Program-made: the position numbers and the translations under genes
NCBI GenBank assembly: GCA_902812395.1
Contig: CADDZO010000006.1
Span: 1 to 46,721, forward strand
DNA length: 46,721 bases
Reading direction: 5' to 3'
Source: a bacterium
GTDB lineage: Bacteria; Chloroflexota; Dormibacteria; Dormibacterales; Dormibacteraceae
Notes under the pieces: model-generated
What the model saw: the letters and a program-made list of their open reading frames with translations, nothing else
Database searches by the model: none
What the model was told of the DNA's origin: nothing
In this document: one piece after another, positions 1 through 46,721 of the stretch
Layout: each line of letters begins with the position of its first letter
Position numbering within the stretch: the first letter of the stretch is position 1

Positions 1-41
1 GGGAGGCGCCGCCTCCGCCCCCTCCGGGAGCCACCGCCGGG

Positions 42-1268
42 ATGGCGGCCGCGATCTCGAACCGGCTCCGGCAGTGGGGTGTGAGCAAGCCCGCGGCCAG
101 CGGGCCTCGGATCCGGCTCACCGGCGTCCAGCGGGTGCCGGGAGCGCTCCCCACCACCCTGCAGCCGTCGCGGGCGGCGTTGTACGCGGGTGCGGTGCTG
201 GTGCTGCTGGCCGGGCTCCTGGCTGCTATCTTCTACGTCCCCTCGGCGCAGGTGACGCTGGTGGCCGAGGCCAGCCCGTTCTCCGCCGACGTCCAGGTCA
301 ACGCCTGGCCGGGCTCGTCGCTGGTCCCCATCCGGGTGGTGCCGATCACGAAGACCGCCTCCATGCAGGCATCAGCCTCGGGCGTTCAGGTCATCCCCGG
401 GAAGCTGGCCACGGGCCAGTTCACCTACCAGGACAACTGTCCCTACCAGCAGGGGATCGAGATCTTCAACGGCCAGCGGCTGGCCACCTCGAGCGGGGTC
501 GAGTTCGCCCAGCTGGGCGACCTCACCATTTACCCCGGACAGTCGCAGACGGTCAGCATCGAGGCGGTCCAGCCCGGAGCGGCGGGCAACGTCCCCGCTG
601 GCGCGATCACGGTGATCGAGCAGAACCAATTTGGCTGCCTCACCGGCAGCAACCAGGATCCCACCTCCGGCGGGGTGGACCAGCAACAGCAGACGGTGAT
701 CCAATCCACCGACATCTCGACTGTCCACTCCCTGCTGGAGCAGAACCTGCGTCAGCAGATCCTGAACCAGCTGGGCCAGGACCAGCGTAGCGGCGAGACC
801 ATGGTCAACCCGCCCTTCTTCGAAGACAAGCAGTTCAGCACCGACCACCAGGTGGGCGACCAGGTCAAGACCTTCACCGCCACGCTGACCGTCTACGCCG
901 AGGGCGACTTCTACTCCGCGGCGGCCCTGCAACGGGCCTTCCACGCGCAACTGGCGGCCAAGGTCCCGGCGGGCAAGCAGCTCACGACCGACCGCATCCA
1001 GCCCGACTACACCGTCACTGCCTCGCAGGGCGGCCACGTCACCTTCCAGGGGAAGGCAACCGCCTACATCGCCCCCAAACTGCCCCTGGGCACCATCCGC
1101 AACCAGCTCGCCGGCAAGTCGGTCAGCCAGGCCCGCTCGTTGCTGGCCCGGCTGCCGATCCGGTCGGTTGAGATCCGGCAGAGCGTGCCCTTTCCGGTGC
1201 TGCCGCTGGTCGGAAGCCGGATCGACCTCCAGTACAACGAGGTGGCAGCCCCGCCGGGCCCGGGCTGA
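42..1268 (+). CDS. Baseplate-J-like single-pass membrane protein
   Basis: The protein has a basic N-terminal cytoplasmic part, one hydrophobic segment at about residues 45-66, and a large extracytoplasmic part. Residues about 115-195 resemble the Baseplate_J/gp47 fold, with the typical stretch GAAGNVPAG near residue 183. Such membrane-anchored versions occur next to ruvX in Chloroflexota-like genomes; their role is not known and a phage origin is not needed. The reading frame is open back to base 3 without a stop, so the true start may lie upstream of the window; base 42 is only the first ATG. It ends 4 bp before ruvX, so the two are probably co-transcribed. The fold call is moderately secure, the function unknown. 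Confidence 0.7.
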   Translation: MAAAISNRLRQWGVSKPAASGPRIRLTGVQRVPGALPTTLQPSRAALYAGAVLVLLAGLLAAIFYVPSAQVTLVAEASPFSADVQVNAWPGSSLVPIRVVPITKTASMQASASGVQVIPGKLATGQFTYQDNCPYQQGIEIFNGQRLATSSGVEFAQLGDLTIYPGQSQTVSIEAVQPGAAGNVPAGAITVIEQNQFGCLTGSNQDPTSGGVDQQQQTVIQSTDISTVHSLLEQNLRQQILNQLGQDQRSGETMVNPPFFEDKQFSTDHQVGDQVKTFTATLTVYAEGDFYSAAALQRAFHAQLAAKVPAGKQLTTDRIQPDYTVTASQGGHVTFQGKATAYIAPKLPLGTIRNQLAGKSVSQARSLLARLPIRSVEIRQSVPFPVLPLVGSRIDLQYNEVAAPPGPG

Positions 1269-1272
1269 GGAC

Positions 1273-1686
1273 ATGCGGGTGCTAGCCGTGGACCCGGGCA
1301 GCCGTCGGGTCGGGATCGCCGTCTCGGACCCCACCGGCACGGTCGCCCAGCCGCTGACGGCGCTGGAGGCCGAGCCGGCGGTCTCACTTGCGGAGCGACT
1401 GGTGGCGTTGGCCCGCAAGCAGGGGGCGGAGCGGATCGTGGTCGGCCTGCCCCGCCGCCTGGACGGGAGCCTGGGCCCGGAGGCGGACGCGGCTCGCCAC
1501 CTGGCCGACCGGCTGCGACGGCTGAGCCGATTGCCGGTCAGCCTCGAGGACGAGCGCCTGACCAGCGTCGAGGCGGACCGGGCACTGATCGCCTCGGGGA
1601 TCGGGCGGGTCCGGCGCAAGCACCTCTCCCATCCGGTGGCGGCGGCCCTGATCCTCCAGGCTCACCTGGAGCGCAGGCGGCGGTGA
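1273..1686 (+). CDS. ruvX: Pre-16S rRNA nuclease / YqgF RNase H-fold protein RuvX
   Basis: 137 residues, the usual family length. The N-terminus MRVLAVDPGSRRVGIAVSD is the first RNase H-fold motif with its catalytic Asp. GLPRRLDGS is the second motif, and the segment DERLTSVEA carries the next acidic residue. The family (YqgF/RuvX) matures the 16S rRNA 5' end and was first described as a possible Holliday-junction resolvase. The ATG at 1273 was chosen because the family starts right at this motif; the frame is open further upstream but that part has no homology. About 190 bp follow before mltG without a convincing gene. Confidence 0.9.
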   Translation: MRVLAVDPGSRRVGIAVSDPTGTVAQPLTALEAEPAVSLAERLVALARKQGAERIVVGLPRRLDGSLGPEADAARHLADRLRRLSRLPVSLEDERLTSVEADRALIASGIGRVRRKHLSHPVAAALILQAHLERRRR

Positions 1687-1877
1687 ACGAGATCTCACGG
1701 GCGGCGCTGGCGGACGGCCGAGGCGCGCGCTGCGTCGGCGCCTACGGCGTCCTCCACCGGTGGCGCCGTTCCCTCCGGGGAGTCGCGAACCGCCCTGAGC
1801 GGGGACCCGAGGGCGGCCCGGAGCCAGTGGAGCAAGAGCGCCTGACTTCGTTAGGCTGGGCCCTGGAGGCGTAGTCG

Positions 1878-3023
1878 ATGCGGACTCCTCCCCCGGCCAC
1901 CATGCCTCCGCCCGAGCTGAACCGGCTGGCCCCAGCGCGAACGGTACCGGCCGCTCGGCCCCGTCGGCGGCGTGGCCGTCGGCTCGCGACCCTGGTGCTG
2001 GTGGTCGCAGTGCTGGCGCTGCTGGCTGACCGCGGCTACGCGTACGGGCGGGACCAGATGGCCCCGGTCACCGCCCGTTCCGAGCCGGTTGCCTTCCAGG
2101 TGTCGCGGGGTGAGAGCTCGGTCCAGGTAGCGGAGGCTCTGCAGCGGGCCGACCTCATCCGAAGCGCGCTCTTGATGGAGGTGTATCTGCGCTACCTCGC
2201 CTACCGCGGTCGGCCGGCCACGATCGAGGCCGGGGTCTTCAGGCTGAATCGGGACATGAGCCTGGCCCGGATCGTGGCCGCACTTGCCCACGCCGGCCAG
2301 CCCCAGGTCAAGGTGACGCTGCCCGATGGCGACACCATGGCCGAGATGGCGGCCCTCGCCCAGAAGGCGGGGGTGGGTACCGCCCAGCAATACCTGGCCG
2401 CGGCCCAAGACGAGACCGCCTGGGTGGCCCGCTTCCCCTACCTGGGCAGTGGCCGGCCGCCCGGAGCGCCCGGCGACCTGGAAGGGTTCCTCTACCCGGA
2501 CAGCTACGACCTGAACAAGGGGGCAACGGTCCAGGATCTGATCGCCGACCAGCTCCAGCGCTTCCAGCAGGTGGTGGGACCCCTGGAGGCCCAGATGGCG
2601 CAACCGACCGCATCCCGGCCGCCGGAATCGCTGTATGCCATCGTGACCCTGGCCTCCATCGTGCAGCGGGAGGTCACCAGCGACCAGGACCGGGCTATGG
2701 TATGCGGGATCTTCTACAACCGTCTGTCCCAGGGCATGCCGTTGCAGGACGACATGACGGTGGCCTACGGGCTCGGGATCAGTCCCACCCAGCTGACCAC
2801 CGCCGACCTCCAGAAGGACACCCCGTACAACACCTACCTGCACAAAGGCCTGCCCGTCGGGCCCATCTCCAATCCCAGCCTGGCCAGCATCAAGGCCTGC
2901 GTCCAGCCCACCCCCAGTCCGGATCTCTTTTTCTTCACCGATCCCAAGGGCGTCGCCCATTACGCCCGCACCTACGCCCAGTTCCAGCAGCAAGAGCAGC
3001 AATACGGCGTAGGTGCCGGGTGA
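1878..3023 (+). CDS. mltG: Endolytic murein transglycosylase MltG (YceG)
   Basis: 381 residues. A proline-rich, basic N-terminus (1-35) is followed by one membrane segment at about 36-50, then a LysM-like part and the YceG catalytic domain. LEGFLYPDSY (201-210) and LASIVQREV (258-266) are family motifs. Glu265 matches the catalytic glutamate, while the first Glu of the usual IVEKE is Gln here. MltG cuts nascent peptidoglycan strands at the outer face of the membrane and sets glycan length. The gene overlaps aroE by 4 bp. Its last 170 bp are repeated downstream by the tandem duplication. Confidence 0.93.
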   Translation: MRTPPPATMPPPELNRLAPARTVPAARPRRRRGRRLATLVLVVAVLALLADRGYAYGRDQMAPVTARSEPVAFQVSRGESSVQVAEALQRADLIRSALLMEVYLRYLAYRGRPATIEAGVFRLNRDMSLARIVAALAHAGQPQVKVTLPDGDTMAEMAALAQKAGVGTAQQYLAAAQDETAWVARFPYLGSGRPPGAPGDLEGFLYPDSYDLNKGATVQDLIADQLQRFQQVVGPLEAQMAQPTASRPPESLYAIVTLASIVQREVTSDQDRAMVCGIFYNRLSQGMPLQDDMTVAYGLGISPTQLTTADLQKDTPYNTYLHKGLPVGPISNPSLASIKACVQPTPSPDLFFFTDPKGVAHYARTYAQFQQQEQQYGVGAG

Positions 3024-3799
3024 GACGGGTACTGCTGATCGGGCAGGGGATCGGATACTCGGCCAGCCCGCGTATGCAGGGGGCCGCCTTCGCGGCGGTG
3101 GGCCTGCCCTGGACCTATGAGCTGCTCGACATTCCGTCCGAGCGGCTACCGGCGGCGGTCAGCCGGTTGCGGGCGCCGGACTGTGCCGGTGCCAACGTCA
3201 CCATCCCCCATAAGGTGGCGGTGATCCCGCTGCTGGACGGGATCGAGGGCGAGGCCGAGCAGGCCGGAGCCGTCAACACCGTGCGCCGTGAGGGTACGCG
3301 CCTGGTCGGCTCGAACACCGACGTGGCCGGGATCCGGACCGCCCTTGGCCTGGTCGGGGTGGAGCCGGTTGGCGCCCGGGCCGTTGTGCTCGGCGGCGGT
3401 GGGGCCGCACGGGCGGCGGCGGTGGCGTTGCGTGGCGCCCGGCTGGCCTTCCTGGTACGGCAGGGAGAGCTCGATGTTGACCTGCCAGGCAAGGTGGTCG
3501 CCTGGGACGACCCCACCGGCGCTGCCCTGGTCGGCCACTGCGACGTGCTCGTCAACGCTACCCCGCTCGGCCGCCACGGCGAGATGCCGGTGCGTCCGGC
3601 CGCGTTGCCTCCGCAGGGGGCGGTCGTCGATCTGGTTTATGTGACCGGGGGCACGCCGCTGATCCGACGTGCTCGTCAGCTGGGCCTGCGTTGCGCCGAC
3701 GGCTGGGTCGTGCTCCTGGCCCAGGGCGCGGCTGCGTTCACTGCCTGGACTGGCAGGGAGGCGCCGCTGGAGGCGATGCGGGCGGCGCTGGAGCCGTGA
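3020..3799 (+). CDS. aroE: Shikimate dehydrogenase AroE, copy 1
   Basis: 259 residues; reduces 3-dehydroshikimate to shikimate with NADPH. NVTIPHK (59-65) holds the catalytic Lys65 and SNTD (98-101) the catalytic Asp101. GGGGAAR at about 125-131 is the nucleotide-binding loop. The start is the GTG at 3020, inside the mltG stop (GTGA), so translation is coupled. The frame is open well upstream, but that part is out-of-frame mltG. It overlaps the peptidase gene by 4 bp. An identical second copy lies at 4680-5459. The rest of the pathway (aroK, aroB, aroQ) follows at 7.3-9.4 kb. Confidence 0.93.
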   Translation: MRRVLLIGQGIGYSASPRMQGAAFAAVGLPWTYELLDIPSERLPAAVSRLRAPDCAGANVTIPHKVAVIPLLDGIEGEAEQAGAVNTVRREGTRLVGSNTDVAGIRTALGLVGVEPVGARAVVLGGGGAARAAAVALRGARLAFLVRQGELDVDLPGKVVAWDDPTGAALVGHCDVLVNATPLGRHGEMPVRPAALPPQGAVVDLVYVTGGTPLIRRARQLGLRCADGWVVLLAQGAAAFTAWTGREAPLEAMRAALEP

Positions 3800-4437
3800 G
3801 CGTTCCGCCGGTGATGCTGCTGCTGGCATGGGCCCCGGTCGGGGTCGGAGCCGGCGTAGCGGTCCGCTGGGGGTCGGTGTGGCTGGCCCGGCGGCAGGGC
3901 CTTCCGGCCGGGCAGCGAGCGTGGCAGCGGCTGGGGCCGCCGGTAGCCTGCGGGCTGCTCTTCGCCGGCCTGGCCTGGAGGCTCGGGCCCGTGCCACCGC
4001 TGTTGATCCGGAGCCTGTGGGCAGCGGTGCTGGTTCAGGTTGCCTTCTTCGATGCCGAGCATCGTCTCGTGCTGGATTGCGTGCTGGCCCCGGCCGCAGC
4101 GTTGGCGCTGGCGCTGAGCCCCTTCACCCCTGGCGTGGGGCTGCTGGCTGCGGTTCTGGCCGGAGCCGGCTCGGGGATCGCCTTCTTGCTGCTGGCAATA
4201 GCGGGCTCGCTGGTCTTCAAGGCCGAGGCGATGGGGCTGGGCGATGTCAAGCTGGCCGCGTTCCTGGGCCTGATCCTGGGCCGGCTGGCGGTGAGTGGGA
4301 TCTTGATCGGGGTAATCCTGGCCGGCGCGGTCGGGGTTTCGCTGGTCGTGCTTCACCTGCGTTCGATGCGGGACTCCATCCCCTACGGCCCCTTCCTCAC
4401 CGCTGGGGCCCTGGCCTGCCTGCTCGCCTTCACCTGA
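3796..4437 (+). CDS. A24-family prepilin peptidase, copy 1
   Basis: 213 residues, nearly all hydrophobic, with about six membrane segments. Both catalytic aspartates of the GxGD aspartyl proteases are present: Asp86 in FFDAEHR and Asp150 in GLGDVKL. It lacks the long N-terminal cytoplasmic domain with CxxC pairs and methylase function found in proteobacterial PilD, so it is the short form. Expected role: removing the leader of type IV pilin-like or Flp/Tad pilin precursors in the membrane. The GTG start at 3796 overlaps the aroE stop. No pilin gene is visible in this window. Confidence 0.85.
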   Translation: MSVPPVMLLLAWAPVGVGAGVAVRWGSVWLARRQGLPAGQRAWQRLGPPVACGLLFAGLAWRLGPVPPLLIRSLWAAVLVQVAFFDAEHRLVLDCVLAPAAALALALSPFTPGVGLLAAVLAGAGSGIAFLLLAIAGSLVFKAEAMGLGDVKLAAFLGLILGRLAVSGILIGVILAGAVGVSLVVLHLRSMRDSIPYGPFLTAGALACLLAFT

Positions 4438-4513
4438 GCCGAACACGGAGTGGGCCTCGATGCGCTCGTCCTTCCGGTTTGGGCCGGGGTGCTCACGTGA
4501 CGCGAGCCCTCTT

Positions 4514-4683
4514 CCGTCGGGCCCATCTCCAATCCCAGCCTGGCCAGCATCAAGGCCTGCGTCCAGCCCACCCCCAGTCCGGATCTCTTTTTCTTCACCG
4601 ATCCCAAGGGCGTCGCCCATTACGCCCGCACCTACGCCCAGTTCCAGCAGCAAGAGCAGCAATACGGCGTAGGTGCCGGGTGA
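4514..4683 (+). pseudogene. 3' stump of mltG created by the duplication
   Basis: Encodes the last 55 codons of mltG (ending in the same GVGAG tail) without start, membrane segment or catalytic Glu. The upstream sequence in this frame is unrelated. It is a by-product of the tandem duplication and overlaps the start of the second aroE by 4 bp, as in copy 1. Confidence 0.9.
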
Positions 4684-5459
4684 GACGGGTACTGCTGATC
4701 GGGCAGGGGATCGGATACTCGGCCAGCCCGCGTATGCAGGGGGCCGCCTTCGCGGCGGTGGGCCTGCCCTGGACCTATGAGCTGCTCGACATTCCGTCCG
4801 AGCGGCTACCGGCGGCGGTCAGCCGGTTGCGGGCGCCGGACTGTGCCGGTGCCAACGTCACCATCCCCCATAAGGTGGCGGTGATCCCGCTGCTGGACGG
4901 GATCGAGGGCGAGGCCGAGCAGGCCGGAGCCGTCAACACCGTGCGCCGTGAGGGTACGCGCCTGGTCGGCTCGAACACCGACGTGGCCGGGATCCGGACC
5001 GCCCTTGGCCTGGTCGGGGTGGAGCCGGTTGGCGCCCGGGCCGTTGTGCTCGGCGGCGGTGGGGCCGCACGGGCGGCGGCGGTGGCGTTGCGTGGCGCCC
5101 GGCTGGCCTTCCTGGTACGGCAGGGAGAGCTCGATGTTGACCTGCCAGGCAAGGTGGTCGCCTGGGACGACCCCACCGGCGCTGCCCTGGTCGGCCACTG
5201 CGACGTGCTCGTCAACGCTACCCCGCTCGGCCGCCACGGCGAGATGCCGGTGCGTCCGGCCGCGTTGCCTCCGCAGGGGGCGGTCGTCGATCTGGTTTAT
5301 GTGACCGGGGGCACGCCGCTGATCCGACGTGCTCGTCAGCTGGGCCTGCGTTGCGCCGACGGCTGGGTCGTGCTCCTGGCCCAGGGCGCGGCTGCGTTCA
5401 CTGCCTGGACTGGCAGGGAGGCGCCGCTGGAGGCGATGCGGGCGGCGCTGGAGCCGTGA
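4680..5459 (+). CDS. aroE: Shikimate dehydrogenase AroE, copy 2
   Basis: Protein identical to the first copy (259 residues, Lys65 and Asp101 present). It is preceded only by the truncated mltG end, so its translation depends on read-through from copy 1 or on the GTG with no clear Shine-Dalgarno. If the duplication is real this doubles aroE dosage. If it is an assembly error this gene does not exist. Confidence 0.75.
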   Translation: MRRVLLIGQGIGYSASPRMQGAAFAAVGLPWTYELLDIPSERLPAAVSRLRAPDCAGANVTIPHKVAVIPLLDGIEGEAEQAGAVNTVRREGTRLVGSNTDVAGIRTALGLVGVEPVGARAVVLGGGGAARAAAVALRGARLAFLVRQGELDVDLPGKVVAWDDPTGAALVGHCDVLVNATPLGRHGEMPVRPAALPPQGAVVDLVYVTGGTPLIRRARQLGLRCADGWVVLLAQGAAAFTAWTGREAPLEAMRAALEP

Positions 5460-6097
5460 GCGTTCCGCCGGTGATGCTGCTGCTGGCATGGGCCCCGGTC
5501 GGGGTCGGAGCCGGCGTAGCGGTCCGCTGGGGGTCGGTGTGGCTGGCCCGGCGGCAGGGCCTTCCGGCCGGGCAGCGAGCGTGGCAGCGGCTGGGGCCGC
5601 CGGTAGCCTGCGGGCTGCTCTTCGCCGGCCTGGCCTGGAGGCTCGGGCCCGTGCCACCGCTGTTGATCCGGAGCCTGTGGGCAGCGGTGCTGGTTCAGGT
5701 TGCCTTCTTCGATGCCGAGCATCGTCTCGTGCTGGATTGCGTGCTGGCCCCGGCCGCAGCGTTGGCGCTGGCGCTGAGCCCCTTCACCCCTGGCGTGGGG
5801 CTGCTGGCTGCGGTTCTGGCCGGAGCCGGCTCGGGGATCGCCTTCTTGCTGCTGGCAATAGCGGGCTCGCTGGTCTTCAAGGCCGAGGCGATGGGGCTGG
5901 GCGATGTCAAGCTGGCCGCGTTCCTGGGCCTGATCCTGGGCCGGCTGGCGGTGAGTGGGATCTTGATCGGGGTAATCCTGGCCGGCGCGGTCGGGGTTTC
6001 GCTGGTCGTGCTTCACCTGCGTTCGATGCGGGACTCCATCCCCTACGGCCCCTTCCTCACCGCTGGGGCCCTGGCCTGCCTGCTCGCCTTCACCTGA
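5456..6097 (+). CDS. A24-family prepilin peptidase, copy 2
   Basis: Identical to the copy at 3796-4437 (213 residues, Asp86 and Asp150 present), with the same GTG start inside the aroE stop. This is the copy that carries the native downstream flank (6175 onward). The same caution about the duplication applies. Confidence 0.72.
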   Translation: MSVPPVMLLLAWAPVGVGAGVAVRWGSVWLARRQGLPAGQRAWQRLGPPVACGLLFAGLAWRLGPVPPLLIRSLWAAVLVQVAFFDAEHRLVLDCVLAPAAALALALSPFTPGVGLLAAVLAGAGSGIAFLLLAIAGSLVFKAEAMGLGDVKLAAFLGLILGRLAVSGILIGVILAGAVGVSLVVLHLRSMRDSIPYGPFLTAGALACLLAFT

Positions 6098-6174
6098 GCC
6101 GAACACGGAGTGGGCCTCGATGCGCTCGTCCTTCCGGTTTGGGCCGGGGTGCTCACGTGACGCGAGCCCTCTTC

Positions 6175-6834
6175 GGCCGCCGCGGGCGGGACGCTGGCGG
6201 CAGCGCCCGGGTGGGATGGAAGGCGGGGACTGCCCGCCACCAGCCCTGAAGAATGTCTTGGTTGCGGTCGGGTTCATCACAGGTCCACTTGCTCCCCTGT
6301 TCGCTTTGCGGCGAAAATTCCTGCGGAGCCCGCGCGGCCGGGCTGGTCAGGGGACCTGGGCGCCGCTGGACCGGCACTCGGATTGCGGTCGCTCCGTTAC
6401 TTGCTGGTATGGCGATGCGGCGTAGCTGTCGCCGTTGACTGCTTGGTGCGTTTGCCATTCTGTGAGCTCAACTCTTCGACACCTATGGTGAGGCGGAACC
6501 GGAGGGAGCTGGAACAGAGCTGCAGGCCGTAGCGAGCGCGAACCCTGCCGCATCAAGAACGAAACCCGTGAGCGGAAGAGGGGTCCGAGCCTCGGTCAAC
6601 TGGGTGAAGGCAGCAATCCGTGCCTTGGAGCCCCGAGGCAGCCCGGAACTCCGGCGTAGGGGAGGCGGCATGCAGCGAAGGCGGTCGGGCGACTGGAGAG
6701 ACCCTCCTGCGCCCGTGGGCGAGGCCAATCGCCGCCGAGCCGTGTCCTTGCGGCGCGAGCGGACCTGGTCACAAGCCTGCGGAGGCTGGCGGCGGACACA
6801 GAACCGGTGCTCGAACGACAACGTTCCCGACGGC
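6175..6834. other. 660-bp gap with no convincing gene
   Basis: No reading frame here resembles a protein. Base composition is mixed, with a lower-GC patch around 6240-6330. There are several possible hairpins, for example GGCGA with TCGCC around 6411-6431. Parts (6480-6720) are rich in short GGAG/CCGGA stretches of the kind seen in structured RNAs or decayed group II introns, but I could not match a known RNA family. The upstream promoter of the PH-domain gene lies at the right end. Confidence 0.4.
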
Positions 6835-6840
6835 TACAAT
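6835..6840 (+). promoter_or_regulatory. -10 box for the PH-domain/aroKBQ run
   Basis: TACAAT, five of six matches to the sigma-70 -10 consensus, lies 12 bp before the ATG at 6853. No good -35 box at 17 bp. Transcription would start within a few bases of the ATG, giving a leaderless or almost leaderless mRNA. Confidence 0.4.
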
Positions 6841-6852
6841 CCAAACGCCGCG

Positions 6853-7335
6853 ATGCCCCGTCACCTGATGGAGGGTGAGACCATCGTGCTCCCCACGATC
6901 CACCGACACTGGATCCTCTTCGTGCAGCGGGTCGTGCCCGCCAGCCTGCTCGCCATAGTGGCGCTGCTGATCCTCTTCCTGGCTGGCAGGGGGGTGGTCG
7001 TGCGAGCGCTGGGCACGACCGCGATCGGGCTGGCCCTGGGAGTCTGGATCTTGATCGTCTGGATCCAGTGGTGGTATGCAGCGACCCTCACGCTCACCGA
7101 CCAGCGGGTGCTGCTGGAGAGGGGCATCATCGTCCGGCGGAGCAAGGTCATCCCGCTGGACCGGGTCCAGGACGCTTCCACCCGCCAGGGGCCGATGGGA
7201 CGGCTCCTGAACTACGGGGACATCGAGATCGACGCCGCTGGCCCCCGGGGGGCCGAGCTGTTCGACCACGTAGGCGCCCCCGAGGTGGTGCGGGACCAGG
7301 TCCTGATCCTCTCCGACCAGATGCGGCGGCGATGA
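6853..7335 (+). CDS. PH-domain membrane protein (bPH_2/YdbS-like)
   Basis: 160 residues. Two hydrophobic segments (about 20-42 and 45-68) precede a bacterial PH domain. That domain starts with LTLTDQRVLLERGIIVRR and continues VIPLDRVQDAS, the typical bPH_2 pattern. Role unknown; such proteins sit in the membrane and may scaffold others. The frame is open upstream to 6568, but that part is arginine-rich and unlike a protein, so the ATG 12 bp after the TACAAT box was chosen. It overlaps aroK by 4 bp and thus opens the aroK-aroB-aroQ-efp run. Confidence 0.8.
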   Translation: MPRHLMEGETIVLPTIHRHWILFVQRVVPASLLAIVALLILFLAGRGVVVRALGTTAIGLALGVWILIVWIQWWYAATLTLTDQRVLLERGIIVRRSKVIPLDRVQDASTRQGPMGRLLNYGDIEIDAAGPRGAELFDHVGAPEVVRDQVLILSDQMRRR

Positions 7336-7826
7336 CACGCCCGACTCTGGCCCTGGTCGGGTTCATGGCCAGCGGGAAGACCGCAGTGGGTGCCCTGGTC
7401 GCCCTCCGGGCGGGGGTCCCCCATCACGACCTGGACGCCATGGTCGAGGCACGCTGTGGGATGCCCATCCCGCACATCTTCGAGCTCCGTGGAGAGGGTG
7501 CCTTTCGAGAACTGGAATCGGAGCTGCTGGCCGAGGCGCTGGAGCCGGGCGCGGTGGTGTCCATGGGCGGCGGCACCCCACTTTCCGATCACAACTGGCG
7601 CCTGATCCGGGAGCGGGCGGTCACGGTCTGGCTCGACGCCCCCCTGGAAGCACTGGCCGCTCGCGCCGCCGGCGGGCTCGGCCGGCCGCTCTGGTCCGAT
7701 CCGGAGCGCCTGCGGCAGCTCTGGCTGTCCCGCCTGCCTCGCTACGCCGAAGCCGACCACCGCGTGGACGCTACCCGCCCCTTGGAGCTGGTGGCGGAGG
7801 AGGTCTGGACCAGATGGCGCGGGTGA
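7332..7826 (+). CDS. aroK: Shikimate kinase AroK
   Basis: 164 residues; phosphorylates shikimate at O3 with ATP. The Walker A loop GFMASGKTAVG (10-20) has Lys16. LDAM contains the shikimate-binding Asp of the DxD motif, FRELES the FRxxE motif, and MGGGTPL the substrate-binding GGG. The C-terminal part has the lid-region Arg residues. ATG overlaps the preceding stop (ATGA). It overlaps aroB by 13 bp, so the two are translationally coupled. Confidence 0.92.
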   Translation: MTRPTLALVGFMASGKTAVGALVALRAGVPHHDLDAMVEARCGMPIPHIFELRGEGAFRELESELLAEALEPGAVVSMGGGTPLSDHNWRLIRERAVTVWLDAPLEALAARAAGGLGRPLWSDPERLRQLWLSRLPRYAEADHRVDATRPLELVAEEVWTRWRG

Positions 7827-8920
7827 CGGTTTCGCTCCCTGGCAGCCCCTACCCGGTCATGATCGGCGCGGGCGCGCTGACCGAGCTCCCGGCGCTTTTG
7901 GAGCATCTGGAGGCAACCGCGGTGGCGGTGATGACCGACCGTACCGTGGAGAGCCTCTGGGCCGCGACCATTCGGGAGCGGCTTGAGGCGGCCGGCCTGG
8001 CCACGGCGCTCTGGGCGATGGAGCCAGGGGAGGGGGCCAAGAGCCTGGGTGGCCTGGAGCGGGCGCTGGCCTTCCTCGAGCAGGCTGGCATCGACCGAGG
8101 GGGGGTGGTCCTCGCCCTGGGCGGGGGTACGGTAGGCGACCTCGCCGGGTTCGCCGCCGCGGTCTGGCTGCGGGGCGTGCGCTGGCTAGGCGTCCCGACC
8201 ACCCTGCTGGCCATGGTCGACTCCAGCGTCGGTGGCAAGACCGGCATCAACACCGCCCTGACCAAGAACGCGGTCGGGGCCTTCTGGCAGCCCTCGGCGG
8301 TGTTGGCCGACCTCGACCTGCTTCGGACCCTGCCCGAACCGGATTATCTGGCCGCCTTCGGCGAGGTCGTGAAGTACGCGGTTGCGATGGATGCCGGTCT
8401 GGCCGAGATCCTGGAGCGGGACGCGTCAGCGCTGGCACGACGTGCCCTGGCGGCTCTCGAGCCGGTGATCGCCCGTTGCGTCGAACTCAAGGCCGGGGTG
8501 GTTGCGGTGGACGAGCGCGAGGGTGGGCGGCGTGCCCTGCTCAACTACGGCCACACCGTCGGCCATGCACTGGAGGCGGCGTCGGGCTGGCGGGCGGCCC
8601 ACGGGCGAGCGGTTGCGCTGGGTATGCAGGCCGAGGCCCGGATCGCCTTGGGGCTTGGTCTCTGCCGGCCCGGGCTGACCCGACGGCAGACGGCGCTGCT
8701 GACCGCATTCGGCCTGCCCGGGCCGCTGCCCGACGTTGACGTGGGGGCGGTGCTGGCAGCGGTGCCTCGGGACAAGAAACGGCGTGGCGGCATCGTACGC
8801 TGGGTGATGCCGCGCGAGCTGGGCCAGGCCGAGGTCGGCTGGGAGGTTCCGGAGGAGGTGGTGGCGGAAGCCGTTGGGGAGGTACTCTCGGCCTCGTCCC
8901 TGGGTACGCTTCCCGGGTGA
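7814..8920 (+). CDS. aroB: 3-Dehydroquinate synthase AroB
   Basis: 368 residues; converts DAHP to 3-dehydroquinate using NAD+ and a metal ion. GGGTVGDLAGFAA is the NAD-binding loop, and TTLLAMVDSSVGGKTGIN carries the conserved Asp/Lys pair. FGEVVKYA holds the metal-binding Glu, and YGHTVGHALE the metal-binding His. Length is normal for bacteria. The ATG at 7814 lies inside aroK. It overlaps aroQ by 4 bp. No aroA, aroC or DAHP synthase is in the window. Confidence 0.95.
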   Translation: MARVTVSLPGSPYPVMIGAGALTELPALLEHLEATAVAVMTDRTVESLWAATIRERLEAAGLATALWAMEPGEGAKSLGGLERALAFLEQAGIDRGGVVLALGGGTVGDLAGFAAAVWLRGVRWLGVPTTLLAMVDSSVGGKTGINTALTKNAVGAFWQPSAVLADLDLLRTLPEPDYLAAFGEVVKYAVAMDAGLAEILERDASALARRALAALEPVIARCVELKAGVVAVDEREGGRRALLNYGHTVGHALEAASGWRAAHGRAVALGMQAEARIALGLGLCRPGLTRRQTALLTAFGLPGPLPDVDVGAVLAAVPRDKKRRGGIVRWVMPRELGQAEVGWEVPEEVVAEAVGEVLSASSLGTLPG

Positions 8921-9363
8921 GCATGCGCGGCCGCCTGCTCATGGTCAATGGGCCCAACCTGAATCTGCTGGGTCGGCGCGAACCTGCCATCTATGGCCAC
9001 TCCACCCTGGCCGAGCTGGAGGAGATGGCGCGGCGTCGGGCCACGGAGCTGGGGTGCGAGTTGATCTGCTTCCAGTCCAACTCGGAGGGCGCCATCCTGG
9101 ACTTCCTCCACGATCGTGCCCCGGGGAGCCTCGGGGTGGTGCTCAACCCGGGCGCGCTGACCCACAGCTCGTATGCGCTCTACGATTGTCTGCGCGCGCT
9201 ACCGGTTCCGGTGGTGGAGGTGCACCTCTCCAACCTGTTTGCGCGTGCGGAGGAGTTCCGGTCCCGCGACGTGGTCGCCCCGGCCGCGGCTGGTGTGATC
9301 TGCGGACTGGGGCCTCGCGGCTATCTGTTGGCAATGGAGTTCCTGGTTGATCGAGACGAATGA
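8917..9363 (+). CDS. aroQ: Type II 3-dehydroquinate dehydratase AroQ
   Basis: 148 residues; dehydrates 3-dehydroquinate to 3-dehydroshikimate. NGPNLNLLGRREPAIYG carries the catalytic Tyr and the Arg of the flexible lid. QSNSEG, NPGALTHSSYA and EVHLSN (with the catalytic His) are the other type II motifs. The GTG at 8917 overlaps the aroB stop. An ATG two codons in is an alternative. The 3' end overlaps efp by 17 bp. Confidence 0.94.
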   Translation: MSMRGRLLMVNGPNLNLLGRREPAIYGHSTLAELEEMARRRATELGCELICFQSNSEGAILDFLHDRAPGSLGVVLNPGALTHSSYALYDCLRALPVPVVEVHLSNLFARAEEFRSRDVVAPAAAGVICGLGPRGYLLAMEFLVDRDE

Positions 9364-9904
9364 CTTCCGAGTCGGGACCGTCTTCGAGATGGACGGCCGG
9401 CTGCTCACCATCCTTGACATCCAGCACATCAAGCTCGCTCGGGGCAGCGCGGTGATCAAGGCCAAGCTGCGCAACGTCGAGGACGGCACGATCTTCGAGC
9501 AGAGCTTCCGGTCGGGCGACAAGTATCGCGAGGCCCGGATCGAGAAGACGGAGGCCACCTACCTCTACTCCGAGGGCGACCTCTTCCACTTCATGGATGC
9601 CACCACCTTCGAGCAGATCCCGCTCAGCCGGGAGCAGGTGGCGGACGTCCTCCCGTTCCTCAAGGAGGGCAACTCGGTCAACCTGCTTCGATACGAGGAC
9701 CGGGTGATCGGGGTCGAGCTTCCGATCACGGTCGAGCTGGAGGTCCGGGAGACGGAGCCGGGTGTGCGGGGCGACACCGTGTCCGGTGCGACCAAGCCGG
9801 CGACGCTGGAAACCGGGGCGGTGGTCCAGGTCCCCCTGTTCGTCAACCAGGGTGACCGGATCCGGGTTGACACCCGCACCAGGGCCTACATTGAGCGAGT
9901 GTAG
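9347..9904 (+). CDS. efp: Translation elongation factor P
   Basis: 185 residues, the normal three-domain length. EF-P enters the ribosomal E site and relieves stalling at polyproline. The loop tip of domain I reads KLARGSAVIK, with Arg at position 32 where most EF-Ps have a modifiable Lys in PGKG. An Arg32 tip is the substrate of EarP rhamnosylation in beta/gamma-proteobacteria, but the PG before it is LA here. Start is TTG 9347 (MIETNDFRVG), inside aroQ; the next start would remove the first strand. No modification enzyme (epmA, earP, ymfI) is in the window. Confidence 0.93.
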   Translation: MIETNDFRVGTVFEMDGRLLTILDIQHIKLARGSAVIKAKLRNVEDGTIFEQSFRSGDKYREARIEKTEATYLYSEGDLFHFMDATTFEQIPLSREQVADVLPFLKEGNSVNLLRYEDRVIGVELPITVELEVRETEPGVRGDTVSGATKPATLETGAVVQVPLFVNQGDRIRVDTRTRAYIERV

Positions 9905-9914
9905 GATCGGGAGC

Positions 9915-10265
9915 ATGGAGTACGCGGCGCCGCCGGGCAGCGTCCGGGTGGCAAACGAGGTCATTGCCAGCATCGCCGCGATGGCCGCCCGTGAGGTGGA
10001 TGGGGTCGCCGGTCTGGACGAGGCCAACGCCCGCCACTTCGGGGACTGGTTCAAACGCGAGACCGCCCACCGCGGTGTGCGGGTGATGCTGGACGGCGAC
10101 CATGTGATCCACCTCGAGGTGTTCTTGACCGTGCTCTCCGGCGCGGTCCTGCGCGAGGTGGCCGGGCGGGTCCAGGACGCCGTGGTGGAGGCGGTGCAGC
10201 GCATGCTGGGGCTCGAGGTGGGCGAGGTCAACGTCTTCGTATCCAGCATCGCGTTCTCCGGCTGA
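9915..10265 (+). CDS. Asp23/Gls24 family protein
   Basis: 116 residues, a typical short Asp23 (DUF322) domain: VRVANEVIASIAAMAAREVDG at the start, a central strand region VRVMLDGDHVIHLEVFL, and the C-terminal VEVNVFV-like stretch (GEVNVFVSSI). In Firmicutes related proteins are envelope-stress or cell-envelope anchoring factors; in this efp-asp23-nusB order it is a common conserved neighbour. The frame is open upstream inside efp, but ATG 9915 matches the family start. It lies 2 bp before nusB. Confidence 0.88.
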   Translation: MEYAAPPGSVRVANEVIASIAAMAAREVDGVAGLDEANARHFGDWFKRETAHRGVRVMLDGDHVIHLEVFLTVLSGAVLREVAGRVQDAVVEAVQRMLGLEVGEVNVFVSSIAFSG

Positions 10266-10267
10266 GG

Positions 10268-10684
10268 ATGCCGGGCCCCCGCCACCGCGCCCGCGAGCTG
10301 GCGCTGGCGGCCCTCTTCCAGCTCGAGCACGGCCCAGAGGACGATCCGTCCGAGGTAGTCGCCTACCTCGCCACCGAGCAGGGGGCGGACCAGCGGGTAG
10401 TGGACTTTGCTGTGGAGCTGGTGGAGGGGGTGGTCGCACATCGGGAGGAGCTGGATCGGATGATCCGAGCTGCCGCCACCCACTGGAGCATGGAGCAGAT
10501 GGGGCGGGTAGAGGGCATCGTGCTGCGGATGGCGGCCTACGAGATCGCGATCGCCCGCCGAGTCCCGGTCCGGGCGGCGATCAACGAGTCGATCGAGCTG
10601 GCCAAGACCTTTGCGGCCGGGGAGGAGTCGGGTCGCTTCGTGAACGGCGTGCTCGGGCGGATCGCCTCGCTGGTGGCATCGTGA
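10268..10684 (+). CDS. nusB: Transcription antitermination factor NusB
   Basis: 138 residues, all-helical. The N-terminal RHRARELALAALFQLE is the RNA-binding Arg-rich helix, and the C-terminal PVRAAINESIELAKTF followed by FVNGVLG is the family signature. NusB with NusE binds boxA in rRNA leaders. It is 2 bp after the Asp23 gene and overlaps xseB by 4 bp (GTGA). Confidence 0.93.
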   Translation: MPGPRHRARELALAALFQLEHGPEDDPSEVVAYLATEQGADQRVVDFAVELVEGVVAHREELDRMIRAAATHWSMEQMGRVEGIVLRMAAYEIAIARRVPVRAAINESIELAKTFAAGEESGRFVNGVLGRIASLVAS

Positions 10685-10872
10685 GCGATGACATCGACGG
10701 GCTGGATGCCGTGCTCGGGCGGTTGGAGGCGCTGGTCGCCCGGCTGGCCGACGTGAGCTCGCCGCTGGAGCGGCTGGTGGCCGACCACCAGGAGGCGCAG
10801 CGCCTGCTGGGGCTGGCCCGCCGACGGCTGGAGGAGGCCGCCCGCCGGATGGCGCCGGATCAGACGGGGTGA
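10681..10872 (+). CDS. xseB: Exodeoxyribonuclease VII small subunit-like protein
   Basis: 63 residues forming two helices. LDAVLGRLEALVARLAD followed by LERLVADHQEAQRLL and LEEAARRM matches the helical-hairpin pattern of XseB, which packs along the XseA coiled coil. GTG start in the nusB stop. xseA is not adjacent, which is unusual because the two are often neighbours. The match is by pattern only, so a different small coiled-coil protein is possible. Confidence 0.6.
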   Translation: MSDDIDGLDAVLGRLEALVARLADVSSPLERLVADHQEAQRLLGLARRRLEEAARRMAPDQTG

Positions 10873-10878
10873 GAGACC

Positions 10879-11298
10879 TTGGACTACCTGCTGCCGGCCT
10901 TCGCGGCCTGGTTCGTGGCCCAGACTCTCAAGGTGGTCATCGCGTCGGTCCGTCACCGCCGGCTGCGCCTCCGGGTCTGGATCGAGATGGGCGGGATGCC
11001 GAGCTCTCACGCCGCCCTGGTCGCCGGCCTGACCACCGCCGTCGGCCGCCATGACGGGCTCGGTTCCGCCACCTTCGCCGTCGCCCTTATCTTCTCGTTC
11101 GTGGTCATGTACGACGCCCAGGGGGTACGCCGGGCGGTCGGGCGTCAGGCTGCCCTGCTGAACCGACTGGTCGAGGACATGGTGGCGATGCGGGGGATCA
11201 AGGAAGACCGGCTGCGGGAGCTCCTGGGCCACACTCCCTTCGAGGTGGTGGTGGGAGCGGCACTGGGGGTGGGAATGGGCTTCCTGCCCCTTCGATGA
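10879..11298 (+). CDS. DUF212 / divergent PAP2-family membrane protein
   Basis: 139 residues. GMPSSHAALVAGL is the conserved PSSH(A/S) motif of the PAP2-like fold, and VVMYDAQGVRRAVGRQA is the DUF212 signature with its Asp and Arg. HTPFEVVVGAALG near the end is the third family motif. Three to four membrane segments. Probably a lipid or pyrophosphate phosphatase-like protein; substrate unknown. TTG start at 10879, 6 bp after xseB. Confidence 0.85.
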   Translation: MDYLLPAFAAWFVAQTLKVVIASVRHRRLRLRVWIEMGGMPSSHAALVAGLTTAVGRHDGLGSATFAVALIFSFVVMYDAQGVRRAVGRQAALLNRLVEDMVAMRGIKEDRLRELLGHTPFEVVVGAALGVGMGFLPLR

Positions 11299-11318
11299 TG
11301 CACGCACATTCGTTCGGA

Positions 11319-11324
11319 TAGAAT
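11319..11324 (+). promoter_or_regulatory. -10 box of tlyA, leaderless arrangement
   Basis: TAGAAT (five of six consensus matches) ends exactly 6 bp before the ATG at 11331. Transcription starts about 6-7 bp after a -10 box, so the mRNA would begin at the A of the start codon. No clear -35 box. Confidence 0.45.
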
Positions 11325-11330
11325 CACGCC

Positions 11331-12077
11331 ATGCCCATCCGACGGCGTTCGGCCAGCGGCAGGCCGCGTCTGGACACGGCGTTGGCCGCGGCCGGACTGG
11401 CTAGCAGCCGGGAGCACGCACAGGCACTGATCCTGGCCGGTCGGGTCAGGGTCGGTGGTGAGACCGTGCGGGAGCCTGGCCGGGCCGTTCCCGTGGACGC
11501 TAGGCTGGAGGTCACCGGCCGACGCCTGGCCAGCCGGGCGGGCGGCAAGCTGGATCCGGCCCTGGACCGGTTCGGGGTCCGCGTCCATGGCCGGGTCTGC
11601 GCCGACGTGGGCGCGGCCGCCGGCGGCTTCACCGACGTCCTGCTCCGACGCGGGGCGGCACGGGTGTACGCCATCGACGTGGGCCGAGGCCTGCTGGACT
11701 GGCGACTGCGCCAGGACCCACGGGTGGTGGTGATGGAGGGGGTCAATGCCCGCTACCTGGACGCCCTCCCGGAGGCGGTGTCGCTGGTCACCGTCGACCT
11801 GTCCTTCATCGGGTTGGAGACGGTGCTCCCGGCGCTGGGCCGGGCTGCGCCTGGGGCAGAGTTCGTGGTCCTGTTCAAGCCCCAGTTCCAGGTCCGGCGG
11901 GACGAGGTGGGAGAGGGAGGGGTGGTCCGCGACCGCGCTGCCGTGGCAGCCGCGCTCGACCGCTTCCTGGCGTGGTGCCGGACCTCTGGCTTCATCTTGC
12001 TCGGGAAGGTGGCTTCCGAGGTACCGGGCGCGGCCGGGAACCGGGAGCTGCTCCTCCACCTGCGGGGGCCAGCATGA
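11331..12077 (+). CDS. tlyA: TlyA family 16S/23S rRNA 2'-O-methyltransferase
   Basis: 248 residues. The N-terminal S4 RNA-binding domain (about 12-70: RLDTALAAAGLASSREHAQ) is followed by an FtsJ-like methyltransferase domain. SRAGGKL contains the first catalytic Lys, DVGAAAGGFTD is the SAM-binding motif, VTVDLSF carries the catalytic Asp, and LFKPQFQ the second Lys. In mycobacteria TlyA methylates 16S C1409 and 23S C1920 and controls capreomycin sensitivity. The KPQFE Glu is Gln here. It overlaps nadK by 4 bp. Confidence 0.9.
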   Translation: MPIRRRSASGRPRLDTALAAAGLASSREHAQALILAGRVRVGGETVREPGRAVPVDARLEVTGRRLASRAGGKLDPALDRFGVRVHGRVCADVGAAAGGFTDVLLRRGAARVYAIDVGRGLLDWRLRQDPRVVVMEGVNARYLDALPEAVSLVTVDLSFIGLETVLPALGRAAPGAEFVVLFKPQFQVRRDEVGEGGVVRDRAAVAAALDRFLAWCRTSGFILLGKVASEVPGAAGNRELLLHLRGPA

Positions 12078-12943
12078 TCGGGTTCCTCCATCACCCTCAG
12101 GTGCCGGCCAGCCATCCGGTCCTGGTCCAGGCCCGGCGGCGCCTGCAGCAGGGCGGGGTGGGGAGCTGGATCTCGACCCGGGACCATGCCCCCAGGCTGT
12201 GGCGTGGGACCAGGCTGCTGGTGACCCTGGGTGGCGACGGCACAGTGCTCAGCGGTGCCGCCCTGGCCGCCCCCCGAGGGATCCCGATCCTGGGGGTGAA
12301 CCTTGGCCGCCTCGGGTTCCTGACCGAGATCGAGATCGGGGGCTTGGTGGAGGGGCTGGGTCGCTTCTTGAGCGGTGACTACCGACTGGATGAGCGGAAC
12401 CTGCTCGAGGTCGGGCTGGTCCGATCGGGTCGCTCGCTGCGCCGGGCCCTGGGCCTCAACGAAGTGTCGGTGCAGCGCATCGGAGGAGGGGTGATCCGGC
12501 TGCGCCTGGCGGTCGACGAGCAGGAGGTGGGGGTGATCGACGCCGACGGCGTGATCGTGGCCACCGCCACCGGCTCCACCGCCTACGCGCTGGCGGCGGG
12601 CGGGCCGGTGCTGGAGCCGAGCCTGGGCGATCTGCTCCTGGTGCCGATGAATCCCTTTGCGCTGACCGTTCGCCCGATCGTCTTTCCCGCCGACCAGCGT
12701 CTCACCGTGGAGGTCCCCCGCGACCGGGCCACAGCCTCGGTGGACGGAGCGCCGCCCTGGCGGCTGCGACCGGGAGACAGCCTTCGCGTCTCCGGCTTCG
12801 GCCGCCGCTTGCGGATGGTCCGCTTCTCGGGGCCCGAGCGCTTTTACGGTCTGCTCCAGCAGAAGCTGGGCTGGGGGCTGCCGCTGGTCCCGACCCCGGA
12901 GCGGGCGAGTGGGATGTGGAAGGAGGCATCGCAGGCATGTTGA
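12074..12943 (+). CDS. nadK: NAD kinase
   Basis: 289 residues; makes NADP from NAD. GGDGTVL (53-59) is the catalytic motif with its Asp. NLGRLGFLTE and DADGVIVATATGSTAYALAAGGP are the other two conserved blocks. The ATG overlaps the tlyA stop (ATGA). A longer frame upstream is only tlyA read out of frame. It overlaps the recN start by 7 bp. The tlyA-nadK-recN order is widespread in Gram-positive-type genomes. Confidence 0.94.
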   Translation: MIGFLHHPQVPASHPVLVQARRRLQQGGVGSWISTRDHAPRLWRGTRLLVTLGGDGTVLSGAALAAPRGIPILGVNLGRLGFLTEIEIGGLVEGLGRFLSGDYRLDERNLLEVGLVRSGRSLRRALGLNEVSVQRIGGGVIRLRLAVDEQEVGVIDADGVIVATATGSTAYALAAGGPVLEPSLGDLLLVPMNPFALTVRPIVFPADQRLTVEVPRDRATASVDGAPPWRLRPGDSLRVSGFGRRLRMVRFSGPERFYGLLQQKLGWGLPLVPTPERASGMWKEASQAC

Positions 12944-14616
12944 GGGAACTGCAGGTGCGAGACCTGGCTCTGCTCGAGCATGCCCGGGTCACCTTTGGAC
13001 CCGGCCTCAACCTCCTCACCGGTGAGACCGGAAGCGGCAAGTCGCTGATCGTAGACGCGCTGGGCCTGGCGCTGGGGGCGCGGGCCAGCGCCGACCAGGT
13101 GCGGCATGGTGCCGATCGTGCCCGAATCGAGGCCGTCTTCGAGCTCCAGGGCGAGGCGGCTGCCGCCCTGCGACGTCAGGGTTTGGGGACGGGCCGGCTG
13201 GTGCTGGGACGCGAGGTCGGGGGCCGCGGTGCTGCCCGCATCAACGGGCGGCCGGCCACGCCCGGCCAGCTGCGGGAGCTGGGCCGATGCCTGGCCGGGA
13301 TCCACGGGCAGCACGATCAGCGCCTGCTCCTCGACGGCGAGGCCCAGACCCTGCTCCTGGACGGGTTCGCGGGCGCGCTGGAGCTGCGCGAGGCGGTGGC
13401 TGCCGCCCACCGCATGTGGTCGGAGGCTGGCTCGAAGCTTGCCTCTCTGGAGCAGATGCAGGCTCGGGGCAAGCGGGAGGAGGAGTATCTGCGATGGCAG
13501 CTGGAAGAGCTGCGCCGGGCCGGACTCCGGCCTGGGGAGGACGCCGAGCTGGCGGCCGAGCGCCAGCTGGTACGCCACGCCGCCCGGCTGGCCGAGTTGA
13601 TCGAGGCTGCGGTGGGCGCGTTGCGGGCGGATGAGGGTGTGGCGGCGGCGGAGACGGCGGTGCGGTCGGCGGCCGAGCTGGATCCGCGGTTGGGTGAGGC
13701 GGCAGGCCGGCTGCAGGCAGTGGACGAGGAGCTGGCCGATCTGGTGGCCGAGCTCCGGCACTATCTGGATGCGATCGATGCCGACCCCCAGCGGCTGGAG
13801 GCCATCGAGTCCCGCCTGGCGGCGCTCGAGCAGATCAAGCGCAAGTACGGCGGCAGCCTGGAGGAGGCGATTGCCGAGCGCCAGCGCCTGGAGGTGCAGT
13901 TGGCCCACGCCGAAGATCTGGAGGCGGCTCTCGAGGCGGCACTCGCCGAGCGGGAGCGGGCGCGGGACCAGCTGCAGCAGCTAGCGGCGGAGTTGAGCGA
14001 GGTCCGCGCAGGAGCCGCACGGCGGCTGGAGGAGGCGGTGATAGCCGAGCTGGCCGGCCTGCGCCTGGACGAAGCCACATTCGAGGTGGGCCTGGTACCG
14101 CGACCTGAGGTGGGACCAGAGGGGGCGGAGACGGTCGAGATGCGGCTGTCGGCCAACCCGGGCGAGCCTCCGGCGCAGCTCTCCCGGGTGGCGTCAGGGG
14201 GCGAGCTCTCGCGCATCATGCTGGCGATCCGGGCTGCCGGGGCAGAGGCCGACCATCTGCCCACGCTGGTCTTCGACGAGGTCGACACCGGGATCGGGGG
14301 AGAGACCGCCGTCCAGGTCGGCCTGCGACTGCGTGCGCTTGGCTCGCGTCGCCAGGTGCTGGTGGTCAGCCACCTGGCCCAGATCGCGTGCTTCGCCGAT
14401 CATCACCTGGTGGTGGAGAAGGTGCCTGGGCCGGCCGGACGCAGCGTGGTCAGAGTGCGGGAGCTGGTGTCGGAGGAGGAACGGGCGGTGGAGCTGGCTC
14501 GGATGATGAGCGGAGCGGCCACGGAGAAGGCACTGGCACGGGCTCGCGAGCTTCTGGAGGAGGCCAGGTTCGCGACCGGCCGGCCCTCCCCTCGGGCGAT
14601 GGCCGCGACCGGGTAG
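12937..14616 (+). CDS. recN: DNA repair ATPase RecN
   Basis: 559 residues, SMC-like. Walker A is GETGSGKS (29-36). The middle (about 150-370) is an anti-parallel coiled coil. The C-terminal ATPase half has SRVASGGELSRIMLAI (signature) and LVFDEVDTGIGGETA (Walker B), then VVSHLAQIA with the switch His. RecN holds broken ends for recombinational repair. ATG 12937 is preferred over GTG 12916 because AAGGAGG lies about 10 bp before it and family proteins begin MLxELxVRD. Confidence 0.94.
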   Translation: MLRELQVRDLALLEHARVTFGPGLNLLTGETGSGKSLIVDALGLALGARASADQVRHGADRARIEAVFELQGEAAAALRRQGLGTGRLVLGREVGGRGAARINGRPATPGQLRELGRCLAGIHGQHDQRLLLDGEAQTLLLDGFAGALELREAVAAAHRMWSEAGSKLASLEQMQARGKREEEYLRWQLEELRRAGLRPGEDAELAAERQLVRHAARLAELIEAAVGALRADEGVAAAETAVRSAAELDPRLGEAAGRLQAVDEELADLVAELRHYLDAIDADPQRLEAIESRLAALEQIKRKYGGSLEEAIAERQRLEVQLAHAEDLEAALEAALAERERARDQLQQLAAELSEVRAGAARRLEEAVIAELAGLRLDEATFEVGLVPRPEVGPEGAETVEMRLSANPGEPPAQLSRVASGGELSRIMLAIRAAGAEADHLPTLVFDEVDTGIGGETAVQVGLRLRALGSRRQVLVVSHLAQIACFADHHLVVEKVPGPAGRSVVRVRELVSEEERAVELARMMSGAATEKALARARELLEEARFATGRPSPRAMAATG

Positions 14617-14828
14617 CCCCGACCGGGTAGCTGCCGTTGATCGGCACGCGACCGCGTCAGGCGGGTGCGGGTGGGCCGCCGACGCCGATCCTCGAACCTC
14701 GCTGCGGTGCGGGGCGAGCGGACCTTCGACCAGCGCTGACCGTGCATCGATCCCGTCCTTGGGCCGAATCGGATCCCCTCGATGGACACCCATGCCATGC
14801 TCCATTCGGCCCAATCCACATATTCAGA

Positions 14829-15077
14829 TCAGGGCAACAGCTTGAACCCGACGGACAAATTGAGGGCCGTTGCCCAGGTCAGATACATGAGCCAGAGTCC
14901 GGTGGCGAGATGCCAGGTACCCATGGATTGCCTGCCGGCCTTCAGTCCCAGGCTGGTGAAGAACTCGCTCACGGAGAACTCCGTCAGCCCGGTGAAGAGA
15001 AGCGCGACCGGCACATCCTGCCCTACGGGAATGGAGACGACGACGGTGCCGAGCACCGAGATGAGGGTGATGCGACG
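14829..15077 (-). pseudogene. C-terminal remnant of an integral membrane protein
   Basis: About 80 residues with three hydrophobic stretches, from ITLISVLGTVVVSIPV to LNLSVGFKLLP, ending in a normal stop. The N-terminal part that would follow in this frame (upstream of about 15077 on this strand) overlaps a methyltransferase remnant and has no membrane character. So the gene lost its 5' part. I do not recognise the family. The 14617-14828 stretch next to it is empty. Confidence 0.5.
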
Positions 15078-15100
15078 CCCTTCCCTTTGGCTCCCACTGC

Positions 15101-15595
15101 TCCGACTTCGTCCACAAGCGGATGCTGGCCTCCGGTGTGCCGTTGCGCTCGTGGCCGACACTGGTGGCCGAACTGGTCAGGGTAACCAGGCGGCGGGGGT
15201 GGATCGAGCTGGTGGAGGCGGCACCTCGCATCGAGCCTGCTGGCCCGACAACGGCTCGCATGGCCGGCCTGCTTCGCCAGCTGGCGAGCGAGCAGGAACT
15301 CGATGCCAGCGAAGCCATTTTCGACCACCTTGGCGCCCATCTCCAGGAGGCGGGTGTCACGGTGGCTGGGGAGTACCGGGTCGATCTGCCGGTTGGGGAG
15401 TGGGGAGGCAGAATCGGCTCCTCTCTGGCAACCGACGTCCGGGCGGTGTTTGCTCGGATGGGGGACGTCTTCACCGAGCGGCTCGGCCTTCCTCCGGCTG
15501 AGTGTCGTGAGCTGCTGGGCGCCATGCAGCTCGAGTGGGAGGAACAGCACAGTTGCTCGAGGGTCGCCATCGCCTGGGGCCAGGCGCCTGGCTGA
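15101..15595 (+). pseudogene. C-terminal part of a SAM-dependent methyltransferase
   Basis: The reading frame from about 15101 begins SDFVHKRMLASGVPLRSWP and continues LVRVTRRRGWIELVEA, the classic region after motif III of UbiE-like class I methyltransferases. The SAM-binding half (motif I) is missing, and upstream in frame there is a stop at 15068-15070. The C-terminal half is otherwise intact to its stop. Loss of the first half must remove activity. The 5' break coincides with that of the opposite-strand membrane gene. Confidence 0.6.
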
Positions 15596-15765
15596 CGCCA
15601 TCCGTGACGCAGGCTGATTACGGGTCTTCAGGCGTCACAAGGGGGCGACATCGCGGCAATCCCCGGCATGCCGGTCAGGTGGTGAACTCCGAGCTCGGAC
15701 CGCGTTCGCCACCGGCGCAACGTATCCACGGCCCGTCGCTGCCCACGGGATCGTGGGAACTTGCG

Positions 15766-16851
15766 CTAGCAGATGCGGGGCAGCGGGTCGCCGATGAGCA
15801 TGTCCACCACCCGGGAGCCGCCGAAAGCCGTGTGCATGAAGACCATCCCCGCCGGCTCGGCTCGGATCTCGCCGATGTCGGCCGCCTGAGCACCGAGCGG
15901 GTGCGCGCGCATCGCCTCCACGACATCCCTGGCGCACTCGGATGCGACCACTGCCACGATCTTGCCTTCATTGGCCATGTAGAGCGGATCGATACCCAGG
16001 ATCTCAGCCGCCCCCCTGACCTCATCCCGGACCGGCAGCGCCTCCTCCCGGATCGCCACTGCCAGCTCCGCCTCCATGGCCAGCTCGTTGAGGACGGTGG
16101 CCACGCCGCCCCGGGTTGCGTCTCGCATCAGGTGCACGTCGCCCGCCTCCATGACCGCGGAGCAGAGCTCGTGCAAGGGCGCGGTGTCCGAGGCCAGATC
16201 CGATTCCAGATCGAGGTCGCCGCGTGCCAGCATGATGGCGGTGCCATGGTCCCCGATCGTGCCCGAGACCAGGACCCGGTCCCCGGGCCGGACCCGCTCC
16301 AGCCCCAGCCGTGCTGGCTCCCGGACGAGCCCCACGCCGGTCGTGTTCACGAACAGAAGGTCACCTTTGCCGCGCGGCACCACCTTGGTGTCGCCGGCGA
16401 GCAAGCGCACCCCTGCCCGCCGCGCCGCCTCGGCCATCGAGGCCACCACCCGGCGCAGCACGTCGGTTTGCAGGCCCTCCTCAAGGATGAAGCCGGCGGT
16501 GATGCAGAGCGGCTCGGCCCCGGTCACGGCCAGATCGTTGACGGTTCCGTTGACGGCCAGCTCACCGATGTCGCCGCCCGGGAAGAAGAGCGGAGAGACG
16601 ACGTAGCTGTCGGTGGTCACCGCCAGGGTGGCCCCGTTCGCCGTGAGGAGGGCCGCGTCCCCTTCCGGGTTGCCGAAGGACGGCCGGAATAAGGCTTCGA
16701 TCAGGGTCCGGGTCGCCTTGCCGCCGGCGCCGTGGGCCATGTTGATGGCCTCGTCGCGGAGCCGCGGTGCCCGCCGTCGGATCGCCTCGATCCGCTCCAG
16801 CACCTCCTGCTCCGACCACTTGCCGATCCGGGAAGAGTCACTGGCGGGCAT
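15766..16851 (-). CDS. hypE: Hydrogenase maturation protein HypE
   Basis: 361 residues, AIR-synthase-like fold. HypE dehydrates the thiocarboxamide made by HypF to the thiocyanate that becomes the cyanide ligands of the active-site iron. The C-terminus ends DPLPRIC with the acceptor Cys as last residue, as required. MAHGAGGKATRTLI and LAVTTDSYVVSPLFFPGGDIG are the family's ATP-binding and dimer motifs. Start set at the ATG at 16851, 14 bp inside hypD; an earlier in-frame start would only add residues unlike HypE. It is the last gene of the operon. Confidence 0.95.
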   Translation of the reverse strand: MPASDSSRIGKWSEQEVLERIEAIRRRAPRLRDEAINMAHGAGGKATRTLIEALFRPSFGNPEGDAALLTANGATLAVTTDSYVVSPLFFPGGDIGELAVNGTVNDLAVTGAEPLCITAGFILEEGLQTDVLRRVVASMAEAARRAGVRLLAGDTKVVPRGKGDLLFVNTTGVGLVREPARLGLERVRPGDRVLVSGTIGDHGTAIMLARGDLDLESDLASDTAPLHELCSAVMEAGDVHLMRDATRGGVATVLNELAMEAELAVAIREEALPVRDEVRGAAEILGIDPLYMANEGKIVAVVASECARDVVEAMRAHPLGAQAADIGEIRAEPAGMVFMHTAFGGSRVVDMLIGDPLPRIC

Positions 16852-17986
16852 TGGGGGCCTCCGGCTGCAGGACGGTGAGCCGGGAGTCTGCTCGGCTGAA
16901 GCGGCCAAAGTTGTAGTAGGCGGCGCAGGCGCCCTCTGAGGAGACCATGCAGGTCCCGATCGGTGTCTCTGGCGTGCAGGCGGTGCCGAAGACCTTGCAC
17001 TCCCAGGGCTTCAGCACTCCCTTCAGGACCTCGCCGCACTGGCAGGCCTTGGGGTCGGCGACCCGGACCCCCGGGACTTCGAAGCGAAGCTCGGCGTCGT
17101 ACCGGGCGTACTCCTCGCGAATAGCCAGGGCCGAAAGCGAGATGAAGCCCAGTCCTCGCCATTCGAAGTGGGGGCGGAGCTTGAAGGCACGCCGGATCAC
17201 CTCCAGCGCCCGTGGGTTGCCGTCGGCGGCAACGATGCGGGTGTACTGGTTCTCGACCTCACAGCGGCCCTCGAGGACCTGGCGGATGACCATGTGCACG
17301 CCCTGGAGGATGTCGAGCGGCTCGAAGCCGGTCACCACCACCGGCTTGTGGTAGCGCTGGGCAACGAAGTCGTAGGGCCGGATGCCGATCACGGCGCTCA
17401 CGTGGCCGGGGCCCAAGAAGCCGTCCAGGCGCAGGTCGGGTGAGTCCAGGATCGCCTTGATCGGGGGAATGATCATCACGTGGTTGCAGAAGATCGAGAA
17501 GTTGGGCACCTGCTCCTCAGCTGCCCGAAGCAGCGTCAGCGCCGTCGAGGGGGCAGTGGTCTCGAAGCCGATGGCGTAGAAGACCACCTCGCGCTCCGGG
17601 TTCTGATAGGCGAGACGGAGCGCGTCCAAGGGCGAGTAGACCATGCGTACGTCCGCTCCTTGGGCCTTGGCGTCGAGGAGCGAGCCGCGACTTCCTGGGA
17701 CCCGCATCATGTCGCCGAAGCAGGTGAAGATGACCCCCGGGGTGCTGGCTACGGCGATGCCGTCGTCGACGCGGCCCATGGGGATCACGCAGACCGGGCA
17801 GCCCGGGCCGTGTACGAGCTCGACGTTGGGCGGCAGCAAGTCCTCAATCCCGTACTTGTAGATGGTGTGGGTGTGGCCGCCGCAGACCTCCATGATCTTC
17901 CAGTGGCGGTCGCCTGCCTCCTCTGCGATCCGCCGCGCCAGCGCGGCCGCCACCGCCTGGTCCCGGAACTCGTCCACGAATTTCAT
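16838..17986 (-). CDS. hypD: Hydrogenase maturation protein HypD
   Basis: 382 residues. HypD with HypC is the [4Fe-4S] scaffold on which Fe(CN)2CO is built. MEVCGGHTHTIYKYGI holds the Cys and His that bind iron, and HGPGCPVCVIP the CPVC thiol pair. GFETTAPSTA and the C-terminal Cys cluster (CQCGEVLKG, ECKVFG, CTPETPIGTC) match the family. The start MKFVDEFRD overlaps the upstream stop by 4 bp (ATGA). It lies directly after the SIS-HypC-SIS gene, which suggests those proteins work together. Confidence 0.96.
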   Translation of the reverse strand: MKFVDEFRDQAVAAALARRIAEEAGDRHWKIMEVCGGHTHTIYKYGIEDLLPPNVELVHGPGCPVCVIPMGRVDDGIAVASTPGVIFTCFGDMMRVPGSRGSLLDAKAQGADVRMVYSPLDALRLAYQNPEREVVFYAIGFETTAPSTALTLLRAAEEQVPNFSIFCNHVMIIPPIKAILDSPDLRLDGFLGPGHVSAVIGIRPYDFVAQRYHKPVVVTGFEPLDILQGVHMVIRQVLEGRCEVENQYTRIVAADGNPRALEVIRRAFKLRPHFEWRGLGFISLSALAIREEYARYDAELRFEVPGVRVADPKACQCGEVLKGVLKPWECKVFGTACTPETPIGTCMVSSEGACAAYYNFGRFSRADSRLTVLQPEAPNARQ

Positions 17987-19287
17987 GCCGTCTCCTCCAG
18001 CCCCCGGACGAGGGCGTGGTACATGGTCGCCTGGGCCTCCTGGATTCGGGGGATGTAGGTGCTGTCGGTTACCAGCAGGTGGTCGATGAAGGGAGCGTCC
18101 CGCCAGGCCCCCCCTCCGTAGCCGACCAGCGCGATCGTGATCAGACCCTGCCGCTTCGCTTGCTCGAAGGCCCGGGTCACGTTCTGGGAGCGCCCGCTGG
18201 TCGAGATCCCGACCGCGACGTCGCCGGGCTGCCCGAGCGCGATCACCTGCCGGGCGAACACCTCCTCGAAGCCGATGTCGTTGCCGACCGCGGTCAGGAC
18301 CGCCGGCTCCCCGCTCAGGTCCAGGGCGGGAACCCCGACTGCCTGCAGGTCGCTGGTCAGGTCGGCAGCGTCGGTGGCACTGCCGCCATTGCCGAAGGTG
18401 AGGACCGTGCCCCCGGCTCGGACCCGCTCGGCCAGCGTCGCCAGCGCCGTCGCCAGCGCCGCCTGGTCGACCGCTCGCCGGAGCTGGGCTACCTCCTCCC
18501 ACTTGATCTGAACCGAACGGGCCACGTCGGCCAGCACCGCCGGGACGTCGACCGTCTGGTTGGAGAGAAACGGGTAGAACTCCTGCGAGAAGCTCTCGAT
18601 CGGCTTCACCCGCTCCAATGCCACCCCGGCATGGACCATCACCAGGTCACCCGGCTGGACCGGCTGGACCAGGCTCAGATCGCACCGCTCCTCGCCCTGG
18701 GCGGTTCGCACCAGCCCCTCCCCCTCGGCCCGTACCACGGCCGCGGGCACGGCCACGTCCCCGCAGGTGATGCAGACCTCGTCTGTGCAACCCTCCTGGA
18801 GCAACCCCTCGTGCTCGAAGAAGACGTGGACCAGCTCCCAGAGCTCGTGGTAGGCGGTCTCCTGGATCTCCTGAGCCACCAGCGGGTCGCCACAGCCAAC
18901 CGCGAAGGCGTGCTCGGCATCGCAGGAACCACCGTCCCCGAAGGCGACCTGGAGGCCCGAGGGCAGCTCCCCCAGGTCGCCGCTGGTCAGCCCCATACGG
19001 ATGTCGTCCGGACCCGCCAGCAGGTCCAGCAGCCGAGGCTCACGGACCGACACCGCAGGTAGCGCTCGCTTCCCAACCAGCACCGGATGGATGAACTCAA
19101 CCGCGTTGTGCTGCGCGTCGCTGAAGGCGGCTCCAGGCTGGGCGTAGATGACCAGCCGGCCGCCTCGATGGAAGCGTCGGGCCATGCCCCAGCAGGCGGT
19201 GGCCAGCTCCCGGGCCCGCTCCCGGAAGAAGGTGTCCCCGGCCTGGAGGACGGCCTGGTAGTGGCCGAGGGCTGCGCTCACTGCCAT
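17983..19287 (-). CDS. SIS-HypC-SIS fusion protein
   Basis: 434 residues in three parts. Residues 1-165 resemble a GmhA-type SIS (phosphosugar isomerase) domain: SDAQHNAVEFIHPVLVGKRALPA is typical, but the sugar-phosphate loop GNGGS is replaced by AQPGAAF. Residues 168-230 are a HypC domain beginning CITCGDVAVPAAVV with Cys172/Cys175. Residues 260-434 are a second SIS domain with an intact loop FGNGGSATDAADL (298-310). HypC carries the iron precursor with HypD; phosphoheptose isomerase-like genes are known companions of group 1h hydrogenases. A fusion of both with two SIS halves suggests a maturation scaffold, an inference. ATG 19287; a GTG two codons later is an alternative. Confidence 0.85.
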   Translation of the reverse strand: MAVSAALGHYQAVLQAGDTFFRERARELATACWGMARRFHRGGRLVIYAQPGAAFSDAQHNAVEFIHPVLVGKRALPAVSVREPRLLDLLAGPDDIRMGLTSGDLGELPSGLQVAFGDGGSCDAEHAFAVGCGDPLVAQEIQETAYHELWELVHVFFEHEGLLQEGCTDEVCITCGDVAVPAAVVRAEGEGLVRTAQGEERCDLSLVQPVQPGDLVMVHAGVALERVKPIESFSQEFYPFLSNQTVDVPAVLADVARSVQIKWEEVAQLRRAVDQAALATALATLAERVRAGGTVLTFGNGGSATDAADLTSDLQAVGVPALDLSGEPAVLTAVGNDIGFEEVFARQVIALGQPGDVAVGISTSGRSQNVTRAFEQAKRQGLITIALVGYGGGAWRDAPFIDHLLVTDSTYIPRIQEAQATMYHALVRGLEETA

Positions 19288-21407
19288 GCCGCCACCCACG
19301 CCTGGCCAAGCGAGATCCCACCGTCGTTGGCGGGGACGCGCTCGTTCGCGTAGGGCTCGAGCCCGGCCTCCCGCAGCCCGTCGACCGTGGCCTCCAGCAG
19401 GCGCCGGTTCTGGAAGCATCCGCCGGAGAGGGCGACCGTGCGCAGCCCGGTGCGCTGGCAGGCGCGGACGATGGCCCGGGCCAGCGAGGCGTGGAAGGTA
19501 GCGGCCAGCCGGCCCGCAGGCTCGCCTCGGCGCTGGCGGGCTGCCATCTCGGAGAAGAGTCGGCGGTTCTCCTCCAGCTCGACCTTGATGACGTCTCCCT
19601 CATCCTCGCAGGCTGCCTCCAGCAGCGCTGCCGCCTCCCCCTCGTAGGTGGAGACCTGGGCTACCCCGCACAGGCTCGCGACCGCGTCGAAGAGCCGGCC
19701 CAGGGAAGAGCTGAGTGGGCTTCGCCCGGAGCCGGCCAGCTGGCGCACCAGGTGCCAGCGCCGAGGGTCGACCCCCTCCGGAGGCGACTCGAGCCCGTAG
19801 GCGGCGGCCATCCGCCAGCCCTCGCGGGCGCAGACGTCGCCCCCGGGAAGGGGCACCGGCTCCAGGTGGGCCACACGCCGGAAGCCCCTCTCCTCCAGCA
19901 CCAACACCTCGCCCCCCCAAATGGTTCCGTCCGGACCCAGGCCGACGCCGTCCAGGGCCACCCCGACCAGCGGCGGCCGAAGCGAGTGCTCGGCGGCCAC
20001 GCTGGCCACGTGCGCGTGATGGTGCTGGACCCGGACCGGCTCCCCCAGCCGTTCTGCGATCCGAGTCGAGGTGTAGTCGGGGTGGAGGTCGCAGGCGATC
20101 CGCTCGGGGCGGACCGAGAAGAGGTGCAGGTAGCGCTCCAGCTGCTCCTCGAAGGCCTGCACCGTGAGCAGGTCGTCGAGGTCGCCCACGTGGGGGCCGA
20201 CGAAGGCACGCCCGTCCCGGGCGACCGTGAAGGCCGACTTTAGGTGGGCCCCGGTCGCGACCAGAGGCGGAGAGGCGCAGAAGGGCAGCGGCTCGGGGGC
20301 GAGCCCGCGGGCACGCCGAATCACGCGCAGCGCACCGGCCGCCCAGCGCACGACCGAGTCGTCGTAGCGGGCCGCGATCGGGCGGTCGTGGCCGAGGAAC
20401 AGGTCGGCGATCCCGCCCAGCCGCTGCTGGGCCTCGGCGTCCTCGCGGCAGATGGGCTCCTCGGAGAGGTTGCCACTGGTCATCACCAGCGGGCCGCCGA
20501 AGTCCCGTACCAGCAGGTGGTGGAGGGGCGTGTAGGGGAGCATGACCCCCAGCTCCCTCAACCCCGGTGCGATCGAGGGGGCGAGCCCGCCCCGGTACCG
20601 GAGGAGCACGATCGGGGCCGCAGGGGAGCGCAGGGCCTGCCATTCCTCGGCAGCAACGCTGCAGTACCGCTCGGGCTCCAGCATCATCACCGCCAGCGGC
20701 TTGCGCGGGCGGTGCTTGCGGCGCCGGAGGCGGGCCACCGCCTCCTCGTTACCGGCGTCGCAGGCGAGCTGGTAGCCGCCCAGCCCCTTGACCGCAACGA
20801 TGCGGCCTCGGCGCAGTGCTGTCACAGCCTCCTCGATCAGCATGGACAGGTGAGGGCCGCAGTCAGGGCAGGCGTTGGGTTGGGCGTGGAAGCGACGGTC
20901 TTGCGGGTCTTCGTACTCCCTCCGGCAGCGCTCGCACATGGTGAACCGCCGCATAGTGGTCAGCGGTCGATCGTAGGGGAGCGACTCGATGACGGTGAAC
21001 CGGGGCCCGCAGTTGGTGCAGTTGGTGAACGGGTAGCGGTAGCGGTGGTTCCTGGGGTCCAGGATCTCGGCCAGGCAGTCGGAGCAGGTGGCGGCGTCCG
21101 GCGAAACCGACTGGAAGTCACCGGGACGGGGCCGGCTGTCGAGGATGACGAACGTGGTCGTGCCAGTGGGGGGCAGCCTGCGAGATCGGACCTCCTCGAT
21201 GCGGGCCAGTGGTGGCGGGCGCTCCTCGAGGTCGGCGAGGAAGCGGTCCAGGGCCTCCTCCTCGCCTTCGACCTCGATCTCCACCGGTCCGGTGGAGTTG
21301 CGCACCCATCCGCCCAGGCCGTGCCGACGGGCCAGCCGGTACACATAGGGCCGGAACCCGACCCCCTGGACTGTGCCGCGGACCGTGATCCCAAGCCGTC
21401 CCCGCAT
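19278..21407 (-). CDS. hypF: Carbamoyltransferase HypF
   Basis: 709 residues, full length. In order: acylphosphatase domain (1-90, with GTVQGVGFRPYVYRLA), two zinc fingers (CSDCLAE, CTNCGPRF, CERCRREY, CPDCGP), YrdC-like domain (LGGYQLACDA, MTSGNLSEEP), and Kae1-like domain (QHHHAHVASVAAEH, ALDGVGLGPDGTIWGGE). HypF makes carbamoyl-AMP from carbamoyl phosphate and transfers the group to the HypE C-terminal Cys. ATG 21407 begins MRGRLGITV; the longer frame would add residues without homology. It overlaps the SIS-HypC-SIS gene by 10 bp. Confidence 0.96.
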   Translation of the reverse strand: MRGRLGITVRGTVQGVGFRPYVYRLARRHGLGGWVRNSTGPVEIEVEGEEEALDRFLADLEERPPPLARIEEVRSRRLPPTGTTTFVILDSRPRPGDFQSVSPDAATCSDCLAEILDPRNHRYRYPFTNCTNCGPRFTVIESLPYDRPLTTMRRFTMCERCRREYEDPQDRRFHAQPNACPDCGPHLSMLIEEAVTALRRGRIVAVKGLGGYQLACDAGNEEAVARLRRRKHRPRKPLAVMMLEPERYCSVAAEEWQALRSPAAPIVLLRYRGGLAPSIAPGLRELGVMLPYTPLHHLLVRDFGGPLVMTSGNLSEEPICREDAEAQQRLGGIADLFLGHDRPIAARYDDSVVRWAAGALRVIRRARGLAPEPLPFCASPPLVATGAHLKSAFTVARDGRAFVGPHVGDLDDLLTVQAFEEQLERYLHLFSVRPERIACDLHPDYTSTRIAERLGEPVRVQHHHAHVASVAAEHSLRPPLVGVALDGVGLGPDGTIWGGEVLVLEERGFRRVAHLEPVPLPGGDVCAREGWRMAAAYGLESPPEGVDPRRWHLVRQLAGSGRSPLSSSLGRLFDAVASLCGVAQVSTYEGEAAALLEAACEDEGDVIKVELEENRRLFSEMAARQRRGEPAGRLAATFHASLARAIVRACQRTGLRTVALSGGCFQNRRLLEATVDGLREAGLEPYANERVPANDGGISLGQAWVAAWQ

Positions 21408-21408
21408 C

Positions 21409-21624
21409 TCAGGCGGCGCGCATCCCCCTGGCCACCTTGGCTGCCATCTCCACCAGCTCGCCACTCCGCCCGGCAGCCACTCTGGCCGCGTTCAGGGCCA
21501 TGTCCATGGCAATCCGGGTCTCGTCACGGCGACGCAGACCCTGGATCAGGTCCAGCAGCTGCCGACGGCGGGTGGACGACCCCAGGACGTATCCGGCCGT
21601 GAAGATCGCAAGCTTCATCCACAC
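21409..21624 (-). CDS. Small YtxH-like membrane protein of the hyp operon
   Basis: 71 residues: MWMKLAIFTAGYVLGSSTRR at the start is a short hydrophobic helix followed by basic residues, as in YtxH-like proteins (GYVLG then charged), and the rest is an amphipathic helix. A GGAGG lies 8 bp before the GTG at 21624; ATG 21618 is the alternative. It ends 1 bp before hypF. Function unknown. Its place inside the hydrogenase operon suggests a link to membrane attachment or assembly. Confidence 0.65.
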   Translation of the reverse strand: MWMKLAIFTAGYVLGSSTRRRQLLDLIQGLRRRDETRIAMDMALNAARVAAGRSGELVEMAAKVARGMRAA

Positions 21625-21636
21625 CTGATCTGCCTC

Positions 21637-21768
21637 CTACATCTCCCGGAGCCGGAAGTAGCGCTGAATGTCCTTGGCGTTGAGCAGAGCGAAGATCGCT
21701 GCCCCGGCCAGCCCCAGCAGGAGCAGGGAGCCCAGCCTGATGCCGCCGCCACCGACCTGGATCTTCAT
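21637..21768 (-). CDS. 43-residue single-span membrane protein
   Basis: A very small gene. The protein starts MKIQVGGGGIRLGSLLLLGL, continues with one hydrophobic helix to about residue 30, and ends DIQRYFRLREM. The C-terminal pattern (hydrophobic helix, then I..RYlr.R.M) is like small actinobacterial proteins of the DUF6893 type, from memory. An AAGGAG motif sits 7 bp before the ATG, a strong ribosome site. It lies 12 bp after hypC and 12 bp before the next gene, so it is part of the operon. Function unknown. Confidence 0.65.
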   Translation of the reverse strand: MKIQVGGGGIRLGSLLLLGLAGAAIFALLNAKDIQRYFRLREM

Positions 21769-21780
21769 CTCACCTCTCCT

Positions 21781-22056
21781 TCAGTTGATGTTGGACGTCC
21801 TGATCTGGTCGACCTCGTCCCGGTAGGCCTGGCCGAGCCCCTCCAGCATCCGCTGCTGTTCTTTCGCCTCCGCCTCGTCGATCTTGGTCAGGGCGAAGCC
21901 GACGTGAATCAGGACGTAGTCGCCGGGCTGGGGCCGGTCCTCACCGTCCAGCAGCCCGATGTTGACGTTGCGGCGGACACCGACGACCTCGACCCTGGCA
22001 ATCTGCCGCCGCTCGTCCACGATCTCCAGGACCTTGCCGGGTATGGCCAGGCACAT
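21781..22056 (-). CDS. hypC: Hydrogenase maturation chaperone HypC
   Basis: 91 residues. MCLAIPGKVLEI has the essential Cys2 after Met, and GDYVLIHVGFAL is the second family motif with its His. HypC shuttles the Fe(CN)2CO unit between HypD and the large-subunit precursor. The C-terminal 25 residues are a charged helix longer than in short HypCs. This is the stand-alone copy; a second HypC domain is fused inside the SIS protein downstream. It is 3 bp after hypA. Confidence 0.94.
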   Translation of the reverse strand: MCLAIPGKVLEIVDERRQIARVEVVGVRRNVNIGLLDGEDRPQPGDYVLIHVGFALTKIDEAEAKEQQRMLEGLGQAYRDEVDQIRTSNIN

Positions 22057-22059
22057 GGT

Positions 22060-22440
22060 TCAACGCTCCTTTCCGGTCACGGTTGACGAGGGATTGCGGC
22101 GCACCTCGCCGCCAGCCAGTTCCACCTCCGCCACCTCGATTCGGTCCCCGTCTCTGACCTCGACGTCGCTCGAGCCGCAGTCAGGGCAGAGGACCAGGTC
22201 TTCAGCCTGGCCCTCCCGGCCACAGGAGCGGCAGCGGAGCTGGAGGGGTACCTCCACCATCTCCAGGTGGGACCCCGCGGCCACGGTCTGCTCGGAGACC
22301 AGTCGCCAGGCCATCTCCATGCTCTCCGGGGCAACCCGCTGGAGGCGGCCGACTCGGACCCGCACCCGTTCCACCCGCTGGCCGCGCGCCGCCTGCAGAG
22401 CCACCGCGAGCACGCCCTCGCTCAGTCCGAGCTCATGCAC
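22060..22440 (-). CDS. hypA: Nickel chaperone HypA
   Basis: 126 residues. The GTG start gives MHELGLS, which places the nickel-binding His at position 2 as in all HypAs; an earlier start would spoil this. The zinc site is CRSC (70-73) and CPDC (85-88). HypA delivers Ni2+ to the large subunit together with HypB, but no hypB is in this operon. It overlaps the protease gene by 8 bp. Confidence 0.94.
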   Translation of the reverse strand: MHELGLSEGVLAVALQAARGQRVERVRVRVGRLQRVAPESMEMAWRLVSEQTVAAGSHLEMVEVPLQLRCRSCGREGQAEDLVLCPDCGSSDVEVRDGDRIEVAEVELAGGEVRRNPSSTVTGKER

Positions 22441-22927
22441 CGACCCCCTCCTTCTTCTCATGGGCCAACCGTTCCAGCACATGGCAGACCTCGGCCACTG
22501 CGAGCTCCACCGCGCCCGCCACCCGGGGGCTCAGCCCCATCTCCCCCTCTTCCCCCCCGAGCCGTGCCGGTTGGCAACCGAGCATGAAGAGGCGGGGCGG
22601 CCGCCCGCCCAGCTGCCGCACCAGACGCAGGACCTGGACCGGGTCCATGGCGTGGCCGTCGGCGTGGGCCGGGCCCTCCAGGGCCTCCAGGTCCGGCTCC
22701 AACCAGCGCAGGGTGCCGGGCTCCTCACCCAGGGGGACGGCGTCGATCAGGACCGCGGCATCCGCCTCCTCCATCAGCGCGTAGGCCAGGTCGTAGCCCC
22801 TGATGCCGAAGTCACAGAGTTCCACCCCCTCGGGGAGCTGGCGTTGCCGGAGCCGGCTCAGGACCTCGACCCCGAAGCCGTCGTCGCCCTGGAAGACATT
22901 GCCGATCCCGCAGACCAGCACCCTCAT
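22433..22927 (-). CDS. Hydrogenase maturation endopeptidase (HybD/HycI family)
   Basis: 164 residues. The N-terminus VCGIGNVFQGDDGFGVEVL carries the metal-binding acid (Asp16 where HybD has Glu16). Asp62 is in LIDAVPLG and His92 in DGHAMD, completing the nickel-recognition triad. The enzyme cuts the C-terminal tail off the large subunit after nickel insertion. The large subunit here does have a 20-residue tail after its last His. ATG 22927; overlaps the upstream gene by 4 bp. Confidence 0.92.
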   Translation of the reverse strand: MRVLVCGIGNVFQGDDGFGVEVLSRLRQRQLPEGVELCDFGIRGYDLAYALMEEADAAVLIDAVPLGEEPGTLRWLEPDLEALEGPAHADGHAMDPVQVLRLVRQLGGRPPRLFMLGCQPARLGGEEGEMGLSPRVAGAVELAVAEVCHVLERLAHEKKEGVGA

Positions 22928-23229
22928 CGCAGTAGCTCCACCTCCGACAGCCGGAAGAAGAATCGGTGCCCGGGCTGGCGTTCCAACCCCAGGTCGCGAC
23001 CGGGGTCGTCCTCCAGGACTACGGCCAGGTGGACCTGGTCGTCGTAGTCACGCTCGATGGCCTCCACCACCCCGACCCGGCCGGCCAGCTCCAGGTCCAG
23101 GATGTCGGCACCGCCTCGGGGCCGGAGCCGCACCCGGTCTCCGCAGGAGAGTTGTCCCTGGGGAGTGTCGATGCACTCCAGTGGCGTCGTCTGGCCCCAC
23201 GGGTCCAGGCGCGGCTCGAGGCCGCTCAC
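22924..23229 (-). CDS. Conserved hydrogenase-operon protein, 101 residues
   Basis: Starts at a GTG within the upstream stop (GTGA). LSCGDRVRLRPRGGADILDL is followed by VGVVEAIERDYDDQVHLAVVL and GHRFFFRLSEVELL, a small all-beta pattern. I recall close relatives beside group 1h hydrogenase genes in actinobacteria, but none with a known role. Both ends overlap the neighbours by 4 bp, so it is made together with them. It may act in assembly or regulation of the enzyme. Confidence 0.75.
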   Translation of the reverse strand: MSGLEPRLDPWGQTTPLECIDTPQGQLSCGDRVRLRPRGGADILDLELAGRVGVVEAIERDYDDQVHLAVVLEDDPGRDLGLERQPGHRFFFRLSEVELLR

Positions 23230-24143
23230 GGCTCCGCCTCCGGGGTGCGCAGGGTGCCGTGAAGGCGCAGCCACTGCGCGGGGGTGAGGTGCTCGGTCCG
23301 CTCCAGGATCCCTCGAGCGTGTGGATCGCCACCCCGGAGCTCGGCCTTCTCCTGCTCGCTCAAGGTCAGTACCCGCAGACTCAGGAGCTCATCGATCTCG
23401 GAGGAGTCGAAGAGGTCACCCGGGCTCTCGGGGGCGAGGCGGGGGTGGTCCTCGACGATGATGGGCGAGCAGAGCAGGGTGTCGTCCCGTCCCGCCTCGC
23501 CGGCAAGCACCGGCCAGCAACCGATGCTGTGGCAGGCAGCCGCGGCCTGGGCCAGGCTGGGGGGCGGGTCGGCCAGCGAGCAGAACCGTCCTGGCGACGC
23601 TCGGAGCACGGCGTGGGTCGAGCAAAGCGAGCTCGGCATCACTCGCTCCCGGGGGGCGTCGAGCTTTGCGAACGGGGTCAGGTTCTGAACCTCGACCGCG
23701 AGCGCGATGGCGCCGGCAAGCGGCTGTGCCGAGATCAGTGCGCGACCCTCCAGGGCCTCCCAGCGGCGGATCGCGTCCCCCTCTGCCGTCCTCTGCGGGG
23801 TCACCCGGAGCGGCAGTTCCGCCGGGATCCGGAGCAGGTCGGAGAGTGCCAGGCTCGCCTCCAAACGACGTTCGCTTGCCTCCTCCCACTCCGTGCTGCC
23901 GTGTCGACAGCGGCAGAGATGGAGGAACCGGACGCTAACCTCGAGGCGGCAGTCAGGCCCCGGCACCAGGAGGCACTCGGCCCGCCAGCGCCACCCCTCG
24001 CAGCCGCCGGCTTCGCTCCAGGCCCTTGGTGCGACTGCGCCGAAGGTCCAGCGGACCCGGTTCTTGGTCGCTCCCGGGGTGTATGGGTAGAGCAAATACC
24101 CCTCGTAGAGCAGGGCCCGGCAGAGCGCGTCCACGTCACTCAT
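23226..24143 (-). CDS. Conserved hydrogenase-operon protein, 305 residues
   Basis: The N-terminus has ALLYEGYLLYPYTPGATKN and RVRWTFGAVAP, a conserved block in group 1h operons. Then come alternating strands, a segment CSTHAVLRASPGRFCSLADPP, and IVEDHPRLAPESPGDLFDSSEIDELLSLR near the C-terminus (written in parts). It is soluble, with no membrane segment or known catalytic motif. ATG overlaps the DUF6084 stop by 4 bp. Function unknown; co-occurrence suggests a maturation or quality-control role, an inference. Confidence 0.8.
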   Translation of the reverse strand: MSDVDALCRALLYEGYLLYPYTPGATKNRVRWTFGAVAPRAWSEAGGCEGWRWRAECLLVPGPDCRLEVSVRFLHLCRCRHGSTEWEEASERRLEASLALSDLLRIPAELPLRVTPQRTAEGDAIRRWEALEGRALISAQPLAGAIALAVEVQNLTPFAKLDAPRERVMPSSLCSTHAVLRASPGRFCSLADPPPSLAQAAAACHSIGCWPVLAGEAGRDDTLLCSPIIVEDHPRLAPESPGDLFDSSEIDELLSLRVLTLSEQEKAELRGGDPHARGILERTEHLTPAQWLRLHGTLRTPEAEP

Positions 24144-24790
24144 CTCGGATAAGCCTCTTGGGCCGCCTCCAGCAGCGCTTCCAGGACCCCGTCCCAGTCC
24201 GGGATGGTGCGCTTGACCTTGTAGGCGGCGAGGCGGTCGAAGACGTCCTTGCGGAGACAGAGCCAGGCGCTGTTCGGGTAGTAGCGGTCAATGACCTCGC
24301 GCCAGGCCGCGACCGGAAGCCGGTACGAGGCCTCCCGGCTCCAGGGGATGCGTTCCATCTGGAGGCGGCCGGTGGCGTCGGCATAGAAGACGGAGCCGGA
24401 GAAGAGGAGGAGGAGGGGCACCTCGCCCTGGCCGAGGGCGTCGAGGTAGCGGGTGGCCTGGACGTTGAAGTCGAAGGTGCAGGGGAGGTGGAGGAAGACA
24501 TCGGTGCTGTCGGTGAACGGTGGAACCCCGGCCTGGAGGTGGCACCAGAGCAGGCTGCGCATGGTCCGCGACCACAGCGCCGGCTCCCCGAAGAGATCGC
24601 GCAGCCGCTCCTGCTCGGCGACGTCGTAGCGTCGCCGGGCGGCCTCGATCCGGACCTGGCACTCGAGCGAAACGCCCTGGATCGGCTCAGGGCCGGCGTT
24701 GGTGACCCGCAGCCGAACCGCCAGGGTGGGGACCACGCAGAATGGCACCGCCTCTGCCCCCAACACCGCGAAGTCGAGGTCAGGCACCAC
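24140..24790 (-). CDS. DUF6084 family protein
   Basis: 216 residues. MVPDLDFAVLGAEAVPFCVVPTL at the start (in parts), then TFDFNVQATRYLDAL and YPNSAWLCLRKDVFDRLAAYK are the marks of the family I know as DUF6084. The predicted fold is beta-rich with no membrane segment. The family is found almost only with group 1h hydrogenase genes. Start GTG 24790 (GTG 24787 is equally possible); overlaps the DUF5947 gene by about 11 bp. Role unknown. Confidence 0.8.
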   Translation of the reverse strand: MVPDLDFAVLGAEAVPFCVVPTLAVRLRVTNAGPEPIQGVSLECQVRIEAARRRYDVAEQERLRDLFGEPALWSRTMRSLLWCHLQAGVPPFTDSTDVFLHLPCTFDFNVQATRYLDALGQGEVPLLLLFSGSVFYADATGRLQMERIPWSREASYRLPVAAWREVIDRYYPNSAWLCLRKDVFDRLAAYKVKRTIPDWDGVLEALLEAAQEAYPR

Positions 24791-25397
24791 CCGCCTCCGC
24801 GCTCACCGACTCCGTGCGCAGGTGCTCGAAGAAATCGGCGATCGACCTCCAGACCTCGGTTCCCCCGGCGAGGCCTCGCCAGCCCCTCCGGATGAGACCC
24901 ACTAGCTCGTAGCAGCGGTCAATCGGGACCAGGTAGTGCTCGCGCGCACGTCCCACCCGGTTGACCAGCAAGGCTTCCACCTCAGGTTCCAGGGTGCGCA
25001 GCACCGGGTTGGTGGACTCCAGCTCGGCCCAGGCGTCGAGCTCGAGCAGGGACTCGGTGGGGCCGGCCGGGCTCGGATAGACGGCTGCTACCCGTTCACC
25101 GCTGCGGAAGAAGAAGGCCATGTTGACCGGGATCCCGAGGCCGTCCCAGAGCTCGTCCGGGAGCAGGAAGCCGTCCAGGTACCGGACCCGCTCGGGAACC
25201 CGTCGATAGCGCTGCTCAGCCCGTCCGGAGAAGAGGATGGAGCAGGGGTCGCAGACGCAGAGCAGCCGCCGGGCGCCGACCTCGGCCAGGTGGCGGTGGC
25301 GGGGCGCGAGCGGAGTGGCGCAGAGATCGCAGATCTCCTGGGGTCGGCGCTGCTGCGCCAGCCGGCTCAGGGTGGCGAGGGAGGCTCCCACGCTCAC
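24780..25397 (-). CDS. DUF5947 family protein with zinc knuckle
   Basis: 205 residues. CDLCATPLAPRHRHL followed by LLCVCDPCSILF makes a four-Cys metal site with nearby His residues. The middle (LPDELWDGLGIPVNMAFFF) and the C-terminal LVGLIRRGWRGL are family features. DUF5947 proteins are companions of group 1h hydrogenases with unproven function. The GTG at 25397 overlaps the upstream stop (GTGA). Confidence 0.8.
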   Translation of the reverse strand: MSVGASLATLSRLAQQRRPQEICDLCATPLAPRHRHLAEVGARRLLCVCDPCSILFSGRAEQRYRRVPERVRYLDGFLLPDELWDGLGIPVNMAFFFRSGERVAAVYPSPAGPTESLLELDAWAELESTNPVLRTLEPEVEALLVNRVGRAREHYLVPIDRCYELVGLIRRGWRGLAGGTEVWRSIADFFEHLRTESVSAEAGGA

Positions 25398-26227
25398 GCC
25401 CCCAGCGGCACCGCGACCCGACACTTGCCGTCTTCCACCAGCAACGGAACCGGCTCCAGGTGGCCGTCACCGTCGAGGCCGGTCCCTGCTTGGTGGACGT
25501 CGAACCGGTGGCCGCAACTGGGGCAGGTCAGGGTAGTACCCGCCAGGTACGCTCCCTGGAGCGAGCCACCACAGGCTGCGCACCGGTCCCGGTAGGCATA
25601 GAGCGCCTCCGCCGTCCGGCAGAGCAGGAGCCGGTCCCCTGCCACCTGGAGAACGTGGACGGTGCCCGGCGCCGGCTCGGCGCCACCGTCCAGCGTCTGC
25701 CAGCCGGCGCGGGTTCCGCCGATGGTGGCCAGGGGCACGAAGCCGGCCGGGATCTCTCGGTCGGCCACCTCGATCCCGCTCACGTCGGGGGCGGCCTCCA
25801 GGATCGCCTGCTCGACCGCGTTGCGCAGGGTCTGGGCGGAGGACGGGCAGCCGCGGCAATGCCCTTGCAGCCGGATCCTGACCCTGCTGCCGGCCAGGGC
25901 CACCAGCTCCACGCCGCCGCCATGGCTCTGCAGATAGGGCCGGACTCGCTCCAGCGCCCCCCGCACCCGCTCCTCCAGCGAGCGCGGGTGCAGGCCGTGG
26001 AGGAGCAGCAAGCCGCTTACCACCCGATCCTTGGCCAGCTCCTCCAGCATCGCTCGGCCGGCACCGGCCTCAATCAGCTCACAGAGCCGCTGCAACGCCT
26101 CCCCATGCAGGGCCAGCAGCTCCTGCACTGCCTCCGAGGCGACCTGGCGGGCCCCCTCGGGGAGGCCCTCCAGGTCTCGGACCAGCGCCTCGGCGCGCTG
26201 GGCGTGTTGCTCGAACCGGACTGCCAT
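25394..26227 (-). CDS. NifU-domain/Rieske-like fusion protein
   Basis: 277 residues. Residues 1-80 are helical. Residues about 85-155 are a NifU C-terminal domain with the cluster-scaffold pair CRGC (124-127). Residues about 165-277 follow the Rieske fold (LYAYRDRCAACGGSL, TCPSCGHRFDV), but the two His ligands are absent: the pairs are Cys216/Cys219 and Cys235/Cys238. A four-Cys site of rubredoxin or zinc type is expected instead of a Rieske cluster. Such a protein sits next to the structural genes in group 1h operons and probably acts in cluster delivery or electron transfer. It starts 9 bp after hhyL. Confidence 0.88.
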   Translation of the reverse strand: MAVRFEQHAQRAEALVRDLEGLPEGARQVASEAVQELLALHGEALQRLCELIEAGAGRAMLEELAKDRVVSGLLLLHGLHPRSLEERVRGALERVRPYLQSHGGGVELVALAGSRVRIRLQGHCRGCPSSAQTLRNAVEQAILEAAPDVSGIEVADREIPAGFVPLATIGGTRAGWQTLDGGAEPAPGTVHVLQVAGDRLLLCRTAEALYAYRDRCAACGGSLQGAYLAGTTLTCPSCGHRFDVHQAGTGLDGDGHLEPVPLLVEDGKCRVAVPLGA

Positions 26228-26236
26228 CCCCCGTGG

Positions 26237-28018
26237 CTACTGGGCCCCGAACATGGGCGCATGGGTCAGGTCCAGGGTCCGGCCCGGACCCAGGTACATG
26301 TGCACGCCACAGGGCAGACAGGGGTCGAAGCTGCGGACCGCTCGCATGATGTCGATCCCCTTGAAGTTGTCGGGACCGTTTTCCTCGAAGATGGGAGTGT
26401 TCTGGACCGAGTCCTCATAGGGCCCCGGCGTCCCGTAGACGTCCCGGACGCTGCCGTTCCAAGGCGTCGGCGGATAGGGGTGGTAGTTGGCGATCTTCTT
26501 GTCGCGGATCACCAGGTGGTGGGAAAGAACGCCCCGCACCGCCTCGTGGAAGCCACAGCCGATCGCCTCCTCTGGCACCTCGAACGGAGTGAAGGTCTGG
26601 GTTCGGCCAGCATGCAGCTCCTTCAGCGCCTGCTCGACGAAGTAGTAGGCGCAGGCGCAGGCATAGGCCTGGAAGTAGCTCCGGGCGCGGTCTCTCTCGA
26701 TCGCGTTGCTCCACTGCGGGACCTTCCACTCGAACTCGACCTCGCCTTTGGATGCCGTCTTGGGAAGGTAGATCTTGACGCTCTGTCCGGTTGCCTTCAC
26801 ATAGCCGATGTCCACCAGCCCCGCCAACGCGGTCGCCCACAGGCGCGCCAGCGCACCGCCCCCGGTGTCGAGAGCGAGATGCTCTCCCTGGTGCAGCCAG
26901 CGCGGCGACATCGTCCAGGAGTACTTGCCCCCCGGCTGCATCTGCCGCTTCTGAGGATGCGGAATCGTGGTCTGGTTCCAGGGGTGGCGCCGGTCGACCG
27001 GGTTGCCGAGAGGGTCCCGCTCGACGAACATCTCCTCCCGGTCCCAGTCGTCGTAGTACGAGCTGCCGAGCAGGATGCGGATGTTGAGGTTGATGTCGAC
27101 CAGGCTGGTGGTGACCAGCTGGCCATCGACGACCACGCCCGGAGTCACGTACATCTTGCGGCCCCACTCGGCCATGTTCCGGTACGTGTAGTCACAGGCC
27201 TGGGGATCGTTGAAGGAGCCCCAGCAGCCCAGCAACGGCCGTCGCTGGCCGACCTTCTCGTAGCCTGGGAGCGCCTCGTAGAAGAAGTTGAAGATGTCGT
27301 CGTGCAGCGGAATGCACTTCTTCATGAACTCGGCGTAGCGGGCGAGCCGGACCAGGTAATCGGTGAAGAGCTGGACCGTTGGCACCGTCCCCACACCGCC
27401 CGGATACAGGGTGGAGGGATGCACGTGCCGCCCCTCCATCAGGCAGAACATCTCCCGGGTGTAGCGGCTGACGTGCAGCGTCTCCCGGTAGAAGTCGCCC
27501 TCGAAGGGGTTGAGCGCGTGCATGATGTCGGCGATCGTCCGGTAGCCGTGGTCGGCGGCATGCGGTGCCTCCGTCCTGGTCGCCCTCTCCCACACCCCGG
27601 GGTTGGTCTCGCGGACCATCTTCTCGCAGAAGTCGACCATCAGAAGGTTGTCCTGGAAGATGTTGTGGTCGAACATGTACTCGGCCGCCTCTCCCAGGTT
27701 GATGATCCACTCCGCGATCGCCGGCGGCCGGATGCCGTAGGCCATGTTCTGCGTATAGACGGAGCAGGTGGCGTGGTTGTCGCCGCAGATACCGCAGATC
27801 CGGCTGGTGATGAAGTGCGCGTCCCGAGGGTCTTTGCCGCGCATGAAGATCGAGTAGCCGCGGAAGATGGAGGAGGTGCTGTAGCATTCCGCGACCTCAC
27901 GGTTGGCGAAGTCGATCTTGGTGTAGATGCCGAGGCTGCCCACGATCCGGGTGATCGGGTCCCACGACATCTCGACCAGTGTTCGCTTCTCGGTCGGTCT
28001 CTCCTGAACGGTTGCCAT
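26237..28018 (-). CDS. hhyL: [NiFe] hydrogenase large subunit, group 1h type
   Basis: 593 residues. The first active-site pair is RICGICGDNHATC (Cys75, Cys78, His82). The second is DPCLPCGVH (Cys567, Cys570, His573), followed by a 20-residue tail MYLGPGRTLDLTHAPMFGAQ that the maturation protease must remove. The L1 form with GDNHATCSVYTQNMAYG is that of actinobacterial-type group 1h (formerly group 5) enzymes. These oxidise H2 at atmospheric levels and feed electrons to the quinone pool. It lies 10 bp after the small subunit gene. The assignment to 1h rests on motifs and operon content, not on a tree. Confidence 0.95.
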   Translation of the reverse strand: MATVQERPTEKRTLVEMSWDPITRIVGSLGIYTKIDFANREVAECYSTSSIFRGYSIFMRGKDPRDAHFITSRICGICGDNHATCSVYTQNMAYGIRPPAIAEWIINLGEAAEYMFDHNIFQDNLLMVDFCEKMVRETNPGVWERATRTEAPHAADHGYRTIADIMHALNPFEGDFYRETLHVSRYTREMFCLMEGRHVHPSTLYPGGVGTVPTVQLFTDYLVRLARYAEFMKKCIPLHDDIFNFFYEALPGYEKVGQRRPLLGCWGSFNDPQACDYTYRNMAEWGRKMYVTPGVVVDGQLVTTSLVDINLNIRILLGSSYYDDWDREEMFVERDPLGNPVDRRHPWNQTTIPHPQKRQMQPGGKYSWTMSPRWLHQGEHLALDTGGGALARLWATALAGLVDIGYVKATGQSVKIYLPKTASKGEVEFEWKVPQWSNAIERDRARSYFQAYACACAYYFVEQALKELHAGRTQTFTPFEVPEEAIGCGFHEAVRGVLSHHLVIRDKKIANYHPYPPTPWNGSVRDVYGTPGPYEDSVQNTPIFEENGPDNFKGIDIMRAVRSFDPCLPCGVHMYLGPGRTLDLTHAPMFGAQ

Positions 28019-28028
28019 GCCAGAACTC

Positions 28029-29090
28029 CTAGTAGCTCCGGGGCTGGTAGCCGGTGGTCAGGGTCGACCCCCGGTGCCGCCAGCGCGGTTCCTTGTTCAC
28101 CGTCTCGTTGGTGAGCCCTCGCAGCGCCCGGATCAGGCCCCCGTAGACGCTCGAGACGCCGGACGAGAGCTTGCCCCCGGGCGGCTCGTCCATGAACGGC
28201 ATGAACTTGTCTGGGAAGCCCGGCATCGTGCAGCCGATGCAGATCCCGCCCACGTTGGGGCAGCCGCCCAGGCCGGCCATCCAGCCCCGCTTGGGCACGT
28301 TGCAGTTGACCACGGGTCCCCAACAACCCAGCTTGACCAGGCACTGCGGCGACCCGTACTCGGTGGCAAACTGCCCCTGCTCGTAGTAGCCAGCCCGGTC
28401 GCAGCCCTCATGCACGGTCCTCTCGAACAGCCAGCGCGGCCGCAGCTGGTCGTCGAGCGGGATCATGGGTGCCAGCCCCGCCACCTGGTAGAGGAGATAG
28501 AGCAGGGTCTCCATGAAGTTGTCCGGCTGCACCGGGCAGCCGGGCACGTTCACGATCGGGATCCCGGCCTTCGATTTCCAGTTCCAGCCCAGATAATCGG
28601 CCAGCCCCATCGCCCCGGTCGGGTTGCCCTGCATGGCGTGGATGCCGCCGTAGGTGGCGCAGGTTCCGGCCGCGACCACTGCCGTCGCCTTCGGGGCCAA
28701 GCGGTCGATCCATTGCGGGATCGTGATCGGTTCCCCGGTGGCGGGGTCGTTGCCCTGGGCTGCCCAGTAGCCCTCTCGCTTGATGGACTCGTTGGGGATG
28801 GAGCCCTCCATCACCATCACGAAGGGCTCGAGCTCGCCCCGCTCGGCCCTGTGCCAGTACGACATCAGCTCCTCGCCGACCTCGTAGGAGAGGACCGGGT
28901 TGTAGAGATGGACGCGGGGCAGCCCCGGGATGGCACCCAAGATCACGTCCTCGATGCTGGGCTGGGTGGCCGCCGTCACCGCGACGCTGTCCCCATCGCA
29001 GCCCAGACCGCCGGTGATCCAGACGATGTGGACATCGGGGACATCGAGCGGACGCTGGGTCCGTCGTCCATAGGGAACCGCCTCAGCCAT
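28029..29090 (-). CDS. hhyS: [NiFe] hydrogenase small subunit, group 1h type
   Basis: 353 residues. GGLGCDGDSVAVT (28-38) shows the proximal-cluster pair as Cys31-x-x-Asp34; known group 1h enzymes use three Cys and one Asp there. GTCATYGG, NVPGCPVQPDN, HEGCDRAGYY, LGCWGPVVNCN and GGICIGC provide the remaining ligands of three Fe-S clusters. There is no Tat signal, unlike group 1a-1d small subunits, so the enzyme stays on the cytoplasmic side. ATG 29090 is preceded by AAGGAGGCGGAAG, a strong ribosome site. First gene of the operon. Confidence 0.95.
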   Translation of the reverse strand: MAEAVPYGRRTQRPLDVPDVHIVWITGGLGCDGDSVAVTAATQPSIEDVILGAIPGLPRVHLYNPVLSYEVGEELMSYWHRAERGELEPFVMVMEGSIPNESIKREGYWAAQGNDPATGEPITIPQWIDRLAPKATAVVAAGTCATYGGIHAMQGNPTGAMGLADYLGWNWKSKAGIPIVNVPGCPVQPDNFMETLLYLLYQVAGLAPMIPLDDQLRPRWLFERTVHEGCDRAGYYEQGQFATEYGSPQCLVKLGCWGPVVNCNVPKRGWMAGLGGCPNVGGICIGCTMPGFPDKFMPFMDEPPGGKLSSGVSSVYGGLIRALRGLTNETVNKEPRWRHRGSTLTTGYQPRSY

Positions 29091-29170
29091 CTTCCGCCTC
29101 CTTGCCACGCAAAAGGGACGGGACCCGCTGCACGATGGCCGCCTTTGGTGCCCGGGCCCCTCCGGCGGAC

Positions 29171-29200
29171 ATCGTAGGTGGCGTGTCGTGTGCCGTCCAA
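29171..29200 (-). promoter_or_regulatory. Candidate promoter of the hydrogenase operon
   Basis: Read on the minus strand, TTGGAC (29200-29195) and TACGAT (29176-29171) are 18 bp apart, giving a leader of about 75 nt before hhyS. Both boxes are partial matches to sigma-70. The boxes sit beside the dyad at 29209-29226, which would suit control by the divergent LysR protein. Confidence 0.35.
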
Positions 29201-29228
29201 TGAAATCTCGGAATGCCGCAATTCGGAT

Positions 29229-29258
29229 TTGGAATGTCCGGACCCACGTACTTACACT
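29229..29258 (+). promoter_or_regulatory. Candidate LysR gene promoter with adjacent dyads
   Basis: TTGGAA (29229-29234), 18 bp, TACACT (29253-29258). Just upstream is an imperfect inverted repeat CGGAAT-N6-ATTCGG (29209-29226). The palindrome GTCCGGAC (29236-29243) lies in the spacer. Either could be the operator of the regulator. Confidence 0.35.
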
Positions 29259-29281
29259 CGGTGTTGCGGAGTCAGGCAACC

Positions 29282-30241
29282 ATGGACGGCCGCTCAAGGG
29301 CCTTGGAGCGGCGCGTGACGCTCCATCAGCTGCGGGTGTTTCGTTCGGTGGTGGAGCACGGAAGCTTCACCCGGGCTGCCGAGGACCTCTGCCTGAGCCA
29401 GCCAGGGGTCACGCACCAGATCGGCTCCCTCGCCCAGGCCGTGGGGCATCCCCTGTTCCGCACCGTCCGCGGCCGGCTGGAGCTGAGCGAGGTGGGGGCG
29501 ACCCTCTATGCGCGAGCCTGCGACATCCTGCGCCTGGTGGAAGTGACGGAGGAGGAGATCAAGGGGTTGATCGAGCCGCGTTCGGGAGGGCTTCGCCTGG
29601 TGACCGGGCTGACCTTCGGCTCGTATGTCCTGCCCTCGCTGATCTCGAGCTTCCTGCATCGCTACCCGGACGTCCGCTTGCGCCTGGGGGTGGGCAGCCC
29701 TACCGTGGTCCGGGAGCAGGTACAGCGGGGTGAGGCCGACCTGGGGATCCTGGCCGGGGCCGACGGGAACGCGGAGCTGGAGGTGGAGCCGATCCTCGAG
29801 GACGAGCTGGTCTGCTTCGCCGCCCCCGAGTTCGCCGCGGATCTCAGGGGTCCGTTATCCCTGGGCCAGCTGGCCCCCAGCCAGCTGGCGCTGCAGGTGC
29901 CGGAGTCGGAATCACGGACCCTGTTCGAGCAGGTCCTGAAGGCGCATGGCCTCAAGGCCTGGCCCCGGATGGAGGCGACCTCGTGCGAGACCCTGAAGCG
30001 GGTGGTGGCGTGCGGACACGCCATCGGGGTCCTCTTCCGGTGCGCGCTGGCCGAGGAGCTGGAGCGGAGCGAGCTGGTCGCGATCCCGGTCGAGGGCTTC
30101 CCCATCCGCACCCACTGGTGTCTGATCAGGCGTCCGGAGGTCGTCTCCCTCTCGGCCGCGCCCGCCTTCCGAGCCTTGCTCCGGGAGAGGCAGTTGGCCA
30201 GCTCACACCGCAGGGCTGGCGAAGCCCCCGAATCTGGCTGA
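29282..30241 (+). CDS. LysR-family transcriptional regulator
   Basis: 319 residues. The winged helix-turn-helix is VTLHQLRVFRSVVEHGSFTRAA, then LCLSQPGVTHQIGSLAQAVG. The remainder is the two-lobed effector domain (GLRLVTGLTFGSYVLP onward). It is divergent from the hydrogenase operon with a 191-bp gap that holds both promoters, so it is a likely regulator of that operon. The inducer is unknown. ATG 29282 was chosen; GTG 29315 (starting VTLHQLRVF) would also fit the family length. Confidence 0.88.
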   Translation: MDGRSRALERRVTLHQLRVFRSVVEHGSFTRAAEDLCLSQPGVTHQIGSLAQAVGHPLFRTVRGRLELSEVGATLYARACDILRLVEVTEEEIKGLIEPRSGGLRLVTGLTFGSYVLPSLISSFLHRYPDVRLRLGVGSPTVVREQVQRGEADLGILAGADGNAELEVEPILEDELVCFAAPEFAADLRGPLSLGQLAPSQLALQVPESESRTLFEQVLKAHGLKAWPRMEATSCETLKRVVACGHAIGVLFRCALAEELERSELVAIPVEGFPIRTHWCLIRRPEVVSLSAAPAFRALLRERQLASSHRRAGEAPESG

Positions 30242-30507
30242 GGGGGTGGCTCTGGCGGATCGAGAGCAGAAGCAGATCTCGCCCACGCTCCGCTGGCAGC
30301 CTCGACCCAGGACCGGGATGGGCCGGGTAGCCGGCTCGATCAGACCCCGGTGCCGCGCCTCCTCCGGCCGTGCTGGCGACGCTTGTCGAACCGCTCGCAG
30401 GCAGCCATCGCGGCCTCTGACCGGTGAGAGGGTAACAGCTGCTGCCTCATCAAGCTACTGTGAGTTGTTTTCGTGGACTTGAAAGAGTAGGCGCAGCGTC
30501 AGGGCCC

Positions 30508-31000
30508 CCAGTGACCGCCTATCGATGGCAAGCCAAGCTCCTTGTCCCTGCCCGGCGGGGTCCGCCTCATCCTGGGAGAGGCGCCCGTGCCGGCCACCGC
30601 GGGACGTGGTGTACGCCCGCGTAGCCTCCGCTGACCAGCGCGCTGATCTGGACCGGCAAGTAGCAAGGGTGGTCGGCCAGCGCTCAAGGACACGCCATCG
30701 GTCAGGTGGCGACCGAGGTCGGATCAGCGGTGAGCGGTCGGAGGCAGCGCATCCTGGCCCTGTTGCGGCACCCCCAGACCCAGCCCATCGGGGTCGGGCA
30801 CAGAGACCGCCTTTGCTCCCTTCGGTGCCGAGTACGTCGAGGTGCCGCTGGCCGCTCAAGGGGTCGTGGCTCCTAGTGATGGCCCCTGCGAGGTGGATGA
30901 CGACCTGGTCCGGGACGTGACCGAGATCCCGGCCGGCCTCTGCGCCCGTCTCCCCGGGGCGGCATGCAGCCGAGCGGCCGAGGCCATCGCAGCGGGGGTG
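30508..31000 (+). pseudogene. Decayed IS607-type TnpA serine recombinase (copy 1)
   Basis: From about 30508 the frame gives VTAYRWQAKLLVPAR, the end of the MerR-like DNA-binding domain of IS607 TnpA. It then shifts to VVYARVASADQRADLDRQVARV, where the catalytic Ser of RVSS is Ala. It shifts again to VATEVGSAVSGRRQRILALLR and DDDLVRDVTEIPAGLCARL. So at least three frame changes and a dead active site. The 266 bp between the LysR gene and this remnant contain nothing recognisable. Confidence 0.75.
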
Positions 31001-31431
31001 AGCGCCGGCAGCCGGGCGGCCTGCCCAGACTCCCCGTCGCCATGCGACGAACTCGCGTCTCATCCAGACCGTCTCCGTCCTCTCCACAATGGTTTGTTCC
31101 CGTCTCCACGAGGTCCGCGGTGCCGGGACAGCGCTCGCGTGTGGAGGGTTCCCGGGACGAAGTCCGACGTCCGCGCGATCCTTCGGCGCCGGGGGACGGG
31201 TCGCCTGGCAACCCCGCCAGGACCGTTCCCAGCAGCAACACGGCCATCTCGCGCGCCACGCGCATGTCCAGGTCTCCAAGTGACATGGTTACCAGGTGGA
31301 CCGGGAGCCGAGGCCAGACCCATGGGAGCAGGGCCACGACCGCCGTCGCGTCCACATCATGTTAGAGACCACTCTTGATCGACCAGGTGGCGCCGCCAAG
31401 GGAGCGCCGCTGGGCGAGGATGGAGGATGCA
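31001..31431. other. 430-bp stretch without a convincing gene
   Basis: No frame gives a recognisable protein. A minus-strand frame starting near 31355 begins with a hydrophobic stretch (VVALLPWVWPRLPVHLV) but becomes low-complexity Arg/Pro/Gly, so it is not called. The right end holds the ribosome site GGAGG for the OsmC gene. Confidence 0.3.
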
Positions 31432-31899
31432 ATGGACCAGCCCACCTACGTCTCACGGGTTCGGATCGTCCGCGAGCGCGGACCCATCCGCCGGGCCGAG
31501 CTGCCGGTGGAGCCCACCCCGGTGGTCTTCGGCACGCACGGAGCCGTCCGTGAGCACTACGGAACGCCTTCCGGCGCCTACCCCGAGCACGCCACCACCC
31601 TCGACTACGTCGTCGCGGCCGCTGCCGGCTGATTGACTGGCACTTTTGCTGGCGCGCTGGAGGCGCGCGGGATCGACGCCGGCGACGGCCGCCTGGTGGC
31701 TGAGGCGGAGGGGGAGGTGTTCCTCGAGGACCGGGTCCTGGTGATCAAGCGCATCCGGGTGCGCTACCGACTGTCGGGCTGTCCCGAGGACCGGCGGGAG
31801 GCTGCGGAGCGGGCCCACGCGTTCCACGCCAGCCGCTGCCCGGTGGCGCGGAGCATCGGCGGCTCGATCGAGATCACGACTGAGCTGGCCTTCGCTTGA
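31432..31899 (+). CDS. OsmC-family peroxiredoxin-like protein, candidate selenoprotein
   Basis: 155 residues if the TGA at 31630-31632 is read as selenocysteine (residue 67). Upstream residues EHATTLDYVVAAAAG and downstream LTGTFAGALEARGI are the exact surroundings of the peroxidatic Cys in OsmC/YhfA proteins (usual form AAxGGCLxGTL). The second, resolving Cys is kept in HASRCPVARS. Homology continues in the same frame on both sides with no other damage. A 6-bp hairpin with a G-containing loop begins 20 nt after the TGA. OsmC-like selenoproteins are known in bacteria. ATG 31432 has GGAGG 5 bp before it. The alternative is a nonsense mutation; the neighbourhood is rich in pseudogenes. Confidence 0.6.
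31652..31668 (+). promoter_or_regulatory. Bacterial SECIS-like hairpin
   Basis: GCGCGC-TGGAG-GCGCGC: a 6-bp GC stem with a five-base loop that has G at its second position. The loop starts 25 nt after the TGA. Bacterial SECIS elements lie right after the UGA, with the loop about 16-37 nt away and a G among its first bases, so position and loop agree. A short lower pairing (TGGC 31638-31641 with GCCG) is possible. Confidence 0.4.
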
Positions 31900-32190
31900 C
31901 CAAAAATCTCGGCGGCGCAAGCCTCGCGCTTCAGCGCTGCGTTGCTCCACGCGGGCTTGGCGCGTGAGCGCTGGCCAGGGTGCGGAACCGCCCTTGCGGG
32001 CGGCGTGGAGCCAAGCTTCCCAACCTGCGAGTGGAAGGGCGTGTCCCCCTTCCTCCTTCAGGGCCGCGCCCTGGAGGAGAAGCGGGTCGCCCGCAGAACA
32101 GGGAACAGCCCGAGCCGAAAGCCCGGATGTTGGAGCGCATGCGCAAGCGTGTGGCGAGAGCCGAGGAGACGCGGCGGTGGTTCTCCCCAG

Positions 32191-32218
32191 AACCCCCGGC
32201 TGTAGCCGTGGGGAGGTT
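32191..32218. repeat. Hairpin resembling an IS605/IS1341-type right end
   Basis: AACCCCCGGCT-G-TAGCCGTGGGGAGGTT pairs AACC with GGTT and CCCCGGCT with AGCCGTGGGG (one bulge). Ends of this form (CCCCGGCT..AGCCG.GGGAGGTTCA) are typical right ends of TnpB-carrying elements, where they also form the 3' end of the guide RNA. No tnpB lies directly to its left. Confidence 0.4.
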
Positions 32219-32570
32219 CAGCAACGCATGAGCAAGCGGTGGCGCCCACCGGGCAACACCGCCGCCTCGGCGCCGAAGCCGGCTAGCCGCCGGGGGCGTC
32301 CTGCCATCGCCGGCCGTGGGTGGGGGAACGCCTCCAGCTGGCGCCAGAGGTACTCCACATACTCGTCGAGATTGCTCGCCTGCCCGCACGGTGCCTGAGC
32401 TGACGGGCGATGGCGGCGTTCGCCAGCCCCCATGACCGAGGATCTGAATCCATCTCCACTGTCGCATCGTGATCACCTCAGGTAGCTCCGCAGTGCTGTG
32501 ACGGAACCGTGATACACGCCGGAGCTTGCGAAGAGTTCCCGGGCTTATCCGATGCGGTGTTTCTGGTGAT

Positions 32571-32590
32571 CCCCGCCTACGCCTGCGGGG
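32571..32590. terminator. Single GC hairpin, possible terminator
   Basis: CCCCGC (32571-32576) pairs with GCGGGG (32585-32590) over an 8-base loop, followed by TTAGCAAC. It lies 48 bp before the IS607 remnant. It resembles one type I-E CRISPR repeat but is present only once. Confidence 0.3.
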
Positions 32591-32638
32591 TTAGCAACTG
32601 TTCAGCTATGTCTGCCAGTATGTGCTAATGGGTGATCA

Positions 32639-32848
32639 ATGAAGCTGAGCGAGTGGGCTAAGCGCCAAGGTGTGAGTTACCACACCGCATGGGCGTGGCT
32701 CAAAGGAGGCGACCTCGACGGACAGGTGGCACGCAGGCTGGCGCACTTGAACGGCCAAGGCGTCCCGGTGGCTACAACGGTGACCGAAGTCGGCTCAGGG
32801 ATGAACGGATATAGTCCAGAACTTTCTCTTCTCTCGGTGAGGCCGTAG
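32639..32848 (+). pseudogene. IS607-type TnpA remnant with internal deletion (copy 2)
   Basis: A 69-codon frame. MKLSEWAKRQGVSYHTAWAWLKGG is an intact MerR-like DNA-binding domain of IS607 TnpA. It then jumps in frame to DLDGQVARRLAHLNGQGVPV and TVTEVGSGMNG, the region after the active-site Ser. The missing part includes the catalytic RVSS motif and the C-terminal domain. It cannot recombine DNA but might still bind the element ends. Confidence 0.7.
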
Positions 32849-33480
32849 CCAAAGTGGTCTCTGTCCCAAACTGGCGGACAAAGCCGCTCGTCATCGAGGA
32901 CCTGGACTTGGCAAAGAAGAAGGCTCGGCTCAGGAAGCTCTACGGGCCCAAGTACGCCCGCCATGTTGTCTGAATTCCCGCACAAGAAGTTCCGCTCGAT
33001 GGTAGGGTCCGCTGTGCTCACGAGGGCATCAAGCTGATCGCCAAGGCTAATGGCCTGACCGGCCACCAAGCAGCCGCCGTCCCCATCGGCCGGCGCGGCA
33101 TGGGGCCCGGCGGCAGTTCTGCAAGTGCGAGGACAAGGGGCTTAGCTCGCACGCTCCTCGTTCCCTAGGTCTTCGCGAGCGCCTCGCTGCCAAGGCCAAG
33201 AGCGCCTCCTTGCTACCTGCAAGGAGCCGCCGGAGCACGCGTGGAATGACTGGCGGCGCTATGCGAAAAAACTGAGGGAGGAGTTTTCCCCTTCTCTCAG
33301 CCACCGTCCCTCCGAGGGAGAAGGCGACGGGGCCCGCGCCCGTCGTCGGCAGCACCACCCAGCCTGAAGCTCGCCCTGAATAGGGCGCCCGGAAGCTGGG
33401 AACGGCCTGCCCTGGGACAACGCTGGCTACAGCGTTGTCGCCTTCCCGGGGTGCGATCCCCGGCGGGAGTCGGGAATGCT
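32849..33480 (+). pseudogene. Decayed TnpB-related transposon gene
   Basis: Broken pieces of one protein in order: KPLVIEDLDLAKKKARLRKLYGPKYAR, then (frame change, 32961) MLSEFPHKKFRSMVG, then IKLIAKANGLTGHQAAAVPIGRRGMG, then RERLAAKAKSASLL and a Pro/Arg-rich tail with stops. This matches the TnpB-related family whose hallmark is GLSxHQAAAxxIARR. It directly follows an IS607-type tnpA remnant, so the pair was an IS607-like element. Confidence 0.65.
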
Positions 33481-33613
33481 GCTCGCCCGACGGCTATGGC
33501 TGTCTGCAATAACAGATGACCATAGTTGTAGGAACGGTCTTCGGCGACCACATCTGCCGGCTTTCACCGTACTCGTCACGGGGGGCAGGCCCGACAGCTC
33601 CTCGGCCAGGGAA

Positions 33614-34081
33614 TCATTGCCGGCTGAGCCGATTGGTCCCTCGCGCTGCCCTCCAGATGGCCTCGATGCCGTGGCCCAGCACTGCGATTGCCACGAACGC
33701 CGCCCAGAGTGCCGACAGGTCGTCCGCGCCGACGGCAGCGGAGACGGCGGCGGTGATGCCAAGGGCGAACCATCCCGGGCCGGTGATGCTGCAGTGGGCC
33801 TCTCGGCATCGGGCGAAGTTGGCCATGCAGTACGCGCCGTAGACGGCAAAGTAGACAGCCGCCAACCAGAGCCCGGCAACACCGCCCAGATGGATGCTCG
33901 CCGCTCCGAGGGCGACCGCCAGGACGATCGCCCAGCAGCCCCGGAGCAGCAGTGAGGTCAGTCGGGTGAAGGCGTCCAGTGCGCGCTCCAGGCCGTTCCG
34001 GGGCGGGGCGGCGGGGGGTGCGCAGGTCCCACCCACGCAGGTCCACTGCGCCCACCACGACTCAAGGCGCCTCTGCTCCAT
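33614..34081 (-). CDS. Integral membrane protein with Cys-rich loop
   Basis: 155 residues. A soluble N-terminus has CVGGTC. Three to four membrane segments follow (LLLRGCWAIVLAVALGAAS, GLWLAAVYFAVYGAYC, GWFALGITAAVSAAV, FVAIAVLGHGIEAI). The loop YCMANFARCREAHCSITGPG carries three Cys and a His and could bind metal. Similar proteins are seen near transport genes in actinobacteria; role unknown. ATG 34081 has AGGAGG 4 bp before it. It follows the TetR gene by 11 bp and is likely its target. Confidence 0.7.
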   Translation of the reverse strand: MEQRRLESWWAQWTCVGGTCAPPAAPPRNGLERALDAFTRLTSLLLRGCWAIVLAVALGAASIHLGGVAGLWLAAVYFAVYGAYCMANFARCREAHCSITGPGWFALGITAAVSAAVGADDLSALWAAFVAIAVLGHGIEAIWRAARGTNRLSRQ

Positions 34082-34092
34082 CTCGCCTCCTC

Positions 34093-34701
34093 CTATCTCC
34101 CCAGGTATCGGGTGGCAACCTCGGCTGCCGCCTCCTGCCACGAGAACCCGCCCGGGTTCAAATGCCACTCGGCCATCAGACCGTTGATCGTCGCGACCAC
34201 CAGGCAAGCGCACAGTTCGGCGTCGGTGGCGGGCGAGATCTCGCCGGCCTCCATCCCCGCCCGCAGCAACGAAGCGATGCTAGCCCGGGCTCTGTCCATC
34301 CCCGCCCGTGCCTGTGCTGCGATGTGCGGGAGATAGGCAGCCTGGGTCCGGACCTCGAGCAGAACCCGGCAAAGGTCGGCCTGCTCCTGGACGTGGTCGC
34401 CGACGGCGGCCACCACCGCCTCCAGCACGCACCGCGGCGACGAACGCCGTCGAGGGTCCAAGCTGGTCACCGCCTGCTTCACCCGGCCCTCCAGGCCGCA
34501 GTCCCAGCGCTGGTGAAGGGCGGCGAAGAGATCCAGCTTGCTCCCGAAGTAAACGTAAGGAGTCCCCTTGGAGACCCCAGCCTCGGCCGCGATCTCGTCC
34601 ACCGTCGTCAGGTGGAACCCCTTGCGGGCAAAGCAGCGAAGAGCCGCATCCAGGATGCGGCTCCGCCGCACATCCTTCTCTGCCGGTGCCAGCTTGGGCA
34701 T
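34093..34701 (-). CDS. TetR-family transcriptional regulator
   Basis: 202 residues. The DNA-binding part is ILDAALRCFARKGFHLTTV, then IAAEAGVSKGTPYVYFGSK, the TetR/AcrR pattern. The ligand domain is helical (FSWQEAAAEVATRYL at the end). It is transcribed together with the membrane protein downstream. A palindrome in its own promoter suggests self-repression. The ligand is not predictable. Confidence 0.9.
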   Translation of the reverse strand: MPKLAPAEKDVRRSRILDAALRCFARKGFHLTTVDEIAAEAGVSKGTPYVYFGSKLDLFAALHQRWDCGLEGRVKQAVTSLDPRRRSSPRCVLEAVVAAVGDHVQEQADLCRVLLEVRTQAAYLPHIAAQARAGMDRARASIASLLRAGMEAGEISPATDAELCACLVVATINGLMAEWHLNPGGFSWQEAAAEVATRYLGR

Positions 34702-34721
34702 CGTCGACCTGGGTGCCGAGA

Positions 34722-34750
34722 GTTTAACAAGGTGACCGGTCAGTCATCAA
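34722..34750 (-). promoter_or_regulatory. Promoter with TetR operator in the spacer
   Basis: On the minus strand TTGATG (34750-34745), 17 bp, TTAAAC (34727-34722). The spacer contains the 10-bp palindrome TGACCGGTCA (34733-34742), like AcrR-type operators. A repressor bound there would block the promoter of its own gene. Confidence 0.55.
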
Positions 34751-34751
34751 T

Positions 34752-35292
34752 ATCTCAGGGGCGACTCCCGGTGCCCGTGTGATCTGGCCGGGCCGACGGC
34801 CACCGGCAACGGGTAGGGGTCGGCTGATCCCTGGTGGACCAGCCACCGGTCAGTGCCGTTCCGGGGAGTACGGCCGTGTGTGCCCGCGTGTCCTCCGCCG
34901 ACCAGAGGTCTGACCTGGACCGGCAGGTCGCCCGGGTGAGCGCATGGGCGGCAGCCGAGGGACTTCCGGTGGGCCGCGTGGTGACGGAAGTCGGCTCCGC
35001 ACTGAACGGCGAGCGCCGCAAGTTCTTGGCCCTCCCGCGCGACAATTCGGCGACCACGATCGTGGGGGAGCACCGCGACCGGTTCGCCCGCTTGGGCGCG
35101 GAGTAGGTCGAGGCTGTGCTGGCGGCGCAGGGCCGCCGGTTGCTCGTTGTGGACCCTGCCGAGGTGGACGACGATCTGGTCCGGGACGTGACCGAGATCC
35201 CAACAAGCCTCTGCGCTCGCCTCTCCGGACGGCGAGCGGCTGCCAACCGAGCGGCCAAGGCCATCGCAGCGGCCACCGGGGAGGATCCGTGA
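34752..35292 (+). pseudogene. IS607-type TnpA with nonsense codon (copy 3)
   Basis: The DNA-binding domain is missing or frame-shifted. From about 34834 the frame reads VCARVSSADQRSDLDRQVARV, keeping the catalytic Ser but with Cys for Tyr. It continues VVTEVGSALNGERRKFLALPR and EHRDRFARLGAE, where a TAG (35104-35106) replaces the Tyr codon of the usual GAEYVEA. Homology goes on in frame (VEAVLAAQGRRLLVVDPAEVDDDLVRDVTEI in parts) to 35292. Best read as a pseudogene. Confidence 0.8.
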
Positions 35293-35300
35293 AGCTGCAG

Positions 35301-35345
35301 CAGGCCGGGTCCCCACGAAGTCCGCTTCGTGGGGTGCCCCAGGCC
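35301..35345. repeat. Palindromic mini-insertion 1 in tnpB
   Basis: A 33-bp insert (35307-35339) with core CCCCACGAAG-TCCG-CTTCGTGGGG, flanked by the direct repeat CAGGCC (35301-35306 and 35340-35345). Net gain 39 bp, so 13 codons in frame. It interrupts the family start QQA|YRYALDPTP. Confidence 0.7.
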
Positions 35346-36533
35346 TACCGGTACGCGCTCGATCCCACCCCGAGCCAAGAGCGGAGGCTCCGCTCCCATG
35401 TCGGAGCGGCGCGCTACGCCTGGAACTGGGGTCTGGCCCGGGTGAAGGCGCGGTACGCAGCCGAGAAGAAGTGGTACTCAGCCGAGGATCTCCGTCGGCT
35501 CTGGAACGCGGAGAAGAAGACCGATCCCGATCTGGCCTGGTGGAGCGAGAACTCCAAGTGCGTCTACCAGGAGGCCTTCAGGAACCTGGACCGGCGCTGG
35601 GGGACTTCTCGAAGTCCAAGACGGGGCTGCGGAAGGGGCGACGGCTGGGCTTCCCTCGGTCCAAGAAGAAGGGCCGGTGCCGGGACTCCTGCCGCTTCAG
35701 CACCGGGGTGATGCGCTGCTCGGGCTCGACGGTCACGCTGCCCAGGCTGGGGACCATTCACACCCACGAGTCCACCGAGGCGTTGGCGGGCAAGATCGCG
35801 GAGGGAAAGGCCAGGATCCTCTCCGCCAGCGTGTCGCGGACCGCCCAGCGGTGGTTCGTGTCCTTCACCGTGGAGGTGGAGCGTGAGGTCCCGGATCATC
35901 ATCGGCGGCCCCGGACGGCGGTGGGCATCGATCTCGGGATCTCTTCCGTGATCACGGCGGTGGACCATCGGGGTCGGGTGATCCGGTTCCCTGGTCCCAA
36001 GCCGCTGAAGGCTGCGCTGGGGCGCCTCTGCCGAGCCGCGCGCGCCCATTCCCGCAAAAAGACCGGCTCCGCCAACCGCAGGAAGAGCGCGCGGCGGCTG
36101 GCGCGCATCCATGCCCGGATCGCCAACTGCCGTCTCGATGCCTTGCACAAGGCCACGACCTGGCTGGCTGCTCGATACGAGACGGTGGTGGTCGAGGACC
36201 TGAACGTGGCCGGGATGCTCCGCAACCGGAGGCTGGCCCGAAGCCTGGCCGACCAGTCCTTCGGGACCGTGCGGCACCAGCTCGGCTCCAAGACCGTCTG
36301 GCGCGGCGGCCGGTTGCTGGTGGCCGAGCGGTTCTTCCCCAGTTCCAAGACGTGCTCTGGCTGCGGGACAGTGAAAGCCAAGGCTGGCCGAGCGCACCTT
36401 CCGCTGCGAAGGCTGCGGCCTGGTCATCGATCGGGACGTGAACGCTGCGAAGAACCTTCTCGAGCTCGCCGTCAGTGGCAGAGGGGCCTGTGGAGCCGAG
36501 GTAAGACCCAGCCGTGCTGGGCACACGGCGGTG

Positions 36534-36583
36534 AAGCAGGAGGGGACCCCACGAAGCAGGCTTCGTGGGGACCCCAAGCAGGA
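36534..36583. repeat. Palindromic mini-insertion 2 in tnpB
   Basis: A 34-bp insert (36542-36575) with core CCCCACGAAG-CAGG-CTTCGTGGGG, outer arms GGGGA and ACCCC, flanked by the direct repeat AAGCAGGA (36534-36541 and 36576-36583). Net gain 42 bp, 14 codons in frame. It interrupts the family tail AVKQE|PGTAQAGK. Confidence 0.7.
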
Positions 36584-36617
36584 ACCCGGCACCGCGCAAG
36601 CGGGTAAGACCGGGACC

Positions 36618-36637
36618 GCCACCGGGCAACCGGTGGC
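36618..36637. ncRNA. Hairpin at tnpB 3' end, possible guide-RNA part
   Basis: GCCACCG-GGCAAC-CGGTGGC is a perfect 7-bp stem in the last tnpB codons. Guide (omega) RNAs of TnpB systems cover the 3' end of tnpB and continue past it, so this hairpin may belong to one. From 36666 to 36993 there is no gene. Confidence 0.3.
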
Positions 36638-36993
36638 TGCGGGTCGGCTGGCTCATGCTCACTGACCCGCAACGGCCACGGGGTCTGCGGGCCAGCGTCG
36701 AGCTCCACCTTTGCCCGAGCGCGACCAGTGCCTTCGGATCACCGACCCGAGGAGCCATCGGCCGACCGTAATCCCGGCCGGCGGCCGGGCGTTTGTGCCG
36801 GAACGGAGACGCTGGCGACGTGGTGGCGCCGGCATTCCCGGCCTGGCCTCGCTCGTTGGCGGGAAGGGCCGGTTACAAGGCGACCACCGTCCCGGACCGG
36901 TGCGGCGGCCGCCCTCGGCTCGGGAGTGAGAGGCACGGGTGAATGGTGGGCAACCGCACCGTGCAGGTCGCCGGAGCTGCCTACACTGTGGCC

Positions 36994-37146
36994 ATGTGCC
37001 CGCTCAAAGTCGGCCTCGATGCACTCGGCCCGGCGGTGGGTAGCGTCCTCCAGATCGTCGGTCTGGGCTGGTTGGCGGTGAGCAGCGTCTTTGCCGGGCT
37101 ACTCGGACGCCGATGGGCTCGGCCTGGTCGACATCCAGGCAGCTGA
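36994..37146 (+). CDS. Possible 50-residue membrane protein
   Basis: MCPLKVGLDALGPAVGSVLQ then IVGLGWLAVSSVFAGLLG, one to two hydrophobic stretches, ending with a basic tail. TACACT (36982-36987) ends 6 bp before the ATG, the same leaderless spacing as tlyA. There is no homology to judge by; coding status rests on the promoter spacing and the hydrophobic pattern. Nothing else is seen up to 37310. Confidence 0.35.
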   Translation: MCPLKVGLDALGPAVGSVLQIVGLGWLAVSSVFAGLLGRRWARPGRHPGS

Positions 37147-37310
37147 GGATAGGGTCGCGCCCCGCGGCAATCGGCGCAGGGGCGACCCGACGGCTGCCGG
37201 CCCGGTTGGGGGTGGAGGCTGAGCAAGGGGTGGTGGGTGAGCCCCCCGGATGACGACGGGCGGCCCCCGAGAGCACGGAGGGGCGGTCCTCCTCGCCACC
37301 ACGCGCGTCG

Positions 37311-37820
37311 TTACTCACGCGGCCGGGCCGAGCTGTGCCCGAGCTGGCTCGTCGCTCGCATTCGAGCCACCGCCGACTGGTGTCTCGCGAGCGGGACGTG
37401 GGCCGTGGCCGCGGCGAGGCCGTAGCGTGGCATGTTGACGTAGATGCACTCATAGGCGCCCGGCGCGACCTGGAAGGTCTCGTGCCAGATGCCGACGTCG
37501 CCGCTGGTGCCGACAGTGCGGTTGAAGCGCCGCCAGGCAGCCAGATGGGGCCCCTGCGGAGAGCGGGCAAATCGTTCCAGGTCGGCGAAGCTGCGCCAGT
37601 ACTGGAGCACGGTGACGGTTCGGAGGCCGGGCTGGATACGGTACCCGAGCAGGCCCAGGGAGGGGTCGCGAGCCAGGCGGGCCAGCATGGGGCCCATGGC
37701 CATGAACACGGGCCACCAGCGATGGACCTTCCAGGGTCTGTTCAGGCGCATGCCGATCAGGAAGACGACGAAGCCGCCCTCGGCGACGGCCGTGTAGCGG
37801 CCGGGGAACACTGTGGCCAT
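37311..37820 (-). CDS. DUF4188 (monooxygenase-like) protein
   Basis: 169 residues of the dimeric alpha-beta barrel type: MATVFPGRYTAVAEGGFVVFLIG (in parts), KVHRWWPVFMAMGPMLARL, LQYWRSFADLERFAR and WHETFQVAPGAYECIYVNMPR are DUF4188 hallmarks. Often annotated as a heme-degrading-like monooxygenase without proof. The ATG at 37820 has AAAGGAG 6 bp before it. It is divergent from a TetR gene with a shared operator, so probably repressed by it. Confidence 0.85.
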   Translation of the reverse strand: MATVFPGRYTAVAEGGFVVFLIGMRLNRPWKVHRWWPVFMAMGPMLARLARDPSLGLLGYRIQPGLRTVTVLQYWRSFADLERFARSPQGPHLAAWRRFNRTVGTSGDVGIWHETFQVAPGAYECIYVNMPRYGLAAATAHVPLARHQSAVARMRATSQLGHSSARPRE

Positions 37821-37843
37821 AGCGCTCTCCTTTCGAATCATCG

Positions 37844-37859
37844 TTATGAAACATCATAA
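37844..37859. promoter_or_regulatory. Operator between DUF4188 and TetR genes
   Basis: Perfect inverted repeat TTATGA-AACA-TCATAA in the 68-bp divergent gap, flanked by CGTT and AACG. AT-rich compared with its surroundings. TATCCT (37875-37880) lies 8 bp before the TetR GTG and may be its -10 box. Confidence 0.55.
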
Positions 37860-37888
37860 TAAAACGACGTCTCTGTATCCTGGGTCAA

Positions 37889-38617
37889 GTGCCGAGACCA
37901 CGAACACACGACCAGGCCCTGCGCCTCCGGCTCCTGGACGAAGGTGGCCGGCTGCTCGCCGCCGAGGGCCCAGCCGCCCTCACCACCCGCCGCCTGGCCG
38001 AGCGGGCTGGCACCTCTTCGTCGGCGGTCTACAGCCTGTTCGGGGACAAGGCCGGGCTGCTCCGGGCGATGTTCGCGGAAGGGTTTCATCGCCTTGCCCG
38101 CCGATTCGCAGAGCTGCCGCGATCCGACGACCCGGCCTCGGACCTGATGGCGCTGGGCTATGCCTTCCGCGCCCACGCCCTGGCCAACCCCCACCTGTAC
38201 GATCTGATGTTCCGTTCGCCTTTCCCGGGCCTGGACCTGCCCGTCGAGGACTGCGAGGACGCGCTGGCCACATTTCAGGTCCTGGTCTCGGCAGTCCGGC
38301 GCTGTCTTGAGGCCGGAGCGATCGCCCCGGCGGACCCGGAGGAAGTGGCCAAGGTGCTCTTCGGGCTGGTCGATGGGCTAGCCGGGCTGGAGCTGAGGGG
38401 CTGGCTGGGTGAGCCCGAGGTCGCGGGAAAGTGTTGGGAGTTAGCCTTGGGGGTGGCGCTGCGCGGTCTGCAGCGGCCGGAGGAGGAGCCCTCGCTCAGC
38501 TGGCGGCCACCGTCGTATCGATCGGGAGAGGGCAGAGGGGGTGGCAGAGAGCCGGGGCCGGTGGCGGGGTCGCAGGGACGTGCTGTGCCGGCGAGGCGAG
38601 CGACGAGCCGCCGCTGA
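37889..38617 (+). CDS. TetR-family regulator with WHG-type C-terminal domain
   Basis: 242 residues. The DNA-binding domain is RLLAAEGPAALTTRRLAERAG then SSSAVYSLFGDKAGLLRAMF. The ligand part has YAFRAHALANPHLYDLMF, typical of TetR proteins with the WHG domain. The last 45 residues are Arg/Gly/Pro-rich and probably disordered. GTG start. It is divergent from the DUF4188 gene and the likely binder of the operator between them. Confidence 0.88.
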   Translation: MPRPRTHDQALRLRLLDEGGRLLAAEGPAALTTRRLAERAGTSSSAVYSLFGDKAGLLRAMFAEGFHRLARRFAELPRSDDPASDLMALGYAFRAHALANPHLYDLMFRSPFPGLDLPVEDCEDALATFQVLVSAVRRCLEAGAIAPADPEEVAKVLFGLVDGLAGLELRGWLGEPEVAGKCWELALGVALRGLQRPEEEPSLSWRPPSYRSGEGRGGGREPGPVAGSQGRAVPARRATSRR

Positions 38618-38675
38618 GACGGTCTTTCCCGACCGTCTTCGATAGCCCTCGCCGTCCGAGATCGAGGAGATGGGA

Positions 38676-41600
38676 ATGGCCACGTTCGAGCAACGCCTCC
38701 AGCGCCTCTCGCTTCGCATCCGGGAGCTCGAGCTCTGGCGGGACCGTCACACCCTGGAGCTGAGCGGCTGGATGTTCGAGGGACGGCCGTTGCCGGTGGG
38801 CGCGGCATGGCCACGGGCCGACGGCGTGGTCCGTCTCGAGAACCACGGCGTGCGGGTGCCCTCCGACTGGCCCCTTGAGGAGACGCGGTTGGAGCTCTCT
38901 GCGGGTGGCGAGGGCCTGCTCCGGATCGACTACGGGCAGGGGCTCACCGACACCTTCGGCCTCGATGCCTGGCACCGCCGGATGCCGTTGCGGGCCGCTG
39001 CCTTCGGCCTGAGCGCCGAGGTGGTGGCGCGGCTTCCGTTCGGTCGGCCGAACCCGGCACCCCGGCTCGAGGTGGCGCGGCTGGTGTGGGTGGACGGACT
39101 CGTGGACAGCCTGTGCCGGCGCCTTCGCCTGGCGGCAGAGGCGGCCGCGGCCCTGGGCGGCACGGAGGCTGCCGAGTTGTTGCTCGGGGCGGCCGAGCGA
39201 ACCGTGGCCGAGATCGAGCTGCCCAGCGACAGCCAGGAATACCTGGGCCGGATGGCGGCAGCGCCTGAGTTCCAGGCGCTGTGGTCCTGGATACCCCGAC
39301 AGTCGCGCCCTCTTTCCGATCAGGCCCGCACGTCGTTTGGCCGGGCCGCTGCCCTGCTGGAGGAGGAGCAGGGGCGGATCCGGGTCGCCCATCCGCCCCG
39401 GGGGCGGCTGGCGCTGGCCGGACAGGCCCACCTCGATCTGGCCTGGTTGTGGCCCCTGGAGGAGACCGTCCGCAAGGCCCAACGCACGTTCTGGAACGCG
39501 TGCCAGCTGCTCGAGCGATACCCGGAGGCGACCTTCACCCAGAGCAGCGCCGAGCTCTATGAGCTGGTGAAGGAGGCGGATCCAGGACTGTTCGAGCGCG
39601 TCCGTGGCTGGGTAGAGAAGGGCCGCTGGGAGCCCGTCGGTGGCATGTGGGTGGAGGCCGATCTCAACATGACCGGCGGCGAGTCCCTGGTCAGACAGCT
39701 GCTGCACGGCCAGCGCTGGTTCAAGAGGGAGTTCGGCTTCAGCCATGCCGTGGCCTGGCTGCCCGATTGCTTCGGGTTCACCGCGGCCCTGCCGCAGCTC
39801 CTGCGCGGCGCCGGCATTGCCTCGCTGTTCACGGCAAAACTCAACTGGTCAGAGACCAATCGGTTTCCCTACGACCTGTGGTGGTGGGAAGGACTTGACG
39901 GCAGCCGGGTCCTCGCGCACAGCTTCCAGAACCTGGAGGGACGGCCGGAGGGCCTCGGCTCCTACAATGGCGATCCCTCGCCCCAGGTGCTGGTCGGGGT
40001 GTGGGACGCCTTCCGGGGCCGCGTTCACCATCCAGAGAGCCTGTTCACCGTGGGGTACGGCGACGGAGGCGGAGGCCTGAACGCGGAGATGCTCGAGGAC
40101 GTCCGGGCACTGAGCGGCTTCCCTGCCCTTCCCCAGCTTTCCTTCACACGTCTGGACGACTTCTACCGGCGCCTGCACCAGGCCGCTGCTCGCTGCGACC
40201 TTCCGGTGTGGGTAGGGGAGATGTACCTGGAGCTCCACCGCGGCACCTTCACCACCCAGGGCCGTATCAAGCGCCTCCACCGCCGGGCCGAGCAGGACCT
40301 GCTCGCGGCCGAGGTCGCGTACGGGCTGGCACGGCTGCTCGGGGTGGGAGCGTCGGCTCCGGACCTGGCCAGGGCCTGGCGGTTGCTGCTGCGCAACCAG
40401 TTTCACGACATCTTGCCCGGCTCCGGCATCCGCGAGGTGGCGGAGCAGGCGGAGCGGGAGCTGGCCGAGGTGGTCACGACCGCTGGTGCGGCGATCGAGG
40501 AGAGCCTGGAGTGCCTCGCCGCTGCGCTGGCCGACGGAGGAGGGGAGGGGGTGCTGGTCGTGAACCCGTGTCTGAGCCCCCGACCGCTGCGCGCCGTGCT
40601 CCACCACTCCCTGCCCGGGGCCCAGCGGGTCGAGGAGGGATGGGCAGTGACCGGGCGACAGCTGGCCGGCCTGGAGGTGGCCGTACTGTCCGCGGTGAAC
40701 GTACCAGGGCCAGCCGATCAAGCCCGGGTGGCCGGCCGCGTGCTCGAGAACGGGCTGGTCCGGGTGGAAATCGCCGACGACGGATCGCTGGCATCGGTGA
40801 TCGATCGTCGCTGGGGACGCGAGGTCCTGGCCGGCCCCGGCAACCAGCTGTGGGCCCATTCCGATCGACCCCGTGCCTGGGAGGCATGGGACATCGATGA
40901 AGACGTCCGCAGGCGCGGCGAACGACTGGGACCGCCTGAGTCGATCGAGGTGATCGAGGGGGGGCCGCACCGGGCCGGGATCCGACTCCGATGGCGCTGG
41001 CGCTCGAGCCAGCTCACCCAGGTAGTGCGGCTCTGGGCGGGCTCACCTCGTATCGAGTTCGTCACCGACATCGATTGGCACGATCGCCGGGTGCTGCTGG
41101 AGGCCAACTTTCCCCTGGCGGTGCGGGCGCCAAGGGCTACCTTCGAGACCGCCTTCGGGGTGGTGGAACGCCCCACCCACCGCAACACCAGCTGGGACCA
41201 GGCCCGCTTTGAGGTGCCCGCTCATCGCTTCGCCGACATTAGCGAACCTGGATTTGGCGTGGCCCTGCTCAACGATGGGCGGTACGGCCATCACGTCCTC
41301 GGCGGTGAACTGGGGATCAGCCTCTTGCGGTCGCCGGTCCATCCCGACCCGTTGGCAGACGAGGGTGAGCACCGGTTCACGTATGCCCTGCTCCCCCACC
41401 CGAGGTCCTGGCTGGAAGGCGGGGTCCTGGCCGAAGCCGAGGATCTCAATCGCCCCTTGCTGGTACGTGCCTGCCCGTCGCAGCGGGATCGACGGCGGCG
41501 TCCGCTGGTCATCGACGGTCTACCAGTCGGCCTTGCCGCGCTCAAGCCAACCGAGGATGACGATGGCCTCGTCCTTCGCCTCTACGAGCCCCAGGGGGCG

Positions 41601-41759
41601 CGGGGTACGGTCTCGGTGTCAGTGCCGCCGGGATGGGTCCTGGAGGCGGAGGTAGACCTGCTCGAGGCTCGTGTCGGCCAGGCCGACCTCGGTTTCGGCC
41701 CGTTCCAGGTTCGCAGCTATCTGCTTGAGCCGGAGCGTTCCGGTAACAGCGGGCGATGA
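38676..41759 (+). CDS. GH38 alpha-mannosidase
   Basis: 1027 residues, full length. GQAHLDLAWLWPLEE has the zinc-binding His252/Asp254. WLPDCFGFTAALPQLL carries the catalytic nucleophile Asp364. NRFPYDLWWWEG, VGYGDGGGGLNAEM and NQFHDILPGSG (zinc His) are further family motifs. The C-terminal half is the beta-sandwich region. It removes alpha-mannose from glycans in the cytoplasm; no signal peptide. ATG 38676 is preferred because GGAG lies 6 bp upstream; ATG 38670 is too close to it. Confidence 0.93.
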   Translation: MATFEQRLQRLSLRIRELELWRDRHTLELSGWMFEGRPLPVGAAWPRADGVVRLENHGVRVPSDWPLEETRLELSAGGEGLLRIDYGQGLTDTFGLDAWHRRMPLRAAAFGLSAEVVARLPFGRPNPAPRLEVARLVWVDGLVDSLCRRLRLAAEAAAALGGTEAAELLLGAAERTVAEIELPSDSQEYLGRMAAAPEFQALWSWIPRQSRPLSDQARTSFGRAAALLEEEQGRIRVAHPPRGRLALAGQAHLDLAWLWPLEETVRKAQRTFWNACQLLERYPEATFTQSSAELYELVKEADPGLFERVRGWVEKGRWEPVGGMWVEADLNMTGGESLVRQLLHGQRWFKREFGFSHAVAWLPDCFGFTAALPQLLRGAGIASLFTAKLNWSETNRFPYDLWWWEGLDGSRVLAHSFQNLEGRPEGLGSYNGDPSPQVLVGVWDAFRGRVHHPESLFTVGYGDGGGGLNAEMLEDVRALSGFPALPQLSFTRLDDFYRRLHQAAARCDLPVWVGEMYLELHRGTFTTQGRIKRLHRRAEQDLLAAEVAYGLARLLGVGASAPDLARAWRLLLRNQFHDILPGSGIREVAEQAERELAEVVTTAGAAIEESLECLAAALADGGGEGVLVVNPCLSPRPLRAVLHHSLPGAQRVEEGWAVTGRQLAGLEVAVLSAVNVPGPADQARVAGRVLENGLVRVEIADDGSLASVIDRRWGREVLAGPGNQLWAHSDRPRAWEAWDIDEDVRRRGERLGPPESIEVIEGGPHRAGIRLRWRWRSSQLTQVVRLWAGSPRIEFVTDIDWHDRRVLLEANFPLAVRAPRATFETAFGVVERPTHRNTSWDQARFEVPAHRFADISEPGFGVALLNDGRYGHHVLGGELGISLLRSPVHPDPLADEGEHRFTYALLPHPRSWLEGGVLAEAEDLNRPLLVRACPSQRDRRRRPLVIDGLPVGLAALKPTEDDDGLVLRLYEPQGARGTVSVSVPPGWVLEAEVDLLEARVGQADLGFGPFQVRSYLLEPERSGNSGR

Positions 41760-41796
41760 CGCAGCCGCGATGGGGCAGAGAGGTCGCCGGCGATCT

Positions 41797-41812
41797 CCCC
41801 TCGTTGGAGGGG
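41797..41812. terminator. Hairpin between convergent genes
   Basis: CCCCTC-GTTG-GAGGGG, a 6-bp stem with a 4-base loop, lies between the convergent mannosidase and NRAMP-operon ends. No T-run follows on either strand, so termination is only suggested. Confidence 0.35.
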
Positions 41813-41852
41813 CGCCGATTGCCGGAAAGTGGAATTGACCAGCGCGGCCGCT

Positions 41853-42083
41853 CTACTGGCCGACCAGGGTCTGGACGATCCGGTCCACGACCACCACGAG
41901 GGCGAACAGCACATAGAGGCGAAGTCCCCACATGAGCGCCCTGGTCACGCCGCGGAGGTGACGCCGCCTGAAGCGACGCTTGGCAGCGACAAGCTGATCT
42001 GGCTCCAGGGCGTCGAGGATCGTCGGCTGTTCATCATCGGGGTCGGCTGTGCAGTCTCGTGAGATCGGAGCTTCCGCTTCCAT
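41853..42083 (-). CDS. Small membrane protein of the NRAMP operon
   Basis: 76 residues. An acidic N-terminus (MEAEAPISRDCTADPDDEQP), a basic stretch (KRRFRRRHLRG), then one hydrophobic segment (ALMWGLRLYVLFALVVVVD) near the end. GGAGG lies 7 bp before the ATG. It starts 3 bp after the transporter gene. Not recognised; perhaps an accessory of the transporter. Confidence 0.65.
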   Translation of the reverse strand: MEAEAPISRDCTADPDDEQPTILDALEPDQLVAAKRRFRRRHLRGVTRALMWGLRLYVLFALVVVVDRIVQTLVGQ

Positions 42084-42086
42084 GGA

Positions 42087-43427
42087 TCAACCTCCGAACA
42101 GCTTGGGTACTAGCACGCTGAGGGCAAATCCCACACCGGCGGTAATGAGGAACACCACCACGGTCGTGGCGAGGGCGTTGCTCAACTGCGTGTTCCGCCA
42201 GCGGCCCATCAAGTCGCCGTCATTGGCAAGCAGGTAGAGCAACAGCAGGGCAGGCGGCATGGCGAGCACCGCCACCACATTGACGATCAGAACGACGAAC
42301 TCCAGTGGGAGATGCGGAATGAGGACGAAGGCGGCCGCGATCATGGTCATCAGCAGCAAGACGCCGTAGAACGGTGGGGCTTCCCTGACCCTACGGTTCA
42401 GGCTGTGGCCGCCACCGAACACCTCGGAGAAGGCGTAGGCGGAGGAGATGGAGATCGTGATGGCGGCCACCAGGCCTGCCTCGAAGATGCCAAGGGCAAA
42501 CAGCGAGGCACCCACCCTGCCGATGTGGGGCTCGATGGCGCCCGCGAACTGCGCTGCCGCCTGGAGCCGCGCGGACCCACCGTGGCCGAACAGGACAGAG
42601 GTAGCGACGATGGTCGCGATCGCCGCCAGCGCCGCCAGCCCGGCGCCGAGCGCGGTATCGATTCGGCCCTGCCGGAGGTCGGCCGGCGTCAGGCCTTTGT
42701 CCACGACCGCACTTTGCTGGAAGAAGAGCATCCAGGGCGTCACGGTGGCCCCAATATCCGCGACCAGGATCAGCAGCGTGCTCGGCTGTATCCCCCCGGG
42801 GAGCGGACCCCAGGTCAGAAAGGCATGGCCAATCGCAGCGAAATCAGGGCGTGCGAGGAGCGCCACGGGGACGAAGATCAGGTTGAAGATGGCAAGGCCC
42901 ATCGCGATGCGCTCCCAGGTCCAGTAGCGGCCGGTAAGGGCGAGCGCCACCACCACCGCCAGTGCGCCAATCACGGCCGCGTAGGGAGGCACGCCGAAGA
43001 AGCCGAGACCAGCTCGGACCCCGATGAACTCGGTGATCAGAGTCAGAAAGTTGCCGAGCAAAAGGTCGCTCATTGCGAACCAGCCCCAGAAGGGTCCGAA
43101 GCGGTCGAAGATCAGCTCGGCATGGCCCCGGTGCGTGGCGGCACCGATCCGAAATGCCATCTCCTGGACGACGTAAGCCATGGCGAAGGTCAGGACCACG
43201 AAAGGGAGGAAGAAGCCAATTCCGAACTGTGCTCCTGTTGCGGCGTAGGACAGCATGCTGGGGGCGTCGTTCTCGCCCAACATGACCAGGACTCCGGGAC
43301 CGATCAGGAGCCAGAGCAGCTGCAACCTCGAGCCCCGACGGCGTGCCGCCCAAACCCGCTGGCGATCTATGGCTCTCCGGCGGTCTTCGCTGGTGATGCG
43401 CGGCTCGATGTCGACCCCGGCCGTCAA
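42087..43427 (-). CDS. NRAMP-like metal ion transporter
   Basis: 446 residues, about 11 membrane segments. Segment 1 reads GPGVLVMLGENDAPSMLSYA: the metal-binding Asp54 is present but the usual DPGN is DAPS. Segment 6 reads IGATVTPWMLFFQQSAVVDKG, with TPW in place of the canonical MPH. This is a separate subgroup of NRAMP-related carriers whose metal preference cannot be read from sequence. Co-transcription with an MntR-type regulator favours Mn2+. TTG start 43427 overlaps the mntR stop by 4 bp and has GGAGG 9 bp upstream. Confidence 0.85.
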   Translation of the reverse strand: MTAGVDIEPRITSEDRRRAIDRQRVWAARRRGSRLQLLWLLIGPGVLVMLGENDAPSMLSYAATGAQFGIGFFLPFVVLTFAMAYVVQEMAFRIGAATHRGHAELIFDRFGPFWGWFAMSDLLLGNFLTLITEFIGVRAGLGFFGVPPYAAVIGALAVVVALALTGRYWTWERIAMGLAIFNLIFVPVALLARPDFAAIGHAFLTWGPLPGGIQPSTLLILVADIGATVTPWMLFFQQSAVVDKGLTPADLRQGRIDTALGAGLAALAAIATIVATSVLFGHGGSARLQAAAQFAGAIEPHIGRVGASLFALGIFEAGLVAAITISISSAYAFSEVFGGGHSLNRRVREAPPFYGVLLLMTMIAAAFVLIPHLPLEFVVLIVNVVAVLAMPPALLLLYLLANDGDLMGRWRNTQLSNALATTVVVFLITAGVGFALSVLVPKLFGG

Positions 43428-44113
43428 CAGTCGCTTCCTCCCTCGACGAAGATCACGCGGGCCAGGCCGAGCGGGACGCTGATCCGGCGCTCTCCGATCA
43501 TTGCCTCGACCGGGCTCTCGTACTCGCTCCCCTCCACCACGCTGAGCCGCGTCCCGGGCACCAGGCCGCGACGCTGGATCTCCCGCAGTCGCTTCGAGTC
43601 CTCGTCGGAGACGACCCGGACGATCACCTCGTCGCCAGCCCTGCACTGGCTCAAGGGGCGCGCATCTACGGTGCGGACGGTGCCCTCGCGGCTGGGAATG
43701 GCGTGGCCGTGCGGATCCAGCTCCGGCCGGCCGAGCAGCTCGAAGATGCGCTCCTCCATCCGCTCCGAGATCACGTGCTCGAGACGCTCGGCTTCGTCGT
43801 GCACCTCATCCAGGCCGTAACCCAGAATCTGGACCAGGAACATCTCCAGGAGCCGGTGGTGCCGGACCAATTCCAGCGCCAGCGCCCTGCCCTCCTCCGT
43901 GAGCTGCTGACCGCGGTAGCGGTCGTGGGCGACCAGGCCGTGCTCGGAGAGCCGGCCCACCATCTCGCTCACGGATGCAGCCGAAATCCGCAGGCGCTGG
44001 GCCAGTTCGTTGGTGGGTACGGCCCGTCGGTCCCCCTCGAGCTGGTAGAGCGCCTTGAGGTAGTCCTGCTGGGCCTGCGTGAATTTGTGCCGACGCAATT
44101 GTTCTGCAACCAT
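43424..44113 (-). CDS. mntR: DtxR/MntR-family metal-dependent repressor
   Basis: 229 residues with three domains: winged helix (FTQAQQDYLKALYQLEG, ISAASVSEMVGRLSEHGLV), dimerisation and metal domain, and a C-terminal SH3/FeoA-like domain (from about 150). The metal motif HDEAERLEH (105-113) has Glu109 where iron sensors (DtxR, IdeR) have Cys102, which is the MntR form. So a Mn2+ sensor repressing its own operon is likely. ATG 44113; a DtxR-type box lies 46 bp upstream. Confidence 0.9.
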   Translation of the reverse strand: MVAEQLRRHKFTQAQQDYLKALYQLEGDRRAVPTNELAQRLRISAASVSEMVGRLSEHGLVAHDRYRGQQLTEEGRALALELVRHHRLLEMFLVQILGYGLDEVHDEAERLEHVISERMEERIFELLGRPELDPHGHAIPSREGTVRTVDARPLSQCRAGDEVIVRVVSDEDSKRLREIQRRGLVPGTRLSVVEGSEYESPVEAMIGERRISVPLGLARVIFVEGGSDC

Positions 44114-44158
44114 GGCCTGGCCTCAATGGTATCCGTGCATAAGCCTAGCATCTTTTGC

Positions 44159-44168
44159 AGGTATACCT
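44159..44168 (-). promoter_or_regulatory. DtxR/MntR-type operator
   Basis: Palindrome AGGTATACCT, extended on the minus strand to TTTAGGTATACCTGCAA, which fits the DtxR/IdeR/MntR box (TTAGG-N-CCTAA-like). It is 46 bp upstream of the mntR start, so self-regulation is likely. Confidence 0.55.
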
Positions 44169-44556
44169 AAATTTCGATCAGGCATGGGGCGACGATGGCG
44201 AGCGATCCGACGGTGGTCAGGGGCCTGGCCGACGACGGCCTGGTCGGTGCTTTCGAATTCCAGGTGAGACCGGTGGCTCTGCCTTCGTGGGCCGGGAGCC
44301 GAATCGCGGTCATCGGCGGCGCTCGAGTTGGCCGGGCGGGGGCTTGGACGGCCTCCTCCTCCTCAATCGGTACCGCGAGGGCCGGCATCTTCTCTTCTCC
44401 CTGGTCCGAAAAGACCACCCCCTGCCGCTTCACCCCGGCAATCGAGACTCCTCGTCGACCGTGGGGGCGGCCCGGGCACCGGTAAGGGTCGCCCGAGCAG
44501 TCCAGGTGAGGACCATGCCTCCCGGTCCCGGCCTTCCCGGGCTGCTGGGAATACCG
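44169..44556. other. 390-bp stretch without a convincing gene
   Basis: Frames on both strands are open (for example from ATG 44195 on plus, with GSRIAVIGGARVGRAGAW) but lack homology and show biased composition. A short protein under the divergent MntR box cannot be excluded. The right end holds the CsoR operator. Confidence 0.3.
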
Positions 44557-44576
44557 CTATACCCCCGGGGGTATAG
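44557..44576 (+). promoter_or_regulatory. CsoR/CstR operator
   Basis: CTATACCCCCGGGGGTATAG, a perfect 20-bp palindrome ending 6 bp before the repressor's ATG. It matches the ATACCCC..GGGGTAT pattern of CsoR and CstR operators, so the repressor very probably controls its own operon. Confidence 0.75.
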
Positions 44577-44582
44577 AGGGGC

Positions 44583-44849
44583 ATGGAGTATCAGGACACG
44601 CCCCGGCTGCTGGCGGCGTTGCGCCGCATCGAAGGCCAGGCGCGCGGGGCCCAACGCATGCTCGAGGAGGGGCGTCCGTGCGACGAGGTGGTTCGCCAAG
44701 TCTCCGCCATGCGGGCTGCGGTCGATCGCTTCAACCACCGGCTGGTAGCCAGCAACCTGCGGGCATGCCTGGAGGATGCGAGCCTGGGACCGGAGCTGAG
44801 GGGGCGTATCGAACGCGGTCTGCGGGCGCTGTCCGAGATCCGAAGCTGA
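44583..44849 (+). CDS. CsoR/CstR-family repressor (DUF156)
   Basis: 88 residues, all-helical. LLAALRRIEGQARGAQRMLEE and CDEVVRQVSAMRAAVDRF are the family pattern. The sensing residues are Cys33, Asn58 and Cys62, where copper-sensing CsoR has Cys-His-Cys. Loss of the His with both Cys kept points to a persulfide (CstR-like) rather than copper sensor. It sits behind its palindromic operator and ahead of a thioredoxin-fold protein and a DUF302 protein, both thiol- or sulfur-related. Confidence 0.85.
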   Translation: MEYQDTPRLLAALRRIEGQARGAQRMLEEGRPCDEVVRQVSAMRAAVDRFNHRLVASNLRACLEDASLGPELRGRIERGLRALSEIRS

Positions 44850-44909
44850 TCGATCTGGCGGTCCAACTCGCCGAAGGGCCCCGGAACACGAGAAAAGGAG
44901 TGAGTCAGG

Positions 44910-45587
44910 ATGTCACTGATCGACGAGAAGACCCGTGAGGAGCTGCGCAAGCGGTTCGCCCGAACCCTGGAGGGGCCGGTGGAGCTGCGGCTCCACCGCC
45001 GACCCGACAGCGGTCGGCTGCTGCTACCCCACGGGCAGGGGTGCCGGACGTGCGCGGCCGCCGAAGAGCTGGTGCGAACGTTGGCGGAGGCAGCGCCCGA
45101 CAAGGTTCGGGTGAGCGTGATCGACGTGAGCGAGCAACCGGTCGAAATCGAGGCCCTTCCCAGTCTGGCCCTGTCGGCTCCAGGTGGCGAGGCCAGGATC
45201 GTCTTCCAAGGCCTCCCCGCCGGCTACGAGTTCGCCACCCTGGTGGACGCAGTCGAGCGCACGTCCGGGAGGGGCCACGGGCTACCGCCCAAGATCGCAG
45301 CCCAGGTGGCCCAGCTCGAGCACGACCTGGAGATGATGGTCTTCGTGACTCCCACCTGTCCCTACTGCCCAGGTGCCGCCGCCACCGCGAACCGGATGGC
45401 GCTTGCCTCTCCCAGGGTGCGATCGGTGATAGTAGAGGCCAACGAGTACCCGGAATTGGCGCTCCGCTATGAGGTCCAGGGTGTGCCCCGCACGGTCGTG
45501 AACCGGCGAGGTGCCTTCGTGGGAGCTCTGCCAGAGGGGCAGTTCGTCGACACCGTGCTGCGCCTGGCAGCAGAGGAGGCGGCCTGA
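44910..45587 (+). CDS. Double-thioredoxin-fold disulfide oxidoreductase
   Basis: 225 residues made of two thioredoxin/glutaredoxin folds, as in archaeal PDO. The N-terminal fold has GCRTC (Cys45/Cys48) and the C-terminal fold TPTCPYC (Cys150/Cys153) followed by GVPRTVVN, the cis-Pro motif. Cytoplasmic; no signal. AAAAGGAG before the ATG. In this operon it may reduce or move protein persulfides. Confidence 0.85.
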   Translation: MSLIDEKTREELRKRFARTLEGPVELRLHRRPDSGRLLLPHGQGCRTCAAAEELVRTLAEAAPDKVRVSVIDVSEQPVEIEALPSLALSAPGGEARIVFQGLPAGYEFATLVDAVERTSGRGHGLPPKIAAQVAQLEHDLEMMVFVTPTCPYCPGAAATANRMALASPRVRSVIVEANEYPELALRYEVQGVPRTVVNRRGAFVGALPEGQFVDTVLRLAAEEAA

Positions 45588-45589
45588 TC

Positions 45590-46000
45590 ATGGAGACAAC
45601 ATACGGGTTCGGGGTGGAAACTGCACTCCCGGTGCAGGAGGCCGAAAGCAGGGTCAAGGAGCTCCTCAAAGAAGAGGGTTTCGGCGTTCTCACCGAGATC
45701 GACGTCGAGAGCACGCTGCGCGAGAAGCTGGGGATGGACTTCAGGCCATACAGGATCCTGGGTGCATGCAACCCGTCACTGGCTCACCGGGCGCTGGAAA
45801 TTGAGCCGTCGGTGGGTCTACTGTTGCCCTGCAATGTGGTGGTCGAGCGCAGCCCGGCCGGTGGTTCCCGCATCTCCTTTCTCGACCCGGAGAAGGTGCT
45901 GGGCTTGGTGGAGAACCAGGGCCTCAGGCCGCTGGCGGTGGAGGCAGCCGAGCGGATCCGCCGGGTTGCAGCGCGATTGGCGGCTTCTGTGGCTGGGTGA
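45590..46000 (+). CDS. DUF302 family protein
   Basis: 136 residues. VKELLKEEGFGVLTEIDV, LGMDFRPYRILGACNPSLAHRAL and VGLLLPCNVVV are clear DUF302 motifs, including the conserved CNP and PCN cysteines. Such proteins are common in sulfur-metabolism gene sets. It starts 2 bp after the oxidoreductase gene and ends the operon. Confidence 0.92.
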   Translation: METTYGFGVETALPVQEAESRVKELLKEEGFGVLTEIDVESTLREKLGMDFRPYRILGACNPSLAHRALEIEPSVGLLLPCNVVVERSPAGGSRISFLDPEKVLGLVENQGLRPLAVEAAERIRRVAARLAASVAG

Positions 46001-46034
46001 GCAGGCCCCCAAGGTATCCCGATGATCCGGGTGA

Positions 46035-46064
46035 GCCGCGGGCTGACTGCACGCAGCCCGCGGC
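46035..46064 (+). terminator. Strong hairpin after the DUF302 gene
   Basis: GCCGCGGGCTG (46035-46045) pairs perfectly with CAGCCCGCGGC (46054-46064) over an 8-base loop, 34 bp after the operon's stop codon. No T-run follows, but position and stability suit a transcription end. Confidence 0.5.
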
Positions 46065-46651
46065 CGCCGGAGGTTTGAGGCCCGCGAGGCCACGTCGGTC
46101 CTGTTCGCCCGGCAGCGCCGATATGGCGGCTCATGGACCAGGCGATCGCAGCGTTCAACTGGCGGTGCACAGATCGTCACATGTCAGACGTGTGGTGCTC
46201 AACTCAACCGACGCCACCGATTGGCCGCAATAATGACTTGTCTCTTGGTAGTGGGAGTATAGGCCTCACCAGCCCGATCCCTACCACATCGCCTGTTCGC
46301 GCAACCAATATCGTGTCTCGACCAAAGTGACATCGGTTGGGACACGACCGTGGGTCTTGGCCGCCTGCCGACTTGGAGTCACAGTCGGAGATGGCCAGAA
46401 CCGCGTCGTAGGTGCGTGGCAACCCCCTCGATACAGGCGATACCGGTCCTCCTTTCTCTTCCTTTCGACTACTTTCCTCTGCGTTGTACGTCTATCCAGA
46501 CGTGGCCCCGGTGCTGGTGACGGCGCTGCAAGGTGGTTGGGATCCAGTATCTCGTCGTGATCCTCTGGGGGTGTCGCTGACCGCGGTCTCGCAGTGTCCT
46601 TACCTCGCCACCTCCTCGAACCGCGAATGGTGCAGCTTACTAGCAGTAACG
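46065..46651. other. 590-bp stretch without a convincing gene
   Basis: Composition is more AT-rich than the rest. No frame on either strand looks like a protein. It may be the long upstream region of a gene beyond the window. Confidence 0.35.
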
Positions 46652-46663
46652 GCAAACGTTTGC
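46652..46663. promoter_or_regulatory. LacI/GalR-type operator
   Basis: GCAAACGTTTGC, a perfect 12-bp palindrome with the central CG of LacI-family sites. It probably controls a gene to the right of the window; the plus strand has TTACAA nearby (46673 on) as a possible -10 box. Confidence 0.45.
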
Positions 46664-46721
46664 GTGATCGCGATTACAACTCTGTCGTCAGCCGTCCAGA
46701 GGCCAGGTAGACGCCCCTCAT

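Follow-up and report, generated by a model that had tools for sequence, protein, structure and literature searches.

An OsmC-fold gene with a conserved in-frame TGA in a Dormibacteraceae genome: a probable second type of OsmC-like selenoprotein

Introduction

The OsmC-like selenoprotein was reported in 2005 from three Sargasso Sea sequences with the motif UxxT (PMC1088965); the GOS study of 2008 listed five sequences of the same motif (PMC2398784), and the UxxT type is also found in a review (PMC9312934). In a 2026 inventory of 119 families, in which different Sec motifs define separate subfamilies, there is a single OsmC entry and it is UxxT (PMC13188914), while the main texts of the deep-Sep paper (PMC12013277) and of a 2016 survey (PMC5029168) contain no OsmC. 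The same inventory describes the bacterial SECIS (bSECIS) as an upper stem of 4-16 bp with a loop of 3-9 nt, a G among the first two nucleotides of the loop and 16-37 nt between UGA and loop (PMC13188914).

Here we describe an OsmC-fold gene with an in-frame TGA in a Dormibacteraceae-type metagenome-assembled genome (MAG; Candidatus Dormiibacterota). The window, meaning the whole stretch of DNA analysed, is 46,721 nucleotides long. An initial annotation, made from the letters alone, had proposed that selenocysteine (Sec) is inserted at this TGA, with the counter-argument that the region is full of decayed genes.

Results

The gene occupies positions 31432-31899 of the forward strand and encodes 155 amino acids plus a stop if the TGA at 31630-31632 is read through. 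Translation bears out the initial annotation in that a single OsmC-like frame is broken by this TGA only, which lies between AAAAG and LTGTF, and that the SRCPV motif is intact; the strong ribosome site claimed ahead of the ATG is also present, as a Shine-Dalgarno-like GGAGGA at 31422-31427, 4 nt upstream of the start codon. The terminator of the gene is likewise TGA. With the internal TGA taken as Sec, the protein reaches 50.5 bits with the PF02566 model (cut-off 27.5), a family matched at E <= 0.001 by all 45 aligned members, and the orthologues are equal in length to the window protein. None of the NCBIfam models, Ohr and OsmC included, exceeds its curated cut-off; the only one with any signal is the SACOL1771-family peroxiredoxin (TIGR03563), far below threshold at 22.6 vs 166.15 bits.

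A profile search of PDB sequences returned no true relative, and we therefore turned to fold comparison. The AlphaFold model of the window protein (pLDDT 96.9) finds its best PDB matches among OsmC and Ohr proteins, with E about 1e-8 and 11-22% identity. In this model residue 67, the UGA codon, lies inside a long helix (56-78) and Cys136 adjoins helix 137-142. Alignment with the genome's own Cys-containing paralogues places U67 at the first redox Cys, the peroxidatic position, and C136 at the second, so that the predicted structure and the alignments together give an OsmC/Ohr fold with two redox residues. Cys136 (31837-31839, within CPV), the putative resolving Cys, is present in 81/81 sequences, namely the window and the best 80 of 189 loci from the scan described below; Cys117 (31780-31782) is invariant in 25 Dormibacteria sequences, but not across the wider family.

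The gene was matched in 27 of 61 genomes, comprising the window's own and 60 of the same class. A codon-by-codon comparison of 25 Dormibacteria genes (L016-L040) revealed TGA in the same column in 24. The exception, L039 (also numbered L188; genome G021, contig C49), has TGG at the Sec codon, has lost its N-terminal part and carries a base substitution disrupting the hairpin described below, in a genome that keeps SelB and tRNA-Sec. Genome G045 holds a fragmented copy with TAG; these two cases indicate that the gene can be lost.

A genome-wide scan was run with patterns that omit the Sec position; it returned 189 loci, the best 80 of which were kept. In all 80 this codon is TGA and the frame is otherwise free of stops, which with the window gives 81/81. 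By labels that are partly loose (the sister MAG, L051, is labelled Bacillota, yet belongs to the window's genus), they span at least 11 phyla: Candidatus Dormiibacterota, Chloroflexota, Acidobacteriota, Thermodesulfobacteriota, Actinomycetota, Nitrospirota, Poribacteria, KSB1, Gemmatimonadota, Tectomicrobia, Nitrospinota and Myxococcota-type bins. In the Acidobacteriota the gene occurs in 33 of 396 genomes, with one TGA in every site-covering match listed, down to 34% identity, the column being confirmed for ten. Among 120 genomes around the actinomycete Haloechinothrix there are three carriers; each has TGA, and a Cys version was not seen at E <= 1e-8. In a Chloroflexota-like set, which overlaps the Dormibacteria set, 37 of 399 genomes carry the gene, and forms other than TGA are limited to the TGG copy, the fragmented one and L197 (G988:C243:10710-11156), which is a true Cys form. 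This gene, 46% identical and the only Cys form found in the subfamily, has TGC at the Sec codon and lacks the GGA-loop signature, though a different hairpin can form. In the tree the window gene falls within the Dormibacteria clade, and L197 sits, with uncertain placement, on a long branch. Alignment of the homologues, the check that the initial annotation had named for its reading, thus shows TGA at precisely this codon, with TGC in a single case, and intact copies are free of random stops.

The initial annotation had also noted a GC hairpin with a G-containing loop starting 20 nt past the TGA. The hairpin at 31652-31668 of the forward strand (GCGCGCU-GGA-GGCGCGC) has a stem of 7 bp, made up of six G-C pairs and a closing U-G pair, and a GGA loop, and lies 19-20 nt 3' of the TGA. 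With 26 nt from UGA to loop it conforms to the bSECIS rules. The SECIS of E. coli fdhF has a bulged U; the window hairpin is without one. Dinucleotide shuffles of a 54-nt stretch give z = -0.39 for its folding energy, and synonymous-codon shuffles give z = -1.6; since folding energy by itself does not make the hairpin stand out in DNA this rich in GC, we judged it by its conservation. In the 81 loci (window plus best 80 of 189), synonymous choice is nearly fixed at codons +7, +8, +9, +11 and +12 (GGC GCG CTG. GCG CGY), with codon identities of 0.65-0.98 observed vs 0.32-0.38 expected, and is near-random almost everywhere outside the hairpin, with neighbouring codons varying freely. The frozen codons supply the bases of the stem together with the G that opens the loop, and the positions that are free to vary keep the pairing: codon +10 alternates between GAG and GAA (U-G or U-A) and codon +12 between CGC and CGT (G-C or G-U). 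Among 34 diverse sequences standard pairs fill 97.5% of pair cells, vs 19-70% in slid registers, and two distant sequences switch G-C to C-G at one pair. With so little variation in the stem, covariation is modest, and the stronger evidence comes from the synonymous-codon test. The loop is GGA in 93 of 102 distinct TGA sequences; distant members (L198-L203, L161 and L163) have other stem sequences, with a hairpin still possible at about the same place. The SECIS check proposed earlier for the region after the TGA has thus produced a hairpin that follows the rules and is conserved.

The host assembly (3.8 Mb in 381 contigs, 96% complete) contains all four of the genes selA, selB, selC and selD for which a genome search had been suggested. 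The tRNA-Sec scores 68.7 bits, above the Rfam cut-off, and ARAGORN likewise reports a tRNA-SeC with anticodon tca. SelB is full-length (328.6 bits), and its start is overlapped by a SelA-like ORF, recognised by sequence and position and not by a SelA-model score. SelD (L046, C76:7260-8168) scores 343.6 bits and has one in-frame TGA near its N-terminus. Sec-type SelD proteins carry such an in-frame TGA, and L046 is apparently one of them. Elsewhere, a tRNA-Sec scoring about 60 bits or higher occurs in 31 of 36 carrier genomes from other groups; the best scores in the remaining five are 42-51 bits, which incomplete assembly could explain. Within the class, absence of selB is of no use as a negative control, since the Sec machinery occurs in nearly all relatives.

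The decay seen around the gene, raised earlier as a counter-argument, does not extend into it: against the sister MAG (L051), dN/dS is 0.09 before the TGA and 0.08 after it, which indicates strong purifying selection on both sides. The alignment to the sister genome is limited to 31104-31919, and the flanks are not syntenic. Recurrent gene neighbours are specific to particular lineages, with none conserved from phylum to phylum, and many of the listed ORFs are shadow frames.

Other features of the window were recorded. An IS605 OrfB/TnpB-type transposase at 34944-36641 is split over two frames (34944-35711 and 35471-36607), with a Transposase-2 RNA (RF03015) at its 3' end (36575-36641). Positions 2854-6174 are an exact head-to-tail duplication of about 1.66 kb at 100% identity, which runs through a shikimate dehydrogenase gene and fuses ORFs; it reflects either a very recent event or an artefact of assembly. 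The reverse strand at 15766-28018 encodes AIR-synthase-type (HypE-like), HypD and HypF proteins of a [NiFe] hydrogenase cluster, whose Ni-dependent large subunit lies at 26237-28018, also on the reverse strand.

Discussion

We conclude that the gene almost certainly encodes a selenoprotein with Sec at codon 67. Insertion as such is deduced from the conserved TGA, the hairpin and the Sec machinery, all of which support what the initial annotation had suggested. A pseudogene, in which the TGA would be a disabling mutation in a decaying region, would be in keeping with the non-syntenic flanks (only 31104-31919 align with the sister genome), the split transposase nearby and the degraded copies in two relatives, but it is refuted by conservation, as the identical TGA recurs with no other stop in the best 80 of 189 loci over many phyla, dN/dS stays at about 0.08 downstream of it, and synonymous sites are constrained in a SECIS-specific manner; we regard it as extremely improbable and reject it. 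Plain termination at a functional stop, or low-level near-cognate read-through (by Trp, for example) without Sec, is scarcely more credible: the TGG of L039 and the unexceptional RNA folding could be cited in its favour, but that copy is truncated and its hairpin damaged, the genome has a complete Sec machinery, the site aligns with a catalytic Cys and not with Trp, and the hairpin is conserved in its nucleotides, for which reasons this explanation too is rejected. For an alternative code with TGA as a sense codon genome-wide, nothing speaks beyond the in-frame TGA itself, and the TGA terminators of the window gene and of 47 of the 81 loci (the window and the best 80 of 189) in all count against it; its probability is negligible and it was discarded.

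As a selenoprotein, the window protein resembles the described UxxT type in belonging to PF02566/COG1765, in having Sec in place of the conserved Cys and in the bacterial SECIS downstream. It differs in its motif, which is U-L-T-G-T and does not fit UxxT, in an N-terminal extension, in a SECIS that is nearly fixed across phyla and in the near absence of Cys forms among the members found. The earlier reference to known OsmC-like selenoproteins therefore holds for the family and not for the type, the known one being UxxT and the ULTGT of the window protein apparently marking a subfamily of its own. The same genome has a second OsmC gene with an in-frame TGA, at C24:21734-22132 (L135/L136), with the UxxT motif F-U-L-L-T and with TGA also in several relatives of 50-74% identity; it is probably a member of the OsmC-like selenoprotein family already known. 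Further OsmC proteins of this genome, on contigs C29, C16 and C26, are Cys forms. The ULTGT motif of the window gene and the separate UxxT gene in the same genome thus point to a second type of OsmC selenoprotein. By the motif rule of the inventory the window gene appears to represent a separate subfamily, a provisional novelty set apart by the motifs described so far. On balance we favour an undescribed ULTGT subfamily of OsmC proteins, almost obligately Sec-dependent across at least 11 phyla, with a nearly fixed SECIS and one Cys homologue among all those found.

The window protein shares with Ohr and E. coli OsmC the fold, a catalytic position in the central helix and a resolving Cys close to where a later helix begins, and differs from them in having Sec for Cys and only 11-22% identity. 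It is proposed that the UGA at codon 67 is decoded by SelB and Sec-tRNA-Sec, guided by the hairpin downstream, and that Sec67, replacing the peroxidatic Cys in the long central helix, would most likely attack an organic hydroperoxide, if not some other small oxidant, and so form a selenenic acid, which the conserved Cys136 would resolve; the selenenylsulfide could then be reduced by a cellular dithiol. A Sec-based hydroperoxide reductase is thus the function we consider most likely, by analogy with what is known of Ohr chemistry (for instance PMC5962072 and PMC4486171). A true Sec protein with another role, such as thiol/persulfide or selenium handling, is a less likely reading that nevertheless deserves some weight: the low identity to characterised Ohr/OsmC proteins, the lack of any NCBIfam model above cut-off and the absence of conserved neighbours would agree with it, but the fold and the positions of Sec and resolving Cys match the OsmC/Ohr family, and a Cys homologue exists.

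For most bacterial selenoprotein families, Cys counterparts are widespread; this subfamily is found almost only as the Sec form, in many lineages that include the sequenced actinomycete Haloechinothrix halophila YIM 93223. If almost obligate Sec dependence is true, the chemistry of the subfamily would be something that Cys does poorly. Standard gene callers split the gene at the TGA, and the subfamily is probably under-annotated; the near-invariant SECIS sequence can be used to search for further members. With the ULTGT proteins it can be tested directly why selenium would be needed by an enzyme of the OsmC fold.
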